Assembly (NCBI GenBank): GCA_017461605.1 | Contig: JAFTXN010000001.1 | Location: forward strand, 1-64,000 | DNA: 64,000 bases | Reading direction: 5' to 3' | Source: Bacteroidaceae bacterium | Lineage (GTDB): Bacteria; Bacteroidota; Bacteroidia; Bacteroidales; Bacteroidaceae | Part shown: one piece after another, positions 1-64,000 of the stretch | Layout of the letters: each line of letters begins with the position of its first letter | How positions within the stretch are numbered: position 1 is the first letter of the stretch | The notes under the pieces: generated by a model | Told to the model about the DNA's origin: nothing | What the model saw: the letters and a program-made list of their open reading frames with translations, nothing else | The model's database searches: none | Translations under genes and position numbers: made by a program

Positions 1-1
1 A

Positions 2-184
2 TTGCTGGATAACTACGACCTGAGCAAACTGCTTGGCGTGACTCACCGTACCCTTGCACGCTACCGCCAGAAGAAACTTATCCGCTACTATATGATTGAC
101 GGACGCACATACTACAAGGCTTCCGAGGTCAAGGACTTCTTTGAACAAAAGGGCTTGCCACTCCCGGCAAGCATGAGAAACTAA
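2..184 (+). CDS. Helix-turn-helix DNA-binding protein (probably 5'-truncated by the window edge)
   Basis: Sixty visible residues hold a MerR/excisionase-like helix-turn-helix (HTH_17 type) with the pattern VTHRTLARYRQKKLIRYY followed by a Y-Y-K-x-S-E-V-x-x-F-F wing, ending with a Pro-rich tail. The first visible codon is a TTG at position 2, so the true start is very probably upstream of the window. It is the first of three similar proteins in tandem (next starts at 215 and 511). In Bacteroidales elements, proteins of this kind act as excisionase-like or regulatory factors near the integrases. That role is inferred from context, not shown here. Confidence 0.7.
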   Translation: MLDNYDLSKLLGVTHRTLARYRQKKLIRYYMIDGRTYYKASEVKDFFEQKGLPLPASMRN

Positions 185-214
185 TCAATGTATAACTTAA
201 AAAAATGACAAAAA

Positions 215-508
215 ATGGAAATGGTACTTATTGAAAAGAGAGCCTTTGACGAGATTTGTAATCATCTATTGGCACTCGAAGAGAAAGTGAGCAAATTTTG
301 TTGTCCTCATGAGGACCTGGCTCTGAAAAAGTGGCTGGACAACCAGCAGGTATGCGACATTATGCGTATCTCGAAACGCACCCTTCAGGTGTATCGAGAT
401 AAGGGGCTTATACCTTTCAGCCGAATCAAACACAAGATTTTCTACAAGCCTGAAGATGTAGAGAAACTGATGCAATCGAATTATTATCCACTAAAACCCC
501 AATTGTAA
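215..508 (+). CDS. Helix-turn-helix DNA-binding protein, second of three
   Basis: Protein of 97 aa. The N-terminal half (residues 1-45) is a helical lead-in with a C-C-P-H stretch. Residues about 45-90 form an excisionase/MerR-like HTH: a V-C-D-I-M-x-I-S-K-R-T-L-Q-x-Y-R helix pair, then a K-I-F-Y-K-P-E-D-V wing. It resembles the flanking HTH proteins and likely arose by duplication. Its stop is 2 bp from the next start, so the two are almost certainly co-transcribed and translationally coupled. Probable role: DNA-binding accessory or regulatory factor of the mobile element. The target site is unknown. Confidence 0.75.
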   Translation: MEMVLIEKRAFDEICNHLLALEEKVSKFCCPHEDLALKKWLDNQQVCDIMRISKRTLQVYRDKGLIPFSRIKHKIFYKPEDVEKLMQSNYYPLKPQL

Positions 509-510
509 TT

Positions 511-816
511 ATGTATTTCCTTGATAAGAAAGATCCGCAGATAGCGGAAATCCTTCAACGATTGAAGAAGATGAATGAACTGCTCGATAAGAACGGTTCA
601 AGACCGCAACCGATGTTTAAGAGCGATTACTTTATGACAGACGAAGAGCTTGCAAAAGTATTAAAAGTGAGTCGAAGAACATTACAGGAGTATCGTTCGG
701 CAAGAATGATTCCTTACTATATCGTACAGGGTAAGGCTCTTTATAAAGAGTCTGAAATCAGGAAAATACTTGAAGACTCCCACAAGCGATGTGTTGAAGA
801 ACAACGATGGGTATAA
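511..816 (+). CDS. Helix-turn-helix DNA-binding protein, third of three
   Basis: Protein of 101 aa with a charged helical N-terminus, a T-D-E-E-L-A-K-V-L-K-V-S-R-R-T-L-Q-E-Y-R HTH around residues 45-70, and a K-A-L-Y-K-E-S-E-I wing. Same family as the two genes upstream and directly abutting the second one. It converges on the integrase genes, separated from them by a short perfect hairpin (842-870) that can end both transcripts. Likely an excisionase-like or regulatory DNA-binding protein. I cannot tell from sequence which of the three, if any, is the true excision factor. Confidence 0.75.
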   Translation: MYFLDKKDPQIAEILQRLKKMNELLDKNGSRPQPMFKSDYFMTDEELAKVLKVSRRTLQEYRSARMIPYYIVQGKALYKESEIRKILEDSHKRCVEEQRWV

Positions 817-841
817 TAGGTACAACCTAACCCTATATACA

Positions 842-870
842 GAGAAACGACCTCATCGGGGTCGTTTCTC
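842..870. terminator. Bidirectional terminator between HTH genes and integrases
   Basis: Perfect 11-bp inverted repeat: GAGAAACGACC at 842-852 and its complement at 860-870, with a 7-nt loop. It sits in the 58-bp gap between convergent genes. There is no long U tract on either side, so termination efficiency is uncertain. Confidence 0.6.
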
Positions 871-874
871 ACAT

Positions 875-2176
875 TCATACGGAGGCAGCTTTTCTTCTAC
901 GCTTGGGTAAGTTGCTCAAATCCTCCTCATAGATATTAATCTTCTGTCCTGCCGTTACCTCCTTAAGTCGTTTCATATCTTCATCAACCTTTTTATCTGT
1001 TACTTGTGCGTAAATTTGAGTGGTCGTAATATTCGTATGTCCCATCATCTTGCTTACCGTTTCAAGTGGTACTCCAAGCGAGAGAGTCATATGGGTACCG
1101 AAATTGTGACGGGCTTTGTGGAAGGTAAGGTAGAAGCCATACTCTTCACCTAATTCCCTTGTCAATCTGATTAGGTACTCACGGGTATATAGGTTGAAAA
1201 CCTTATCTCCCTGTCGCTCGTGCTTGTACTTTTCAATGATACGCAATGGGACATCAAGTAGTTTTATAACCGAAGGAGTGTCGGTTTTTTGTCGCTTGAT
1301 GTGTATCCACCAGCTACCGTCCTCGGCTTGTGTAATGTCATTTACGGACAATCGCTTCAAGTCTGCATAAGCTAATCCTGTAAAGGTCGAGAAAATAAAC
1401 CAGTCGCGTACTCGTTGCAGGTTAGGCTTGTCAATCTGCGTTGACATCAATGTTTTAAGGTCTTCCAACTTCAGATGACGACTCTTTCGTTTAGGCAGTT
1501 CAGGATGCAGTCGGCAATATGGATCACGCCTTAGTGTACCTTGGCTGACGGCTCGCATGGTCATCTTTTTTAGTCTATACATATGCTCATGAACGGTCTT
1601 GGGCTTCATTTTACAGTCCGTCTGCAAGAAAATTTCAAAGTCGTCGTAGAATACCTTGTCAAGGCTACGCAAAGTTATATCTTCAACACCTTTCTTTTCT
1701 TGAACGAAAGCAGCAAGATGCTTATAGGAACGCTGATAGCTGTCGTATGTCTCTTTGATTCTATCCACTCCAATACGTTTCTTAAACTCCTCATTGTGTT
1801 CACGGAAGAGGGCGAGCAATGTTACAGGCTTTTGCCCGATACCTTTAACGGCATTCTTTACAAGCTCAGCGGTAACAAACCCCAAACTCTTCTTGATATG
1901 GTTATAGTGATTGGTAATCTCTCTGGTGAGTTCGTCGATGGCTCGGTTTACCGTTACGGCATTTTCACTGCGACCATCGGCACGCCCCGTTTCAGGATTC
2001 CAGATGTCAGGGTTTACGGAAGCCTTAGTGCCGATTTGTTCCCATTCGGCATCTATACTCACCTTGCACAAGAGTTGGCATGTGCCATCCTTACGTATTT
2101 TCGTGCGGTTAATGTAAAACAATATGGCAAAGGTACTTCTGCGCTTTGTATCTTGGTTATCTCTATTATTTCTCAT
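875..2176 (-). CDS. Tyrosine-type site-specific integrase (IntDOT-like), integrase 1
   Basis: Protein of 433 aa with the Bacteroidales integrase layout: N-terminal arm-binding region, SAM-like core-binding domain (about 105-215) and C-terminal catalytic domain (about 230-410). Catalytic signatures visible are the beta-hairpin Lys region, the H-K-A-R-H box, the G-H-T histidine and the nucleophile in T-Q-I-Y-A-Q-V. The position where most tyrosine recombinases carry Arg-I (TGLR) reads T-G-L-A-Y-A-D-L, so Arg-I is missing. CTnDOT's IntDOT is known to lack this arginine too. Starts 20 bp after the stop of the second integrase, so the two form an operon. It likely catalyses integration and excision of the element; why two copies are needed is unclear. 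Confidence 0.88.
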   Translation of the reverse strand: MRNNRDNQDTKRRSTFAILFYINRTKIRKDGTCQLLCKVSIDAEWEQIGTKASVNPDIWNPETGRADGRSENAVTVNRAIDELTREITNHYNHIKKSLGFVTAELVKNAVKGIGQKPVTLLALFREHNEEFKKRIGVDRIKETYDSYQRSYKHLAAFVQEKKGVEDITLRSLDKVFYDDFEIFLQTDCKMKPKTVHEHMYRLKKMTMRAVSQGTLRRDPYCRLHPELPKRKSRHLKLEDLKTLMSTQIDKPNLQRVRDWFIFSTFTGLAYADLKRLSVNDITQAEDGSWWIHIKRQKTDTPSVIKLLDVPLRIIEKYKHERQGDKVFNLYTREYLIRLTRELGEEYGFYLTFHKARHNFGTHMTLSLGVPLETVSKMMGHTNITTTQIYAQVTDKKVDEDMKRLKEVTAGQKINIYEEDLSNLPKRRRKAASV

Positions 2177-2196
2177 AAGCTGTCATTTTATGGTTA

Positions 2197-3420
2197 TTAA
2201 ATGGCTACTAAAAAACGTTCACTGATTTTACTATCAAGCACTTTTGTGTCGGCATCAATCTTATCGTCAGTGACTTTTGCATAAATCTGGGTAGTGGTAA
2301 TCTCGGCATGTCCCAACATTTTACTAACCGTTTCCAATGGCACGCCGTGCGAGAGGGTAATCTCCGTAGCGTATGTGTGCCTACCTGCATGAAAGACGAT
2401 TCTACGCTCTATACCGCACATCTTGGCAATCACCTTCAACTGACGATTCATTTCCGAATTGCTATACATCGGAAGAAGTTTGCCGTCAGGATCCACATCG
2501 CGATATTTGTCTATTATGTAGATAGGAATATCCAGCAAAGGTACCTCATAATCTATCTTGGTCTTCATACGAGAGGTCTTTATCCATAGCGTGCCATCTT
2601 CATCTGTTGCTAAATCCTCTTTGGTCAGCATACACATATCACCGTAAGGGATACCTGTATAGCAAGAGAATAAGAAAAGGTCTCGTATATGGTACAACTT
2701 GGCATTATGAAGTGGAGTGGTCATCATCAGTTGAAGTTCCTCTGTGGTCAGATATTTCTGCTCTCTCTTCGGACGCTCGGCCTCATAACCCCAGAATGGA
2801 TTGGTCGTAAGAATACCATCGGCAATAGCTTCACCGATAATAGTCTTAAAGTTCGTTGTCAATTGCTTGATGGTACCCAAAGCCAAATGGCACTCGGTAC
2901 GCAAGTGAAGGTCGTACTTGTCAATAAACGAGCGATCCAATGCCGTAAAGGGAATGTCTGTCAGTTTGTACTTCTCATTCAAGAACTTTTCGATATGTTG
3001 GTAAGCGTACTTGTAGGCTCTAAGTGTGCTTGCAACACGATTCACACCTACACGCTTTTCGTAGTTCTTGATGAAGGCACGAAAATAACTCATCAAGGTC
3101 TCTTGACCTGATGCCATACCCAATAGAAGGCATTTTACATCTTTTGCCGTTACAATATCGTGTATGGCTATCTGCTCCTGAAAGATGGAGAGTGCCGTAG
3201 CACGAATCTCATCCAACTGACGGTTGATCTCTCGGGCAGCTACACTCTTACCTGTAGCACGACCTGAGTGCCACATCGTATGAGGCACCGACATCTTCAA
3301 ACTGAATGCCGCTTCGGAGTATTTCCCGACGGTCAATCTCGCCATCACAGGGCAATTGCCTTTGGCATCCGCTTCGCTCTTTTTGAGGTAGAACGCCACC
3401 TTTACATTTACCTGATTCAT
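2197..3420 (-). CDS. Tyrosine-type site-specific integrase, integrase 2
   Basis: Protein of 407 aa, diverged paralogue of the neighbour with the same layout. The catalytic half contains H-A-G-R-H, M-L-G-H-A and the nucleophile region T-T-Q-I-Y-A-K-V. The canonical Arg-I position reads C-Y-T-G-I-P-Y-G-D-M, again without arginine. First gene of the two-integrase operon and nearest to the chromosome junction. A TAatTTTG -7-like box lies at 3439-3446, about 20 bp upstream of the ATG. Probable partner or alternative recombinase of integrase 1. Tandem integrases occur in several Bacteroidales elements, but the division of labour cannot be read from sequence. Confidence 0.87.
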   Translation of the reverse strand: MNQVNVKVAFYLKKSEADAKGNCPVMARLTVGKYSEAAFSLKMSVPHTMWHSGRATGKSVAAREINRQLDEIRATALSIFQEQIAIHDIVTAKDVKCLLLGMASGQETLMSYFRAFIKNYEKRVGVNRVASTLRAYKYAYQHIEKFLNEKYKLTDIPFTALDRSFIDKYDLHLRTECHLALGTIKQLTTNFKTIIGEAIADGILTTNPFWGYEAERPKREQKYLTTEELQLMMTTPLHNAKLYHIRDLFLFSCYTGIPYGDMCMLTKEDLATDEDGTLWIKTSRMKTKIDYEVPLLDIPIYIIDKYRDVDPDGKLLPMYSNSEMNRQLKVIAKMCGIERRIVFHAGRHTYATEITLSHGVPLETVSKMLGHAEITTTQIYAKVTDDKIDADTKVLDSKISERFLVAI

Positions 3421-3438
3421 AACTCTTTACTTTGGTTG

Positions 3439-3446
3439 CAAAATTA
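3439..3446 (-). promoter_or_regulatory. -7 promoter box for the integrase operon
   Basis: Minus-strand TAATTTTG matches the Bacteroidota TAnnTTTG -7 consensus just upstream of the integrase 2 start. No convincing -33 TTTG lies at the expected distance. Confidence 0.4.
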
Positions 3447-3815
3447 AAGTATAAAGAGCAAATGAAAGGCATGAATAATATAGCGGAATATAGAATAAAG
3501 TACTATGCCCCAATATCTGAGCCTATATTTTTTCTCACTTCAAGAAAAAATGCTTACCTTTGTAATAGCAAAGATTGGAAAACACGCGTTCTTTGAGGCG
3601 GTTATTGGGATGCCGATGGAGATTAAGAACGATTTTTCTGACCGATTTTTGCCCTCAAAAAAGGCAACGGATTAGTAGCAAATCTACATCTTAACTCATC
3701 TATATACGGTCTTTCATGACCGCATTACAACCACGGAAGCCCGTTGCGTATTAAACAATCTACCAACGAATTGCATTATTTCCCAATTTCCTGCCTTTTT
3801 CTCGCGAGTTCTTAT
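3447..3815. other. Gene-free junction between mobile element and chromosome
   Basis: About 370 bp with no supportable gene. It contains a TACCTTTG -7-like box near 3555-3562, a small TTGCC/GGCAA inverted repeat around 3649-3669, and a switch from AT-rich to GC-richer sequence. The attachment site of the element is expected here or within the integrase leader. I found no direct repeat to define it. Confidence 0.4.
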
Positions 3816-3823
3816 TATCTTTG
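3816..3823 (+). promoter_or_regulatory. -7 promoter box for folP
   Basis: TATCTTTG fits the Bacteroidota -7 consensus. Its last three bases are the TTG at 3821 that would open the longest folP reading frame, so that TTG cannot be a realistic start codon. The real start is one of the downstream ATGs. Confidence 0.55.
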
Positions 3824-3871
3824 GCCGTTAATCACAGGCATTGGGTAATGCCGGCAGAAAAATTCATCTTC

Positions 3872-4741
3872 ATGGCGCACAATTCTTCCATATTTTCTCC
3901 CGTGCCTCCTCACATGCTGAATGTGGGCGGCCGGTTGCTGGATTTGTCGGAGCCGCAAGTGATGGGCATCGTCAACCTTACGCCCGACTCCTTCCACGCT
4001 GCAAGTCGTGTACAGACGGAAGCGGAGATTGCAGAACGTGCTGTGCAAATGCAGGCTGAGGGTGCCACGCTACTTGATGTGGGTGCCTGCTCCACGCGAC
4101 CTGGTTCGCACGACATTCCACCGGAAGAAGAGATGGCTCGCTTGCGCTCCGGTCTGTCGGTTGTGCGCCGTGCTGTCCCCGATATGATTTTGTCGGTTGA
4201 CACGTTCCGTGCCGATGTGGCTCGCATGTGTGTGGAAGAATATGGTGTGCACATCGTCAACGACATCTCCGGCGGCGAACTGGATGCACGCATGTTTCGC
4301 ACTGTGGCAAACCTTCGCGTGCCCTACATACTCACTCACCTGCAAGGCAGTCCCTTTGCGCCCCAACAAGCTCCCCACTCCGAGGACATCGTGCGCGATG
4401 TGTTCGTATGGCTTGCCCACCGCGCCAATCGTCTGCGCGACATGGGAGTGGCCGACATCATTTTGGACCCCGGATTTGGCTTAGGCAAGACACAGACTGA
4501 GAATTTTGCCTTGCTACGCGCACTCCCCGAATTTCGCGAATTTGGCATGCCGCTGCTGGCCGGCGTTTCACGCAAGCGCATGGTGTGGGAGACACTTGGC
4601 ACGACACCGGCCGCAGCCTTGAACGGCACCACCGCATTACACACCGTTGCACTGATGGCCGGTGCTCACCTGCTGCGTGTTCACGATGTGGCACCGGCCG
4701 TTGAAGCCGTGCGCTTGGTCAAAGCACTGCGCGAAGCCTGA
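3872..4741 (+). CDS. folP: Dihydropteroate synthase
   Basis: Condenses p-aminobenzoate with 6-hydroxymethyl-dihydropterin diphosphate in folate synthesis (cytoplasmic TIM barrel). Family signatures are complete: M-G-I-V-N-L-T-P-D-S-F near the N-terminus, D-V-G-A-x-S-T-R-P-G, a S-V-D-T-F strand, N-D-I-S-G-G, the I-L-D-P-G-F-G-L-G-K-T pterin-site loop and G-V-S-R-K-R near the C-terminus. About 289 aa is normal for the family. The start is chosen at 3872 because the promoter box overlaps the upstream TTG; ATGs at 3848 and 3914 are alternatives. cdaA follows 63 bp downstream in the same direction, an arrangement common in Bacteroidota, so co-transcription is likely. Confidence 0.93.
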   Translation: MAHNSSIFSPVPPHMLNVGGRLLDLSEPQVMGIVNLTPDSFHAASRVQTEAEIAERAVQMQAEGATLLDVGACSTRPGSHDIPPEEEMARLRSGLSVVRRAVPDMILSVDTFRADVARMCVEEYGVHIVNDISGGELDARMFRTVANLRVPYILTHLQGSPFAPQQAPHSEDIVRDVFVWLAHRANRLRDMGVADIILDPGFGLGKTQTENFALLRALPEFREFGMPLLAGVSRKRMVWETLGTTPAAALNGTTALHTVALMAGAHLLRVHDVAPAVEAVRLVKALREA

Positions 4742-4804
4742 CCCATCACGCAAACGGAGGAGAAGCCTCTACCTACTAAGTAAAAAAACTCACATACATT
4801 CCCC

Positions 4805-5569
4805 ATGCTCGAAATAGGCATCAAAGACATCATCGACATAGTCATCGTAGCCGCGCTGCTCTATTACATCTACCGGCTCATGAAGGAATCGAGTTCTGCC
4901 AACGTATTGGTAGGAATCATCGTCTTTTTCTTAATTTGGATTGTAGCTTCTCAAATTTTTGAGATGCGCCTCATGGGTACCATCCTCGACAAGATGGTCG
5001 ACCTAGGTTCGCTGGCACTCATCATCCTTTTCCAGGACGAAATTCGTCACTTCTTTTCGTCCATCGGCACAAAGCGTCGGGCCGGTGCTGTGTTGCGTCT
5101 CTTTACCGGTCGGAAGAAGACTTCGGTGCAGCGCGAGGACGTGATGCCCATCGTCATGGCTTGTATCAGCATGGCCAAGCAGAAAGTGGGTGCTCTCATT
5201 GTGATCGAGCGCAGTGTGGGTCTCAACGAGTATGTTCGTTCCGGCGAGGAGCTGAATGCCGACATCAGTCAGCGATTGCTCGAAAACATTTTCTTCAAAA
5301 ACAGTCCCCTGCACGACGGCGCGCTCATCATCAGCCATAAACGCATCCGCGCTGCCGGTTGCATCCTGCCCGTGAGCCACGATGTGGACATCCCGAAATC
5401 GTTGGGCCTGCGCCATCGCGCAGCATTGGGCATCTCGCAGAAGACCGACTGCCTGGCTTTCATCGTCTCCGAGGAGACGGGCAACATATCGATGGCCCAA
5501 GGCGGACAGCTCAAGATGCACCTCACCCCCGAGCAGCTGGAGAGCACACTCACAGCCGAATGGGATTGA
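4805..5569 (+). CDS. cdaA: Membrane diadenylate cyclase CdaA
   Basis: Makes cyclic di-AMP from two ATP. The 254-aa protein has about three N-terminal membrane helices (residues about 10-75) followed by a DisA_N cyclase domain. That domain has the catalytic D-G-A motif in S-P-L-H-D-G-A-L-I-I and the R-H-R-A-A-L-G-I-S motif, both needed for nucleotide binding and cyclisation. Length and topology are those of CdaA/DacA, the housekeeping cyclase coupled to cell-wall and osmotic control. Directly downstream of folP, probably one operon. No regulator (CdaR-like YbbR protein) follows it here. Confidence 0.93.
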   Translation: MLEIGIKDIIDIVIVAALLYYIYRLMKESSSANVLVGIIVFFLIWIVASQIFEMRLMGTILDKMVDLGSLALIILFQDEIRHFFSSIGTKRRAGAVLRLFTGRKKTSVQREDVMPIVMACISMAKQKVGALIVIERSVGLNEYVRSGEELNADISQRLLENIFFKNSPLHDGALIISHKRIRAAGCILPVSHDVDIPKSLGLRHRAALGISQKTDCLAFIVSEETGNISMAQGGQLKMHLTPEQLESTLTAEWD

Positions 5570-5689
5570 CCACCCCTTTCCGCCGTACCGCTCCTCCCAT
5601 ATCGCAAGACAAAACACGCATCCTCACAGCCGGCAGTATCAATCCGAAAGCTGATAAACGCCCTGCAGAGTCCCATTTGTCGGCATACA

Positions 5690-5721
5690 TTTGCCACATT
5701 GGTAAAAATGGCCTATCTTTG
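5690..5721 (+). promoter_or_regulatory. Bacteroidota-type promoter for psd
   Basis: TTTG at 5690-5693 and TATCTTTG at 5714-5721, separated by 20 bp. This is a textbook -33/-7 pair, 36 bp upstream of the psd ATG. Confidence 0.75.
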
Positions 5722-5756
5722 CACCGGCCGAGGCCTCAAAAAACAAAGAAGAAATT

Positions 5757-6452
5757 ATGGCAAGTATCAAGCGCATCAAGAAACCCCGTTTACACCGTGA
5801 AGGAACCGACACTCTGATTGTGGGATTTTTTGCATTGCTACTACTGAACGCCATCCTCTATTTTGTTTGTCGTGACTGGAGTTTGTGGCCTTTCTATTGC
5901 TTTGCTGCCATCAGCCTTATTGTTTACGGCATTTTGGTAAACTTCTTCCGCTGTCCTATTCGCATTTTCACCGGCGACACACTCAACACCGTAGTGGCTG
6001 CAGCCGATGGCAAAGTGGTTGTGGTGGAAGAAGTGGACGAGAACGAGTATTTCCACGACCGCCGACTGATGGTATCCATCTTCATGTCCGTCACCAATGT
6101 TCACGCCAACTGGTTTCCCGTTGACGGAGAGGTGGTGCTGGTACGCCACCACAAGGGCAATTTCCACAAAGCCTGGCTGCCCAAAGCAAGTATTGAGAAC
6201 GAGCGCTCCACAGTGGTGATGAAAACTCCCGCAGGGCAGGAAATTCTGCTCCGACAGGTAGCCGGAGCTGTGGCACGACGCATCGTGACCTACGCCCGCC
6301 CCGACGACGAATGCTACATCGACGAGCACTTGGGCTTCATCAAGTTTGGCTCACGCGTGGATGTTTATCTGCCGCTGGGCACCGAGGTCCTTGTATCGGT
6401 GGGGCAGTCCACAACAGGCAATCAAACCGTTATCGCGAAGCTGCACCCATAG
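5757..6452 (+). CDS. psd: Phosphatidylserine decarboxylase (short, archaeal/Bacteroidota type)
   Basis: Converts phosphatidylserine to phosphatidylethanolamine, with a pyruvoyl group generated by self-cleavage. The 231-aa protein begins with two hydrophobic segments (about 20-60), then the domain with V-T-N-V-H-x-N (about 103-109) and the C-terminal [11 protein letters not shown]. In that motif Gly-Ser is the self-cleavage site and Ser becomes the pyruvoyl group. Length fits the short PSD-A family. pssA, which makes its substrate, begins 27 bp after the stop, so the two-step PE pathway is encoded as one operon from the promoter at 5690. Confidence 0.94.
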
Positions 6453-6479
6453 TGTCAGCTTCTTTTTTTGTATCCGAAT

Positions 6480-7172
6480 ATGCTGAAACACATCCCCAAC
6501 ACCATCACCTGCTGCAACCTGATTTGCGGTGCCATCGCCGTGATGTACGCATTCCGTGCAGATTATTCCATGGCTTTCACTATGATTATCTGCGGTGCCG
6601 TCTTCGATTTCTTCGACGGATTTGCCGCCCGTCTGCTGCACGTCTCGTCTCCTGTCGGCAAGGAGCTGGACTCACTGGCCGATGTCGTGACTTTCGGTTT
6701 GGCCCCTGCCGCCATTGTCTATGCTCTGCTGCGCGAGCTGTCGGGCGATGCAAGTTTCATCCCCTACGTGGCATTCCTCATCGCGGCTTTCTCAGCCCTG
6801 CGACTGGCGAAATTCAATTTGGACACGCGTCAGACCGACACTTTCATCGGTCTCCCGACACCGGCCAATGCGCTCTTCTGGTCGGCCTTGGTGCTGAACG
6901 CACGCCATTGGCTCTTGAACACTCCGCATGCCGAATGGATGATGATTGCCGGTGTGCTCCTGTCGTGCTGGTGTCTGTTGGCCGAAATCCCGATGCTGGC
7001 CCTCAAGTTCAAGACCTATGGTTGGCAAGGCAACGCACTACGCTACAGCTTCATCCTGCTGAGCGCCCTCATCCTGATATGGCTCGGGTGGACAGGCTTT
7101 TGGTTGGTCATTGTGGCCTATGTGCTGCTCTCTTTGGCTGCCAACCTGACGCGTGCCAAGAAAGTGGCATGA
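6480..7172 (+). CDS. pssA: CDP-diacylglycerol--serine O-phosphatidyltransferase
   Basis: Inner-membrane enzyme joining serine to CDP-diacylglycerol. About 230 aa, mostly hydrophobic helices. The CDP-alcohol phosphotransferase motif is complete around residues 43-71: D-F-F-D-G-F-A-A-R, eight residues, then G-K-E-L-D-S-L-A-D (DG-x2-AR-x8-G-x3-D-x3-D). The ATG at 6480 is preferred over the TTG at 6468 because family members begin M-x-K-x-I-P-N. It follows psd, completing phosphatidylethanolamine synthesis. Confidence 0.94.
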   Translation: MLKHIPNTITCCNLICGAIAVMYAFRADYSMAFTMIICGAVFDFFDGFAARLLHVSSPVGKELDSLADVVTFGLAPAAIVYALLRELSGDASFIPYVAFLIAAFSALRLAKFNLDTRQTDTFIGLPTPANALFWSALVLNARHWLLNTPHAEWMMIAGVLLSCWCLLAEIPMLALKFKTYGWQGNALRYSFILLSALILIWLGWTGFWLVIVAYVLLSLAANLTRAKKVA

Positions 7173-7213
7173 TAATTGTATCAGCCTCATCGTAACTTTA
7201 ACACAAGAACAAC

Positions 7214-7474
7214 ATGAATACACTTATGGGATGTTTCACCTTTGTCCTCCTGGGCGCTTTTTTCCTCTTGATAGCCTTGGTGGGAAACATCATTCGCGTA
7301 TTTCAGGCTTTCAACCGCTCTGCTCACAACAGCCGTTCGGGACACCGCGATGGCACTGCCCGACAATCGGGTTCGGCCTCACGCCCCAACAGTCGCACCC
7401 GTCGTTCGCACAAAGGGAAGATATTTGAAGCCGGAGAGGGCGAATACGTTGACTTTGAGGAAATCAAGAACTAA
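7214..7474 (+). CDS. DUF4834-like small membrane protein
   Basis: Protein of 86 aa with one N-terminal transmembrane helix (about residues 6-29), a Ser/Arg/His-rich basic linker (30-68) and an acidic C-terminus ending G-E-Y-V-D-F-E-E-I-K-N. This matches the small Bacteroidota family DUF4834, which often lies next to phospholipid genes. No function is established. It follows pssA by 41 bp and is probably the last gene of the psd-pssA transcript. Confidence 0.65.
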   Translation: MNTLMGCFTFVLLGAFFLLIALVGNIIRVFQAFNRSAHNSRSGHRDGTARQSGSASRPNSRTRRSHKGKIFEAGEGEYVDFEEIKN

Positions 7475-7617
7475 TCTCCCCATCCGGCAGTTCGTAACCA
7501 CTTTCTCAAAAAACTGCCGATAACTTTCGCATTCATTCATACGGTCTAAAGCAACCTGCCCTAACATTTGGTGGGTTTCTTTAGGCTTTTTTTGTGGTTA
7601 CGCATGGCTTTTCTATG

Positions 7618-7625
7618 TACCTTTG
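7618..7625 (+). promoter_or_regulatory. -7 promoter box for eno
   Basis: TACCTTTG, 43 bp upstream of the eno ATG. A TTTG at 7591-7594 is the nearest -33 candidate, but its spacing (23 bp) is slightly long. Confidence 0.55.
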
Positions 7626-7656
7626 TTTCGGTGAGAAAAATCATTCTCCCACTTAA

Positions 7657-8946
<1,290 letters not shown>

Positions 8947-9013
8947 CCATTGCCAAGGAAGAAAATCTTCGCTTCACATAGCCTGACCATCGACAAGGCA
9001 AGTCCCAATATTC

Positions 9014-9068
9014 TACAAGGCGTTTAGAAATTTCTGCAGTGCTTGCAGAAATTTCTAAACGCCTTGTA
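9014..9068. repeat. 25-bp perfect palindrome hairpin (repeat element / terminator)
   Basis: The 25-bp arms at 9014-9038 and 9044-9068 are exact complements around a 5-nt loop. The core reads GGCGTTTAGAAATTTCTGCA. It sits between convergent eno and the DUF554 gene, so it probably terminates both transcripts; GTTTTTC follows on the plus strand. A degenerate relative sharing 17 bp (GGCGTTTAGAAATTTCT) lies at 60788-60804, so this is an interspersed repeat rather than a simple terminator. Confidence 0.75.
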
Positions 9069-9110
9069 AGTTTTTCGCCCATGCGCACCCGTTACGGCGG
9101 CACAGATTCA

Positions 9111-9791
9111 TCATGCCAACAATCTCATTCCCAAGAAGAAAAGCATGGGCATGAGCAAAGCCGGCAACAAATTGATGGTTTTGCAATCCTTGATGTGAAG
9201 CACACCCAAACCGGAAGCTGCAATGAGCACACCTCCCACAATGGAACACTCACGAATTAGTTCTTCGGAGATGAAGCTTTGCGAAACCTTGGCGATGCCA
9301 TAGAAAAAACTCAACCACAGCAGCACAAACACCGCGGTGATGGCAGTTCCGAAGCCATAGGACGAGGCTATGACAATCATGGTTACAAGGTTGAGCATGG
9401 CTAACGTATACAGATAGGTGTCGTCGCCGTAAAGCGCACTCATCACGGGCCCCATCATGGCCATGGTGCCGACGCAGCACAGCAGCACAGCCGTGGTGAT
9501 GCCTTCGGACAAGTGAGAACCGGCCACCTTGGCCGTGGCACGCTCCATGCGTTGGTCAAGACGGAGCAGCGTTCCGACAAGACCACCCAGCGCCAAACTG
9601 ATGATGAACAGCACAGGATATTCACTTTTCTGCATATTCTGCATTGCCACATTGACACCGAGCACCAGCGCAGCCAGTCCCATGGCGGTGTTGAGCACCG
9701 TGAAATACTTCTCACGAATTCCCTTCTTGGCCAAAGCACCGATGGCACTACCCGCCAGCACAGCCAAAACATTGATTAAAATTGCAAACAT
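9111..9791 (-). CDS. DUF554 family integral membrane protein
   Basis: Protein of 226 aa made of about six hydrophobic segments, beginning M-F-A-I-L-I-N-V-L-A-V-L-A-G-S-A-I-G. The pattern of the DUF554 (YdfK-like) family is visible: an N-terminal glycine-rich segment, the N-T-A-M-G-L-A-A-L-V-L-G motif, T-A-V-L-L-C-C-V-G-T-M-A-M-M-G-P and I-V-G-G-V-L-I-A-A-S-G-L-G-V-L. Family members are predicted inner-membrane proteins, some suggested as transporters, but no substrate is established. Monocistronic, with its own TACCTTTG box at 9876-9883. Confidence 0.85.
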   Translation of the reverse strand: MFAILINVLAVLAGSAIGALAKKGIREKYFTVLNTAMGLAALVLGVNVAMQNMQKSEYPVLFIISLALGGLVGTLLRLDQRMERATAKVAGSHLSEGITTAVLLCCVGTMAMMGPVMSALYGDDTYLYTLAMLNLVTMIVIASSYGFGTAITAVFVLLWLSFFYGIAKVSQSFISEELIRECSIVGGVLIAASGLGVLHIKDCKTINLLPALLMPMLFFLGMRLLA

Positions 9792-9875
9792 TTATTATTC
9801 TTTTTTATATTCTCAAAAAAACAGCTTCGGCACATTCAGACCTATGGCAGAATTATGCCCATTGCCAACGGTGTG

Positions 9876-9883
9876 CAAAGGTA
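9876..9883 (-). promoter_or_regulatory. -7 promoter box for the DUF554 gene
   Basis: Minus-strand TACCTTTG preceded by CAC, giving the extended form CACTACCTTTG also seen at 31792, 43349 and 60573. It lies about 85 bp upstream of the ATG. Confidence 0.6.
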
Positions 9884-10025
9884 GTGTTTACTCAGCAATG
9901 CGCAGCCTCTTTACACGTTAAAACATACACTTTCACATGTTGGCAATTGCATAAAAACATACTGAAACACGCCCTTACATGCACAGGCATCGCCCAAGTG
10001 TGCAGGAAGAGCGCATTCCCTACGC

Positions 10026-10055
10026 TTGTGCTTTTGAAATAAAGCCGTATATTTG
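10026..10055 (+). promoter_or_regulatory. Promoter for the oadA-like gene
   Basis: TTG at 10026-10028 and TATATTTG at 10048-10055 with 19-bp spacing. The 5' leader is about 100 nt before the ATG at 10164. The rest of the 9792-10163 divergent gap holds nothing else I can support. Confidence 0.6.
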
Positions 10056-10163
10056 CTACCGAAAAGGACTATGTCCCGAGGTGAAAGCCCTACATAGGGC
10101 CATTCGCGCCTTCGGAATAGGTCCGAGAGTTTCCGAAACAAAAACCAGAAAACATACAACGTT

Positions 10164-11939
10164 ATGACAAAACGCAAAATTCAGTTCAGCCTTGTTTATC
10201 GTGATATGTTCCAATCGTCCGGCAAGTTTCAACCCCGCAAGGACCAACTGGAACGCATCGCTCCGGTAATCATCAAGATGGGATGCTTCAGCCGCGTTGA
10301 GACCAACGGAGGTGCATTCGAGCAGGTGAACCTGCTGTATGGCGAAAACCCAAACCAAGCCGTGCGTGCCTTTACGAAGCCCTTCAACGAGGTGGGCATC
10401 AAGACCCACATGCTTGACCGCGGTCTGAACGCCCTGCGCATGTTCCCCGTTCCGGCCGACGTGCGCCGCCTGATGTACAAGGTGAAACACGCCCAGGGAA
10501 CCGACATCACCCGCATCTTCTGCGGACTGAACGATGTGCGCAACATCATCCCCTCCATCAAGTATGCACTCGAGGCCGGCATGACACCGCAGGCCACACT
10601 CTGCATCACCAATTCGCCCATCCACACGGCCGAATACTATGCCGGCATCGCCGATCAACTGATTGAAGCCGGTGCCCCCGAAATCTGCTTGAAGGACATG
10701 GCAGGTATCGGTCAGCCCGCCATGCTCGGCCACCTCACAAAGATGATCAAGGACAAGCATCCCGAAGTAATCATCCAGTATCACGGCCACAGCGGTCCCG
10801 GTCTCTCGATGGCCACCATCCTTGAGGTGTGCCGCAATGGTGCCGATGTGATCGACACAGCCATCGAACCGCTCTCGTGGGGTAAAGTTCACCCGGACGT
10901 TATCTCCGTGCAGTCGATGCTGAAGAATGCCGGTTTCGACGTGCCCGAAATCAACATGGAAGCCTACATGGAAGCCCGCAAGCTCACCCAAGAGTTTATC
11001 GACGACTTCCTGGGCTACTTCATGAACCTCGGCAACAAGCTCATGAGTTCTCTGCTCCTGGGCTGCGGACTCCCCGGCGGCATGATGGGCAGCATGATGG
11101 CCGACCTCACCGGTGTGATGAGCGCCATCAACAACAACCGCACAGCCAAAGGCGAAGAACCTCTCTCCGAGGACGCCCTGCTTGTGAAACTCTTTGACGA
11201 AGTGGCTTACGTTTGGCCCAAGGTGGGATATCCCCCACTCGTAACCCCCTTCTCACAATATGTCAAGAACATTGCCCTGATGAACCTGCTCACCGAGTCG
11301 ATGGGCAAACCCCGCTACTCGATGATGGACAACAGCATCTGGGGTATGATTCTCGGCAAGAGCGGAAAGCTGCCCGGCGAGGTGGCACCCGAAATCATCG
11401 AATTGGCGAAGGAAAAAGGCTTCGAGTTTACCGATGCCGACCCTCAGAGCTACTATCCCGACGAATTGCCGCGCTTCATCAAGGAAATGGAGGAGAATGG
11501 TTGGGATCGTGGCGAAGACGACGAAGAATTGTTCGAGTTTGCCATGCACGAAACCCAGTATCGCGACTACAAGAGCGGAGCAGCCAAGAAGCGCTTCCTA
11601 GCTGACCTGCAAGCCGCCAAGGACAAGGAGACAGCCGGCAGCATGAGTCCCGAAGAAGCTGCTGCATTCAAGCACGCCAAGGCCGATGCCATCGTAGCTC
11701 CCGAAGCCGGCACCGTGCTCTGGGAAATTGGCGGTGATGGCGAATGCGTGAAGAGCATCGAGCCTTACATCGGCAAGGAGTATCAGGAAGGCGAATTCTT
11801 CTGCTACATCGAGAACACCTACGGCCAAATCCACGAACTGCCTGCCGCACTCGGTGGCAAACTCGTTGAGATCAACGCCAAGCAGGGAGCACACGTCAAC
11901 AAGGGCGACATCATTGCCTACATCGAGCGCAAGGCTTAA
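10164..11939 (+). CDS. Oxaloacetate decarboxylase alpha / pyruvate carboxylase subunit B-like protein with non-canonical biotinyl domain
   Basis: Protein of 591 aa. Residues about 1-300 form the HMGL-like carboxyltransferase TIM barrel (Y-R-D near the start, C-L-K-D-M-A-G in the middle, Q-Y-H-G-H-S-G-P-G with metal-binding histidines). About 300-470 is the conserved PYC/OADA domain (Y-P-P-L-V-T-P-F-S-Q). The last 75 residues fold like a biotinyl/lipoyl domain. In normal relatives the biotin lysine sits in E-A-M-K-M. Here the aligned stretch is I-E-N-T-Y-G (549-554), with Tyr in the lysine position, so biotinylation at that site looks impossible. It may act with a separate biotin carrier, or the domain may be structural. 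Name assigned from the family; exact reaction uncertain. Confidence 0.82.
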   Translation: MTKRKIQFSLVYRDMFQSSGKFQPRKDQLERIAPVIIKMGCFSRVETNGGAFEQVNLLYGENPNQAVRAFTKPFNEVGIKTHMLDRGLNALRMFPVPADVRRLMYKVKHAQGTDITRIFCGLNDVRNIIPSIKYALEAGMTPQATLCITNSPIHTAEYYAGIADQLIEAGAPEICLKDMAGIGQPAMLGHLTKMIKDKHPEVIIQYHGHSGPGLSMATILEVCRNGADVIDTAIEPLSWGKVHPDVISVQSMLKNAGFDVPEINMEAYMEARKLTQEFIDDFLGYFMNLGNKLMSSLLLGCGLPGGMMGSMMADLTGVMSAINNNRTAKGEEPLSEDALLVKLFDEVAYVWPKVGYPPLVTPFSQYVKNIALMNLLTESMGKPRYSMMDNSIWGMILGKSGKLPGEVAPEIIELAKEKGFEFTDADPQSYYPDELPRFIKEMEENGWDRGEDDEELFEFAMHETQYRDYKSGAAKKRFLADLQAAKDKETAGSMSPEEAAAFKHAKADAIVAPEAGTVLWEIGGDGECVKSIEPYIGKEYQEGEFFCYIENTYGQIHELPAALGGKLVEINAKQGAHVNKGDIIAYIERKA

Positions 11940-11963
11940 CACTGCGCACATACACGTCAGAAC

Positions 11964-12008
11964 ATCAGGACACCTTTTCTCGTCACACAGAAAGCGTGTC
12001 CTGATTTT
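11964..12008 (+). terminator. Terminator after the oadA-like gene
   Basis: Arms ATCAGGACAC (11964-11973) and GTGTCCTGAT (11996-12005) pair perfectly around a 22-nt loop and are followed by TTT. Confidence 0.65.
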
Positions 12009-12114
12009 CGTAAATCAGCACGGAGTAGGTGCGACCGCACTGAGAGGTCATTAAATCCGCTTCTTCATGTTGACGAGAAGTTACCCTCTGTTTCTTCTGC
12101 AAATCACTAAAATC

Positions 12115-12630
12115 ATGAACGACAACAACGACGAACGTCTGCCACTTGTGGATGAGCAAGGACGCATCACCGGTTCTGCCACCCGAGGCGAATGCCACAA
12201 TGGCAGCAAACTGCTGCATCCGGTGGTGCATCTGCACGTCTTCAACGAGCGCGGCGACATCTTCCTGCAGCATCGTCCCGCTTGGAAAAGCATTCAGCCT
12301 GATCGGTGGGACACCGCAGTGGGTGGGCATGTAAACCTCGGCGAAACCATCAAAGAAGCCCTGCTGCGTGAAACACGCGAAGAAATCGGGCTGACCCACT
12401 TCGAAGCCCGGGCCGTTGCTACCTACGTGTTCGAGAGTGCGGTGGAGCGTGAACTGGTACACGTCTTCACCACTCACACCGAGGAGATGCCACATCCCAG
12501 CTGCGAACTGGATGGTGGCCGCTTCTTCTCGGAAAACGAAATCCGCCTCCGCTTGGGCACCGGTTTCTTCACGCCTAACTTTGAACAAGAGTGGCTACGC
12601 TTCTTCAGCAGACAAGATGATGCGGAATAA
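12115..12630 (+). CDS. Nudix hydrolase
   Basis: About 171 aa. The full Nudix box G-x5-E-x7-R-E-U-x-E-E-x-G-U is present (G-H-V-N-L-G-E ... R-E-T-R-E-E-I-G-L), which binds Mg2+ and cleaves nucleoside-diphosphate-linked compounds. The preceding L-H-x-H-V-F-N-x-x-G and F-L-Q-H-R segment, and the overall length, resemble Nudix proteins of the isopentenyl-diphosphate-isomerase-like subgroup, so the substrate could be other than a nucleotide. The ATG at 12115 is preferred over the in-frame ATG at 12067 because the family begins just upstream of the P-L-V-D-E-Q-G segment. Apparently monocistronic. Confidence 0.88.
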   Translation: MNDNNDERLPLVDEQGRITGSATRGECHNGSKLLHPVVHLHVFNERGDIFLQHRPAWKSIQPDRWDTAVGGHVNLGETIKEALLRETREEIGLTHFEARAVATYVFESAVERELVHVFTTHTEEMPHPSCELDGGRFFSENEIRLRLGTGFFTPNFEQEWLRFFSRQDDAE

Positions 12631-12659
12631 ACTCATCCCATCACACTCGCCAACCCAAC

Positions 12660-12701
12660 AAAAAATTCGCCGTCCTGCAGAATTCTGCATGGCGGCGAAT
12701 T
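12660..12701 (-). terminator. Terminator of the fucosidase-sialidase/mini-ORF transcript
   Basis: On the minus strand, AATTCGCCG pairs with CGGCGAATT (12664-12672 with 12693-12701). The loop itself holds a TGCAGAATTCTGCA palindrome, and the stem runs into a T tract. It lies 59 bp downstream of the small peptide gene. Confidence 0.7.
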
Positions 12702-12759
12702 ACTTTATCAGTACTCAGACGAAGCGCACTTACAGGCACTCCGAATGCTCAGTACGGTC

Positions 12760-12906
12760 CTATTTCCATATCTCATGACGCCGGCTCATCCTAGCGTCAT
12801 CTTCGGTGGTTTCGTTTGTGACGAGAACGCTGGTGGCTATCAGCCCTTCAGGTTCCAGGTTCTGCACTTCAGCAGAAGGGAGGACGTATGTTTTCTTTGT
12901 CTTCAT
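12760..12906 (-). CDS. Small 48-aa peptide gene following the fucosidase-sialidase (mini-ORF 1)
   Basis: A 48-codon gene 41 bp after the stop of the giant fucosidase-sialidase on the same strand. It begins M-K-T-K-K-T-Y-V-L-P and ends ETTEDDARMSRRHEIWK. The last 17 residues are identical to those of the peptide at 21173-21319, and the Lys-rich start with Y-x-x-P recurs in all three mini-ORFs of the locus. No signal peptide or membrane helix is visible. The chance of two random 48-codon ORFs sharing this end is negligible, so it is a real, duplicated gene. Function unknown; position suggests a role tied to the upstream exported enzyme. Confidence 0.75.
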   Translation of the reverse strand: MKTKKTYVLPSAEVQNLEPEGLIATSVLVTNETTEDDARMSRRHEIWK

Positions 12907-12947
12907 GATTTCTTTTTTTTGAAAAAGTTTAGGAAAAAGGGCACATC

Positions 12948-15900
12948 CTAACGCAGCACTTTCTTGCCATTCACGATGTAGACTCCCTTGCCGGCCTGAC
13001 GGACGCGGCGTCCTTGGAGGTCGTAGACGGCGTCTGCTGCACCAATCTCTGTCATCACGTCGCGTATGCTGGTGGTGCCATCGGCATCGACGAATCGCAG
13101 GCGCAGTGCTGTGGCTGTGGTGGCAGGCACTTGGAGATAGGCCTTGTTGTTGTAGACCTTGAAGTCGGCTGCTTTTCTATAGAATGCTGCCAGGTCGTTT
13201 TTCACGGAGAGAACATAATCAACCGAACCATCCGTGGGGAGGGTTACGGCCGCATAGCTGTCGCTGCTGCTGTCATCGGCCTCGAAACCGACCAAAAGAT
13301 TGTCCTCTACGGCTGTGCCATAACTGATGGAAGGCATAAACGTATAGGTATCTGCTCCGCCGAGAAGCACAGCTCCGGTCTTGGCGGGAATGAAGCCGAT
13401 GAGTTGGTTCAGTGAAAGAGTGCCGATGTTTGTCTCAGCATCAATCACGGGAACCTCAACAGCCGCATAGGCTTTCACTCCTTCGGGAATCTGCATAGCC
13501 TCTGAAGCATAGAAAGTGCCGATGCCGTGTGAGGAGATGGTGCTGCTGACTGTGTAGAGACTGTACTTATTGGCAGTAAGGTCTTCCAATGTGTAAGGAA
13601 TATATACGATGCAATAACCACCAGGTACTTCTTCCATCAAGAAACCGATGCGACCGTCTGCCTGGAGAATCATCGTAGAGTAGCAAGCATCGGTGAAACT
13701 TACATGCTTACCAACTTGCCAACCTTCAGCAAACGTTGCAGGAGTGTACTTGTTTGTACCGTCAGTGTTATACTCCATTTCCTTGTAGTACACCTTAACA
13801 TTCGTACGACCAGGACCAGCAGGGATTGACTGCAACATAACATCGCAAATCTGACCATCGTCCTTACGGATTGCCTTTACCTTATAAATTTCGCCGTTCG
13901 TACCATTGCCACTACCATCATAAGCAGATGTACTCTTTACTGCAGAACCCCAACTACCTGTTGTGTATTTTTCTGCATCTGACTTACCTTCATTGTTGAA
14001 TGTAAAGATGTTGAACCAACGTCCACCAGAAACACGGCTACTGAGGATTACAGAACCATCGGGCAACTCTTCGCACTTGGGTTCGTCACCATTGGGAGCC
14101 GGGCGGTCTGCAATCGTACCGAGTACGTTCCATGTGCCACCGAAGTCGTCAGAGTAGATAACGCGGTTACCTCCATTGTTCGTCCATATTGCGCAGTAGA
14201 GACGATAGTATTCACCCTTCTTCACTACACGACTCTGACAAATCTTACCAGAACCAATAAACATTGAAGGAACTGTGGGAGTATTGCCATCAAGGAAGAG
14301 AGAGTACATAGCATCCGTTACTTCTTCGGGCTCTGTCCATTCCCATTGCTGAGTAGTTTCGTTAAAGGTAGCATATACGCGAGCAACACGGTTTACAGCT
14401 GCAGCATCGGGATCACCAATTTTGCTCGTATCCCAGCGTCCGTTGTGGCATACCGTGTGTCCTGCAACCATCATTGCAAGGAGTTTGTTGCTTTCGCGGT
14501 CGGCCACTACAGCTGCGTCACCATAACCATACTTCATATTGTTGGTTGCGATGCTTCCGTCGCCATTAGCAAGGAAGAACTCTTCACCCCAAGTTACACC
14601 ATTGTCGGTAGAGATACGACACTTGATGTCTACTTCACCATAACCGATATCAGCACCTGAAGGACGATTGTCAGCAATCGCAAAGATGTGTCCGTTGGCT
14701 GCAGTTGCGATGGCAGGAATGCGGTAGGGCTTTCCATTAGCGTCGGGAGAGTAGTAGAGTGTGCGTTCGTCGTTAGCGGTGTAAGAGGCAGTGAGCACGC
14801 CATCGTTGTTCTCACATCCGTTGTAAGTATAACCACGATAAGTCATTGAAGAAACTTCGTAGGTTGCACCTAATGGGATGTAGAGTTTCTGACCTTCTAC
14901 ACTGCCAAGGATGCGTGTTTGACCTGCAAGACCATCAATCGTTAAAGTCAATTCGGCTACGCGAGGACTGCTTTCCCAAACCTGATCCACTTCAACATTG
15001 AGGGTTATAGGATTGTCTACATCCATCTTTTCAACAACCCAGATAGAACCGCCGTCAGTAGCACCATAAAGCTTGATGTCCTGACCTGCTCCACCGTGCA
15101 TATTGATACTCTGGTCCTTATTAGCCTTTGGAGTGATGGCGTAACCATTATCCTTAACCACCAAGCAGAAGTCAGCATTAGTATCAGTTGTGTTCATGCT
15201 TGCTGCACTACCACCACCTGTACCTGCCAATACCATGTGGAGACCAGTACCTGCAACGCGGTTGTAAATCTTGAAACTTTCTTCAGTACCTACAAGATAC
15301 CAAATTTCGTTTTCACCGTAAGCAGTCACACCCGAGTTGACAGCCTTTCCTGTGTAGTTGTCATTGGCTTTGAGACGCAATGTGTATTCACCGTCTCTCA
15401 CGTTACGGATACGTACCGGCACAAGGTCGTTCTCAGCTGTAGAAGCAGAGAAGAAGGCGATATTGAAGTTCGCTGTAATCGTACGATTCGCTGTCAACGA
15501 TGCAATCTCTACAGTTTGACCCAATGCGTTACCTTCTTCAGTAAGGTTTATGAAACTGTAGCTTTCGGGACAGTTAATAGAGAGCGTAGGATTGCTTATG
15601 GTAATGCCATCAAAGATTGTCCATGTTGCGGGGAGCGCCTTTGTCTCACCGTTCCATGTTGCAGAAGCACCGACATATGCAGGACCTTCAACTTCAAGAC
15701 TACGAACCTCTACTTCCTCAACGATGAGGTTGTGTTGTACACATCCGTCGTTGCCACAGTGGTCCATGAAGTAGTTTTCACCGCTGCTGTTAGGATGGAG
15801 GTACGATGGAGCTTGAATCTTAATCCTACCATCTGTACCTACGGTGAAGGTCACGTTGCCACCTGTATCGTAGAGACCACGGCTATTACCTTCCTCCTTC

Positions 15901-18900
15901 AAATACTTACCCGTAGTGATAGACTTCAAACGGAGGTTTCCATCCACGTCCTCAACAAGGAAGATTGAACCTTCACCCTTGTCAGCAGTCATGGCAAGAC
16001 CATTCACTGAAGAGTTGGTGCTCTGCAAATACTTCAGACCAGCAGCACCGAAGTCATAACCAATACGGATGTAGTCGCCTGCTTCGGGAAGGATGTCAGA
16101 CACAACATTTATGGTGTATGTATTACCTGACAAGGTGCTATTACCTTGCACGAAGTATCCAGCAGGCACATTCTGTTGGAGAAGCATATCAGGTACGGCA
16201 AGCCCTGTGGGATAGCTTACTTCGGCAGAAGCAATCTTTTCTTCACCACACATATAATTAATAGTGTAGGTAGTCTCAGGCAAATTTACCTTGGTAAACA
16301 TTGCGCGGATAGAGGTGCCATCCACAGATTTGGCATCCCAATAGCTGAGATTAGGATAGCCGCCAGGCGTGTTGGTATGGATGTAAAGGGTGTTTCCGTT
16401 ATTGGTATAGTTCGTTTGTGACACAAACCATTTACCCTCATTACCTTCTCCTCCAACAGCTTCGATAGCAAGGTTTGCCGGAGTTGTTGCGCCCATATTC
16501 ACATTTCTACTTGCATCGGCAGGCATGTATACATTACCACCCAAATTCCATAGAGTGAATGTTCCGTTTTCGCTATCATTAACCAGTTTCCAGATGTACT
16601 GAGCCTGTTCCGTAGTTACCTCTGTGCTGAGGTCCACATCGGTAGCCACACGATACTTTCTGTCGAGTGAGCCATCATAGTGCACCCACCCTTTTCCTGA
16701 TGAACTCTCAGAGTACATGATGTAATAACCATCTACAGGTTTCGCGTTGGGGTCTATGACCTCAGTGAAGTCAATCACCACAGTCTGTCCTTGCGTGCAA
16801 GGAATAGTAGCGATGCCATTCTCAACGGTGACGGCCGTATTGACGCCGTCCACTGTGATGAGGGCAGTAGCGATGTCGCCACGGTTGCAGCTCACGCGCA
16901 GCTCTGTGCCGGCGTGGCTTACGATGGTAGCGGTCTGCGCCTCGCTGTTGGCCCATTCGATGTCCACCGTGAAGTTACCCACGGCCTTCAGTCCGGTGAT
17001 GCGTCCATTCTCCCAAACTGAGGGGAGCGCCGGCAGTATTTGAATCACGTCAGTGTGGCTCTGCATCAGCATTTCGGCAATACCGGCACATGCACCGAAG
17101 TTTCCATCAATCTGGAAAGGAGCGTGAGAGTCGTAGAGGTTGTAGTACACACCACCACCGCTTATACTGTGGTGACGCAATGCCAATTCCAGGATGTCGT
17201 GCGAGTGGTCGCCATCAAGAGCACGAGCCCAAAGGTTAATCTTCCAACCCATTGACCAACCCGTAGACGCATCACCACGGAGGAGCATTGAGTTGATGGC
17301 TGCGTTGAAGAGATCAGTACCTTCTGCAATCTGATTGAAGGGATAGAGACACATGAGGTGTGACATGTGACGGTGACCGTCTTGACCTGCAGTATAGTTG
17401 CTGGTCTTCCATTCGCGGAGGATGTTCGTTCCGCTTGCAATACGGTCGGTGCCCCATTGACCATCATAAACCTCGGTTGCCAAACCTTTATCAAGCTTTG
17501 AGAAGCGGTCACGCAATGTAGCGAGGTCATCAGCATTTACCTTTGACTCACCAAGGATTTCAACAGCCTTAAGCGTATTGTCAAAGAGTTCCCAAACGAG
17601 CTGCTGTGAGTGAGCTGTTGCGTTTTCTGCTCCAGGACCGTGCTCGGGAGAGTATTCGTCAGGACATTCGTAAGTGCCATCCTCTTCGTTTAGTTCAAGA
17701 CGATCCATCCAGAACATAGACGCACCCCACATTGCGGGGAAAGCCTTTTCCAAGAACGCTTGGTCAAGCGTGTAACGATAGTGTTGCCACAAGTGTGACA
17801 CGTACCAAGCATTATTGATTACGGCATTCTGCGCGAAGCTACCAAAACCACCGAAGATATTGTTTTCAGTTAAGAATGTCCATGCTTCGGGGCGCGTAGA
17901 TCCCTTCTTTTGTGCCAAAGCCTTCCATTCTGCACTATTCGCCATATTGATGATATAGTTAAGGAAAGGCATGTGCATTTCGCTGAGGTTGGTAGGTTCT
18001 GCAGGCCAGTAGTTCATCTGTACATTGATGTTGGCATGAATATCAGCGTTCCATGCCGGTTCAGAACTGTTGTTCCAAATACCTTGCAAGTTGCTCGGCA
18101 GATCCACGCCGCGCGACGAACCGATTTCAAGGTAGCGACCATAAGCGAAGTAGAGCTGTTCAAGCATCAACGCATAGTCCTCTGTACCCGTAGTGCGATT
18201 CTGATACTGGCGCACCAGGTCATCGGTAGGCATCGTATTGGCAGCACCTTCAAGCACGAAGTTACAACGATCGAAGAAGCTCTTATAGTCAGTCAAATGA
18301 GTGCTGTAGAGGGTGCTCCACGTCTTCTCGGCCGCATCGTTCACACGATTCTGCACGAGTGTAGAGAGATTGGCCGTGCCCGATACATATTCTGCATTAT
18401 ACGCATCAAAGTCGGTGGCACCTCCCAAGATGATAAGTACCTCATCAGCACCTGTCACGGTGATGCCATTCGCATCGGTGGTCATCGTTCCGCCCGTGGG
18501 CACCACTTTCGCCAAAGCGTCATAGGACACCGTCTCGAGCTTTCCTGCAAAATGAGCTGTACCTTCAGCATACGATGTGGTGGCACGAACGCCCGGTCTG
18601 CCGGATGCCATCGTCACCCTGATACTGATTTGTCCTGCTTGGTCGGCCGTCAATCGCATCGCCACCACCTGGTCGGGGTTGCTGGCAATGTATTCGCGTG
18701 TAAAGTTGATAGTGCCGTCCGTACTCTTATAGTGCACGCTGGCAGTAGCGTTCGAGAGGTCCAACTGGCGATAATAGTCCTTCACCGCCTTGTCCTCGCC
18801 AAACACACCACTGATATCGTCGATAAAGAGGCTGCCGAAGTTCTCGTAGTCGCCATATTCCGAACTATTGTCATTCTTCGTACCGCTCCAAAGTGTCTTT

Positions 18901-20534
18901 TCATTGAACTGCACTTCTTCGCGTGCTACGCCACCAAAGATGCTGGCACCAAACTGTCCGTTACCAATGGGGAGCGAATACTCCATCCACTGGTCGCTCA
19001 CATTCATGTTGCTTGCAGCATTGGTATACCACAGGGTCAAGGGGCTGGCCGGCGTATAGCCGCTGATGCCCTCCACGTCGAAGGTGGCAATGAGGTCTTC
19101 GCCGGGTACGTAGAGATACAGCGGATTGCCGTTGCTCCCCTTCGTCCAGAGGCCAATCGACATTCCGGCATTTGCACCTCCCCACTGGTTGAACGAATTG
19201 CCTGTGGAACCATTCCACACAATTTCGTAAGCACCGGCATAGGTAGCATTACTCGTCTCGACGATGCTGAAGCCCGAGGCATCCTCCGCATCCGACATAT
19301 ACAGCAGATTGCCCGTTTGTCCGTTGGTGGCCGTGCCACTCTTGATCGTTGCATAGCGTCCGTCCTTGCTTACCAACTGGAAGTTTTCTGCTGTACCTAC
19401 AAACTTCCACCACTGCGACGCCACATTGCGTATGGCCGCTGTCACAGCCTGACCGTCGGCCCCGTTCGAAGACAAATGGTTGCCCCCGTTGGCAAAGCGA
19501 ATCATGAACCAATCCGTGCTGCCATCCGTGAAGACAGGCGCCACATTGCTGAGCACCGTCGCGTTGAGATAGAACGGGTTGTTGGCATCGCCCGCCGTCC
19601 ATTCGCCGAGCTGCACACCTACTCCCGTACCGCCGTTTTGGTTCATGCACTTGCTGCTGCCCGAACGCTGCAGCTCCCAGGTGTCGGCCGCAGCACCGGC
19701 CACAAAGGTCAGTGTGGTAGCGGCAGACGCATCGTTGGTGGTCCGGAAGCGACTTGCCGTCTCGTCATAATAAACATAGTTGCCATTGCCACTCTTCATC
19801 TTGAAACCAAAATAGTCGCCGATGAACATCCAACACTCCTCATTGCTATCGGCTGCACCGACCGTCACCATGTTGTTGCCGCTGCCGGCATCGGTGAGGA
19901 AGTGTCCACCCGTCTTGAACTCCACGGAATACCAGCGCGGAGCATCCTCGGTGGAGAACGTCGTCACATCCGGCTGCTTGTATTCTGTAAATAAGAAAGC
20001 AGAACCGTTGTCGTTGGTGGCACTTGACGAATTCCAATATGTAAGTTTTTTTGGATCCCCTTGAGGATTCCAATAGAAATTGTTATCCGCCCCCGTATGT
20101 TTACGGACACACCAATAAGTCGTATTAGCATCAGACTTCTGAGAGGATACGAAATCAAAGGTTGATGTGTACCCATCAGACCCCATGGCAACAAACTGTG
20201 CATAGTTGTTGCTGTTGTTCATACACATAGGAGTCTCTGCACCTATCGCCTTGTTGTAGAAGGCAAAACCATTTTCGGCATCGCCAACAACGCACCAAAG
20301 TGCAGCATCATTTAAGCCCGAAGACGAGGGCATCTGAACATACCCCTCGCTGTCCAAATTGTCTCCTCTCAGATAATAACCGCTCTTGGTCTTAATCTGA
20401 TACCACGTGGTGCCCTCTGCCCACTGCCCATCGCTGGGTGCCGGCGACACCGTGGGCTGTGCCCAGCCCACACTGCACACCATGCCCATCAGCAGGCATA
20501 GCATGCACCTCAGTAACCTTGAATTACTCATCAT
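12948..20534 (-). CDS. Giant secreted GH95 alpha-L-fucosidase - GH33 sialidase fusion, T9SS cargo
   Basis: About 2,528 aa from the ATG at 20534 (a longer frame to 20705 has no plausible N-terminus). Layout: signal peptide (1-26, L-C-L-L-M-G-M-V-C-S-V-G-W-A-Q); three lectin-like repeats of the Y-Y-L-R/H-L-x-D type (about 30-480); GH95 alpha-L-fucosidase (about 490-1260) with L-P-I-G-N-G-Q-F-G-A, N-A-D-I-H-A-N-I-N-V-Q-M-N-Y-W-P near 830, a S-P-E-H-G-P segment near 963 and H-R-H-M-S-H-L; two more beta-rich linker/lectin regions; GH33 sialidase (about 1935-2320) with Y-R-I-P and Asp boxes S-T-D-N-G-V-T-W and S-D-D-F-G-G-T-W; a roughly 200-residue C-terminal module ending Y-D-L-Q-G-R-R-V ... G-V-Y-I-V-N-G-K-K-V-L-R, a T9SS-type sorting end. 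Predicted to remove fucose and sialic acid from host glycans at the cell surface. Confidence 0.88.
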   Translation of the reverse strand: MMSNSRLLRCMLCLLMGMVCSVGWAQPTVSPAPSDGQWAEGTTWYQIKTKSGYYLRGDNLDSEGYVQMPSSSGLNDAALWCVVGDAENGFAFYNKAIGAETPMCMNNSNNYAQFVAMGSDGYTSTFDFVSSQKSDANTTYWCVRKHTGADNNFYWNPQGDPKKLTYWNSSSATNDNGSAFLFTEYKQPDVTTFSTEDAPRWYSVEFKTGGHFLTDAGSGNNMVTVGAADSNEECWMFIGDYFGFKMKSGNGNYVYYDETASRFRTTNDASAATTLTFVAGAAADTWELQRSGSSKCMNQNGGTGVGVQLGEWTAGDANNPFYLNATVLSNVAPVFTDGSTDWFMIRFANGGNHLSSNGADGQAVTAAIRNVASQWWKFVGTAENFQLVSKDGRYATIKSGTATNGQTGNLLYMSDAEDASGFSIVETSNATYAGAYEIVWNGSTGNSFNQWGGANAGMSIGLWTKGSNGNPLYLYVPGEDLIATFDVEGISGYTPASPLTLWYTNAASNMNVSDQWMEYSLPIGNGQFGASIFGGVAREEVQFNEKTLWSGTKNDNSSEYGDYENFGSLFIDDISGVFGEDKAVKDYYRQLDLSNATASVHYKSTDGTINFTREYIASNPDQVVAMRLTADQAGQISIRVTMASGRPGVRATTSYAEGTAHFAGKLETVSYDALAKVVPTGGTMTTDANGITVTGADEVLIILGGATDFDAYNAEYVSGTANLSTLVQNRVNDAAEKTWSTLYSTHLTDYKSFFDRCNFVLEGAANTMPTDDLVRQYQNRTTGTEDYALMLEQLYFAYGRYLEIGSSRGVDLPSNLQGIWNNSSEPAWNADIHANINVQMNYWPAEPTNLSEMHMPFLNYIINMANSAEWKALAQKKGSTRPEAWTFLTENNIFGGFGSFAQNAVINNAWYVSHLWQHYRYTLDQAFLEKAFPAMWGASMFWMDRLELNEEDGTYECPDEYSPEHGPGAENATAHSQQLVWELFDNTLKAVEILGESKVNADDLATLRDRFSKLDKGLATEVYDGQWGTDRIASGTNILREWKTSNYTAGQDGHRHMSHLMCLYPFNQIAEGTDLFNAAINSMLLRGDASTGWSMGWKINLWARALDGDHSHDILELALRHHSISGGGVYYNLYDSHAPFQIDGNFGACAGIAEMLMQSHTDVIQILPALPSVWENGRITGLKAVGNFTVDIEWANSEAQTATIVSHAGTELRVSCNRGDIATALITVDGVNTAVTVENGIATIPCTQGQTVVIDFTEVIDPNAKPVDGYYIMYSESSSGKGWVHYDGSLDRKYRVATDVDLSTEVTTEQAQYIWKLVNDSENGTFTLWNLGGNVYMPADASRNVNMGATTPANLAIEAVGGEGNEGKWFVSQTNYTNNGNTLYIHTNTPGGYPNLSYWDAKSVDGTSIRAMFTKVNLPETTYTINYMCGEEKIASAEVSYPTGLAVPDMLLQQNVPAGYFVQGNSTLSGNTYTINVVSDILPEAGDYIRIGYDFGAAGLKYLQSTNSSVNGLAMTADKGEGSIFLVEDVDGNLRLKSITTGKYLKEEGNSRGLYDTGGNVTFTVGTDGRIKIQAPSYLHPNSSGENYFMDHCGNDGCVQHNLIVEEVEVRSLEVEGPAYVGASATWNGETKALPATWTIFDGITISNPTLSINCPESYSFINLTEEGNALGQTVEIASLTANRTITANFNIAFFSASTAENDLVPVRIRNVRDGEYTLRLKANDNYTGKAVNSGVTAYGENEIWYLVGTEESFKIYNRVAGTGLHMVLAGTGGGSAASMNTTDTNADFCLVVKDNGYAITPKANKDQSINMHGGAGQDIKLYGATDGGSIWVVEKMDVDNPITLNVEVDQVWESSPRVAELTLTIDGLAGQTRILGSVEGQKLYIPLGATYEVSSMTYRGYTYNGCENNDGVLTASYTANDERTLYYSPDANGKPYRIPAIATAANGHIFAIADNRPSGADIGYGEVDIKCRISTDNGVTWGEEFFLANGDGSIATNNMKYGYGDAAVVADRESNKLLAMMVAGHTVCHNGRWDTSKIGDPDAAAVNRVARVYATFNETTQQWEWTEPEEVTDAMYSLFLDGNTPTVPSMFIGSGKICQSRVVKKGEYYRLYCAIWTNNGGNRVIYSDDFGGTWNVLGTIADRPAPNGDEPKCEELPDGSVILSSRVSGGRWFNIFTFNNEGKSDAEKYTTGSWGSAVKSTSAYDGSGNGTNGEIYKVKAIRKDDGQICDVMLQSIPAGPGRTNVKVYYKEMEYNTDGTNKYTPATFAEGWQVGKHVSFTDACYSTMILQADGRIGFLMEEVPGGYCIVYIPYTLEDLTANKYSLYTVSSTISSHGIGTFYASEAMQIPEGVKAYAAVEVPVIDAETNIGTLSLNQLIGFIPAKTGAVLLGGADTYTFMPSISYGTAVEDNLLVGFEADDSSSDSYAAVTLPTDGSVDYVLSVKNDLAAFYRKAADFKVYNNKAYLQVPATTATALRLRFVDADGTTSIRDVMTEIGAADAVYDLQGRRVRQAGKGVYIVNGKKVLR

Positions 20535-20616
20535 GTTGTGTTTTGATATAAAAATTTGATTGTGTTTTTCTTCGGCAAACGGACGGACACGCGGACACCA
20601 CGCGCCAACGCCTGCG

Positions 20617-20647
20617 CAAATGTACACAAAAAAAGATTGAAACACAA
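20617..20647 (-). promoter_or_regulatory. Promoter of the fucosidase-sialidase gene
   Basis: Minus-strand TTG (20645-20647) and TACATTTG (20617-20624) separated by 20 bp, with a leader of about 75 nt to the ATG at 20534. The promoter lies inside the longer open frame, which further supports the 20534 start. Confidence 0.65.
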
Positions 20648-20799
20648 GCAAGAAAGCACAGACGGAGCAAATACAACGTCGTATACTCAGAGGTTTGTCG
20701 ACCAACCCCTTTTTTTCTCTCTATAAATCCTGTCTATGCCGGCATCGCGTCGCACAGCCTAAAAGCGTCACAGGCATCCGAGGAAAGTATCAAGGGCAA

Positions 20800-20856
20800 G
20801 ACACCGGAGTATCATGCGCTTGATACTGGAGTATCTCGGCGTGACACTGCAGTATC
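20800..20856. repeat. Three near-identical 14-bp boxes at 21-22 bp spacing
   Basis: GACACCGGAGTATC (20800), GATACTGGAGTATC (20822) and GACACTGCAGTATC (20843) recur at 22 and 21 bp, about two helical turns, in the gap upstream of the fucosidase-sialidase promoter. This could be an operator array. Nothing else in 20706-21073 is supportable. Confidence 0.45.
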
Positions 20857-21073
20857 TCGCCGTGAGAAAATCGTTGACACAGCCATCGGCATGCCAACAA
20901 GCCGGTTGGTCTCCTGAAAAGGAGGAAGAAGCCATCAGTTTAGGGCTATATTCTAAGAACGAAAGGCATGCTTATCGTACGCTCTGCAAGGGGCTGCCTT
21001 TCGTGGTACCTGCGCCGGAATTGCATACTGTTCTCTGTTCCTTCTTCCCCATCTTCTTCCTCCCCTTTCTTTC

Positions 21074-21110
21074 AAAACAAAGCCGCCCACTGCTTGTGGC
21101 AGGGGCGGCT
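21074..21110 (-). terminator. Terminator of the hexosaminidase/mini-ORF 2 transcript
   Basis: On the minus strand, AGCCGCCC and GGGCGGCT (21103-21110 with 21081-21088) form an 8-bp GC stem followed by TTGTTTTG. Same placement relative to the peptide gene as the terminator at 12660-12701. Confidence 0.75.
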
Positions 21111-21172
21111 AATCAGTTTATCAGCATCCAAACGGAGCGCACAGATAGGTGCTCCGAAAGTTCAGTAGGGTT

Positions 21173-21319
21173 CTATTTCCATATCTCATGACGCCGGCTC
21201 ATCCTGGCATCATCTTCGGTGGTTTCGTCCGTAATGGGGACGCTGGTCTCCATGAGGTTCCCGGGATGCAGCTCACAACTGTCGGAAGCGGGGACGATGT
21301 ATGGTTTCTTCTTGTTCAT
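21173..21319 (-). CDS. Small 48-aa peptide gene following the hexosaminidase fusion (mini-ORF 2)
   Basis: Exactly 48 codons, beginning M-N-K-K-K-P-Y-I-V-P and ending ETTEDDARMSRRHEIWK, identical over the last 17 residues to mini-ORF 1 at 12760-12906. It starts 58 bp after the stop of the giant GH20 fusion. The DNA identity extends into the 3' region before the terminator, so the whole tail cassette appears duplicated. No signal peptide, no transmembrane segment; the C-terminal half is highly charged. Function unknown. Confidence 0.75.
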   Translation of the reverse strand: MNKKKPYIVPASDSCELHPGNLMETSVPITDETTEDDARMSRRHEIWK

Positions 21320-21377
21320 ATTGGTTCTTGTTTGGTTTCTTTCTGTTTGTTTATGCACTATGAGGTGTTGGTTCTTC

Positions 21378-24300
21378 TTATCGCAACACCTTCTTTCCGT
21401 TAACGATGTACACACCCTTGCCGGCCTGACGGACGCGGCGTCCGGTGAGGTCGTAGATGCGCTCATCGCTGCTCTGCGTCATAATGCCGAAGATGCGGGT
21501 GGTGCCATCGGCATCGACAAAGCGCAGACGCAAGGCTTGCGCACCGGTTGACGGAACGTTGAGGTAGGCTTTGTGATTGTAGACCTTAAATCCGGCTGCC
21601 TTGCGATAGAACCCGGCTACGTCGTTCTTCACCGTGAGCACATAGTTGGTGGAGCCGTCGGTGGGCAGGGCCACTTCGGCATACTCGTCAGTGCCGGCAT
21701 ATCCGCGCAGCAGGTTGCCAAAGACCGTTGTACCCTCGTTGGCCGTCGGGACAAAGAGGTAATCGCCCGGCTTACCGCATATCACCACACCGGTCTCGGA
21801 GGGCACGATGCCATCGGCGATGGCATTCAGGGTGACGAAACCTTCGCCATTCTCCAGGGTGGGTATCTGCGTGGCGACATAGGCTGTCACTCCGTCGGGG
21901 ATGGTGGTGGGACGCTGGGCATAGAAGGTGCCGATTTCGTAAGCGCCGATGGTGCTTGTGATGGCGGCATCGGCGTCGGTGCCGCCTGTGACGGTGAAGT
22001 TCTTGCCATCCATGGGGGCGAGCGATGTGAGCGTATAGGCTGCTCCGCCCTCTTCCTCAATGCGGATGATGCCGCCATTCATCCGACGAACGGCAGTGGT
22101 GAAATCGACGTCCACCTGTCCCACATTGACATCAGGGAGCGAAACGGTGCACTGACCATCGCGAGCAACGACGCTCTCGGCAAGCACATAGGGGAAAGTC
22201 TTGCCATAGTCGGCAGACATCGAGATGCGCAAGCGGCTGTCGGCTGTGAAGTAGTTCTCGTTGACACCCCAGTTCACAGTGACGCTTTCTCCTGCCGCAT
22301 ACTCGGTCTTCTCGGGACTGAGCGTTGCGCTGAAATCTTCGCCCTCGACAATCTGCACTTGGCTCTCCCAGATGGCGTAAGTGCTGTAGAAGGGGTCGGC
22401 TTGCAGCGCTGCATAGCTCCAGTCGGTGGAGGGCACATCGTTGACCAGGATGCTGAGGTCGTAAGTGCCGGGCTCCATTTCGTGAACGGCGGTGCCGTCG
22501 ACGAGGTAGAAGTCGGCTTCGTAGTTGACATCGGCCGTATAGCGCGGCTGGTAGCGTATCACGTTGTCGGCTTGCGGTGCGAACGAGGCGAAGGGGGGCA
22601 TGAGGGCATTTTCGCCTTCCTCAATGTTGCCCACGGTGGTGCTGTTGCATCCGATGGCGGTGTACATCAACTTGTGGTTCTTGGTATCGGTGGCCTGCAC
22701 ATCGATGCTGAGACATGCTCCCTGGGGGATGCGGTAGATGGTCTGCATCTTGTCGGCATCGAATTGGGGGGCATTGTTGGCCACCTCTACATTGGCGTAG
22801 GAGGAAGTGCCCTTGGCTCGGTCGCGTATCGTCTTGATGGAGGGATAGGAGAAGTATTCGCCTCCGGTGTCCATGAGGCTTCCTTCGCCGGTCGTGGTGT
22901 GGGGAGCGCCAAACATGTGGCCGAGCTCGTGCACCACCACCCACTTGTCGGTCTTGGCATAGCCGCTGCCCTTGGTGCCGAGAGCATAGGCGCCGGCTGT
23001 GATGGAGAGTCCGGAATTCTCGGCGTCGAGGTCGCGATGCACGACCCACATACCCACATCGTAGGCGTCGGCTCCGATAGCTTCGTCGAGCAGCTCAGTT
23101 CCGAAGCTGGTGGCGTTGTAGATGCTTTGGTTGATGAGGTTTTCTTCCTTCATCACCAGGCGCTCGTCCACCACCACGTCGAAGCAGAAGCCGAGGGGCA
23201 CGAACATGCGGTTGGCGAAGTCTTCGCACTCTTGCCAGAAGGCCTTCACGCGGTCGTAGCTTTCGCCGAGGTCGTTCTCGTAGGCACTGAGCGTGACGGG
23301 AATGGCCAAGCGATAGAAGCGCAGCGTGCCGTCGCCGGGGAGGGCGTCGGGGCTCACAATCTCTTCGTCGTCACCCCCATCGTCAATCACTTCGGGAGTA
23401 CTATAGTTGTTATTGGTAATGGTCTCGATGCTGAGGGGCATGTACACCATGCTGTAACCCTTGGCATAGTTGTCGTCGTAGCAGGGGGCTTCCTCGAAGA
23501 AGAAGGCTATCTTGCCATCGTCCTGCAATGCCATGGCACTGTAGGCACTCAGCTGCGTGCTCACCTGGAGGCCTTGCGTCCAGTCGGCGGCTATCTGCGC
23601 CGAGGTGTAAGTAGCATCAGTTATTTCCTTATACCAAATGGTGACGTCGCGGCGGTCGTAAAGTCCGCTGCCGCCCTTGGGTTGCGACTGCAGGAGCAGC
23701 TTCACGGCATTGCCCTCGGCGTCCAGGGCGTCGATGCAATAGATTTCGCCATTGCAGGTGTTGCTTCCGCCGTTGCCGCAACCATTCACGTTGCTGTCCC
23801 ACGTGCCGGCGTTCGTAGCTTTATCGGTGTACGTGAATACATTAAACTGACGACCGCCACCGCGGCGCACGCTGAGCAGTATCTGTCCGCCGGGGAGGAT
23901 TTCCACCTTGGGCTCGTCGTTGGTAGTGACGTACGTCTGACTGCCGCCAAGGATGCTCCATGTCTTTCCTAAGTCGTCGGTGTAAATGGCATAGACTGCA
24001 TTCCCCACGCCTTCCTTCTTGATAAGCATGGCGCCATAGATGCGTGCCTTGCCGGTGCCGTTGTAATCTTCATCCACTGCCAACTTACCACTGCCGAAGA
24101 AGGCTGTGTAGCCGTTTTGGATAGTGGCATCATCGCCGATGAAGAGGGTTTCGGAGATGTCCTCCTTACTCCAGGTCTTGCCATTGTCTTCGCTGAACAA
24201 GCGCACGGTGCGGTTGTGCGCCGTGGCACTGCCGTTGGGGAACATCACATCACCGGCTGCAGCCATCACGAGCACCTTCTGACCCACCACGGCAATGGCT

Positions 24301-27300
24301 GCATCGCCATAGGCACAGTCGTCAGCGCCTCTGACGCCAGAACCCTCAGCAATGGTCTGCTTGTCGCTCCATGTCTTACCGTTGTCGTCACTCGTGCGGA
24401 TAACCAAATCAATACCGGGATTGGCTGTACCAAAGTTGTAGCGACCAATGTCGTCCAGGCTGTGGCGATAGTCGCTCACAGCGATGAGACGACCCGTTGA
24501 AGTCTTGCCGATGGCCGGAATGCGGTAGGAGAATTCGTCGTCGTCATAGAAGAGGGTAGCCTCGTCGGTAGCCACAAACTTGGCCACGAGCGGATTTGCT
24601 TCGCTGGTTGTCATGTCGTCGGAGGGCGTGAAGCTCTTGCCCAGGTTCTCCTCACCCAGGAAGAAGCCTTGGAACTCGAAGCCACGATAGGCACGGGTGA
24701 ACTCGATGACGGTGGAGGGGGTGTTGAGATAGCCGATGGTGGTCACAGCAGCGTCGCGATTGAACTTGACTGTGTTGGTGCCAAAGTCGCTGCTGGCTTT
24801 CAGGGTGCCAAAGTGGGTGTTGGGGTTGCTGTTCTCCAAGCCCTCGACCTCAGCCTTCACGTAGAGCTGCACTTCCTCGGCTTCCGACGCATCCACCGCC
24901 TCGGCTATGCTCGTCAGCTCAGCGGCTGTGAGCGTTCCGACGAGAGTCACCTTGTGGTTGCTGCCTTCATCATCCAATTTGCTCCAACCGCCGGTCCAGG
25001 TAATGAGGCCTTCGCCGTGGTTTGGGCTGTGATTGACCACACCGGCGTTGTCGGTCGAGAACATAATTGGGTAGTCGGCAGAACTACTCTGCTTGAAAGT
25101 GAGCAATTTGTTGCTGGGAGCATCTACAAAAGGCACAGAGGTATTGTTGGCGCTCTGCACTCCCATGTACTTTCCCTTGCCGATGTTGTAGAGGTAGTAG
25201 TTGCCCTTGGCCGACTTATACACCGCCCATTGGAAATAAGGGTTGTCGGCCGACGCTTCGGGCGTCACGTTGGTACGGGCCGTAGAGATGACGTTGTTGC
25301 TACCGGCTGTTGCGCCCATCCATCCACGCTTGGTCACGAAGGTGTAGATGCCACCGTTCGTAAACTCTTCCGCGCTCTTGATTTCCACAGGCTCAAAGGT
25401 TTGGTCGTAGAGGTCGGCCGGGATGAAGACGTAGTCCGAGCACCAACTGCCGTTGTTCACTTTCACGCTGTTGCGATTGAACGACGAACCATCGGCTGCC
25501 GTAACCATCCATTTGCCATTGTTGTCCGTACCGATGCGCATTACACCGACACTACCTCCGTGCACAGCGTAGCTTGCCTGAATGTCCAATTGCACCGGGG
25601 TGGTGTTGACGGTCAAGCCATTGCCACTGTTGCCATAACCCATATACTTGGTGTTGTCACCTACGTTCTGGAACGTATAGTATTCTGTATCCGTAACCTT
25701 GGAGGCAATCCACTTGTGCATATCGTTGTTCCTCTGCAGCTCTGTCGTTGTGGCCAACGAACCATTGTTATTATAAAGGTAACGAGCTACGTAGCTACCA
25801 CTGCTCTGCAGAGCATCGGCATAAACAAACGACTCCACACCCACCACGGGGCTTCCCTCTGAGAGTCCCTTGTTCCAAGCATATACCTCGTTCAGCGCAG
25901 CAGCTGTTTCTGCGGTTGCACCGGCACGATAAGCACGCACGGCATCAAAAGTCTCGTTCACCTTGGTGTATTCGGAGGGAAGAATGTAGAACTCGGAGAA
26001 AGTGTAGAACACAGAACCGCCATTAGTGGAATTTACCGTGAAGCGATAGTGCTGATAAGCTGTGGCACTGGTGATTTCTTCTGAGAAGTAATCGAGCACA
26101 GCTGCATCGGTGGGCAGTCCGCTGCTGATGACTTTCACTTCACTCCACGTATTCTTGTCGTTAGAGCCTTCGATGGTGATGTTTGTGGGGCGATTCGCGT
26201 TGTTCTGGCTGCGCTTCTTGAAGTAGAAGCGAAAGCTTTTCACCGCCTTGCCGAGGTCGGCTTGCAGGTAGTGAGCACCCGTTCCGATAGTAGCGTCATA
26301 TCCGCTATGGAAGAAAGTAGTGTATTGTCCATCAATGAGATTGGCGTAGGCATTGCCACTCTCCTGAGAGGTAGATGCCGGATAGTTGCACACGAGCTGA
26401 CCATTGCCTTCGATACCTGTTCCGGCATCTTGTATGAATCCGAGATGGCGCTGCAATCCATAGATGTTCATTCCGCTGTTGGCTGCCGCAGCCTCGTTGA
26501 GGGCAATATCTTCCTCAGTGACGGGATACTCAATCTCTGCCACTTTCTCGGCACTGAGTGCTTCGCCGAAAAATTGCACAGAACGCACCTTTCCACCGAA
26601 CAAATCGTAAGCCGCATTGCTGCTCACCACACCACCGCCGACATAGAGCTTGGCATTGGCGTTGGTAGCAAAGTTGCTGAACGATTGCAATTCATATTCA
26701 GCCACGGGATAGTTGGCCGAACTCTTCAATGCACCGTCCACATAGATGGAGAGCTTCTTATTCGTGCAGTCAATCACATAAACCACCTTATAATTGGTAT
26801 TCGCCGCAAAAGCAAAGTCACTATACGTAAATCTGTCGCCAACTCTCGAAGAAGGCATATAGACCGGATTGCTGCCATAAAGTCCGTAAGCGATATAGGG
26901 CGAATTTGCCTTTGTCGCTCCGGTGATAGCCTGAGTGGGGTCAGCAGCACAGACCAAGGCCTGTCGGCCACTCATCGATGCCGGCATCGTAACATCCAGC
27001 GCAATGGTGATATTCTCTTGCGCAAAGACCTTGGCAGCCGATGCGTCGTCGATGACGTAGGGATAAGTCTGAGTGCTCAACTTCTCCACTTTCACGATGG
27101 GCTGTGGAGGAATTTGGTCGGTAACGTCGATAAGGCGGTATTCGCAACCGTCGTCAGTCGTGTTGGTGCCACCTCCCCAGTTAAGGAGGTGGAGGTTACC
27201 ATCTTTCTGTTGGTTGAATTGAGCAGTACCACTGACAACGATTACATTGCCTGTATTCTCTGCCTTCTTGATAGACCAACCAGCAGCGGGTTGCGCAACT

Positions 27301-29804
27301 ACCGTTTTAAGCGCTGTATTGTTGTTGCTTGCAGGTGAAATATACGTATCATCTGCTACATTGATAATATCATACGAACCATCACCACGACTAACAAACT
27401 TCCAAATAGAAGCCTTTGTAGTTGCTTCCGTTGGACCAGTGATAGCAGCGTCAACACCATTACCTGTAGCATAGCGATTTGCACGGAGCGGCGTGTACAT
27501 GCGATAATAATTGCCGCTCACGGGGCGGTTCATGTTGTCATTGGTTAGCGAGGCAACGAAAGCGGTCCACGCTGTTTCCAATGCTGTGACTTGTACAGCA
27601 CGTTCTTCTGCGGTCATTGTAGTGCTGTAAGTAGCTTCAATTTCTGCCACCTTGGCGTCCAATTCCGCAGCAGCTGTTTCGGGCCAAAGCCCAACGGTTG
27701 TGCCGATGAGGTTGCCACGGTCGCGCTTGATTTCACTCACCTTCGCTGCCACGACTTCCGTAGCCTCGTCCATACACTGGTTGGGCGAGTAGATGAGTCC
27801 TTCCACTGCATTCTTGCCTTCGGTGTCGGTGAATACGCAGGTGAACATCCACTTCTTCAGTCGGTAGCCCTTGTTGAAGTAAGGCAACTTGAGGAACACT
27901 TTGTTCCAGCCTTGCTTGAGGGTCACCTTGATAGGCTCACGACCGGGGAAATTCTCGTTGAGCAGGTCCACCTCCTTACTGCTGATGCTCACACCCGTAT
28001 TGGTCCAAGTGGGAGCGGCGATTTCCTCGCCGTTGATCCATATCTTGGAGCCGAAGTGGTCCCACTTGCCTGCAGGAGCAGCAGCATCCTGCTCGGAGCG
28101 GCTATAGTTCTGGAATTCGATTTGTGCACCCACTGTTTGCTCTTCAGGAGAATAAACGTAGGTCCAGGCGTATGCCGTGTGGTCAAACTGCGGGTTCTTG
28201 TAGTAGGCATTGATAATGCTGTTGCCCCAAGTGTGGCTCAGATAGATACCCGCACCGGTTGCCATGCCCGTATAGTAGTTTTCACCATCGTGCGTATAAA
28301 CTTCGGGGAGCAAATCTGTCGAGGCCGTCGTACCTTCTGCTTCCGGACCAAAGGCTGCCGTTTCGCTACCGCCATTGGGGAAGGCATCGGTGATGCGCCA
28401 GCGCACGTTTGTTTGCTTCACATAGGGGATAGGCTCGTTCTGCAGAGAGTTGGCCTTGTGGAAGAGGAAGCGCGTTTCCCAACTCTTGAACGCTTCAAAT
28501 TCTTCACCCGAGTTGGGCAGCATCACACCGCCACCACCATTGGTGCCACCATTGGTGCAATTGTCGATGTATTGCTTGCCGCCACCCATCCAGGCACGTT
28601 CGGCCGTGGCAATGACGTTTGCCCACACGTTGTTTTGCGCCATGATATCGGTCTGCGTAGGCAGCTTGCGGTCGTTCCAGCAGCCTGAAATGGATCCTGC
28701 CACCTCAGCATCGCCCCGCTCCTTGTAGTAGATGGTGCTCTTATAGATACCCACCAAGTCGGCGAAGACGTCAAAGTGGTTAGTATAGTTGTAGCGACTA
28801 TCGATGTTGGCCCTGCCCGCAGCGAAGTAGCCACGCGTGCCCCACATCTGCGTCATCGAAGCCTTCAGATTGTCCTGACTGATGCCGTTGATAGGGTTCC
28901 ATATTTCGGCCTTCTTACCCTTGCTCTCCACATAGGCAATCATCTCGTTGAGATAGTCGGCCGTGGTCGACACCTCGTCGCCACCGATATGAATGTAGGG
29001 CGCATCTGCAAAGACGTCGACCACCTCATCGAGCACAGCCTTAAGCACTTCTTTTCCCTCATCGCTCTGCATTTCACAGCCCATGGCACGCTCAAAAGCC
29101 TCGCTGTGGCCCGGCATATCGATTTCAGGAATCACAATCACACCATGTTTCTTGGCCACCGCCATCAATCGGCGGCAGTCGTCCTGCGTGTAGTAACTAC
29201 CGGCGAAGCGCGTCATGTGTTGGCTCTCGGTGAGTGCGGGATAAGCCTTCACCTCGAAGCGCCAAGCTTGATTCTCCGTCAGGTGCCAATGGAAAGTGTT
29301 AATCTTGAATCGTGAGAAAAGTTCGATCTGACTAATCAGCTCATCGATGGTGATAAACGAGCGACCTACGTCGTGCATATAGCCACGAAGCTTGAATGCA
29401 GGCCAGTCCGTCAGCGTAAGCGCCTCAAGCGAGGGAGTGCCATCCCAGCCCTCAGCCAGTTGCGTCAGTGTCTGCGCCGCACGGATGATGCCCGTGGGCG
29501 TAATTGCTGTGATGTCGATTTCGGAGGAAGTAATCTCCAGCGTGTAAGCCTCGTTCTCATAGCCATGCAGGCTGTAGTCGTAAGCACCAGCTATGCTCTG
29601 CACGAGGCTGACATTGACAGGCTTTCCACCACTTGCCACAAGGGCACAACCATGATCAGTGAAAAACTCCTCAAGCAGCGCACACTGCTGGGCGCCACCC
29701 GAATAATTGATGGTGATGTTACCGCTCAAGCTGAATGCAGCCGCATTCTCCGTGACGGCAATCTGCTGCGGCAACGGCAACAGATGTATCACCTTGGCCT
29801 GCAT
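21378..29804 (-). CDS. Giant GH20 hexosaminidase - LamG - discoidin - GH33 sialidase - metzincin protease fusion, T9SS cargo
   Basis: About 2,808 aa. Domains: GH20 beta-N-acetylhexosaminidase (about 1-455) with catalytic pair in H-I-G-G-D-E-V near 275; lectin-like region (about 760-900); LamG/ConA-like fold (about 915-1090); F5/8 discoidin, CBM32-like (about 1115-1270); lectin-like repeats; GH33 sialidase (about 1755-2140) with Y-R-I-P and several S-x-D-x-G-K-T-W Asp boxes; a metalloprotease domain (about 2150-2400) with the metzincin zinc motif H-E-L-G-H-M-F-G-A-P-H near 2290 and a Met-turn-like S-L-M-D-T-G-G; Ig-like segment; shared C-terminal module ending G-V-Y-I-V-N-G-K-K-V-L-R. The N-terminus is odd: the body frame has no signal peptide from the ATG at 29804, while an ATG at 29863 in another frame precedes a good hydrophobic stretch (possible frameshift). 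Predicted to dismantle sialylated mucin-type glycoproteins. Confidence 0.88.
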   Translation of the reverse strand: MQAKVIHLLPLPQQIAVTENAAAFSLSGNITINYSGGAQQCALLEEFFTDHGCALVASGGKPVNVSLVQSIAGAYDYSLHGYENEAYTLEITSSEIDITAITPTGIIRAAQTLTQLAEGWDGTPSLEALTLTDWPAFKLRGYMHDVGRSFITIDELISQIELFSRFKINTFHWHLTENQAWRFEVKAYPALTESQHMTRFAGSYYTQDDCRRLMAVAKKHGVIVIPEIDMPGHSEAFERAMGCEMQSDEGKEVLKAVLDEVVDVFADAPYIHIGGDEVSTTADYLNEMIAYVESKGKKAEIWNPINGISQDNLKASMTQMWGTRGYFAAGRANIDSRYNYTNHFDVFADLVGIYKSTIYYKERGDAEVAGSISGCWNDRKLPTQTDIMAQNNVWANVIATAERAWMGGGKQYIDNCTNGGTNGGGGVMLPNSGEEFEAFKSWETRFLFHKANSLQNEPIPYVKQTNVRWRITDAFPNGGSETAAFGPEAEGTTASTDLLPEVYTHDGENYYTGMATGAGIYLSHTWGNSIINAYYKNPQFDHTAYAWTYVYSPEEQTVGAQIEFQNYSRSEQDAAAPAGKWDHFGSKIWINGEEIAAPTWTNTGVSISSKEVDLLNENFPGREPIKVTLKQGWNKVFLKLPYFNKGYRLKKWMFTCVFTDTEGKNAVEGLIYSPNQCMDEATEVVAAKVSEIKRDRGNLIGTTVGLWPETAAAELDAKVAEIEATYSTTMTAEERAVQVTALETAWTAFVASLTNDNMNRPVSGNYYRMYTPLRANRYATGNGVDAAITGPTEATTKASIWKFVSRGDGSYDIINVADDTYISPASNNNTALKTVVAQPAAGWSIKKAENTGNVIVVSGTAQFNQQKDGNLHLLNWGGGTNTTDDGCEYRLIDVTDQIPPQPIVKVEKLSTQTYPYVIDDASAAKVFAQENITIALDVTMPASMSGRQALVCAADPTQAITGATKANSPYIAYGLYGSNPVYMPSSRVGDRFTYSDFAFAANTNYKVVYVIDCTNKKLSIYVDGALKSSANYPVAEYELQSFSNFATNANAKLYVGGGVVSSNAAYDLFGGKVRSVQFFGEALSAEKVAEIEYPVTEEDIALNEAAAANSGMNIYGLQRHLGFIQDAGTGIEGNGQLVCNYPASTSQESGNAYANLIDGQYTTFFHSGYDATIGTGAHYLQADLGKAVKSFRFYFKKRSQNNANRPTNITIEGSNDKNTWSEVKVISSGLPTDAAVLDYFSEEITSATAYQHYRFTVNSTNGGSVFYTFSEFYILPSEYTKVNETFDAVRAYRAGATAETAAALNEVYAWNKGLSEGSPVVGVESFVYADALQSSGSYVARYLYNNNGSLATTTELQRNNDMHKWIASKVTDTEYYTFQNVGDNTKYMGYGNSGNGLTVNTTPVQLDIQASYAVHGGSVGVMRIGTDNNGKWMVTAADGSSFNRNSVKVNNGSWCSDYVFIPADLYDQTFEPVEIKSAEEFTNGGIYTFVTKRGWMGATAGSNNVISTARTNVTPEASADNPYFQWAVYKSAKGNYYLYNIGKGKYMGVQSANNTSVPFVDAPSNKLLTFKQSSSADYPIMFSTDNAGVVNHSPNHGEGLITWTGGWSKLDDEGSNHKVTLVGTLTAAELTSIAEAVDASEAEEVQLYVKAEVEGLENSNPNTHFGTLKASSDFGTNTVKFNRDAAVTTIGYLNTPSTVIEFTRAYRGFEFQGFFLGEENLGKSFTPSDDMTTSEANPLVAKFVATDEATLFYDDDEFSYRIPAIGKTSTGRLIAVSDYRHSLDDIGRYNFGTANPGIDLVIRTSDDNGKTWSDKQTIAEGSGVRGADDCAYGDAAIAVVGQKVLVMAAAGDVMFPNGSATAHNRTVRLFSEDNGKTWSKEDISETLFIGDDATIQNGYTAFFGSGKLAVDEDYNGTGKARIYGAMLIKKEGVGNAVYAIYTDDLGKTWSILGGSQTYVTTNDEPKVEILPGGQILLSVRRGGGRQFNVFTYTDKATNAGTWDSNVNGCGNGGSNTCNGEIYCIDALDAEGNAVKLLLQSQPKGGSGLYDRRDVTIWYKEITDATYTSAQIAADWTQGLQVSTQLSAYSAMALQDDGKIAFFFEEAPCYDDNYAKGYSMVYMPLSIETITNNNYSTPEVIDDGGDDEEIVSPDALPGDGTLRFYRLAIPVTLSAYENDLGESYDRVKAFWQECEDFANRMFVPLGFCFDVVVDERLVMKEENLINQSIYNATSFGTELLDEAIGADAYDVGMWVVHRDLDAENSGLSITAGAYALGTKGSGYAKTDKWVVVHELGHMFGAPHTTTGEGSLMDTGGEYFSYPSIKTIRDRAKGTSSYANVEVANNAPQFDADKMQTIYRIPQGACLSIDVQATDTKNHKLMYTAIGCNSTTVGNIEEGENALMPPFASFAPQADNVIRYQPRYTADVNYEADFYLVDGTAVHEMEPGTYDLSILVNDVPSTDWSYAALQADPFYSTYAIWESQVQIVEGEDFSATLSPEKTEYAAGESVTVNWGVNENYFTADSRLRISMSADYGKTFPYVLAESVVARDGQCTVSLPDVNVGQVDVDFTTAVRRMNGGIIRIEEEGGAAYTLTSLAPMDGKNFTVTGGTDADAAITSTIGAYEIGTFYAQRPTTIPDGVTAYVATQIPTLENGEGFVTLNAIADGIVPSETGVVICGKPGDYLFVPTANEGTTVFGNLLRGYAGTDEYAEVALPTDGSTNYVLTVKNDVAGFYRKAAGFKVYNHKAYLNVPSTGAQALRLRFVDADGTTRIFGIMTQSSDERIYDLTGRRVRQAGKGVYIVNGKKVLR

Positions 29805-29866
29805 CGCAAGCGGCAGCCAAAGCTGCAGCCATAGCAGGACTTCAGGAGAGAGTGTCGTTTCATAAA

Positions 29867-30157
29867 ATGTATATTGTTAAAAGAGATTTGATAATGAGGG
29901 CGTAAAGTTAACAACTATTACTTAAAAATACCTTATCCGAGAGATAAAATTATGTCGCACGCAAGATGCCGGAAGTGTCAAGACAAGATACTTCTTTCTT
30001 ACACCGAGAACACGCTGTTCCACTCGGATGGTGGCAGATATGCAAAACATGTATCCGTCGGTATGCCACAAGAAACATCTCCACCCCATCGTATCTGAAC
30101 AACGGGGCGGAGATTGCGCGTGTATGTGTCTGAACGGTCTGCGAGCAGAGACACTTA
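29867..30157. other. Gap between mini-ORF 3 and the GH20 fusion
   Basis: About 290 bp without a supportable gene. A TTGTTAACTTTA stretch on the minus strand near 29905-29916 resembles a weak TAnnTTTG promoter for the GH20 fusion (TTTA in place of TTTG). No clear hairpin terminator for mini-ORF 3 was seen. Confidence 0.35.
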
Positions 30158-30328
30158 TTACTCCTTCCAGATGGTATGCTCATCGGGGCGGGAGATATCT
30201 TTCTTACGACTGAGAGCATCGCTACCGGGACGCGTCTCACTGGTGTTGAGACCAAGCCCCATCACGCTGTCTTTGCAGCCGAACTCGATGCTCTGCAATT
30301 GGGGAGAACGATATGTTTTCTTTGTCAT
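30158..30328 (-). CDS. Small 56-aa peptide gene following the 444-aa secreted protein (mini-ORF 3)
   Basis: A 56-codon gene starting M-T-K-K-T-Y-R-S-P-Q and ending D-E-H-T-I-W-K-E, 28 bp after the stop of the 444-aa T9SS-type protein. It resembles mini-ORFs 1 and 2 in the Lys-Lys-x-Tyr-x-x-Pro start, in a central S-E-T segment and in the H-x-I-W-K end, but is otherwise diverged. Its consistent location directly downstream of an exported protein supports it as a real gene. The start is chosen at 30328 rather than the ATG 12 nt upstream because the M-x-K-K motif matches the siblings. Function unknown. Confidence 0.65.
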   Translation of the reverse strand: MTKKTYRSPQLQSIEFGCKDSVMGLGLNTSETRPGSDALSRKKDISRPDEHTIWKE

Positions 30329-30356
30329 GATACTTTCCAAAAAATGGGGTTAAAAA

Positions 30357-31691
30357 TTATTTCACAATGATTTTGCGGCTTCCCACCACATAGATGCCTG
30401 TTAAGGTGGGATCCGTCACTCGACGGCCATCAAGCATGTAGATGGGTGTGCCGGTGGGCAACTGTTGCCACATATCAGAGTCGATGCCGGTAGGTGTGCC
30501 TTTGCCCAGTCGGAACTGCACGGCAGATGCTGTCTGTACAGGCACCCAATAGGCCTTGTTGCTACCCACCACGCGGTCAGCGTTGTCAAGCAGATAGAAC
30601 ATTATTTCACTACCCACACCACTCTCGAATGCCATGATGTAGGCTGTCTCGTCAATGCGTGTGCTTCCAAGCGTTCCCTTGAGACCGGTCGCGAGCGGTG
30701 ACAGTCCCTGTGCGGCTGAGGGACGAAACTTGTAGATGCCTGGGGCTTCACCCTGCAGCAACACGGGGGTCTCGGCCGGCAGGATGCCGCCGGGGGTGAT
30801 GGTTTCAATCTGATCCAGCCATTGGTTGTCGGTTTCGTTGAGCCTTAGCGCATATGCCGTTACGCCCTCCGGAACAATAGAGGCGAAGGGAAGATGGAGT
30901 GTGCCATAATCGCCATTGCTGCCATCGTGCACGGTGGCGGGGAAGAACCAATCGCCCTCCACTTCTTCAAAAACAAAGTCGCTGGTTTCGAGCTCGCCCA
31001 CATTGCTGTATTCGCTGCCTGCCGCACGGCTGTAGTAGTCGAGCATATATGCACTGCCGGTATATCGGACCACGTAGGTGCGCCACTTGGGAGTGGTGCC
31101 ATCCAGATAATAGCCCATCATGCGCAGTGTGCCAAAATTGACACCGCGATCGAACTTCATGGTGGCTTGCGTGGTGGTATTAAAACCGGCTCCCTGTGTC
31201 CACCAAGCATCGGCATCGGCACTCACTAAACGATAGTAGCCATCGCCCTGAGGCACCAACGGAGCGTAGCGCTGTGCAATAAGCATACCCTCGTTGCCGA
31301 TGACAGGCGTCGCACTGCATTTACCATTGATGCCACTACGATAAATTTGGAAGAGCGAACCATCCTGCATGCGTCCGGAAATGCGATACACCTTTCCGTC
31401 TTCAGGCAACAACACATCAGTGCAAGCTTCGTAGGCTGCTAGGGCTGTGCTCACAGCATCGAGGTCGTCTTGCGTCACTGTGGTGGCATTTTCGACCCTG
31501 CTGATGGCTTCGGCCAAAGCAATGCGCTCGGAGGCTTCAGCCTTGGGATAGCCCACACCGGTCATGGCCAGCTTGTTCTTGGCATCGACGTAGTGGAGCG
31601 GCAGCGTGTCCTTTCCATCGGTGGCCTGTGCCAACAATGGCAACATGCCACACAGCAGGAGGAGCATGAGTAACAAGGGCTTTTTCTTCAT
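30357..31691 (-). CDS. Secreted protein with T9SS-type C-terminal module, function unknown
   Basis: 444 aa from the ATG at 31691 (the longer frame adds an implausible 38 residues before the signal peptide). Signal peptide M-K-K-K-P-L-L-L-M-L-L-L-L-C-G-M-L-P-L-L-A-Q. A short helical FIVAR-like stretch follows (about 30-85, A-L-A-E-A-I-S-R-V-E-N-A). Then come a beta-rich lectin-like region like those in the two giants (about 95-250) and the shared C-terminal module (P-E-G-V-T-A-Y-A-L-R ... Y-M-L-D-G-R-R-V ... G-I-Y-V-V-G-S-R-K-I-I-V-K). No catalytic motif is recognisable. Possibly a glycan-binding surface protein. First gene of the glycan-attack block, with its own promoter at 31792. Confidence 0.75.
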   Translation of the reverse strand: MKKKPLLLMLLLLCGMLPLLAQATDGKDTLPLHYVDAKNKLAMTGVGYPKAEASERIALAEAISRVENATTVTQDDLDAVSTALAAYEACTDVLLPEDGKVYRISGRMQDGSLFQIYRSGINGKCSATPVIGNEGMLIAQRYAPLVPQGDGYYRLVSADADAWWTQGAGFNTTTQATMKFDRGVNFGTLRMMGYYLDGTTPKWRTYVVRYTGSAYMLDYYSRAAGSEYSNVGELETSDFVFEEVEGDWFFPATVHDGSNGDYGTLHLPFASIVPEGVTAYALRLNETDNQWLDQIETITPGGILPAETPVLLQGEAPGIYKFRPSAAQGLSPLATGLKGTLGSTRIDETAYIMAFESGVGSEIMFYLLDNADRVVGSNKAYWVPVQTASAVQFRLGKGTPTGIDSDMWQQLPTGTPIYMLDGRRVTDPTLTGIYVVGSRKIIVK

Positions 31692-31791
31692 TGCTTTTGT
31701 GTTATTGTGATTCTTATGAATAACTGTCCCCCGATTTCCTAATCTCTGCTTCCCAAGCAGATACCATAGAGAACCGACGTACAAATCGGGA

Positions 31792-31814
31792 CAAAGATAG
31801 TGCAAGACGAGCGG
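31792..31814 (-). promoter_or_regulatory. Extended CACTATCTTTG promoter for the 444-aa secreted protein
   Basis: Minus-strand TATCTTTG (31792-31799) preceded by CCGCTCGTCTTGCAC. The same spacer sequence is found before marC (43349) and the wzc-like gene (60573). About 100 nt upstream of the ATG. Confidence 0.65.
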
Positions 31815-31953
31815 AAAGTACGAATGTGTACTTGCAAATTTTCAAAAACATTACTAAAACGCATCCTATCTTATCCAAAGATACAGAGACCTATTGACAT
31901 ACAACCGGTAACACTCATGAAACCCAAAATTTTGCCTGTTCTACCCTCCTCCC

Positions 31954-31988
31954 AAAAAAGGTCGACAGAACAAGAATGTCTGCCGACC
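31954..31988 (-). terminator. Rho-independent terminator of sodB
   Basis: On the minus strand GGTCGGCAGA pairs with TCTGTCGACC (one mismatch) around a 9-nt loop, directly followed by six T. Located 46 bp past the sodB stop. Confidence 0.85.
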
Positions 31989-32034
31989 GGGGTCACAATG
32001 CGAAGATAGAGGCCCAAGCAGTGATCCGCTGATG

Positions 32035-32682
32035 CTATGGCCTCGCATACCGCTCACCCACGACCTGCCAATCAATGATATCCCACAACGAACGAAGATG
32101 CTCGAGGCGACGGTTCTCGTAATCGAGGTAGTAAGCATGTTCCCAAACATCAAAACCGAGAATAGGCCTACAACCGGAAGCCACCGGATTGCTTCCACCC
32201 GGTTCTTGCAAAATGATAAGTGTTCCATCTGCAGTTTGGGCCAACCAAACCCAGCCCGATCCAAAGAGAGCAGCACCTCGTTTCTCAAACTCTTCACGGA
32301 AATCGTCAAATGTACCCCACTGCTCCTCTATGGCACGCGCCAGTCGACCGGTCGGCACTCCCCCACCCTGCGGTGAAAATTGCTGAAAGTAGAGTATGTG
32401 ATTGAGCACCTGCCCTGCATTGTTGAATATCACACCCGAGGAGTGACGCACGATATGTTCCAACGACTTCCCTTCATACTCGGTATCTTTCACAAGCAGA
32501 TTGAGCGTTTCCACATATCCTGCAAGATGCTTACCATGGTGCAACTCGATGGTGCGACGACTTATCACTGGTTCGAGAGCCTCTGAAGCATAAGGTAATT
32601 GTATCAGGCCCCAAAATCCCGTTTGGGCTGAAGTGGTAGCAATGACAAAGGCCAATGCTGACAATAGAAGAATTCTTTTCAT
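32035..32682 (-). CDS. sodB: Exported iron/manganese superoxide dismutase
   Basis: Dismutates superoxide to H2O2 and O2. From the ATG at 32682 the protein is 215 aa and starts with a clear signal peptide (M-K-R-I-L-L-L-S-A-L-A-F-V-I-A-T-T-S-A-Q), followed by the SOD domain. Metal ligands by alignment to E. coli SodB: His48 (E-L-H-H-G-K-H), His95 (N-N-A-G-Q-V-L-N-H), Asp178 and His182 (D-V-W-E-H-A-Y-Y-L-D-Y). The Gln in N-N-A-G-Q-V is the Fe-type placement, although Bacteroidales enzymes are often cambialistic. Most bacterial Fe/Mn SODs are cytoplasmic, so the signal peptide is notable. Monocistronic, with TATGTTTG at 32760-32767. Confidence 0.92.
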   Translation of the reverse strand: MKRILLLSALAFVIATTSAQTGFWGLIQLPYASEALEPVISRRTIELHHGKHLAGYVETLNLLVKDTEYEGKSLEHIVRHSSGVIFNNAGQVLNHILYFQQFSPQGGGVPTGRLARAIEEQWGTFDDFREEFEKRGAALFGSGWVWLAQTADGTLIILQEPGGSNPVASGCRPILGFDVWEHAYYLDYENRRLEHLRSLWDIIDWQVVGERYARP

Positions 32683-32759
32683 AACGATGTTTTGTTTAAG
32701 TTTTGCGGATGTTTTGCGACCCTTATGGTTTCGTGCCACGTTCGTCGGCATCCACAAGG

Positions 32760-32767
32760 CAAACATA
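32760..32767 (-). promoter_or_regulatory. -7 promoter box for sodB
   Basis: Minus-strand TATGTTTG about 78 bp upstream of the chosen ATG. It lies within the longer open frame, which supports the shorter start. No clear -33 TTG at the usual distance. Confidence 0.5.
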
Positions 32768-32949
32768 CGGCTTACTAAGTGGGGCTATAGCCATCAAAAC
32801 TTAAAACATCGGAGCAAAAGATTAAACAAAAACAAAACCAACCCGATTTGAGTTGGTTTTATATAAAATTGGCAAGTTTGTTATAGCCAATTTAGATATT
32901 GTCATAGTATCAAACGTTCTCTAACTTCTCACCCATCATACTGCTTCTC

Positions 32950-33255
32950 TTACAAATTTTGTTCTGCCTCATCAAGCAATTCTTCGTATGATTTCTTTTC
33001 ATTCTTCCATCTTTTACGATCTTGTTCATGAACTTGATGCATTTGTTTCATCTTCCTTTCATCACGGGCAGCCTGCTCACAGACTCCTTCCTTTTTCCCT
33101 CTTTTATGCCCTTTTACATCTCCCAATTTATAGCTAACCCACGAAAGGCCCACAGCAGCTGCGGCTTTAGCCAACGCCCCAGCATATCTTCCTGCATTTT
33201 TAGTCATATGTTCAGTCACAGTCTTTGTTACTTGCATTGCTATTTTTTCTACCAT
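32950..33255 (-). CDS. Hypothetical 101-aa protein, second gene of an AT-rich cassette
   Basis: Not recognised. A hydrophobic, Ala/Gly-rich segment (about 22-42, Y-A-G-A-L-A-K-A-A-A-A-V-G-L-S-W-V-S-Y) could be a single membrane helix. A strongly charged, probably coiled-coil tail follows (about 50-101, K-x-x-K-K-x-E, E-E-L-L-D-E-A-E). It lies 11 bp after the 411-aa gene, so they form one transcript. Both are much AT-richer than neighbouring genes, suggesting joint acquisition. Could be an accessory, membrane-anchored or toxin/defence partner; that is only a guess from layout. Confidence 0.6.
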   Translation of the reverse strand: MVEKIAMQVTKTVTEHMTKNAGRYAGALAKAAAAVGLSWVSYKLGDVKGHKRGKKEGVCEQAARDERKMKQMHQVHEQDRKRWKNEKKSYEELLDEAEQNL

Positions 33256-33266
33256 AATCTAATCTA

Positions 33267-34502
33267 TTAGTTAATCTGATTTCCTGACTCTATTATCTTA
33301 TCCCATTCTTTATATATAAATTCCTCTTTAATCTTCATTATGAAATCTACATCCCTTACCAGCCTATACAGAGTGACCAAAAAACCACCTATATCAAAAT
33401 TCTTCAATGCATACTCATCACCTACATATGCACGAAGTGTTGTTTGGATGATATCTGAGGATGTAGCTATCATATTGGAATAAAGAATAATCTTTCTAGT
33501 TCTCACATCATATAGCTTTTGACTTTTATCTTTTTGAGGATTATAGAAAAATTTATGTAAAGCTCCTACCAATGTATTTATAAGTATTGCTTGCGATGCG
33601 GACTTAATAGTATTTCTTAATACCTGGGTATCATAAAGTAAGTCCAAATAATCGTAACCCTCTTTATATATCTCATAAGCCTTGTCCGAATCTATCAAAG
33701 ACAAAAATGGAATAGGAAGCCCCATTTTCGTATACTGATCTGAGGCTAAATGCAGACCCTGAGAAAACAAACCAGCATACAATCGATGCCTATCCTCTCT
33801 TATACTTTCGAAGCACCCCGTCAAAACGCTCCAATTTGTTATTCTCTCTTTCCAACAAAAATCAGACCCCATATCAACTTTATACGATTCGATATAAGGT
33901 ATACGAATATCCTTTTCTCCCAGTTTATATTCGGGACATATTGTTATTGTATCCGTAATTATATTAGCAACCCCAAATAACCATCCTAAAACCGGGTCAT
34001 GTCCGAGCGTCTTTACCCTATGCAGACCTCCATGCATGTTCCTATCATGAAACCCTTCCCCAGAATGCCTCGTAGCATCATAAGGCACCTTTATTGTAAA
34101 TGCTATCTCTTGCCAGGACCTAAATCCTTTTTTACTCTTCTTTGACTTCCAACCCTTAGTTTTTTCCTTATATTTTTCCATTTCTGCCCGCTCCTTTTCC
34201 TTTATGGCAGGGTTATTATGATCCATTCTGTCTTCATCCGAAAACTTTTCTTGAAATTTAGACAACAATAAGATTCTTATAAGCTGCATGCATGTTGCAA
34301 TCATAAGAATAGATACATCAGCTTTGGTCAAAGATGTTCTTTTCTCAAAAGATTCTTCTATATTATCCAATATCATTCTAGAGTTATGCAAGACATCTAT
34401 AAACCTTTTTTCTTCTTTGGAATGATTATCTATCTCGCTCCAAAGTTTCTCTGATCGTATCTTAATAGCATTTCTTCTACGTTTAAATTCTTCTTTATCC
34501 AT
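33267..34502 (-). CDS. Hypothetical 411-aa protein, first gene of an AT-rich cassette
   Basis: Not recognised. Residues 1-150 are highly charged helices. The middle (about 160-215) has a dense histidine region, H-S-G-E-G-F-H, H-G-G-L-H-R-V, then L-G-H-D-P-V-L-G-W-L-F-G-V-A-N-I-I-T-D-T, which looks like the conserved core. The rest (215-411) is helical with no transmembrane stretch beyond the G-W-L-F-G-V-A-N segment. Codon use is strongly AT-biased against the flanking sodB and SpoU genes. With the 101-aa gene downstream it forms a two-gene unit inserted between housekeeping genes, the typical setting of a defence or mobile accessory cassette. No catalytic family can be named. Confidence 0.7.
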   Translation of the reverse strand: MDKEEFKRRRNAIKIRSEKLWSEIDNHSKEEKRFIDVLHNSRMILDNIEESFEKRTSLTKADVSILMIATCMQLIRILLLSKFQEKFSDEDRMDHNNPAIKEKERAEMEKYKEKTKGWKSKKSKKGFRSWQEIAFTIKVPYDATRHSGEGFHDRNMHGGLHRVKTLGHDPVLGWLFGVANIITDTITICPEYKLGEKDIRIPYIESYKVDMGSDFCWKERITNWSVLTGCFESIREDRHRLYAGLFSQGLHLASDQYTKMGLPIPFLSLIDSDKAYEIYKEGYDYLDLLYDTQVLRNTIKSASQAILINTLVGALHKFFYNPQKDKSQKLYDVRTRKIILYSNMIATSSDIIQTTLRAYVGDEYALKNFDIGGFLVTLYRLVRDVDFIMKIKEEFIYKEWDKIIESGNQIN

Positions 34503-34531
34503 ATCACCTTTATTTTAAGATCTTCCGAGTC

Positions 34532-35332
34532 TTATCTTACTCGCAACTCCCAAAAAGCCACGGCAGCCGCAGCTGCCACATTGAGTGAATCCACTTGATG
34601 ATGCATGGGAATACGCACCACATAATCTGCGGCTGCAATGGTGCTCTCGGGTAGTCCTTCACCCTCGGTTCCCATCACGATTGCCAATTTCGACACATTG
34701 CGAAGCTCGGGTTCATCGATGGAAACACTTCTTTCCGTCAGCGCCATCGCTGCCATACTGAAACCCAAACGCTTCAAATCATTGAAGGTGCCATCGGTCC
34801 GCGTCCATGGCACCAAGAACACGCTTCCCATCGAAACGCGCACTGCACGCCGGTTGAGTGGGTCGCAAGCCGTGGGAGTGAGCAGCACGGCATCGATGCC
34901 CAAAGCTGCTGCCGAGCGAAAGATGGCACCGATATTGGTTGTGTCGGTCACATCATCTATCACCACCACTCGCCGTGCACCTTGACACACATCATCAATG
35001 CTCTTCAGCTGTGGACGGTGCATGGCACACAGCACCCCACGCGTCAAGGTGTAGCCCGTGAGGGATGCCAAGAGGTCGCGACTGCCGGTGTAGACAGGCA
35101 CTTCCGGAAGACCGGCAATGATATCGGCGGCATCTCCCACTATATGTTTTTCTTCACACAGCAACGAAAGAGGTTGATAACCGGCTGCAAGCGCCACACG
35201 AATCACCTTGGGACTCTCGGCGATGAATATGCCCTTATCCGGCTCGATACGGTTGCGCAATTGGGCCTCGGTAAGGGTAGCATAAACTTCTACACCGGGA
35301 TGGTCAAGTGAGGTTATGGGGATGATAGGCAT
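34532..35332 (-). CDS. TrmH/SpoU-family RNA 2'-O-methyltransferase
   Basis: Protein of 266 aa. The C-terminal SPOUT knot domain has all three motifs: N-I-G-A-I-F-R-S-A-A-A-L-G, M-G-T-E-G-E-G-L-P and I-P-M-H-H-Q-V-D-S-L-N-V-A-A-A. The N-terminal part resembles the SpoU substrate-binding domain. It transfers methyl from S-adenosylmethionine to a ribose 2'-OH in rRNA or tRNA; the exact nucleotide cannot be deduced. It lies 29 bp upstream of the AT-rich 411-aa gene, so read-through into that cassette is possible, and 11 bp downstream of the exported DUF3828-like gene. Confidence 0.9.
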   Translation of the reverse strand: MPIIPITSLDHPGVEVYATLTEAQLRNRIEPDKGIFIAESPKVIRVALAAGYQPLSLLCEEKHIVGDAADIIAGLPEVPVYTGSRDLLASLTGYTLTRGVLCAMHRPQLKSIDDVCQGARRVVVIDDVTDTTNIGAIFRSAAALGIDAVLLTPTACDPLNRRAVRVSMGSVFLVPWTRTDGTFNDLKRLGFSMAAMALTERSVSIDEPELRNVSKLAIVMGTEGEGLPESTIAAADYVVRIPMHHQVDSLNVAAAAAVAFWELRVR

Positions 35333-35343
35333 AGGCGTGCTTG

Positions 35344-35925
35344 TTAACAGAAAATCTCGTGACGGATGCTTGACTTGAAGAATCTCTTGGATGATTCGCC
35401 GTCTACCAGAATATCATCTATGAGCCATTTGCCTTGTTCCTTCTGCATCTTGAGCGTACGGAGTTGTTTGTAGTAAGTGCTCCCTTCTTCGACATCCGTT
35501 TCCCACGTATATTCCAAAACGATCTCTCCACGAGTAGCCGACGTTGTCTTCACACTCCTAAGACGTATGTCAGACACCCTTTCGTTGGGGTATGTGGTAG
35601 ACAACTGATAATCCAAAAAAACACGATAGCATCCCATATTATCTTGATCGCTGAAGAACTTTCGATCGACATTGGCTACTGCCCGACGAAAGTCTGATGT
35701 GTAAAGACTTTTCCAAGCTTTCGGACCTTTATTCAACGCATAGTTTACAATCGTGTTTCCTTGTTGCCGTAGAGATGTTCGCTCCACATCGGTTGGAGCA
35801 CTACTTTGAGTTTCGACCTCGTTCTTTACTAGATTTTCTTCGGCGTTCGATGTTGCTTGATGACCATAAGCACCCATCGCAACACTACCAACAAACATAC
35901 AGATTGCAATAGACTTTTTCACCAT
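35344..35925 (-). CDS. Exported DUF3828-like protein
   Basis: 193 aa from the ATG at 35925. It starts with a short signal peptide (M-V-K-K-S-I-A-I-C-M-F-V-G-S-V-A-M-G-A-Y-G), a low-complexity polar linker, then an NTF2-like beta-rich domain (about 75-190). That domain has Y-T-S-D-F at its start and W-L-I-D-D-I-L near its end, a pattern seen in DUF3828-type periplasmic proteins. No enzymatic motif. Base composition is between that of its GC-richer neighbours and the AT-rich cassette. Function unknown. Confidence 0.6.
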   Translation of the reverse strand: MVKKSIAICMFVGSVAMGAYGHQATSNAEENLVKNEVETQSSAPTDVERTSLRQQGNTIVNYALNKGPKAWKSLYTSDFRRAVANVDRKFFSDQDNMGCYRVFLDYQLSTTYPNERVSDIRLRSVKTTSATRGEIVLEYTWETDVEEGSTYYKQLRTLKMQKEQGKWLIDDILVDGESSKRFFKSSIRHEIFC

Positions 35926-35964
35926 ACCGTATTTATTGTATTTAGAAGAGATTACAACTATTAG

Positions 35965-36006
35965 AAAAAAACAGAGCGCAGCTCCCTGCATTGGGGAACT
36001 GCGCCC
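35965..36006 (-). terminator. Rho-independent terminator of nifJ
   Basis: On the minus strand GCGCAGTTCCC pairs with GGGAGCTGCGC (one G-T wobble) around a 7-nt loop, followed by TCTG and seven T. Located 31 bp after the nifJ stop. Confidence 0.85.
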
Positions 36007-36036
36007 TTATATTATATTTAATGTATCAGACAGAGA

Positions 36037-39000
36037 TTAGAAGCTCCAATCTTCCTGCGACTTGCGAACATAGCTCTTGTAGCGCTTCATAGCTGCCTCT
36101 TTCGTTGCGGCATAGAGTTCGGCAGAAGCCTCATCGCCAAGAGCCTTCTTCAGAGAGAGGAAGCGCACCTCGCCATCGAGATATTCTTGGAACTTATCCC
36201 ATTGCGGTTCTTTAGAGTCGAGCGTGAAGGGGTTCTTGCCCTCGTCGGCCAACGCGGGATTGTAGCGCCAGAGGTGCCAGTAGCCACATTCAACGGCCTT
36301 GGCTTCTTCGGCCTGGCTCTTACCCATGCCGCCCTTGGCCTTAAGACCGTGGTTGATACAGGGTGCGTAGGCAATCACAAGAGAAGGTCCGGGATAAGCC
36401 TCGGCTTCCTTGATGGCCTTGAGACATTGTGCCTGGTCAGCGCCCATGGCCACTTGTGCTACGTAAACATAGCCGTAGGTAGCTTGCATGAGACCGAGGT
36501 CTTTCTTCGTCACGCGCTTACCCGCAGCAGCGAATTGTGCAATGGCTGCGATAGGTGTGGCCTTAGACGCCTGACCGCCGGTGTTAGAGTAAACCTCTGT
36601 ATCGAGCACCAGAATGTTCACATCTTCGCCGCTGGCCAAAACGTGGTCGAGACCGCCATAGCCGATGTCGTAAGAAGCACCGTCGCCGCCGATAATCCAT
36701 TGGCTGCGCTTAGTGAGGAAGTGACTGAGTTCGTCAAGCTGCGTGCAAGTGTTGCAGCCTCTCTCGACACCGGCCTTGATGAACACTTCCAATTTCTCGG
36801 CAGCCGCACGGCTTGCCTCAGCATTATCCTGACCATCAATCCACTCCTGAGCGGCAGCCTTGTAATCCGCAGGCGCATTTTCGCAAGCGATAACATGTTC
36901 CAACAGAGCCTGGATGCGGGCACGCATCTTCTTGTTGGCCATCACCATACCCAAACCAAATTCACAGAAGTCCTCGAAGAGAGAGTTGGCCCAAGCAGGT
37001 CCTTGTCCCTTTTCGTTTGTGGTGTAAGGCGTAGAAGGTATAGAGCCGGAATAGATAGAGGAGCAACCGGTGGCGTTGGCTATCATCTGACGATCACCAA
37101 AGAGCTGACTGACAAGCTTCACATAAGGAGTTTCACCACAGCCTGAGCAAGCTCCGCTAAACTCAAAGAGCGGAGTGGCAAACTGAGAGTTCTTCGGATT
37201 GAGTTTTACATCTACCTTGTCTTGCTTGCTGCTGACGTGCTTCACGCAGTAGTCCCAGTTTTCTGCTTCGGGCATTTCGCCTTCGAGAGGAACCATGGTG
37301 AGCGCCTTGTTGCCCTTCATGCCCGGACAAACGTCGGCACAGTTTCCACAACCCAAGCAGTCGAGCACATCCACCTGGATGCGGAAGTTCATACCCTTGA
37401 GGGTGGCCGGTGCTTTCATTTCGAGGGTCTTGGCTTCAAAGCCCTTCACCTCCTCTGCGTCGAGTACGAAAGGACGGATGGCAGCATGGGGACATACGAA
37501 GGCACACTTGTTACACTGGATACAGTTCTCGGAATTCCAAGTGGGAACGAAAGCAGCTACGCCGCGCTTTTCGTAAGCGGCTGTGCCTTGCTGCCAAGTA
37601 CCATCTTCAGAAACCTTAAATGCGCTGACGGGCAAGAGGTCGCCGTTTTGTGCATTGATGGGGCGCACCAGTTCGGAAATAAAGGCGGGTTCGTCGCGCA
37701 CCACCTTTTCGTCTTCGGGCAAATTGGCCCAAGCGGGATCAACAGTAAGAGTCTTATACTCTCCACCACGATCAACGGCTTGGTAGTTCTTGTTAACCAC
37801 GTCCTCACCCTTCTTACCGTAGGACTTCACAATAAATTTCTTCATCTGCTCAACAGCCAGTTCCACAGGAATCACCTCGGTGATGCGGAAGAAAGCTGAC
37901 TGCAAGATGGTGTTGGTGCGGTTGCCCAAACCAATTTCCTGTGCAATCTTGGTAGCGTTGATATAGTAGACGGTGATATTGTGCTCTGCGAAGTAGCGTT
38001 TCACGTTGTTCGGCAGATTGTTGGCCAACTCTTCTCCCTCCCAAATGGTATTGAGCAAGAAAGTACCGCCGTCACGGAGACCACGCAGCACATCGTACAT
38101 GTGCAGATAGGCTTGAACATGACAAGCTACAAAGTTGGGGGTCTTAATCTGGTAAGTGGAACGAATGGGGGTATCGCCGAAACGCAAGTGGGAGCAAGTG
38201 AAACCGCCAGACTTTTTAGAGTCGTAAGAGAAGTAGGCCTGGCAATACTTGTCGGTGTTGTCACCGATAATCTTTACGGAGTTTTTGTTAGCTCCTACTG
38301 TTCCGTCAGCACCAAGACCATAGAATTTTGCCTCAAAAATGCCTTCGCCACCCAATGCCATTTCTTTTTGCAAAGGCAATGACTGGAAGGTTACATCGTC
38401 TACGATGCCCAGCGTAAAGTGGTCTTTAGGCTGCGGCAATGCCAAGTTCTCGTAGACAGAAATAATCATGGTCGGGGTAGTATCGCAAGAGCCGAGACCA
38501 TAGCGGCCGCCTACGATAACGGGGCGGTTTTCTTCGTTGTAGAATGCGTCTTTCACATCGAGGTAAAGCGGTTCTCCGTTGGCGCCGGGTTCTTTTGTGC
38601 GATCGAGTACGGCAATCTTCTTGCAAGTCTTGGGCACTGCGACCAAGAGGTGCTTTACTGAGAACGGGCGATAGAGGTGAACGCTGACCATACCGACTTT
38701 CTCGCCCTTAGCATTCAGATAATCGATAGCCTCGCGGGCGGCTTCGGTAACAGAGCCCATGCAGATGATAACGCGCTCTGCGTCTTCTGCTCCGTAGTAG
38801 CTGAAGAGTTTGTACTCGCGGCCGGTGATTTTGCTCACAGCCTCCATGTACTTCTCAACGATGCCGGGCACGGCGTCATAGTAGCGGTTGCACACTTCGC
38901 GGTGGGCGAAGAATGTTTCAGGATTCTCGGCCATACCGCGAGCTTCGGGATGCTCCGGAGTGAGTGCGCGGCGACGGAACTCAGATATTTTGTCCATCGG

Positions 39001-39585
39001 CACAAGCGGACGGATGTCTTCCTGGTCTACCACTTCAATTTTCTGATACTCGTGGCTGGTGCGGAAGCCGTCGAAGAAGTTGATGAAGGGCACGCGGCTC
39101 TCCAACGTAGCAAGATGGGCTACGGCGGAAAGGTCCATCACTTCCTGTACAGAACCTTCGCAAAGCATGGCAAAGCCGGTTTGACGGCAGGCCATTACGT
39201 CGCTGTGGTCACCAAAGATACAGAGAGAGTGGGTAGCCAAGGTACGAGCCGAAACGTGGAACACGCTGGGCAACAACTCGCCGGCAATCTTGTACATATT
39301 GGGAATCATCAACAGGAGGCCCTGTGACGCTGTGAATGTAGTTGTCAAGGCTCCGGCCTGCAATGAGCCGTGAACAGCACCGGCTGCTCCGCCTTCCGAC
39401 TGCATTTCCTGAACTTTCACTGTGTCGCCGAAGAGATTCTTGCGACCCTGTGCTGACCATTCATCGACGTGCTCCGCCATCGGCGAAGACGGGGTGATGG
39501 GATAGATGGCAGCGACTTCGCTGAACATATAGGCGATATGCGCAGCAGCCTGGTTACCATCGCAAGTAATAAACTTTTTACTCAT
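36037..39585 (-). CDS. nifJ: Pyruvate:ferredoxin (flavodoxin) oxidoreductase
   Basis: Single-chain PFOR of 1,182 aa. Oxidises pyruvate with CoA to acetyl-CoA, CO2 and reduced ferredoxin. All domains are visible in order: N-terminal pyrimidine-binding domain (about 1-400, starting F-I-T-C-D-G-N-Q-A-A-A-H with Y-P-I-T-P-S-S-P-M-A-E), gamma domain (about 410-600), two ferredoxin clusters C-I-Q-C-N-K-C-A-F-V-C-P near 690 and C-L-G-C-G-N-C-A-D-V-C-P near 742, and the TPP domain (about 800-1160) with G-G-D-G-A-S-Y-D-I-G-Y-G-G and N-T-G-G-Q-A-S-K. Length and order are normal. A candidate electron acceptor, the 2[4Fe-4S] ferredoxin, is at 42334. Indicates anaerobic metabolism. Confidence 0.97.
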   Translation of the reverse strand: MSKKFITCDGNQAAAHIAYMFSEVAAIYPITPSSPMAEHVDEWSAQGRKNLFGDTVKVQEMQSEGGAAGAVHGSLQAGALTTTFTASQGLLLMIPNMYKIAGELLPSVFHVSARTLATHSLCIFGDHSDVMACRQTGFAMLCEGSVQEVMDLSAVAHLATLESRVPFINFFDGFRTSHEYQKIEVVDQEDIRPLVPMDKISEFRRRALTPEHPEARGMAENPETFFAHREVCNRYYDAVPGIVEKYMEAVSKITGREYKLFSYYGAEDAERVIICMGSVTEAAREAIDYLNAKGEKVGMVSVHLYRPFSVKHLLVAVPKTCKKIAVLDRTKEPGANGEPLYLDVKDAFYNEENRPVIVGGRYGLGSCDTTPTMIISVYENLALPQPKDHFTLGIVDDVTFQSLPLQKEMALGGEGIFEAKFYGLGADGTVGANKNSVKIIGDNTDKYCQAYFSYDSKKSGGFTCSHLRFGDTPIRSTYQIKTPNFVACHVQAYLHMYDVLRGLRDGGTFLLNTIWEGEELANNLPNNVKRYFAEHNITVYYINATKIAQEIGLGNRTNTILQSAFFRITEVIPVELAVEQMKKFIVKSYGKKGEDVVNKNYQAVDRGGEYKTLTVDPAWANLPEDEKVVRDEPAFISELVRPINAQNGDLLPVSAFKVSEDGTWQQGTAAYEKRGVAAFVPTWNSENCIQCNKCAFVCPHAAIRPFVLDAEEVKGFEAKTLEMKAPATLKGMNFRIQVDVLDCLGCGNCADVCPGMKGNKALTMVPLEGEMPEAENWDYCVKHVSSKQDKVDVKLNPKNSQFATPLFEFSGACSGCGETPYVKLVSQLFGDRQMIANATGCSSIYSGSIPSTPYTTNEKGQGPAWANSLFEDFCEFGLGMVMANKKMRARIQALLEHVIACENAPADYKAAAQEWIDGQDNAEASRAAAEKLEVFIKAGVERGCNTCTQLDELSHFLTKRSQWIIGGDGASYDIGYGGLDHVLASGEDVNILVLDTEVYSNTGGQASKATPIAAIAQFAAAGKRVTKKDLGLMQATYGYVYVAQVAMGADQAQCLKAIKEAEAYPGPSLVIAYAPCINHGLKAKGGMGKSQAEEAKAVECGYWHLWRYNPALADEGKNPFTLDSKEPQWDKFQEYLDGEVRFLSLKKALGDEASAELYAATKEAAMKRYKSYVRKSQEDWSF

Positions 39586-39733
39586 GAGATTTGTTGTGAT
39601 TTGCGAATCTGCAGCGCCGAACCATCAGCTTCTGCATCTTCATGTTTGCTATTTAGTTATTATGTCTCAGTCCTTTTCTTTTTATTTTGCCTTCTGCCTC
39701 CATTCATACTCCTCACTCAATACGGGGCTTTCA

Positions 39734-40915
39734 TCAATAGAGGAAGCCGAATAGCCACAAGGGAATGTCGTTGCCCTGCCCCACTTCGGTGTTATACTTC
39801 GCGTATATCGTATCAGCCACCGGCTTGATGCGCTTATTCTTATCACACACACAGATATTGATACGCCCGTTCACATTGAACTGACCATCGCGACGCGCCT
39901 TCTTCACCGAGTGATGACGCCACAAGCTGTTTACGAAGAAAGTCTCCATCAATAGCTGCTCGCGGCTGTCACGCGGACATACGGCCGAAATCAGATTGCC
40001 GTCGTGCAGATAGACCGCCGCTGGCTTCTTGGGCACCACCTCTCCCTCGCGATACACCATATTGATAAGGCGAGCTTCCTGCAGGTAGTTCAGATAGTTC
40101 ATCACTGTGGCGCGACTCGTTCCAATCTCCTCAGCCAAACGGCTGATATTGGGTGAAGCTGCATCGTTGATAGCCAAGAGGTAAAGCAACTTTTTCAATC
40201 GAGCGAGATACTTCAGTTCAATCTGCTTCGTAAAGAGAATATCCACCTCAATCATCGTGTTCATCGCCTTCAGCAGATTCTCCGTGAAGTTATGGTTTTC
40301 CAGAAAGAAAGGATAGTAGCCATACTCCAGATACTCCTTGAAATACTGCCATGGTCGCACCTTGGGCAGAATACTTTTCAGAATCAACTCATGACCGCGC
40401 AGCAACTCCGGCAGAGAGTAGGCCCTAAAATTATTGTCGGTCACCAAGTTGATATACTCGCGGAAAGAGAACCCATGCAACACGTAGCAACTGCTCAGGC
40501 GCGACAGTTCCGTGGGATCATCCTCAGCGCTCTCCACCGAGGTAGTGGTATACACAATACGCAATAGCGGATAGCGATGATAGCAATCACATATTTGCTC
40601 ACGCCATCGTGGGAGTTTGAAAGCCTGATCGATGAGCAACACCTGCCCTCCATTCTCCACAAACTCACCGGCAAACTGCACCAATCCACGCGACTGAAAG
40701 TAGAAGTTGTTCATATTGATGTACAAGCACTTCCGCAATCGTGTGTCATAATGTTCCTTGGCATACTGCAGTAAGAACGAAGTACGCCCCACGCCACGCG
40801 GCCCACGTATACCAATCAGACGGTAACTCCAGTCGATGGTGTCCATCAGCGCGCGCCGCACCGGCACATTGGTGTGTTCCACTAAGAAAGCGTGTGTTTG
40901 GAAGAATGTTTCCAT
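39734..40915 (-). CDS. AAA/DUF4143-type ATPase with altered Walker A motif
   Basis: 393 aa from the ATG at 40915. Domain order is that of the common AAA_14 + DUF4143 proteins: P-loop region (about 30-50), Walker-B-like L-L-I-D near 95, an S-F-R-E-Y arginine-finger-like stretch, then a winged-helix segment (I-S-R-L-A-E-E-I-G-T-S-R-A-T-V-M-N-Y-L-N-Y-L) and a nuclease-like C-terminal half. The Walker A reads G-P-R-G-V-G-R-T-S: the usual GKT/GKS lysine is arginine, and nucleotides confirm it (CGT). Nucleotide binding may be weakened. Function of this family is unknown. Upstream lie three GTGACAGAT boxes, possibly regulatory. Confidence 0.8.
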   Translation of the reverse strand: METFFQTHAFLVEHTNVPVRRALMDTIDWSYRLIGIRGPRGVGRTSFLLQYAKEHYDTRLRKCLYINMNNFYFQSRGLVQFAGEFVENGGQVLLIDQAFKLPRWREQICDCYHRYPLLRIVYTTTSVESAEDDPTELSRLSSCYVLHGFSFREYINLVTDNNFRAYSLPELLRGHELILKSILPKVRPWQYFKEYLEYGYYPFFLENHNFTENLLKAMNTMIEVDILFTKQIELKYLARLKKLLYLLAINDAASPNISRLAEEIGTSRATVMNYLNYLQEARLINMVYREGEVVPKKPAAVYLHDGNLISAVCPRDSREQLLMETFFVNSLWRHHSVKKARRDGQFNVNGRINICVCDKNKRIKPVADTIYAKYNTEVGQGNDIPLWLFGFLY

Positions 40916-41041
40916 AGTATGGTCGGTCTTTATTGGCTGTTTTCCATCAAAATGCGCAGACAGTTCCTCACATTTCGGGACAAGCCTCCATGCATTTGGG
41001 CCTATCCTCCGCAAAGATACGACTAATGCATCAAATTGCAA

Positions 41042-41398
41042 GGCAGAGTTTGCAAAAAAGTTTTTGATGAAAATTTGTGCGACCGAACTTCACACCTGCA
41101 ATAGTAGAAAGATATAGGCAATTAACCAAAGAAATTTACACCTGGCATCAACTCAAAGAGATAGGGAACCGGTAATCATATGTAAAATCTCAATCACATC
41201 GAATTCGCACATTTACCTCTCCATTCACCTCCATCTCTCACGCGCACGCGCGCACCATACATTTTTCATTTTCAATTGCCATTCTGTCACTCTTTGAGTG
41301 ATTTTATCTCTCCTTCAGACTTTTGAGACGTGACAGATAGCGTGACAGATGGGTGACAGATGCAAGTTTCTGTCACCTCTCCAAATCCCCTTGGCTAC
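41042..41398. other. Gap upstream of the ATPase gene
   Basis: No gene supported. The part nearest the ATPase is AT-rich. Around 41238-41260 there is a CG-rich alternating CACGCGCACGCGCG run. The GTGACAGA repeat cluster at 41281-41376 is listed separately. Confidence 0.4.
41281..41376. repeat. Cluster of GTGACAGAT boxes with outer inverted copies
   Basis: Direct copies of GTGACAGAT at 41330-41338, 41342-41350 and 41353-41361 (11-12 bp period, about one helical turn), bracketed by inverted TCTGTCAC at 41283-41290 and 41369-41376. It resembles an operator or iteron-like protein-binding array, positioned between porT's 3' end and the ATPase gene. Confidence 0.5.
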
Positions 41399-42112
41399 TT
41401 ACTCAAAATAAAGCGAAAGGGTGACCATATTGGCGGATGCTCCATCCAAGCTCTCCGTAAAAATATGTTGGGTGGGATCGGTTAGGTCAGTTCGGTTTCT
41501 CTGCAGAATGTCTACCAAACCAAAACTGAATTTGAGTTCAGGGATAAGTTTAAAGAAAGGAAGATAGAAGTCACAACCCAAACCCACTTCAAGATACACG
41601 TTGAAGGGCTTGCAGCGGAGCTTTTCCTGCTTCTTACGGGTGAGGTCGTACATGGGGTTGACGCCGGCCACCACATAGGGACGATAATTGTTGAAACGCG
41701 GTGCCGCCACCTTCAGATTAAGCGGCAGCGATACGTAGGTGGATTTCATATCCTGCGTTTCCTCGCGTCCGGTGCTCAAATTCCGGAACGTGAAGTGCTT
41801 GCTCCCGAAATGTAACGAGGGCAACAAGCGCAGCCCGAGATACTTGTTAAGCTTCCACTCGCCCAGCACGCCCACGCTGAATCCAAAGTTCTGCTTATCG
41901 TTCTCGGCCACCCACTGGTCGCCCGTCTGTGGGTCAATATAACCATTACCCCGTAGGTGCATCCCCTGATCGTGCACACCGATGGTGAAGCCGTAGTGGA
42001 AGCGACGCTCATCGATGAAAGGGCGATTTTGCACCTTGCGCTCCTGCGCCAAGGCACAGAGTGTACTGCCGGCAAGGAGCATAAGGAGAATGTGACGCAG
42101 GGCATATCTCAT
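41399..42112 (-). CDS. porT: PorT-like T9SS outer-membrane protein
   Basis: Protein of 237 aa with signal peptide (M-R-Y-A-L-R-H-I-L-L-M-L-L-A-G-S-T-L-C-A-L-A-Q), then a beta-barrel-like alternation of aromatic strands. The segment N-R-P-F-I-D-E-R-R-F-H-Y-G-F-T-I-G just after the signal peptide, the length and the terminal strand ending L-Y-F-E are the PorT family pattern. In Porphyromonas gingivalis PorT is required for type IX secretion of gingipains. It is encoded 3.9 kb from porP-gldKLMN here. Confidence is below certainty because PorT is short on diagnostic motifs. Confidence 0.75.
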   Translation of the reverse strand: MRYALRHILLMLLAGSTLCALAQERKVQNRPFIDERRFHYGFTIGVHDQGMHLRGNGYIDPQTGDQWVAENDKQNFGFSVGVLGEWKLNKYLGLRLLPSLHFGSKHFTFRNLSTGREETQDMKSTYVSLPLNLKVAAPRFNNYRPYVVAGVNPMYDLTRKKQEKLRCKPFNVYLEVGLGCDFYLPFFKLIPELKFSFGLVDILQRNRTDLTDPTQHIFTESLDGASANMVTLSLYFE

Positions 42113-42217
42113 AAAGGATGTGGATTTCGTGGGTATATACTTATATTATAACTCATCACAGGGCAATATATTGTGTAGCCTCAGCAAAAAATGGCAAGAA
42201 AAAAACGGCGTCCCCGT

Positions 42218-42247
42218 TTTGCCGTAACAGAAAAACCCGTATCTTTG
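42218..42247 (+). promoter_or_regulatory. Promoter of the ferredoxin gene
   Basis: TTTG at 42218-42221 and TATCTTTG at 42240-42247 with an 18-bp spacer, 86 bp before the ATG. Confidence 0.65.
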
Positions 42248-42333
42248 CCCCGTCTGCCCGCCTCATTTATGAGGTAAGCAAGAACGACACGGACAATTCA
42301 CATATCAATAACAATTTCTTAAAATTCACAACA

Positions 42334-42504
42334 ATGGCTTACGTAATTTCTGACGACTGCATCGCATGCGGCACTTGCATCGACGAATGTCCCTCCGGAG
42401 CTATCTCTGAAGGTGCAAAGTATTCAATTGATCCCGACGCTTGTGTTGACTGCGGCACTTGTGCCGATGTTTGCCCCACCGGCGCCATCGCTCCGGGTGC
42501 ATAA
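42334..42504 (+). CDS. 2[4Fe-4S] bacterial ferredoxin
   Basis: Protein of 56 aa (the upstream open frame is non-coding leader). Two classical cluster motifs, C-I-A-C-G-T-C-I-D-E-C-P-S-G-A-I and C-V-D-C-G-T-C-A-D-V-C-P-T-G-A-I, in the compact clostridial-type fold. It accepts low-potential electrons, most obviously from the PFOR encoded at 36037-39585. Strong own promoter and strong terminator (42531-42563) suggest high, monocistronic expression. Confidence 0.95.
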   Translation: MAYVISDDCIACGTCIDECPSGAISEGAKYSIDPDACVDCGTCADVCPTGAIAPGA

Positions 42505-42530
42505 AGTCTCCCCCACGAGCAACCATCATA

Positions 42531-42563
42531 AGCGGCGCACCTCCGGGTGTTGCCGCTTTTTTT
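42531..42563 (+). terminator. Rho-independent terminator of the ferredoxin gene
   Basis: AAGCGGC/GCACC pairs with GGTG/TGCCGCTT around a TCCG loop and is followed by a run of T. Located 27 bp after the ferredoxin stop. Confidence 0.9.
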
Positions 42564-42591
42564 GCATCCCCACCCGAAACACTATACAATA

Positions 42592-42633
42592 AAGGCGAAG
42601 ACTCTTCCCGACAAGGATGCGTTTCTTCGCCTT
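42592..42633 (-). terminator. Terminator of marC
   Basis: AAGGCGAAGA (42592-42601) pairs exactly with TCTTCGCCTT (42624-42633) over a 22-nt loop. On the minus strand it is followed by TATTGTA. Located 34 bp past the marC stop. Confidence 0.65.
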
Positions 42634-42667
42634 CACTGTATATTCCGACTCTCCTACCGGAACAATA

Positions 42668-43282
42668 TCAACGCTCGGAGAAGCTAGCAATGAGCGGCAT
42701 AATGTTCGAAGTAAACAGACGAACAGAGATGGCCAACAAGATGATACCGAAGAATTTGCGCATCAGGTAGATGGCACCTTTACTGATGACACTCTCCACA
42801 CGCTCTGTAGCCTTGAGCACAGCGAAAACGATAATGATATTCGCCAGGAGTGCCAACAAGATGTTGACGGGAGCATATTCCGCCCTCAGAGAGAGCAGCG
42901 TGGTAAACGAACCCGGACCGGCCAGCAGGGGGAAAACCACAGGCACCAGGGTGGCCTCTTTGATAGGACCGGTGTTCTTGAATATCTCAATATCCAATAT
43001 CATCTCCAGCGACATCAGGAAGATGACAAATGCACCGGCCACGGCAAACGACTGTATGTCGACGCTGAAAAGCTGCAACATGGCATCGCCCACGTAGAAG
43101 AAACCAACGAGCAGCGCAGCGCTAATAAGCGTTGCCTTCACGGGACTCACGGGGCGACCCTTTGATTTCAGATCGATGATAATCGGCGTGGAGCCAAAGA
43201 TATCGATAACAGCAAAAAGCACGATAAAGGCGCTAAGCATTTGCTGCACACTCAGACCAGACAACAACGTACTGAAGTTCAT
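42668..43282 (-). CDS. MarC family (UPF0056) membrane protein
   Basis: 204 aa from the ATG at 43282. Six hydrophobic helices with the family motifs: F-A-V-I-D-I-F-G-S-T-P-I near residue 25 (the F-x-x-x-N/D-P-x-G-x-x-P region), A-G-A-F-V-I-F-L-M-S-L-E-M-I-L in the centre and P-L-L-A-G-P-G-S-F-T-T-L near 125. MarC-family proteins are inner-membrane proteins of unclear function. The earlier link to multidrug resistance was not upheld. Monocistronic, from the extended promoter at 43349. Confidence 0.88.
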   Translation of the reverse strand: MNFSTLLSGLSVQQMLSAFIVLFAVIDIFGSTPIIIDLKSKGRPVSPVKATLISAALLVGFFYVGDAMLQLFSVDIQSFAVAGAFVIFLMSLEMILDIEIFKNTGPIKEATLVPVVFPLLAGPGSFTTLLSLRAEYAPVNILLALLANIIIVFAVLKATERVESVISKGAIYLMRKFFGIILLAISVRLFTSNIMPLIASFSER

Positions 43283-43348
43283 AGCGTTTGTTCTTTTAAT
43301 GATTTCCTTCCACACACCACAGTTCGTAGCACCGTGGCAGCGACAGGC

Positions 43349-43370
43349 CAAAGGTAGTGCAAGGTGAGCG
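43349..43370 (-). promoter_or_regulatory. Extended promoter of marC
   Basis: Minus-strand TACCTTTG (43349-43356) preceded by CGCTCACCTTGCAC (43357-43370), with TTTG 20 bp upstream at 43377-43380. This is the clearest member of the conserved-spacer promoter family found in the window. Confidence 0.7.
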
Positions 43371-43397
43371 GAATGCCAAATTTATTTGAGCATTTCC

Positions 43398-43586
43398 GAA
43401 CCGCAGCCTACCTTGGGCGAAGTCAAAGTAGTGAAAGGCGAGCGGAGAACAAAGTAAAAACTCTGTTTTCAGCTTTTTATCCCGAGCCGCAGCCTACCTT
43501 GGGCGAAGTCAAAGTAGTGAAAGGCGAGCGGAGAACAAAGCGAAAACTCTGTTTTCAGCTTTTTATCCCTAACCATAGCCTACCTT
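43398..43586. repeat. 86-bp tandem repeat containing promoter-like sequence
   Basis: Two nearly identical 86-bp units (43398-43483 and 43484-43569) and the first about 17 bp of a third. Each unit holds GAGCCGCAGCC (or GAACCGCAGCC) and then CAAAGTAGTGAAAGGCGAGCGG, which reads on the minus strand as a one-base-short version of the CACTAYCTTTG promoter with its CGCTCGCCTT spacer. Same design as the 84-bp tandem repeat at 60816-61022. Confidence 0.85.
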
Positions 43587-43707
43587 ATTCAGAGATACGA
43601 ATTTATTACAACTGCTCACATCTTTTTGCCATGCAATGGAATGGTGACTGAAAAGAGCACAGAGAAAATCGGCGTGTTACGCGCCTTTTTTGTACATTCG
43701 CCGACAA

Positions 43708-44319
43708 ATGAAACAGCTACTGACGACCTTACGACGCACTTGGAGACGCTGGCGGCGAATTCGCCACCGCTGCGGCTACGGCATTCACTCGCCTTTCGCC
43801 TTCGGGCTCGTCACGGGCGTCATCTACGAGAGAGAGGCCTATTATGCCTACGCGCCATTGCATGCCCTGCGGCCGCAACACACTGAGGCACTCTGCGAAC
43901 GCGACGACCAACTGCTGTTTCGCCTCATCAACTACCATCAACCTCGGTCGTGCTTTGTGGTGGGCGCACATACGGAGCTCACGATGCAATACCTGAAAGC
44001 CGGATGCTGCAACTGCTCCTTTCATCACACTGACGGGGCAGAAGCACTCTGCGAACAACATCCCACACAGTTCCCGCCTGAGACCGATATGCTCTGCCTC
44101 ATCGGCTGCGATACGTGGACGGAATGGGCAGAAAGAGCACTGCAATCCGATGGTTCTCGGTGCATAATTGTGATTTCAGACATCGATGCCGACAAGGGGC
44201 ACGCATGGCAACACATTATTAAGGATACGCGCGTGCGCATGAGTTTCGACCTTGGGCACATTGGTATCCTCTGCTGCGAAAAGCGACTCAACAAACAAGA
44301 TTTCATCATCCGCTACTAA
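43708..44319 (+). CDS. SAM-dependent methyltransferase-like protein
   Basis: 203 aa from the ATG at 43708 (the TTG at 43690 is less likely). Begins with an unusually Arg-rich helix (R-R-T-W-R-R-W-R-R-I-R-H-R), then G-Y-G-I-H-S-P-F-A-F, a signature of a Bacteroidota family usually described as class I methyltransferases. The Rossmann-like core is weak: C-F-V-V-G-A-H-T-E-L-T could be motif I, but the glycine-rich loop is degenerate. The end reads D-L-G-H-I-G-I-L-C-C-E-K-R-L-N-K-Q-D-F-I-I-R-Y. Substrate unknown. The cobalamin adenosyltransferase gene starts 15 bp downstream, so they are likely co-transcribed. Confidence 0.6.
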   Translation: MKQLLTTLRRTWRRWRRIRHRCGYGIHSPFAFGLVTGVIYEREAYYAYAPLHALRPQHTEALCERDDQLLFRLINYHQPRSCFVVGAHTELTMQYLKAGCCNCSFHHTDGAEALCEQHPTQFPPETDMLCLIGCDTWTEWAERALQSDGSRCIIVISDIDADKGHAWQHIIKDTRVRMSFDLGHIGILCCEKRLNKQDFIIRY

Positions 44320-44334
44320 CCCCTCGACACTCCC

Positions 44335-44904
44335 ATGAACAATTTCTCCGACACCCCGAAAGCATGCTCCTTCGTTACCGGCAATGGCGACAACGGCTTC
44401 ACCACATCAGCCGACGGCACCCGAGTGCGCAAAGACGACCCACGCATCGAGGCCGTAGGCACAGTGGACGAGCTGAACAGTCATGTAGGATTGCTGCGCG
44501 CACATATCAATACAGACGAGAGATTGAATCACATTAGCGAGATGCTGACCGAGGTGCAGCGCAGTCTCTTTGGCATCGGAGCCTACATGAGCGGAGCATG
44601 CGCAAGCCGCTTGCAACCCGACGCAGCCGGATTGGTCCGACTCGAGACCGCAATCGAACTGCTGTGCCAGCGTCCGGAGGGACGCGCCTTCAGCAGCTTC
44701 GTCCTACCGGGAGGCATGATGTCGGCTGCACAGGCCGATGTGTGCCGCACCGTGTGCCGACGCATGGAGCGCAGATGCCTGACAGCGACTGACGGGAAGT
44801 TGCCGCAACACCTGAGCGCCTACATCAACCGATTGGCCGACTATTTCTTTGCTTTATCACTGTATCTGAATCACTTTTATCAGTATACAGAAATAAAAAT
44901 ATAG
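44335..44904 (+). CDS. Cob(I)alamin adenosyltransferase, PduO type
   Basis: Transfers the adenosyl group of ATP to cob(I)alamin to make coenzyme B12. Protein of 189 aa with the PduO-type signatures: T-G-N-G-D-N-G-F-T-T-S-A-D-G near the start, K-D-D-P-R-I-E-A-V-G-T-V-D-E-L-N-S (ATP-binding and trimer contacts) and V-L-P-G-G-M-M-S-A-A-Q-A-D-V-C-R-T-V-C-R-R-M-E-R near residue 125. In many relatives the N-terminal motif is Y-T-R-T-G-D-x-G-T-T; here it is F-V-T-G-N-G-D-N-G-F-T-T, a modest divergence. No cobalamin riboswitch visible upstream. Confidence 0.9.
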   Translation: MNNFSDTPKACSFVTGNGDNGFTTSADGTRVRKDDPRIEAVGTVDELNSHVGLLRAHINTDERLNHISEMLTEVQRSLFGIGAYMSGACASRLQPDAAGLVRLETAIELLCQRPEGRAFSSFVLPGGMMSAAQADVCRTVCRRMERRCLTATDGKLPQHLSAYINRLADYFFALSLYLNHFYQYTEIKI

Positions 44905-44932
44905 CATACGCCTGTTTTTAAGATAAATGTAT

Positions 44933-44940
44933 TACTTTTG
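44933..44940 (+). promoter_or_regulatory. -7 promoter box for the DUF2795-porP-gldKLMN cluster
   Basis: TACTTTTG, 124 bp upstream of the DUF2795 start. This is the only good -7 match before the T9SS operon. The long leader is noteworthy. Confidence 0.5.
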
Positions 44941-45064
44941 CCGCGCATTATCGGGAAATGCCTGATTATGTAAGCAAAAGGCCCAAAGCCGGCGCTACCG
45001 CACAGGTCTCACCGACGACAGCCGACAACCCATTTACTCATTTACACTAAAAGAAGAGACATTT

Positions 45065-45286
45065 ATGTACTGGACACTGGAACTTGCTTCTAAACTCGAA
45101 GATGCACCCTGGCCTGCTTCCAAAGACGAACTCATCGATTACGCCATGCGCTCAGGCGCTCCCATGGAAGTGGTGGAAAATCTGCAGGAACTGGAAGACG
45201 AAGGCGAAATCTACGAAACCATAGAAGATGTTTGGCCCGACTACCCCACGAAAGAGGACTTCCTCTTCAATGAAGACGAATACTAA
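45065..45286 (+). CDS. DUF2795 family small acidic protein
   Basis: Protein of 73 aa, strongly acidic, with the DUF2795 pattern W-P-A-S-K-D-E-L-I-D-Y-A-x-R-S-G-A-P-x-x-V-x-x-N-L-Q-E-L-E-D-E-G-E-I-Y-E ending F-x-F-N-E-D-E-Y. Function unknown; likely a small cytoplasmic three-helix protein. Its last codons overlap the start of porP (45270) by 17 bp in a different frame, so it is translationally coupled to the T9SS operon and may have a housekeeping or regulatory link to it. Confidence 0.85.
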   Translation: MYWTLELASKLEDAPWPASKDELIDYAMRSGAPMEVVENLQELEDEGEIYETIEDVWPDYPTKEDFLFNEDEY

Positions 45287-46244
45287 GAACGAACTTCTGC
45301 GAAATACCCGACTGCATGCCATGCTCATAGCCCTATGTGCGTGGTGCAGTGGGGTTTTTGTTTATGCCCAACAGGAACCTGCTTTCGCACACTATTGGGA
45401 GATGGAGCCGCAGTTCAATCCCGCAGCAGCCGGACGCTCACCGCAGCTCTCCATCAACGCAGCCTATCAGTCGCACGCCACCGGCTACGAAGACGCCGGC
45501 GGAACCATGTATGCCGGTGCCGATATGGCCTTTGCCATTGGCAAAACCCGACACGGTGTGGGCGCACTCTTTCAGAACGACGAGATAGGCCTCTTCTCAC
45601 ACAAACGTGTATCGGTGCAGTATGCCTACCACCTCAAGCTGTGGGGCGGCACACTCAGCATCGGAGCACAGGCAGATATGCTCAGCGAAAGCATCGAAGG
45701 TTCCAAAGCCGACTTGGCCGATGGCAACGACCCGGCTTTTCCGAGCAGCGACATAAGCGGCTCGAAGTTTGACGCTTCGGCCGGACTCTATTACACACGC
45801 GGTCCATGGCGGGTCGGACTCTCCGCCTTGCACCTCACAGCTCCCACCATCCTGCTGGGAGAAACCAACGAACTTGAGACAAAACCCTTATATTATTTTA
45901 CAGCAGGATACAATATAAGGACAAGAACTCCGTTACTTACTATAGCACCCTCCGTGCTGATGCGATACGACGGCACCGATTTCAGAGCCGACATCACCGG
46001 ACGCCTGATTTACGCCCGTGAGAAAAAACGCATCTACGGAGGAGTGGGTTACAGCCCCCTGCACTCCGTGACCCTCTTCGTGGGAGGCACATTCCACGGA
46101 ATAGACATCAGCTATTCCTACGAAGCCAACACCGAAGGCATCGGCATCGGCGCCGGAAATCACGAAGTAACCTTGGGCTACCGGCTCGACCTCGACTTAG
46201 GCAAAAAAGGCAAGAACCGACATCAGAGCGTGCGCTTCCTTTAA
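45270..46244 (+). CDS. porP: PorP/SprF family T9SS outer-membrane protein
   Basis: About 324 aa from the ATG at 45270, which overlaps the DUF2795 gene. Signal peptide around 17-33 (A-M-L-I-A-L-C-A-W-C-S-G-V-F-V-Y-A-Q), then the family opening Q-x-P-x-F-A-H-Y-W-E-M-E-P-Q-F-N-P-A-A-A-G and repeating beta strands of a 14-strand-type barrel. The last strand is E-V-T-L-G-Y-R-L-D-L-D-L. PorP/SprF proteins sit in the outer membrane and link the T9SS ring and substrates. Directly upstream of gldK in the classic porPKLMN order. Confidence 0.92.
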   Translation: MKTNTKNELLRNTRLHAMLIALCAWCSGVFVYAQQEPAFAHYWEMEPQFNPAAAGRSPQLSINAAYQSHATGYEDAGGTMYAGADMAFAIGKTRHGVGALFQNDEIGLFSHKRVSVQYAYHLKLWGGTLSIGAQADMLSESIEGSKADLADGNDPAFPSSDISGSKFDASAGLYYTRGPWRVGLSALHLTAPTILLGETNELETKPLYYFTAGYNIRTRTPLLTIAPSVLMRYDGTDFRADITGRLIYAREKKRIYGGVGYSPLHSVTLFVGGTFHGIDISYSYEANTEGIGIGAGNHEVTLGYRLDLDLGKKGKNRHQSVRFL

Positions 46245-46319
46245 GCCCGAAAGCGCAAAAAAATGCACACGAGGCCACCGAAGCCTTACCATCCGAACAC
46301 ACAATATTATATATATCGT

Positions 46320-47822
46320 ATGAATACGTCTGAAAAGTATACCGATTTCATCCACTGCAACCATAAAGTTTCGGCACGTGGACAACGCCAAATGGGCATC
46401 GCCTTGCTGGCCACAGCCTGCTTGTGCCTGATATTGGCCTCCTGCATGGGTAGCGGCCGTGCCATGTCTGCCGGCGGCGAAGTGACAGGTAGCCGTGGCA
46501 CAAGTTACTCTGAGCCGGTGCCTTATGGCATGGTGGAAATCAAACGTGGCTTCCTGAAAGTGGGACTCTCCGAGCAGGATTCGCTGTGGGGTACCGTCGT
46601 TCCCGAGAAAGAAATTTCGGTGGACGGATTTTGGATGGACCAAACCGAAGTAACCAATTCGATGTATCGTCAGTTCGTCGAATGGGTACGCGACTCCATC
46701 ATACGCGAGCGCCTGGCCGATCCATCGTATGGCGGAGACGAAACTTACAAAATCGAGGTAGACCGCTACGGCGATCCCGTCACTCCTCACCTCAACTGGA
46801 ACAAGCCCATACCTTGGCGCAAGCCCTCCGAAGATCAGGAGCGTGCCATCCAGAGTGTCTACACTCGCCACCCCATCGACGGAACCATCATGCTCGACGC
46901 GAAGCAACTGAACTATCGATACGAGGTGTTCGATTATGAAAAGGCTGCCCTGCGCAAGTATCGCCTCAATCCGGCAGAGAGAAATCTCAACACCGACAAG
47001 ACCGTCAACCCCGACGAAGTGGTGATGATTTCCAAGGACACAGCCTATATCGACGACAACGGACAGATTGTTCGGCAGACCATTACACGCCCACTGTCAA
47101 GCCTCTACGATTTTCTGAACACCTATATCGTCAACGTATATCCCGACACCACCTGCTGGGTCAACGATTTCCGCAACGCCAACAACGAGTCGTACATGCG
47201 CCTCTACTTCTCATCGGCCGCCTACAACGACTATCCCGTCGTGGGAGTGTCGTGGGAACAAGCACAAGCCTTCTGCGCTTGGCGCACCGAGTACCTGCTG
47301 AAAGGTCTCGGAGCACAAGCACGATTCATACAGCGATACCGCCTGCCGACCGAAGTGGAATGGGAATATGCGGCACGCGGCAAGGAGGGCAATCCCTTCC
47401 CCTGGGAGAACACCGACATGAAGAGCGAGAAAGGCTGCTTCTATGCCAACTTCAAGCCCGACCGAGGCAACTACACCGAAGACGGCAACCTGATTACCTC
47501 CCGTGTGGGCATCTATGGCGCCAACTCGAACGGACTGTTCGACATGGCCGGCAACGTGGCCGAGTGGACCAGCACAGTTTACACAGAGTCGGGTGTGGCA
47601 GCCATGGCAGACCTCAATCCGCAACTCAGCTACGATGCAGCCAAGGAAGACCCCTACATCCTGAAGCGCAAGAGCGTGCGCGGTGGTTCGTGGAAGGACC
47701 CCATGTCCTACATCCGCTCTGCATGGCGCACTTGGGAGTATCAGAACTATCCGCGCTCCTTCATCGGATTCCGCTGTGTGCGTTCGAAAGCCACCACAAG
47801 CAGCAATACAAAAGGGAAATAG
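46320..47822 (+). CDS. gldK: T9SS ring lipoprotein GldK/PorK
   Basis: 500 aa from the ATG at 46320 (an ATG at 46392 would give a shorter n-region before the same lipobox). Signal peptide II ends L-I-L-A-S-C, with the lipid-attachment Cys at residue 42. The bulk is a formylglycine-generating-enzyme-like domain: M-V-E-I-K-R-G near 75, D-Q-T-E-V-T-N-S-M-Y-R-Q-F-V near 105, V-S-W-E-Q-A-Q-A-F-C-A-W-R, R-L-P-T-E-V-E-W-E-Y-A-A-R-G and G-N-V-A-E-W-T ... V-R-G-G-S-W. Together with GldN it forms the large periplasmic ring on the outer membrane. Second gene of porP-gldKLMN. Confidence 0.95.
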   Translation: MNTSEKYTDFIHCNHKVSARGQRQMGIALLATACLCLILASCMGSGRAMSAGGEVTGSRGTSYSEPVPYGMVEIKRGFLKVGLSEQDSLWGTVVPEKEISVDGFWMDQTEVTNSMYRQFVEWVRDSIIRERLADPSYGGDETYKIEVDRYGDPVTPHLNWNKPIPWRKPSEDQERAIQSVYTRHPIDGTIMLDAKQLNYRYEVFDYEKAALRKYRLNPAERNLNTDKTVNPDEVVMISKDTAYIDDNGQIVRQTITRPLSSLYDFLNTYIVNVYPDTTCWVNDFRNANNESYMRLYFSSAAYNDYPVVGVSWEQAQAFCAWRTEYLLKGLGAQARFIQRYRLPTEVEWEYAARGKEGNPFPWENTDMKSEKGCFYANFKPDRGNYTEDGNLITSRVGIYGANSNGLFDMAGNVAEWTSTVYTESGVAAMADLNPQLSYDAAKEDPYILKRKSVRGGSWKDPMSYIRSAWRTWEYQNYPRSFIGFRCVRSKATTSSNTKGK

Positions 47823-47902
47823 CACTTAGTATTTCACACCATAGCAAGCGAAATATGCCACACGCGACTACACATTTCGCTTTCGCATAAAAAAACATAC
47901 AC

Positions 47903-48853
47903 ATGGCATCAAAAATAAACATCGTTGTACGCCTGCAACACTGGATGGACAGTGTGCCCGGCCAAACCTTTCTCAACTATGCCTACAGTTGGGGCGCAGC
48001 CATCGTAATCCTTGGCGCACTCTTCAAGCTCACCCACCTGCAAGGCGGCGACCTGATGCTGTTCATCGGCATGGGTACCGAAGTTATTGTGTTCTTCCTC
48101 TCGGCATTCGACCGTCCCTTCGACAAGAACGAAATAGGCAAGGAACTTCCTGCCGACTATCAGACGGACGAAGAGATTGCCGCCAGCATGGGAGAATATG
48201 ACGACGAGGAAGACGAAGAAGACGAGGAAAGCCTTGACAACACCGACGACGCTGTTCAGCCAACCTTCACCAATGCTCCTGCAACCGGTGGCACGGTGGT
48301 AACCGGCGTACAGGGTGGTGGCGGCACCGTGATCATCGGTGGCACAGGCGGAGGCGGTGCAGTAGCTGCCACAGCAGATGCTCCTGCCACAAATGCCGGT
48401 GTCTCCACAGGCATCGCAGGTATCAGCGGACTGGAGTTCGGACCGCAGGACACCGAGGCCGAAAAGCTCGCTGCCATCATCCGTCTGGCCAACGACGAAC
48501 TGTTGCGCCGCGCACAGACTGTGCTCTCGCCCGAAATGGAAGCGGCCACACAGACCTACATCGAAAAACTGCAAACACTCACCGAGACGCTGGCCAAGGT
48601 GGACGAGCAGAGCGCCCGACTCACACGCGACAGCGAGGAGATGGAGAACCTCAACCGTACACTCACCGGTATCAATCGCATCTACGAGCTACAGCTCAAG
48701 GGAGTCAGTTCGCAGGTGGGCACCATCGACCAGATCAACGAGCAAACGCGTCGCTTAGCTGCGCAAATCGAGGAGTTGAATGGTGTCTACGGACGCATGA
48801 TCAAGGCGCTGACCGTAAACATGAAAAATGCCGGCGCAGCCATTTCCGAATAA
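47903..48853 (+). CDS. gldL: T9SS motor subunit GldL/PorL
   Basis: Inner-membrane proton-powered motor component that pairs with GldM. Protein of 316 aa. Two N-terminal transmembrane helices (about 22-45 and 50-68) with the family stretch L-N-Y-A-Y-S-W-G-A-A-I-V-I-L-G-A-L-F-K-L and a buried Glu in M-G-T-E-V-I-V-F-F. Then an acidic segment, a Gly/Thr/Val-rich linker (about 125-170, G-G-T-V-V-T-G and G-G-G-G repeats) and a C-terminal coiled coil (about 190-310). The glycine-rich linker is longer and more repetitive than I would expect. Eighty bases after gldK, same operon. Confidence 0.94.
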   Translation: MASKINIVVRLQHWMDSVPGQTFLNYAYSWGAAIVILGALFKLTHLQGGDLMLFIGMGTEVIVFFLSAFDRPFDKNEIGKELPADYQTDEEIAASMGEYDDEEDEEDEESLDNTDDAVQPTFTNAPATGGTVVTGVQGGGGTVIIGGTGGGGAVAATADAPATNAGVSTGIAGISGLEFGPQDTEAEKLAAIIRLANDELLRRAQTVLSPEMEAATQTYIEKLQTLTETLAKVDEQSARLTRDSEEMENLNRTLTGINRIYELQLKGVSSQVGTIDQINEQTRRLAAQIEELNGVYGRMIKALTVNMKNAGAAISE

Positions 48854-48925
48854 TCTTCTGTCACAATCACACTCCCGAAGCCGCCACGACGGACGGCTTC
48901 TCGAAAAAATCAACAACCCACTCGC

Positions 48926-50479
48926 ATGTCTGTAAAGAAAAGACCGGTTTCTCCACGTCAGAAGATGATCAACCTGATGTACATCGTGTTGTTGGCCATG
49001 TTGGCCCTCAACGTTTCCAACGATGTGCTGAAAGGTTTCACCCTGGTGGGCGAGAGTTTGCACCGCACCACCGAGAATGCTGCCAAGGAGAACGCAAGTA
49101 TATACGAAGACTTTGCCGCACAGCTGAAGAGCAACCCCACGAAGGTAAAGCCCTGGTACGATCGTGCCATGGAAGTGAAGCGGATGGCCGACTCACTCTA
49201 CAACTTTGCCGATACGCTCCGCTGGGCCATTGCTCGCGAAGCCGACGGCAGCGAAGGCACTCCCTACGACCTTCGCAACAAGGAGGACCTCAACGCCTCC
49301 GGACAGGTGATGCTCGCTCCCCTGCGTGGCAAGGGCCGTGCACTCTACAATGCCATCAACAGCTTCCGCAACCGCATCACCGCCCTGGTGCCCGATGCCA
49401 AGCAGCGCGCCATCATCGCAGCCAACCTGAGCACCGATGTGCCCGGCGGCCGTAGCGCACAGGGACGCAACTGGGAAGAATACATGTTCGAGGAGATGCC
49501 TGCCATTGCCGCAACGACAATGCTGTCCAAGCTCCTGAGCGACATACGTGCAGCCGAGGGTGAAGTACTCCACACGTTGCTCTCCAACATCGACCTGAAG
49601 GACATTCGCGTGAACGAGCTGAATGCTTACGTACTGCCCGAAGCCACCACACTGATGCCTGGCGAAACATTCAAGTCGCACATCTTCATGGCGGCCGTCG
49701 ACACCACACAACGCCCCGAGATATTCGTCAATGGTCGCCGCATAGCCGCCGATGGTTCGTACAGTTTCCGCGTAGGCGGGCCCGGCGAATACTCTTTCTC
49801 CGGCTATATCCAGATGCCCAATGCCGCCGGTGAAATCATCCGCCGCAACTTTGTGCAGAAATACAATGTCATCGCGCCACCCACAGGAGCCACTGTGGCT
49901 GCCGACCTCATGAATGTGCTGTATGCCGGATTCAACAACCCGATCAGTGTGTCGGCTTCCGGCATTCCGTCCAACAAGCTCAGCGTCACAATGGCCGGAG
50001 GCACACTCACTCCGCAGGGCAACGGAAAGTATATCGCCCGCCCGGCAGCCGTGGGCAAGGATGTTACGTTCACCGTCACGGGAGTAGTAAACGGCCGCTC
50101 ACAAGTGATGGGTTCCTACACCTTCCAGGTGCGCAAATTGCCCGACCCCACAGCTTACATCATCGTGGGCGACGACCGCTTCCGTGGAGGCAAACTGGCC
50201 AAGGGTTCGGCCGTGGGTGCACAGGGTATAGGTGCAGCCATCGACGACGGACTGCTGAACATCCCCTTCAAGGTGCTGAGTTTCGAAGCCGTATTCTTCG
50301 ACCGCATGGGCAATGTGCGTCCCGAACCATCAGCCGGTGCCAACTTCACCGAAGCACAGCGCGAAATCATGCGCTCACTGCGCCGCGGCCAACGCTTCTA
50401 TATCTCGCGCGTACGTGCCATCGGACCCGACGGCATCGAGCGTACGCTGCCACAGGCACTCGAAGTAATCGTAAACTAA
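48926..50479 (+). CDS. gldM: T9SS motor subunit GldM/PorM
   Basis: Protein of 517 aa. A short cytoplasmic start (S-V-K-K-R-P-V-S-P-R-Q-K-M-I-N-L-M-Y) leads into one transmembrane helix (I-V-L-L-A-M-L-A-L-N-V), followed by a large periplasmic region of consecutive beta-rich domains (about 40-510). GldM spans the periplasm from the GldL motor to the GldK/GldN ring. The domain near 300-400 carries P-P-T-G-A-T-V-A-A-D-L-M-N-V-L-Y-A-G-F-N-N-P-I, typical of the family. Between gldL (72 bp) and gldN (38 bp). Confidence 0.95.
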   Translation: MSVKKRPVSPRQKMINLMYIVLLAMLALNVSNDVLKGFTLVGESLHRTTENAAKENASIYEDFAAQLKSNPTKVKPWYDRAMEVKRMADSLYNFADTLRWAIAREADGSEGTPYDLRNKEDLNASGQVMLAPLRGKGRALYNAINSFRNRITALVPDAKQRAIIAANLSTDVPGGRSAQGRNWEEYMFEEMPAIAATTMLSKLLSDIRAAEGEVLHTLLSNIDLKDIRVNELNAYVLPEATTLMPGETFKSHIFMAAVDTTQRPEIFVNGRRIAADGSYSFRVGGPGEYSFSGYIQMPNAAGEIIRRNFVQKYNVIAPPTGATVAADLMNVLYAGFNNPISVSASGIPSNKLSVTMAGGTLTPQGNGKYIARPAAVGKDVTFTVTGVVNGRSQVMGSYTFQVRKLPDPTAYIIVGDDRFRGGKLAKGSAVGAQGIGAAIDDGLLNIPFKVLSFEAVFFDRMGNVRPEPSAGANFTEAQREIMRSLRRGQRFYISRVRAIGPDGIERTLPQALEVIVN

Positions 50480-50517
50480 ATCCCTTCCCTAATATCCGAA
50501 CAAGCTTATAAAAATTC

Positions 50518-51576
50518 ATGAATATGAAACGCCACATATTATTCTTGCTTCTGCTCGTAACGGTATCCGCTGTTGCACAACCGCCGGCCCGTCGCCGCGC
50601 ACAGGCAGCCCAATCGTCCGAAAAGCCGCAGCCGTCGGCCTATCGCGACTTCCCCACAGCGCAGGCCATGCCCGAAGATGCAGCCTGGCGACGAGACATC
50701 TATCGCGAAGTGGACCTCTCGAAAGAAGCCAATGCCGTGCTCTATTTTCCCACCGTGCCTCAGGACGGCCGCATGAGCCTTTTCACCTATCTCTTCAAGC
50801 TTGTGCTGCGCGGTGAAGTCAAGGCCTACGATTACAAACTCGACATGAAGGAAGACTTCGCCGAGTCGAACGTTGTCAAGGGCAAGGAGTTGATGGACCG
50901 CTTCCAAATCTTCTATGAAGAGAAGGACGGCAGGGTGCGCGTGAACGACGCAGACATTCCTTCGGATGAAGTCTATTATTACTTCATCAAAGAGAGCGTT
51001 TACTACGACCAGCACACAGCTTCCTTCCGTTCGCGCATCACTGCCCTCTGCCCTGTGCTGAAGCGTGGTGGCGACGACTTCGGAGGTGCCGACTCCAAGT
51101 ATCCCATGTTCTGGGTGAAATACGACGACGTGGCTCCCAAGCTCTCGAAACTCATGCTCATGGGTAGCAGCCTCAACAATGCGGCCACCATGTCGGCCGA
51201 CGACTTCTTCACCCTCGGACGTTATCAGGGAGATATCTACAAGACCACCAACCTGCAGGACCGTCTGTTAGCCAATTATTGCGAAACCGACACGGCACTC
51301 ACTCGCGAGCGCAACCGCATCGAGCAGGAACTCCGCGATTTCGAGACACACGTGTGGGGCAACGACAGCACGGCGAAGGAGAGAACCGACTCCGTGGCAG
51401 CCGATTCGGTCGTGGTGAAGGAGAAGCCCAAACGCACTTCACGCCGTTCGTCGGCCTCCTCCGGTTCGGACAGACCTGAGAAGAAGACCAAGGTGAAGCG
51501 TTCCAAGACGCGCTCAGGCTCTTCCGGCAGCGCTCGCTCAGGCTCCGGCTTCAGCGTACGCCGTGAGCGCAGATAG
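50518..51576 (+). CDS. gldN: T9SS ring protein GldN/PorN with basic Ser/Arg-rich tail
   Basis: Protein of 352 aa with signal peptide (M-N-M-K-R-H-I-L-F-L-L-L-L-V-T-V-S-A-V-A-Q) and the GldN domain (about 45-265: W-R-R-D-I-Y-R-E-V-D-L near the start, Y-Y-F-I-K-E-S-V-Y-Y-D centrally). It binds GldK to build the periplasmic ring. Residues about 285-352 form a highly basic, Ser/Arg/Lys-rich low-complexity tail (K-P-K-R-T-S-R-R-S-S-A-S-S-G, R-S-K-T-R-S-G-S-S-G). Its role is unknown; a comparable tail may exist in related species. Last gene of the operon, ending at the hairpin at 51610-51650. Confidence 0.94.
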   Translation: MNMKRHILFLLLLVTVSAVAQPPARRRAQAAQSSEKPQPSAYRDFPTAQAMPEDAAWRRDIYREVDLSKEANAVLYFPTVPQDGRMSLFTYLFKLVLRGEVKAYDYKLDMKEDFAESNVVKGKELMDRFQIFYEEKDGRVRVNDADIPSDEVYYYFIKESVYYDQHTASFRSRITALCPVLKRGGDDFGGADSKYPMFWVKYDDVAPKLSKLMLMGSSLNNAATMSADDFFTLGRYQGDIYKTTNLQDRLLANYCETDTALTRERNRIEQELRDFETHVWGNDSTAKERTDSVAADSVVVKEKPKRTSRRSSASSGSDRPEKKTKVKRSKTRSGSSGSARSGSGFSVRRERR

Positions 51577-51609
51577 GCCTCCGACCGACATTCATACATC
51601 AACACACAC

Positions 51610-51650
51610 AAGCCCTTCGGACCAAGGTGATCATCCAGTCCGAAGGGCTT
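51610..51650 (+). terminator. Terminator of the porP-gldKLMN operon
   Basis: AAGCCCTTCGGAC (51610-51622) pairs perfectly with GTCCGAAGGGCTT (51638-51650) around a 15-nt loop. No long T run. The rest of the gap to comEC at 51806 shows nothing supportable. Confidence 0.7.
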
Positions 51651-51805
51651 GCTGCGTTTCTCGGGCACTCTCCGATTTCATCCCGTCTTTCTCCGAAAAG
51701 TCCGCACCCATGTTTACACTTTCTCGGGGCTTGCCAGTTTTGCTACGAGTGCTTCAAGTTTTCACCCGATACCTCCGGAAAAGTGCAGGATGCAAGCCGT
51801 CATTG

Positions 51806-53872
51806 CTATCTCCCGACCGGTAGCACCAAAGCACCGTCGCGGGCGATGTCGTGCACCGGTACGCCATGCTCCTCGGCCTCACGCAACACACGATTGCGCC
51901 AATAGTCCGACAGCCGGGCATCCAGCACCACACGCTTGGGGCGATATGTTGTCAGCAGTTCGTCTAACACCGGCTTCGTCCCTTGCGGAACATACAGCAC
52001 GTCCACGGCCATCGGCGTCGAGCTCTGCACGCGCACGCTGTCGGCCAGCGCAATGCGGAAACCGCCGAAGCACACCACACGCCCCGTATAGAGCAATTCG
52101 GGCAGCGTGTCGGGACGCTCCAGCCACACCGGTTCGACCAGTGCCTGCGGCTGCCAAAAGTCGCGCCGCACATAGCGGAACGCGCTGTCGGCACCGCGGC
52201 CGCGTGGCGTCCACAGATACGAGTTGCCATGCTCGGAGATGCAATGCACCGCCGGTACTGAGAGGTGATAGAACACCACCCTTGACAATGCGCCACGCCG
52301 CTCGGCCACTTCCACACACGCCATGAGCAACAGCACACAGCCACCGGCATAGAGCCAACGCGCACGGCGACGCACCACATAGGCCACACCCATCACAACA
52401 AGCACATACATCAGCACCACACTGACGGCAGAGGGATGCACCTCAAGGACCGAGAACGGCAACTGCCCCACCCCATCGAGCAAGCGGTGCAACAGCCACA
52501 GAACGCTCGACAAGCAGAAGCCCAAAACAGAAGAACAGATGGGAAAAAGCAGATACAGAACACTCAGTACCAACACACAATAGGCCAAAGGCACTGCCAC
52601 GAGATTGGCCACCAAGGCCCACAGCGGCAGCGTGTGAAAATAGTAGGCCACAAGCGGCGCCGTGCCCACCTGTGCGCAGAGCGAGATGCGCACACTCTGT
52701 CGCAGCGCTCGCAGACGGTCAGTCTGTTCGGGCAGACGCATCACGTCGCCCTCGCCGCCAAAGAGAAGGATGAAGAGCGTGGCTACAAACGAGAGCTGAA
52801 AGCCTACGTCCATCAGGGCTTGCGGCGAAGCGAACAGCAAGAGCAGTGCCGCCAGTGCCAGATTGTTCAGCGACGACGTGTCGCGCCGCAAGCAGCGACA
52901 CAGCTGCATCACCGAGAACATCACAGCCGCTCGGAGCAGCGACAGAGGCATGCCGCAAAGCAACACGAAGCTCCACACGGCCGCCAGTCCCAGAACACTC
53001 ATCGCCACATACATTCCGCGACGCCGGCAGCGCGACAACACCAGCAGGCGATAGATGCCGAAAAGTATGGCAAGGTGCAGCCCCGACAGTGCCAGCAAGT
53101 GGCTCACACCGGCATCCGAATAGCGTTTGCGCAACGGCTCCGTGAGATGCGTTTTGTCGCCCAGGGTCAGCGCAGAGAGCACAGCAAAATCCTCCCGACC
53201 AAACTCTCGTTCATAAGCCTCCACCAAGTGTCCTCGCAAGCGCAGGGCCGCCACTCCGACAGGCATATCCTCCGCAGCTCCGAGGTTGGTCCACTGTCCG
53301 GGCAGGCAGAAACCGTTGCCCGAAATGCCTTGCCGGCGCAGCCAAGCCGCATAATCGAATTCGCCGAGATTTCCCGTATTCTTCGGCGACGCAATCACAT
53401 TTTTCACCCACAACACATCGCCCGGCTGCAGGGAGTCGGCTGCCGTGCGCATCAACGACAGACGCACCCGCCGGCCACAGCCATCACCGCGCAGCACGGT
53501 TGCCACAGCCTGAAAGGTCTTGGCCGTCGTGCGAGGTGTCTCCACAATCATCACCCTGCGCGTCTCGGCTTCGGGGCACCATTCCGCCACCTCCGACGTT
53601 CGTTCGGCCAACAGCGATACCGCCCCCAGCAGAACTGCTGCCGCACTGAAAGACACATGGAAGAACGGGCGATGCAACGGTACGGCTCGCACAAAGGCAC
53701 ACACCGCGGCCGTCACGACCATTACCGCCAAAGCTGCGACGAGCCACCCCACATAAGGGTGCAGCCAAGCATGTCCCGCCTCGCCCAGCGCAATGCCGAC
53801 ACACAGCGGAAGCACCAGGCGCAACAACACGTTGGTGTCAAGAATATGCTCATAGGGACGCAGCCTTCGCAT
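51806..53872 (-). CDS. comEC: ComEC/Rec2 family DNA-uptake channel protein
   Basis: Protein of 688 aa, mostly membrane. It begins with short hydrophobic helices (about 20-80), followed by the DUF4131-like domain with W-V-K-N-V-I-A-S-P-K-N and D-Y-A-A-W-L-R-R-Q-G-I-S-G near 170-190. Next is the Competence domain (about 220-490) with L-T-L-G-D-K-T and S-D-A-G-V-S-H-L-L-A-L-S-G-L-H-L-A. The C-terminal about 170 residues are soluble and lack the full lactamase-type metal motif seen in long ComEC proteins. Predicted inner-membrane channel for transforming DNA. Followed on the same strand by recQ and recJ orientation-wise, suggesting a DNA uptake/repair neighbourhood, though 79 bp separates it from recQ. 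Confidence 0.9.
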   Translation of the reverse strand: MRRLRPYEHILDTNVLLRLVLPLCVGIALGEAGHAWLHPYVGWLVAALAVMVVTAAVCAFVRAVPLHRPFFHVSFSAAAVLLGAVSLLAERTSEVAEWCPEAETRRVMIVETPRTTAKTFQAVATVLRGDGCGRRVRLSLMRTAADSLQPGDVLWVKNVIASPKNTGNLGEFDYAAWLRRQGISGNGFCLPGQWTNLGAAEDMPVGVAALRLRGHLVEAYEREFGREDFAVLSALTLGDKTHLTEPLRKRYSDAGVSHLLALSGLHLAILFGIYRLLVLSRCRRRGMYVAMSVLGLAAVWSFVLLCGMPLSLLRAAVMFSVMQLCRCLRRDTSSLNNLALAALLLLFASPQALMDVGFQLSFVATLFILLFGGEGDVMRLPEQTDRLRALRQSVRISLCAQVGTAPLVAYYFHTLPLWALVANLVAVPLAYCVLVLSVLYLLFPICSSVLGFCLSSVLWLLHRLLDGVGQLPFSVLEVHPSAVSVVLMYVLVVMGVAYVVRRRARWLYAGGCVLLLMACVEVAERRGALSRVVFYHLSVPAVHCISEHGNSYLWTPRGRGADSAFRYVRRDFWQPQALVEPVWLERPDTLPELLYTGRVVCFGGFRIALADSVRVQSSTPMAVDVLYVPQGTKPVLDELLTTYRPKRVVLDARLSDYWRNRVLREAEEHGVPVHDIARDGALVLPVGR

Positions 53873-53951
53873 AAGGGGTTGGGGGATTTATTTCGTGTTT
53901 ACACAGGAGAGTTCTCGGCAGGGGGGATTTTCGGAAAACAATGGCCGAAAA

Positions 53952-55988
53952 TCAGGATTTCTCGCAACAGATGCATCCGTCGCGCATCACCACTCCTTCT
54001 TCGCACATCAGCAGTTCCATGGCCGCCTGACGCACCTCGGCACTGCATCCGTCGCTCCGCAACTCCGACGGGTGATGCGGTCGACCGTCGGAGAGCACTT
54101 GCAGAAACCTTTTCAGCAGAGCGGACGGCTCTACCTGCGTTTCACGGCGCGACAAGCACACATCGCAGCGGCCACAATCGGCAGCGGAACGGTCGTCAAA
54201 ATAGTCGAGCAGGTAGCGCGAGCGGCACACCTCCTCACCACCGGCATAATCGAGCATGGCACGAATGCGATCCTCGTATTGCTGTTTTCGCTCCTCGTAG
54301 ACAGCCTCCGGAATGTTCAGTTCCGAACTGTCCACACGGCGCGTCTGATAGGTGATGTGCGCCACCCGTTTGCGCGGAACATAATGTAAAATGCGTTGGT
54401 GGTTCAGCGCTTTCAGCACTTCGTACACCTGCGTTTCCGACAGCTCCGTGTGTTGCGCCATCTCCTTTTCGCTAATAAACACATATTCTGCAAAGATTCC
54501 GGCATAGCGTCGCAGCAGGCAATGCAGCACCTTGTCGGCCTCGGCACCCATGCGATACAAACGGTAAAGCTCATCACGATTGAGCAGAAACATCACACGC
54601 GACACCGAGTCGTCTTCCTCGCGATAGGTGATGTAGCCCGACTGCTCCAACAGCGACAGCGCACTGGCCACAGGCGTCGGGAAATGTCGATAAGTGGTAC
54701 AGAATTTTTCCAAACGAAACTCGTAGGTAACGCGAAAGCCATCGCCCACCGCCAGTTGGAAGAAGTAAGCCAGCTCGTCGTAGATGCGACGCACAAAGTC
54801 GCGCTCGGGAAACGTCTCGGGCACACGGCGCAACATGGTGGCGCGGTCGTGGCGGCCGAAAAGCAGCACCGCATACGCTGTAAGCCCATCGCGTCCGGCG
54901 CGACCCGCTTCCTGAAAATAGGCTTCCACACTGTCGGGAGGGTCAAGGTGTATCACAAGGCGCACATCGGGTTTGTCGATACCCATACCGAAAGCGTTGG
55001 TAGCCACCATCACTCGCGTCTCACCGCTCTGCCATGCCTGTTGCCGCACATCCTTGTCGAGATTGGTCAGACCGGCATGATAATAGAGTGCCGACACACC
55101 TTCGTCTTTCAGCATGCGGGCCACCTCCTTCGTACCCTGCCGACTGCGCGTGTAGACGATGGCCGAACCCTCCACACTGCGGAGGATGTGCAACAACTCG
55201 CCTTCCTTGTCCTCGGTGGTACGCACCACGTAACGCAGATTGGGACGTGCAAAACTCATGCGGTGCACGTTGTGTTCGGCAAAGGCGAGCCGACACTGAA
55301 TGTCCTCGACCACGCGACGGGTCGCCGTAGCCGTGAGGGCCAGCACAGGAGCATCGGGCACCAACTTGCGAAGCTCGGCAATCTGCAGATAGGCCGGACG
55401 GAAGTCGTAGCCCCACTGCGAGATGCAATGGGCCTCGTCCACCGTGATGAAGCTCACCTTCATGCGTCGGAGCTTGGTCTGAAAAATAGGAGAAGCCAGG
55501 CGCTCGGGCGAAACATAGAGGAACTTATATCCCCCCAGCACGCAGTTGTCCAAGTGTCGCAACACATCGTCGTGCGAGAGGCCGGAGTAGATGGCTGTGG
55601 CCTTGATACCTCGCATCCGCAAGTGCTCCACCTGATCCTTCATCAAGGCTATGAGCGGCGTGACCACAAGGCACATCCCGGGCATCGCAAGGGCCGGAAT
55701 CTGAAAGGCGATGCTCTTTCCACCCCCTGTAGGCATAAGTCCCAGCGTATCGCGACCAGCCACAATGTCGCGAATGATATCGAGCTGGATGCCGCGAAAA
55801 TCCTCATACCCCCAATAGCCACGCAGCAGACGTCGGAACAGATCGTCACCGACGGGTTCACCGGGTTCGGGCAGTGCCACTTCGCCGTCGGCGATGAAGC
55901 GGTCGGCAGCAAAAACGGCCTCCTGACTTTCGTGCAAAGCATCTGAAAGTCCGGCGGCCGTAAAGGGATGTTCCGGAATAGGTTTCAT
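53952..55988 (-). CDS. recQ: RecQ ATP-dependent DNA helicase
   Basis: Protein of 678 aa. 3'-5' helicase motifs are complete: M-P-T-G-G-G-K-S near residue 87 (Walker A), V-D-E-A-H-C-I-S-Q-W-G near 185 (DEAH box), motifs V/VI with A-T-N-A-F-G-M-G-I-D-K-P-D-V-R and Q-E-A-G-R-A-G-R-D-G. The RQC zinc cluster is C-R-S-R-Y-L-L-D-Y-F then C-G-R-C-D-V-C near 620. No HRDC domain is evident after it, so this is the short Bacteroidota form. The first about 45 residues are acidic and outside the helicase core. 27 bp after the recJ stop, so it is likely co-transcribed with recJ. Confidence 0.94.
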   Translation of the reverse strand: MKPIPEHPFTAAGLSDALHESQEAVFAADRFIADGEVALPEPGEPVGDDLFRRLLRGYWGYEDFRGIQLDIIRDIVAGRDTLGLMPTGGGKSIAFQIPALAMPGMCLVVTPLIALMKDQVEHLRMRGIKATAIYSGLSHDDVLRHLDNCVLGGYKFLYVSPERLASPIFQTKLRRMKVSFITVDEAHCISQWGYDFRPAYLQIAELRKLVPDAPVLALTATATRRVVEDIQCRLAFAEHNVHRMSFARPNLRYVVRTTEDKEGELLHILRSVEGSAIVYTRSRQGTKEVARMLKDEGVSALYYHAGLTNLDKDVRQQAWQSGETRVMVATNAFGMGIDKPDVRLVIHLDPPDSVEAYFQEAGRAGRDGLTAYAVLLFGRHDRATMLRRVPETFPERDFVRRIYDELAYFFQLAVGDGFRVTYEFRLEKFCTTYRHFPTPVASALSLLEQSGYITYREEDDSVSRVMFLLNRDELYRLYRMGAEADKVLHCLLRRYAGIFAEYVFISEKEMAQHTELSETQVYEVLKALNHQRILHYVPRKRVAHITYQTRRVDSSELNIPEAVYEERKQQYEDRIRAMLDYAGGEEVCRSRYLLDYFDDRSAADCGRCDVCLSRRETQVEPSALLKRFLQVLSDGRPHHPSELRSDGCSAEVRQAAMELLMCEEGVVMRDGCICCEKS

Positions 55989-56015
55989 AACATGATATGT
56001 TGCAATGGGAAGCGT

Positions 56016-57734
56016 CTACTCGCAAGGGCGAATATCCTCGATTTGCAGTTGCACCTCACCGCGTTTGTGTGTGTTTTCCTCGATGGCATAACAGATGTCG
56101 AAAGCACGTTTCGTCTTGATGTAGCGTGCCTGCGAGCTTTGTCCGAAAGCAATGCCGTTCATCACGTTGTTGCTCTTGTCGTCCACAAGTTCGAGCTTGA
56201 TATGTTCTTGCCCACGTCCCACCACCTTGGAAGTGCCGTAGTCGTACACACGATGGGTGCAGAAGAGCGGCCGTGCATTGCCCGGTCCGAAAGGTCCGAA
56301 GCGCTTCAACTGAAGATAGAAGTCGAAATTCACGTCCTTGAAATCGAGCACGCCATCTATGTCGAGGAAAGCCTCGGTCTGCTCGTCCAGGATATGCTCT
56401 GCCACGTAGGCTTCGAAGCGTCGGCTGAACTCCTCCACGTTCTCGGCTCGCATGGTCAGACCTGCGGCATAGGTGTGTCCACCAAAGTTCTCCAGCAAAT
56501 CGGCACAACTCTGCACGGCTCTATACACATCGAAGCCGGCCACCGATCGGGCCGAGCCGGTAGCCATTCCCTCGGAGCGCGTCAGCACCACGGCGGGGCG
56601 ATAGTACAACTCGGTGAGGCGCGACGCCACTATACCGATGACACCCTTGTGCCAAGCTTCGTTGTAGATCACTATGGAGCGCAGATTGTCGAGTTCCGGC
56701 ACGGTTTTCACCAACTCGATGGCCTCTTCCGTCATCTGCTTGTCCAGGTCCTTGCGTGCCTCATTGTAGAGGTTAATGCGCCCGGCGCGTTCCATGGCTG
56801 CGGCATAATCCTTCTCCACCAGCAACTCCACGGCTTCGCGTCCATTCTGCATTCTTCCGGAAGCATTGATGCGTGGTCCGATCTTGAAGATGATGTCGTT
56901 GATCGAGAGTTCGCGATCTGCCAACCCACACATCTCGATGATGGCTTGCAAGCCGATACTCGGGTGCGAATTGAGGCAACGCAGCCCATGGCAGGCCAAA
57001 ATTCTGTTCTCACCCATGATGGGCACAATGTCGGAGGCGATGCTCACGGCACAAAGGTCGAGCAACGGGACGAGCTTGTTGAACTCGATACCATTGCTGA
57101 GCGCAAATGCCTGCATGAGTTTGAACCCCACGCCACACCCGGAGAGATGCGTGTAGGGGTAGTGGTTGTCCTTACGCTTGGGGTTGAGAATGGCGATGGC
57201 CGGGGGCAGAATTTCGTCCGGCACGTGGTGATCGCAGATAATGAAGTCCACACCCAGCTCTTGGGCATAGGTGATTTCCTCCACGGCCTTGATTCCGCAA
57301 TCCAGCACGATGACAAGCCTGACCCCGGTTTCGGCTGCGTAGTCCACACCCTTCTTGGATATGCCATAACCTTCTTCATATCTGTCGGGGATGTAGAAAT
57401 CCACATTGCTGTAGTACTGACGCAGGAACTTGAAGACGAGCGCCACGGCCGTGCAGCCGTCGACGTCGTAATCGCCGTAGACCAATATGCGCTCCTTCCG
57501 GCCCATCGCAATATTGATGCGGTTCACTGCCAACTGCATGTCGTCCATCAGGAAGGGGTCGTGCAAGTCGGTGAGCTGCGGGCGGAAAAACTTATTGGCC
57601 TCGGCCTGCGTCGTGACACCACGGGCCGGAAGCAGTCGCGCCAGCGCCGGATGTATGTGCTGCTGTGCTGCGATTTGCTCCGCCCATGCGGCTTCTTCGG
57701 GCGCAGGTTGCGAGTAGTTCCACTTGTAATTCAT
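56016..57734 (-). CDS. recJ: Single-stranded-DNA-specific exonuclease RecJ
   Basis: 5'-3' ssDNA exonuclease for recombination and mismatch repair. 572 aa from the ATG at 57734. DHH-family metal motifs in order: G-D-Y-D-V-D-G (motif I, about 85), L-D-C-G-I-K (about 145), I-C-D-H-H-V-P (about 168, DHH) and A-S-D-I-V-P-I-M-G-E-N-R (about 238), then the DHHA1 domain with G-G-H-x-x-A-A-G. The longer frame up to 57824 has no better start. First gene of the recJ-recQ pair. Confidence 0.94.
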   Translation of the reverse strand: MNYKWNYSQPAPEEAAWAEQIAAQQHIHPALARLLPARGVTTQAEANKFFRPQLTDLHDPFLMDDMQLAVNRINIAMGRKERILVYGDYDVDGCTAVALVFKFLRQYYSNVDFYIPDRYEEGYGISKKGVDYAAETGVRLVIVLDCGIKAVEEITYAQELGVDFIICDHHVPDEILPPAIAILNPKRKDNHYPYTHLSGCGVGFKLMQAFALSNGIEFNKLVPLLDLCAVSIASDIVPIMGENRILACHGLRCLNSHPSIGLQAIIEMCGLADRELSINDIIFKIGPRINASGRMQNGREAVELLVEKDYAAAMERAGRINLYNEARKDLDKQMTEEAIELVKTVPELDNLRSIVIYNEAWHKGVIGIVASRLTELYYRPAVVLTRSEGMATGSARSVAGFDVYRAVQSCADLLENFGGHTYAAGLTMRAENVEEFSRRFEAYVAEHILDEQTEAFLDIDGVLDFKDVNFDFYLQLKRFGPFGPGNARPLFCTHRVYDYGTSKVVGRGQEHIKLELVDDKSNNVMNGIAFGQSSQARYIKTKRAFDICYAIEENTHKRGEVQLQIEDIRPCE

Positions 57735-58033
57735 TGATATATTGTCTTTTTTTATTCTTGCGCAGGGGGAGTGCAAACTTCCGTTGGGCATGTCCGTTTT
57801 TCCGGTTGCCACGTTCGCACCCAATTTAGCAAGCTAAGATAAGCAAAAAAGCCGGGACCGACCGCATGATTTCGGAAAAAGAAAATCGGAACGGCTTGTG
57901 TTTCTTCTCTCAGCGCTCCTGTACACATATAAATATAACGCGTGCGCGCACGCGCGGCCGAGCGAGAAACGCACACTGCGAACCGGCATCACGCATCGGC
58001 TGCCGGCATTGCAGAAATGCGCTGCATAAAGCC
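57735..58033. other. Gap between recJ and the tyrosine kinase gene
   Basis: No gene supported. A TATCTTAG (minus strand, near 57835-57842) resembles a -7 box for recJ. A CG-rich GCGTGCGCGCACGC palindrome lies near 57940-57953. Otherwise nothing recognisable. Confidence 0.4.
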
Positions 58034-58071
58034 GATGCGGGCACAACGTATATTTTCGTTGTGCCCGCATC
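58034..58071. terminator. Hairpin terminator of the wzc-like gene
   Basis: Perfect 15-bp stem (GATGCGGGCACAACG at 58034-58048 with 58057-58071) around an 8-nt TATATTTT loop, 34 bp past the kinase stop. No long T run. Confidence 0.75.
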
Positions 58072-58105
58072 AGCTTATAGAGGCTTCCGAGGTTGTGCGG
58101 TCGGC

Positions 58106-60499
58106 TTACTTCTTGCGACCGAACAAGCCTTTGCGTTTCTTCTGTGCGCCGTAGCCATATCCGTAGCCGTATCCATAACCGTAGGAACGGCGTGCGTTGG
58201 CATCGTTGAGCACTATGCAGAGGTTGCGGAACTTCTTTTCTTTGTACATCTTCTCTATCTCGGGCAGGAAGTCGCGTTCCTGAACCCCCACACGCACCAC
58301 ATAGAGCGTCATATCGGCCACGCGTGCCACCAACGAGGCATCGGCCACGGCTACAACAGGGGTGGTGTCGATGATGACGTAGTCGTACATATCGCGAAGC
58401 ATCTCCACCATTTCCTCGAAGCGATGCGACATCAGCAGCTCGGAGGGGTTGGGCGGCAGAAGGCCGGCAGGCAGGAAGTCGACGCCTTGCGAAACGGCAT
58501 CGGCCACGATGAGATCCTGCAGATCCACTTCGCCTTCCTCGGCAGCGAGGTAGGTGGTGAGGCCGTCGGTCTTGCCGAACATGGCACTCTGTGTGCGCTT
58601 GCGGATATCAGCATCGATGAGGAGCACACGCTTTCCGGCCATGGCGAAGACCACTGCGAGGTTACGCGAGATGAAGCTCTTTCCCTGGTCGGGCGTGGTG
58701 GAAGTGGTCACAAGCACTTTGGCGGTACGCTTCATGAAGTTCAAGCCGTAGCGCAGCAAGCGGAAAGCTTCCACAACGGGTTCGTCGGGGCTGCACTGTG
58801 TCACCAGCGCCTGCTCGCCCTTGTTGCCATCCCAGCGCGGCACTTCGCCGACAATGGGCACGGTGGTGTGTTTCTCCACATCGCGACGGCCGGTCACCGT
58901 AACATCGAACAAGGCTTTCAGCCAAAGCACGGCGGAGGGGATGAGCAGGCCGAGCAACAGAGCGATGGCCATGATGATGCTCTTGCGCGGGCTGATGGGA
59001 TATGGTGAACCGAGGGGTGGCTCCACCAAACGCACGTTGGCTTCGTTGATGGCCAACTGCAACGCCACTTCCTCGCGCTTGTTGAGCAGATAGGTATAGA
59101 GGGCTTCTTTCAGGGCTTGCTGGCGCTGAATGTCCATGCCATATTTTTCCTGCTCGGGCACATTGCCCACTCTGCCGGACAGCCGGGCCTCGTGAGCGCG
59201 CGCCTCGCGCAGTTCAATCTTCATAGAGTTGACATGTCCCTGCAGCGATGCGATGATGGACGAGCGCAGCGAAGCCAACTTGACATCGTATTCGTTGATG
59301 GCCGGAGAGTTTTCGCTGGAGTTGGCCGCCAACTGATTGCGCTTGAGCATCATGTTGTTGTATTCGGAGATTTGTGCATCAAATCCTGCACCGCTCAGAC
59401 CGGAAACGGCCGGTATCACATCGTTCTTGTTGGTGGTGCTGCGGAGATGGTCCGCCAGGAATTGAGCCACCGAGAGTTGGGTTTCGAGTTCGATGGAGCG
59501 ACGGCGTGCCTCGCTGCTCTCTTGTGCAAAGAGCTGCGCATCGGTCTGGAGGTTCACCAGGCGGTTGCGCTGCTTGAAGTCAGCCAACTTGTTTTCCACC
59601 TCGCCGAGCTCACTACCGATGAGTGCGATACGGCTGTCGATGAAACGGGCGGTGCTTTGCGCCACGCGGTTCTTGTTGTCCACCACATCGCGCTTGTAGG
59701 CATTGAACACCTCATTGAGAATATCCTCAGCGCGAGCACTGCTCATGTCGCTACATGAAATCACGATGAGCGAGCTTTCCTTGTCGTATTCGGTGGCACT
59801 GACACGAGCCTGATAGATGTTGGCTGCAATCTTCTTGGGCAGACGGGTTACCTTAATCTCCTGTTCAGTCGGGAACTCCTTGTAGGCAGCATTCTTCACG
59901 ATGCGCAGCGCTCCCACGGGAGTGGATACCACTTCGCCCACACGCACTTTCTTTTCACCGGGAATGCTTTCGCCTCTCTTCACGAAGTTGGCCAACAGGC
60001 ATGTGTTGGCATCGAGAATGCTCACGCTGAACTGCAACATCTCGTCGGTGGGTTTCTGAAACTCCACTTCGAAGGGACGCTCACGATAGAGGGTAACATC
60101 GTGCAGGTTCTCCTCGGTGGTGTAATCGACATCGAGCTTCAGACTGTCGACCACGCGCTCCATGAGTCGGTGCGAGGTGAGAATGAAGATCTCGTTCTTC
60201 AGATTGTTTCCCACACTGATACCGTTGAGTTCGAGCAGGGTACTCATGTTGCTGCGACCCTTACGCCCACCAACGCCCGACATACCCGAGGGCTCGGCAT
60301 CCTCGATGAGCATTACCGTCTGTCGCTGGTAAACTCTGGACTGTCGCTGCTGATAGAGCCAGCCCAAGCCCAAGCAAATAATTACCGAAAGCAGGAACCA
60401 CTTCCAGTAAATCAGGAATGTGGACCAGCACAACTTGACGATGGGAATCAGTTGCACATCTTCTCCCTCTTCGGTGTTACGCAATTTGTTGTCTTCCAT
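58106..60499 (-). CDS. Wzc-type polysaccharide co-polymerase / tyrosine autokinase
   Basis: Protein of 797 aa. Inner-membrane chain-length regulator: transmembrane helix near 30-50 (F-L-L-S-V-I-I-C-L-G-L-G-W-L-Y), a long periplasmic Wzz domain with coiled coil (60-510), a second helix (I-I-M-A-I-A-L-L-L-G-L-L-I-P near 515), then a cytoplasmic BY-kinase. In the kinase, Walker A is T-T-P-D-Q-G-K-S near 603, Walker A' is V-L-L-I-D-A-D-I-R near 635 and Walker B is Y-V-I-I-D-T. The tail ends (G-Y)5-G-A-Q-K-K-R-K-G-L-F-G-R-K-K, a Tyr cluster expected to be autophosphorylated. No wza or glycosyltransferase genes are adjacent in the window. Confidence 0.92.
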   Translation of the reverse strand: MEDNKLRNTEEGEDVQLIPIVKLCWSTFLIYWKWFLLSVIICLGLGWLYQQRQSRVYQRQTVMLIEDAEPSGMSGVGGRKGRSNMSTLLELNGISVGNNLKNEIFILTSHRLMERVVDSLKLDVDYTTEENLHDVTLYRERPFEVEFQKPTDEMLQFSVSILDANTCLLANFVKRGESIPGEKKVRVGEVVSTPVGALRIVKNAAYKEFPTEQEIKVTRLPKKIAANIYQARVSATEYDKESSLIVISCSDMSSARAEDILNEVFNAYKRDVVDNKNRVAQSTARFIDSRIALIGSELGEVENKLADFKQRNRLVNLQTDAQLFAQESSEARRRSIELETQLSVAQFLADHLRSTTNKNDVIPAVSGLSGAGFDAQISEYNNMMLKRNQLAANSSENSPAINEYDVKLASLRSSIIASLQGHVNSMKIELREARAHEARLSGRVGNVPEQEKYGMDIQRQQALKEALYTYLLNKREEVALQLAINEANVRLVEPPLGSPYPISPRKSIIMAIALLLGLLIPSAVLWLKALFDVTVTGRRDVEKHTTVPIVGEVPRWDGNKGEQALVTQCSPDEPVVEAFRLLRYGLNFMKRTAKVLVTTSTTPDQGKSFISRNLAVVFAMAGKRVLLIDADIRKRTQSAMFGKTDGLTTYLAAEEGEVDLQDLIVADAVSQGVDFLPAGLLPPNPSELLMSHRFEEMVEMLRDMYDYVIIDTTPVVAVADASLVARVADMTLYVVRVGVQERDFLPEIEKMYKEKKFRNLCIVLNDANARRSYGYGYGYGYGYGAQKKRKGLFGRKK

Positions 60500-60572
60500 T
60501 ATTATTGTTTAGAATGTTTCGGAAAATGCACCTCGCAACCGCATCCGCAGCCAAGGTACGCCAATTTCGTTG

Positions 60573-60594
60573 CAAAGATAGTGAAAGGTGAGCG
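60573..60594 (-). promoter_or_regulatory. Extended promoter of the wzc-like gene
   Basis: Minus-strand TATCTTTG (60573-60580) preceded by CGCTCACCTTTCAC, the same conserved spacer as at marC (43349) and the 444-aa secreted protein (31792). About 75 nt upstream of the ATG. Confidence 0.7.
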
Positions 60595-60815
60595 AAAAGG
60601 GAATGAAAGAACGTAGTTATTTCAAATTCACTTTCCCGAGCCGCATCCGTTTCTTTACAAAAACTTCAAAAAGCCGGCTGCTGCGCCCGATTTCTTGCCA
60701 TTCCCGAGGCGCAACCGCTCCGCCCAACGTGCTTTCGGCTGACACTTTGTCGAAAAATCGCGCCTTAGCTGCGCAAAAATTCACACGGCGTTTAGAAATT
60801 TCTACAAGCACTGCA

Positions 60816-61022
60816 CAAAATTCTGCAAGGCGAGTGCAGAATCGGGAAAAGCCTTCGGGATTTTCACGGTATGCCGAGCCGCAGCTGAATTTCGTAAAAC
60901 AAAATTCTGCAAGGCGAGCGCAGAATCGGGAAAAGCCTTCGGGATTTTCACGGTATGCCGAGCCGCAGCTGAATTTCGTAAAACAAAATTCTGCAAGGCG
61001 AGCGCAGAATCGGGAAAAGCCG
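60816..61022. repeat. 84-bp tandem repeat, about 2.5 copies
   Basis: Units begin with CAAAATTCTGCAAGGCGAG at 60816, 60900 and 60984 (exact 84-bp period). Each has GAGCCGCAGC, then 14 nt, then CAAAATTCTGCAAGGCGAGCGC. Compared with the promoter-like repeat at 43398 the order and spacing of elements are the same, but the -7 box is destroyed (CAAAATTC in place of CAAAGATAG). Reads through on both strands as open frames with a periodic peptide, not a protein gene. Confidence 0.85.
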
Positions 61023-61270
61023 ACCTGAAAATCCCCACCAATTTCCGCCGTCCGAACATGGATTTCTCATTTTTTTGAAAAAAAATTTGATTTTCTTGTA
61101 ACAAATGGCATTCTCATGTGTTAGTATATATGAGGGCGTACTCCGAAGTTGCGCTTTCCGCGATGCCGCTCCCACCAATGGCCGGACCTGATCCACGCAT
61201 CTCCGACCCAAAGAGCGCATCCGGCAAGGGTTACAAGGAACTGTCTGAAGTAATTAACATTATTTAAGAT

Positions 61271-61277
61271 GGGGGGG
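61271..61277 (+). other. Seven-G homopolymer in the promoter region of the outer-membrane protein gene
   Basis: GGGGGGG lies 21 bp upstream of the TACCTTTG -7 box at 61299-61306, i.e. adjacent to where the -33 element should be. Homopolymers at this position can alter promoter spacing by slippage. Confidence 0.4.
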
Positions 61278-61298
61278 TAAAATTCCACCTTGCGGACT

Positions 61299-61306
61299 TA
61301 CCTTTG
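61299..61306 (+). promoter_or_regulatory. -7 promoter box for the outer-membrane beta-barrel gene
   Basis: TACCTTTG, 85 bp upstream of the ATG at 61392. Confidence 0.55.
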
Positions 61307-61391
61307 CACGAGCATTAAGAGCCAATCATATCCGCCTTGCAGAATGTTTGCCCTGCCCTCCTCTGAAATCAGAAAAACACACCTATAAGTC

Positions 61392-64000
61392 ATGAAGCGA
61401 TTCTCATTTCTCCTCCTGCTGTCGGCCATCGGCATGATGCACGCCGCAGCACAGCAGTTCGGCATCACAGGCCGCGTCACCGACAACGGAACACCGGCCG
61501 CGCCGCTCCCATTGGCGCGCGTGCAGTTGCTGAGCACCGACTCCACCGAGCTGGCCTCGCAGAGCACCGGCAACAAGGGCACCTTTGCCTTTGCGCCAAA
61601 GCAGGCCGGCAGATACATTGTCCGCGTGTCGTTCCTCGGTTTTCGAGACATCTTCCGCAATGTGCAGCTCACCAAGCAGAAGCCCTCCGCACGCCTGGGC
61701 GACCTGCAACTGGTGCCGGCCGACGTGCAGCTGGGCGAAGCCACCGTTTCGGCCCTCAGTCAGCAACTCACCATCAAGGCCGACACGTTCATCTACAATT
61801 CCTCCGCATTCCGCGTGCCGCCCGGCGCATCGCTCGCCGCGCTGGTGAAGCAGTTGCCGGGGCTGTCCACCGACGCCGATGGCAACCTCACGTTTCAGGG
61901 CAAAGCCGTCTCGAGCATCCTCATCAATGGCAAACCGCTCTTCAGCGACACCCAGACCGCGCTGGCCGACCTTCCGGCAGCCGCCGTGCAGAACGTGAAA
62001 GCCTACGACAAGACTTCGGACGATGCGGAGTTCACGGGAAAAGTTGAAGTGGACAAGGCGACAGTGCTCGACCTCACCATCAAAAAAGAGTATATGGCTT
62101 CGTGGAATCTCAACCTCGATGCCGGAGGTGGCACAAACGAGCGATGGACCGGCCGCGCCTTTGCCAGCACCTTCACTGACCGTCGACGCCTGGCGCTCTA
62201 TGCTTCGGGAAACAACATCAGCGAGGGCCAACACGTGGACGAGAACGGCAACTGGCGCCACTATGCCAACCCAACCGGCAAATACGTGTATAGAAATGTG
62301 GGCGGTATGTTCTCGTGGGACAACGGTCTGAAGAACAAAGACGGAGGCTACTTCCGCATCAGTGCCGATGCCAAGCTGCAACACAACAACCGTAACCGCC
62401 ATCGCGTGGATGAGACAGAGCGTTTCCTGACCGCCGGCACGCAATATCAATATGTGGACCAAAATCGCCACGACCGCTATCGCATGGCCGATGCCAACGT
62501 GGCTGTGATTTGGAACATCGATACGCTCAATCGCCTCAGCATCTCTGCCCGCTACCACTACGGCGACGACAACGGTTTCCAGCGTCAGTATGCTTCGCTC
62601 TACAGTGCGCGCCCCTATCTCTCCAATCCTTATGCCGGTCTTGTGCCTCCGCTCGCCCACGACAGCCTGAGAAAAATCGGCGTAAACGGTCAGGATCTTT
62701 ACGAGACCGACTCCGGCCGCGGCCAAAACTATCAGATTTACGGCTTCTACACTCGCCGTTTTGCCAAACCCGGTCGCTATTTTCAGGCTCGCCTCTTTCA
62801 TCGTAATGGTTACACACGGGATTATGGCGACCGCTTGGAGCGTTACACCTACTACCATCCCGACGCTCCGCAGTCCGAGGTGATCAGCCGCGATGCCGGC
62901 GGCGACCGTTCGGAAGACATGTTTACGTATATCGACATGGAGTATGAAGAACCGGTGAGCAAGCACATCAATCTTGGCATGGGTTACACCTTTTACCATG
63001 AGAAGTCTAAAGGACTCTACAACCTCTACCGCCTGAGTCGCTATGCCGAGTACAACAATATGAACCTGCCCATCGGTGCTCGTCCCACCACGCAGGATTC
63101 GCTGGATGCAGTGCGCGACATTGCCAACTCCTTCTACAGCAAAGATAGCGGCATCTGCAACACGCTCTCGGGTAAGGTTAGCGGTCGCTGGGACAAGGTG
63201 GAAACCGAAGCCTATGTCTCGGCAGAGCATTGCGACGAGCAGCTCGATTACGACCGCAACGGCGAGCACTACGATCCCGAGCGCAACCTTTGGCGATGGA
63301 ATACTTTTGCCACGCTTCGCTGGAAGCCGCGCAAGGGACGCGACTTCTACTTTTCCTACCACGGACGCACGCGTGACATCCCCCTAAACCAACTTCTGCC
63401 CATCACCGACAGCCGCGACCCGATGCACCAAAACATTCAGAATCCCCACTTGAAGAACGGCTGGTACAACCGAGCGTACTTCCGCCTCAACTTCAACAAA
63501 GAGAAGACGGGCGCCAACTACAACGTCTATGGTGCGTTCGACAATACACACAACGAGGTAACAACCATCAGCCGCACCGACCCCGTTACAGGAGCTTACA
63601 TCACTACCCGCGACAACGTGAACGGGAACTTCGGCACCACGCTCAGCTTCAGCACCACCCAGTTGCTCGACACCGCCCGCCATTGGACGCTCAACGCCAG
63701 CATCTACAGCCGCTTCAGTCGCAGCAAGAGCTACGTGGGCAGCATGGGCGACGCCCTCGGACTGAGCCGCCTCCATTTCCTCAGCATTGTGCCGCGTGCC
63801 AACCTGCGCTACCGCCGCGACAAATGGAGCGTGGTGTTCAACACAGCCTATTACTACGAAGGCTCACACTATCGCGAAACGCCGCAGTACGATCAAGACG
63901 GACACACCTACGAACTGACGCTCACGCCACAGTGGGAACTGCCTTTCGGCATGCGTCTGAGCGCCGACATCACCTACTACGGCCGCACGGGCTACGCTTC
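61392..64000 (+). CDS. Outer-membrane beta-barrel protein (TonB-receptor-like, 3'-truncated by the window)
   Basis: Open reading frame of 869 visible codons without a stop, running off the window. Signal peptide M-K-R-F-S-F-L-L-L-L-S-A-I-G-M-M-H-A-A-A-Q-Q. Residues about 20-110 are a carboxypeptidase-regulatory-like beta-sandwich (F-G-I-T-G-R-V-T-D ... G-R-Y-I-V-R-V-S-F-L-G-F). A plug-like domain follows (A-L-V-K-Q-L-P-G-L-S-T-D-A-D-G-N-L-T-F-Q-G near 150) with I-L-I-N-G-K-P-L-F. The rest is aromatic beta strands. This is the OMP_b-brl_3/TonB-dependent-receptor-like family of Bacteroidota, probably an outer-membrane transporter; substrate unknown. A very long ORF on the minus strand over the same DNA is a shadow. 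Confidence 0.88.
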   Translation, partial: MKRFSFLLLLSAIGMMHAAAQQFGITGRVTDNGTPAAPLPLARVQLLSTDSTELASQSTGNKGTFAFAPKQAGRYIVRVSFLGFRDIFRNVQLTKQKPSARLGDLQLVPADVQLGEATVSALSQQLTIKADTFIYNSSAFRVPPGASLAALVKQLPGLSTDADGNLTFQGKAVSSILINGKPLFSDTQTALADLPAAAVQNVKAYDKTSDDAEFTGKVEVDKATVLDLTIKKEYMASWNLNLDAGGGTNERWTGRAFASTFTDRRRLALYASGNNISEGQHVDENGNWRHYANPTGKYVYRNVGGMFSWDNGLKNKDGGYFRISADAKLQHNNRNRHRVDETERFLTAGTQYQYVDQNRHDRYRMADANVAVIWNIDTLNRLSISARYHYGDDNGFQRQYASLYSARPYLSNPYAGLVPPLAHDSLRKIGVNGQDLYETDSGRGQNYQIYGFYTRRFAKPGRYFQARLFHRNGYTRDYGDRLERYTYYHPDAPQSEVISRDAGGDRSEDMFTYIDMEYEEPVSKHINLGMGYTFYHEKSKGLYNLYRLSRYAEYNNMNLPIGARPTTQDSLDAVRDIANSFYSKDSGICNTLSGKVSGRWDKVETEAYVSAEHCDEQLDYDRNGEHYDPERNLWRWNTFATLRWKPRKGRDFYFSYHGRTRDIPLNQLLPITDSRDPMHQNIQNPHLKNGWYNRAYFRLNFNKEKTGANYNVYGAFDNTHNEVTTISRTDPVTGAYITTRDNVNGNFGTTLSFSTTQLLDTARHWTLNASIYSRFSRSKSYVGSMGDALGLSRLHFLSIVPRANLRYRRDKWSVVFNTAYYYEGSHYRETPQYDQDGHTYELTLTPQWELPFGMRLSADITYYGRTGYA

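Follow-up and report, generated by a model that had tools for sequence, protein, structure and literature searches.

We identified a single open reading frame in a Bacteroidaceae bacterium that joins a GH20 hexosaminidase, a GH33 sialidase and an adamalysin-like metzincin protease in one predicted polypeptide of 2808 amino acids. It starts with an ATG and occupies positions 21378 to 29804 on the minus strand of the 64,000-nucleotide stretch of DNA analyzed here (referred to as the window), exactly the coordinates and frame given in a preliminary description of this DNA, which had also proposed the three catalytic modules. The sequence and its relatives bear out all three modules, and the protease additionally has a confident fold model. 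We consider it probable, judging from sequence, that the product is a trifunctional glycoprotein-degrading enzyme of a gut member of the Bacteroidales, most likely exported by the type IX secretion system (T9SS) to the cell surface or the medium. Support for this comes from the single frame, three intact active-site signatures, a predicted metzincin fold, recurrence in four assemblies, dN/dS values well below 1 and T9SS genes. The features of the fused gene are as follows, with residues numbered on its product.

21378..29804, minus strand: whole fused gene, in the order GH20, F5/8, GH33, metzincin, C-terminal region
29403..29786, minus strand: GH20b domain, residues 7-134 (Pfam PF02838, 4.5e-12)
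28545..29396, minus strand: GH20 catalytic domain, residues 137-420 (Pfam PF00728, 4.7e-38 over residues 137-290)
27705..28547, minus strand: conserved region after GH20, residues 420-700 (87-89% identity to L041, L042, L046 and G003)
26445..27017, minus strand: LamG-like region, residues 930-1120 (counterpart in locus L129 of genome G003, Laminin_G_3, 9.4e-11)
26022..26378, minus strand: F5/8 type C (discoidin-like) domain, residues 1143-1261 (Pfam F5_F8_type_C, 3.7e-10)
25125..25487, minus strand: ricin-B-like stretch, about residues 1440-1560 (RicinB_lectin_2, best stretch 1499-1555, 4.5e-6 for the whole protein)
23415..24572, minus strand: GH33 sialidase domain, about residues 1745-2130 (NCBIfam NF052328, 2.6e-66; sialidase part alone against a solved exo-alpha-sialidase, 1.4e-53)
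22785..23333, minus strand: adamalysin-like metzincin domain, residues 2158-2340 (Pfam Reprolysin_4 and predicted fold)
22899..22931, minus strand: zinc motif HELGHMFGAPH, residues 2292-2302 (motif search and alignment)
22869..22880, minus strand: Met-turn SLMD, residues 2309-2312 (motif search and alignment)
22005..22784, minus strand: post-protease region, residues 2341-2600 (accompanies the protease in most relatives)
21381..21455, minus strand: C-terminal tail, YDLTGRRV...KGVYIVNGKKVLR (recurs in the bacterium's own genome)

Domain architecture and catalytic residues

Pfam models matching the fused protein were those for GH20b, GH20, F5/8 type C, BNR repeats and Reprolysin-like peptidase domains. 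The Glyco_hydro_20 match covers positions 1 to 183 of 348, about half of the profile. The first 450 residues match solved beta-hexosaminidases (best, 8.2e-38), and a second stretch, with a weak score, places the W-x-D and AERAW region (AERAW at residue 401) on the solved structure 4pys. The HxGGDE signature appears as HIGGDE at residue 272 and contains the pair D276-E277, kept in all five aligned proteins (the window's, L041, L042, L046 and G003); the catalytic roles of the residues numbered here and below are assigned as is usual for the GH20, GH33 and protease families. The predicted structure of the GH20 part (pLDDT, 33.2) was unusable and was discarded, leaving the barrel without structural support, which counts against the trifunctional reading. 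A lacto-N-biosidase-like GH20, an idea taken from the W-x-D at residues 376-378, was dropped, since the solved beta-N-acetylhexosaminidase 4pys has W-x-D too.

For the sialidase, NF052328 matched residues 1706-2135 with 224.5 bits, below its cut-off of 900, and BNR_2 reached 9.2e-7 with 28.9 bits, below its cut-off of 31.4. The YRIP motif lies at residue 1760 and S-x-D-x-G-x-T-W boxes (Asp boxes) at 1805 and 1871. Alignment to the solved structure 10qf placed the RIP arginine (R1761), the acid/base aspartate (D1785), the glutamate (E1964), two more arginines (R1980 and R2051) and the tyrosine (Y2088), all of which are kept in five of the five aligned proteins.

The protease matches Reprolysin_4 at 6e-14 (52.6 bits against a cut-off of 22) and has H2292, E2293, H2296, H2302 and M2311. 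In an alignment of 33 protease rows, chosen from the 75 GTDB loci described below, the H, E, H, G and H columns of the HExxHxxGxxH motif, third histidine included, and the S and M columns of the S-x-M Met-turn are invariant in every row. The stretch from the third histidine to the Met-turn is shorter here than in some free-standing bacterial relatives. Structure prediction gave a confident M12 adamalysin-like fold. This predicted fold, the zinc motif and the Met-turn are features in common with M12B-type adamalysins and ADAMs; the 50 solved fold matches listed, however, are venom, ADAM and ADAMTS enzymes with only 13-18% identity to the window's protease. When the stretch was compared with solved proteins by sequence, no protease fell below an E value of 0.001; the best was ADAM17 at 0.0081, outranked by recA rows, no stretch of which passes by itself. 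The case for a protease therefore rests on the Pfam match and the predicted fold, which also rule out a chance motif. Both point to the M12 half of the "M12/M43-like" label first given to this segment. The M60 mucinase model PF13402 is absent from the Pfam matches of the fused protein at an E value of ≤0.001, and membership of its protease in that family was rejected on this basis.

All motifs on which the preliminary description relied (HIGGDE, YRIP, the Asp boxes, HELGHMFGAPH and SLMD) are present, and profile searches recovered Glyco_hydro_20, the sialidase model (below cut-off) and Reprolysin_4, with the active-site residues intact. Of the binding modules that it placed between the enzymes, the discoidin-like one was recovered by Pfam; the LamG-like stretch of the window has no Pfam match at 0.001, and its G003 counterpart matches Laminin_G_3.

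Relatives and history of the fusion

An artificial join during assembly had been considered as a source of the fusion. We found the window's GH20-GH33-metzincin order in one frame in L041 (2647 amino acids), L042 (2833) and L046 (2850), from three assemblies of buffalo and cattle gut, with the catalytic residues of all three modules kept in alignment. The order thus occurs in four assemblies, which rules out a chimera. Against L041 and L042, dN/dS (Nei-Gojobori) for GH20, GH33, the protease and the region after it was 0.10-0.11, 0.04-0.05, 0.11-0.13 and 0.10-0.16, respectively, values readable only as "well below 1" given that synonymous changes approach saturation (0.64-0.73 of sites in these comparisons; several regions are saturated against L046). 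Among 72,556 plasmid records, 318 match parts of the fused protein and none covers 80% of it; in the five best, the matched part is GH20.

Of 101 genomes, with the window's own among them, 19 had a protease match at an E value of ≤0.001. In GTDB species genomes, a pattern-based scan, of which the best 80 of 81 relative-encoding stretches were kept, yielded 75 loci, in which 87 frames carry the protease at ≤1e-6 (genomes G019 and G017 appear to be the contigs of L042 and L046 and were counted once). The protease begins beyond residue 1,400 in five frames (L041, L042, L045, L046 and L073) and between residues 15 and 268 in the remaining 82, some of which are cut by contig ends (L100 and L102 at the start). 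In L073, a GH95 domain precedes the protease. In L045 the protease follows an unannotated N-terminal domain that is common to L073 (74% identity over 1,445 columns). This domain gave weak Pfam matches below cut-off and none in NCBIfam, and solved structures matched a side stretch and not the core; we take its DDGW and FKFD patterns to suggest a TIM-barrel glycosidase.

L045:786-3416 and L073:3548-6187: large domain shared by the two loci (pairwise comparison)

Free-standing relatives of the protease occur, for example, in Capnocytophaga and Riemerella. L043 and L044 (Prevotellamassilia timonensis) also encode it free-standing, with a signal-peptide-like start directly before it and a match beginning at residue 25, leaving little room for a prodomain of the kind that confers latency on M12B reprolysins. 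Both fall into one clade with the window, L041, L042, L045, L046 and L073 (100/99 in the tree of the 33 protease rows). In L047, L049, L052 and L068, the gene immediately after a free-standing protease gene is a separate one that shows a GH20-like match of 29-31% identity.

The GH20-GH33-protease rows do not form one clade in the 33-row tree, where well-supported branches force two changes, and a single clade of these rows appeared in 0% of 200 bootstrap trees. With a 14-row set, a single clade was not rejected (AU test, P = 0.163; P = 0.235 for all six fused rows as a group). The history could be a single fusion followed by loss and exchange of partners, or a number of independent fusions. 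L129 of genome G003 encodes a GH20-GH33 chain that keeps the GH20 and GH33 residues and has no protease; no protease match was found elsewhere in this genome, which is 87% complete, suggesting that the protease is dispensable there. In a nine-row GH20 tree, G003 lies beside L046 (98/98), which makes loss of its protease more likely than ancestral absence and leaves no support for G003 as the state before protease gain.

These relatives also bear on whether the modules are functionally coupled at all. They might be stitched together simply because secreted enzymes of the genus tend to be very large, with protease and glycosidases acting on separate substrates. This would fit the varied partners of the protease (GH20-GH33, GH95 and the unannotated domain), its free state in two members of its clade (L043 and L044), its absence from G003 and the GH20 frames of the genus, many of which are long and have several domains. 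However, every identifiable N-terminal partner is a glycan-degrading enzyme, and GH20 and GH33 share one chain in 5 of 13 further GH20 stretches (L129, L130, L131, L133 and L134), a set picked for long frames from the 46 of 101 genomes that have a GH20 match at 1e-60 and not a random sample. We regard an uncoupled protein as unlikely.

N terminus, C-terminal tail and export

An ATG upstream of the fused gene (29861-29863) opens a signal-peptide-like stretch in a frame that differs from that of the gene (29789-29914 region, minus strand). As assembled, the gene thus starts inside its signal peptide, which is out of register in the window copy; this could reflect either a sequencing error of the draft assembly or a real frameshift. 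By eye, L041, L042 and L046 have signal-peptide-like N termini in frame.

The C terminus had been read as a T9SS-type end. No curated model matches it: the last 120 residues, compared with Pfam and NCBIfam up to E = 10, matched no sorting domain, with HMMER filters dropping most matches above 0.1. In favor of that reading, the tail recurs in the bacterium's own genome, with matches at 24 places at an E value of ≤0.1 and 17 at ≤0.001 (own copy included), and T9SS genes are present.

45228..50479, plus strand: T9SS genes
45228-46244, plus strand: PorP/SprF
46263-47822, plus strand: FGE-domain protein, presumably GldK-like from its place between PorP and GldM
48926-50479, plus strand: GldM
47903-48853 and 50518-51576, plus strand: open reading frames where we would expect GldL and GldN

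The genome also encodes the PorU sortase (900.5 bits against a cut-off of 420, which none of 14 control genomes passed) and, with PorU, PorP and GldM, has the T9SS machinery. A 482-amino-acid frame at 30357-31805 (minus strand), with no Pfam match at 0.001, has a loosely similar tail. Frames of 48-56 amino acids lie directly after large genes with such a tail, at 30158-30328 and 21173-21319 of the window and at L027:17088-17255 (all minus strand); they start with MTKKTYRSPQ, MNKKKPYIVP and MKKAYIIPTA and are perhaps a recurring small peptide.

Within the fused chain, the protease follows the glycosidases, with a short acidic linker separating it from GH33, and precedes the C-terminal tail. This placement would suit a protease that cleaves the chain to which it belongs, or further surface proteins, and so releases the glycosidases after export, but its free-standing relatives carry nothing comparable ahead of the protease, and we consider this role very improbable.

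Genomic setting

The source genome is 81% complete, in 10 contigs, and has one match to the protease of the fused protein. It encodes further large enzymes.

12948..20705, minus strand: GH95 fucosidase and GH33 sialidase in one frame, 2585 amino acids (Pfam, NCBIfam)
L144:1369-9309, contig C7 of the same genome, minus strand: M60-type peptidase frame, 2647 amino acids (F5/8 in three stretches; ricin-like stretches)
L146:2550-6407, contig C2 of the same genome, plus strand: further sialidase-like frame, 1286 amino acids (similar C-terminal region)

The fucosidase-sialidase gene immediately follows the fused gene, on the same strand; its product is itself a multi-enzyme chain and is 77% identical to the fused protein over its last 52 residues. 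In L041 and on the L042 contig (G019), the fused gene has a sialidase gene upstream of it, that of G019 encoding 1,791 amino acids with no GH95 match. At 875-2176 (minus strand), a tyrosine integrase with an arm-binding domain perhaps marks a mobile element at the edge of the window.

The bacterium presumably comes from the gut. Given that its protease falls outside the M60 mucinase family and has the free-standing relatives named above, the fused protein could serve a general digestion of sialoglycoproteins, in which nutrients are released from a wide range of host glycoproteins and mucin is not preferred. The adjoining fucosidase-sialidase gene, the M60-type peptidase in the genome and the source samples of all five fused relatives, each from rectum or cecum, speak against this, although none is proof, and we hold such a broad role to be rather unlikely.

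Proposed function and comparison with known enzymes

For the trifunctional enzyme, we infer active sites that cooperate: the sialidase would take off terminal sialic acid and the GH20 terminal beta-HexNAc, the F5/8 and other lectin-like modules would hold the glycoprotein, and the adamalysin-like protease would cut the polypeptide where its glycans are trimmed. Mucin would be the likeliest substrate, and the mucin-dismantling machine of the preliminary description is plausible. Its "bared mucin backbone" goes too far, because enzymes of families GH20 and GH33 are exo-acting and remove only terminal HexNAc and sialic acid, so that core glycans remain. Points that speak against the trifunctional reading, besides the GH20 barrel, are the half-covered GH20 profile, the out-of-register signal peptide of the window copy, a C-terminal tail that fits no curated T9SS model, a protease outside the M60 mucinases and the protease-free chain of G003.

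SiaBb3 of Bifidobacterium bifidum likewise has a sialidase and a beta-N-acetylgalactosaminidase in one polypeptide, where GH33 and GH123 act one after the other on the Sda cap that mucin O-glycans carry; it differs in having GH123 instead of GH20 and in belonging to another phylum, and the accessible part of that report mentions no protease (PMC12856340). Ordered action of GH33 and GH20 in the fused protein is a testable analogy, no more. Extending it, GH33 and GH20 might strip a putative Sda-type cap (GalNAc beta1-4[Neu5Ac alpha2-3]Gal) and so let the adamalysin-like protease of the same molecule cut mucin, a sequentially gated mucinase that we think improbable. To our knowledge, adamalysin-like proteases are not known as mucinases. 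M60-like mucinases (PF13402) are comparable as extracellular zinc peptidases with glycan-binding modules that are thought to act on mucin, but they belong to another peptidase family and have no glycosidase in the same chain, as far as the accessible text goes (PMC3267712).

The joining of GH20 to a peptidase has a precedent in Limousia pullorum ET540, a mucin-using gut bacterium in which one dockerin-bearing GH20 protein also contains a peptidase domain; in the available sections of that paper, this protein has no sialidase, its peptidase family is unnamed, and it is tied to a predicted cohesin-dockerin assembly and not to the T9SS (PMC12997984). For Pseudoprevotella muciniphila, GH20 and GH33 genes are listed, and the words "peptidase" and "protease" are absent from the accessible text (PMC8136628). 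In the literature searched, mostly at the level of titles and abstracts and with few subscription papers, we found no protein described as uniting GH20, GH33 and a metzincin. The preliminary description likewise knew this exact architecture from no described enzyme; GH20 with a peptidase is already in print for Limousia (PMC12997984).

If the three sites cooperate, glycan removal from host glycoproteins and their proteolysis would be combined in a single exported protein, whereas these tasks are commonly attributed to distinct enzymes or, for Limousia, to a predicted cohesin-dockerin complex. An adamalysin-like mucinase, if true, would be an unexpected peptidase type for mucin. The protease clade, with members both free and behind varied N-terminal enzymes, offers a natural set with which to test whether joining speeds mucin breakdown.
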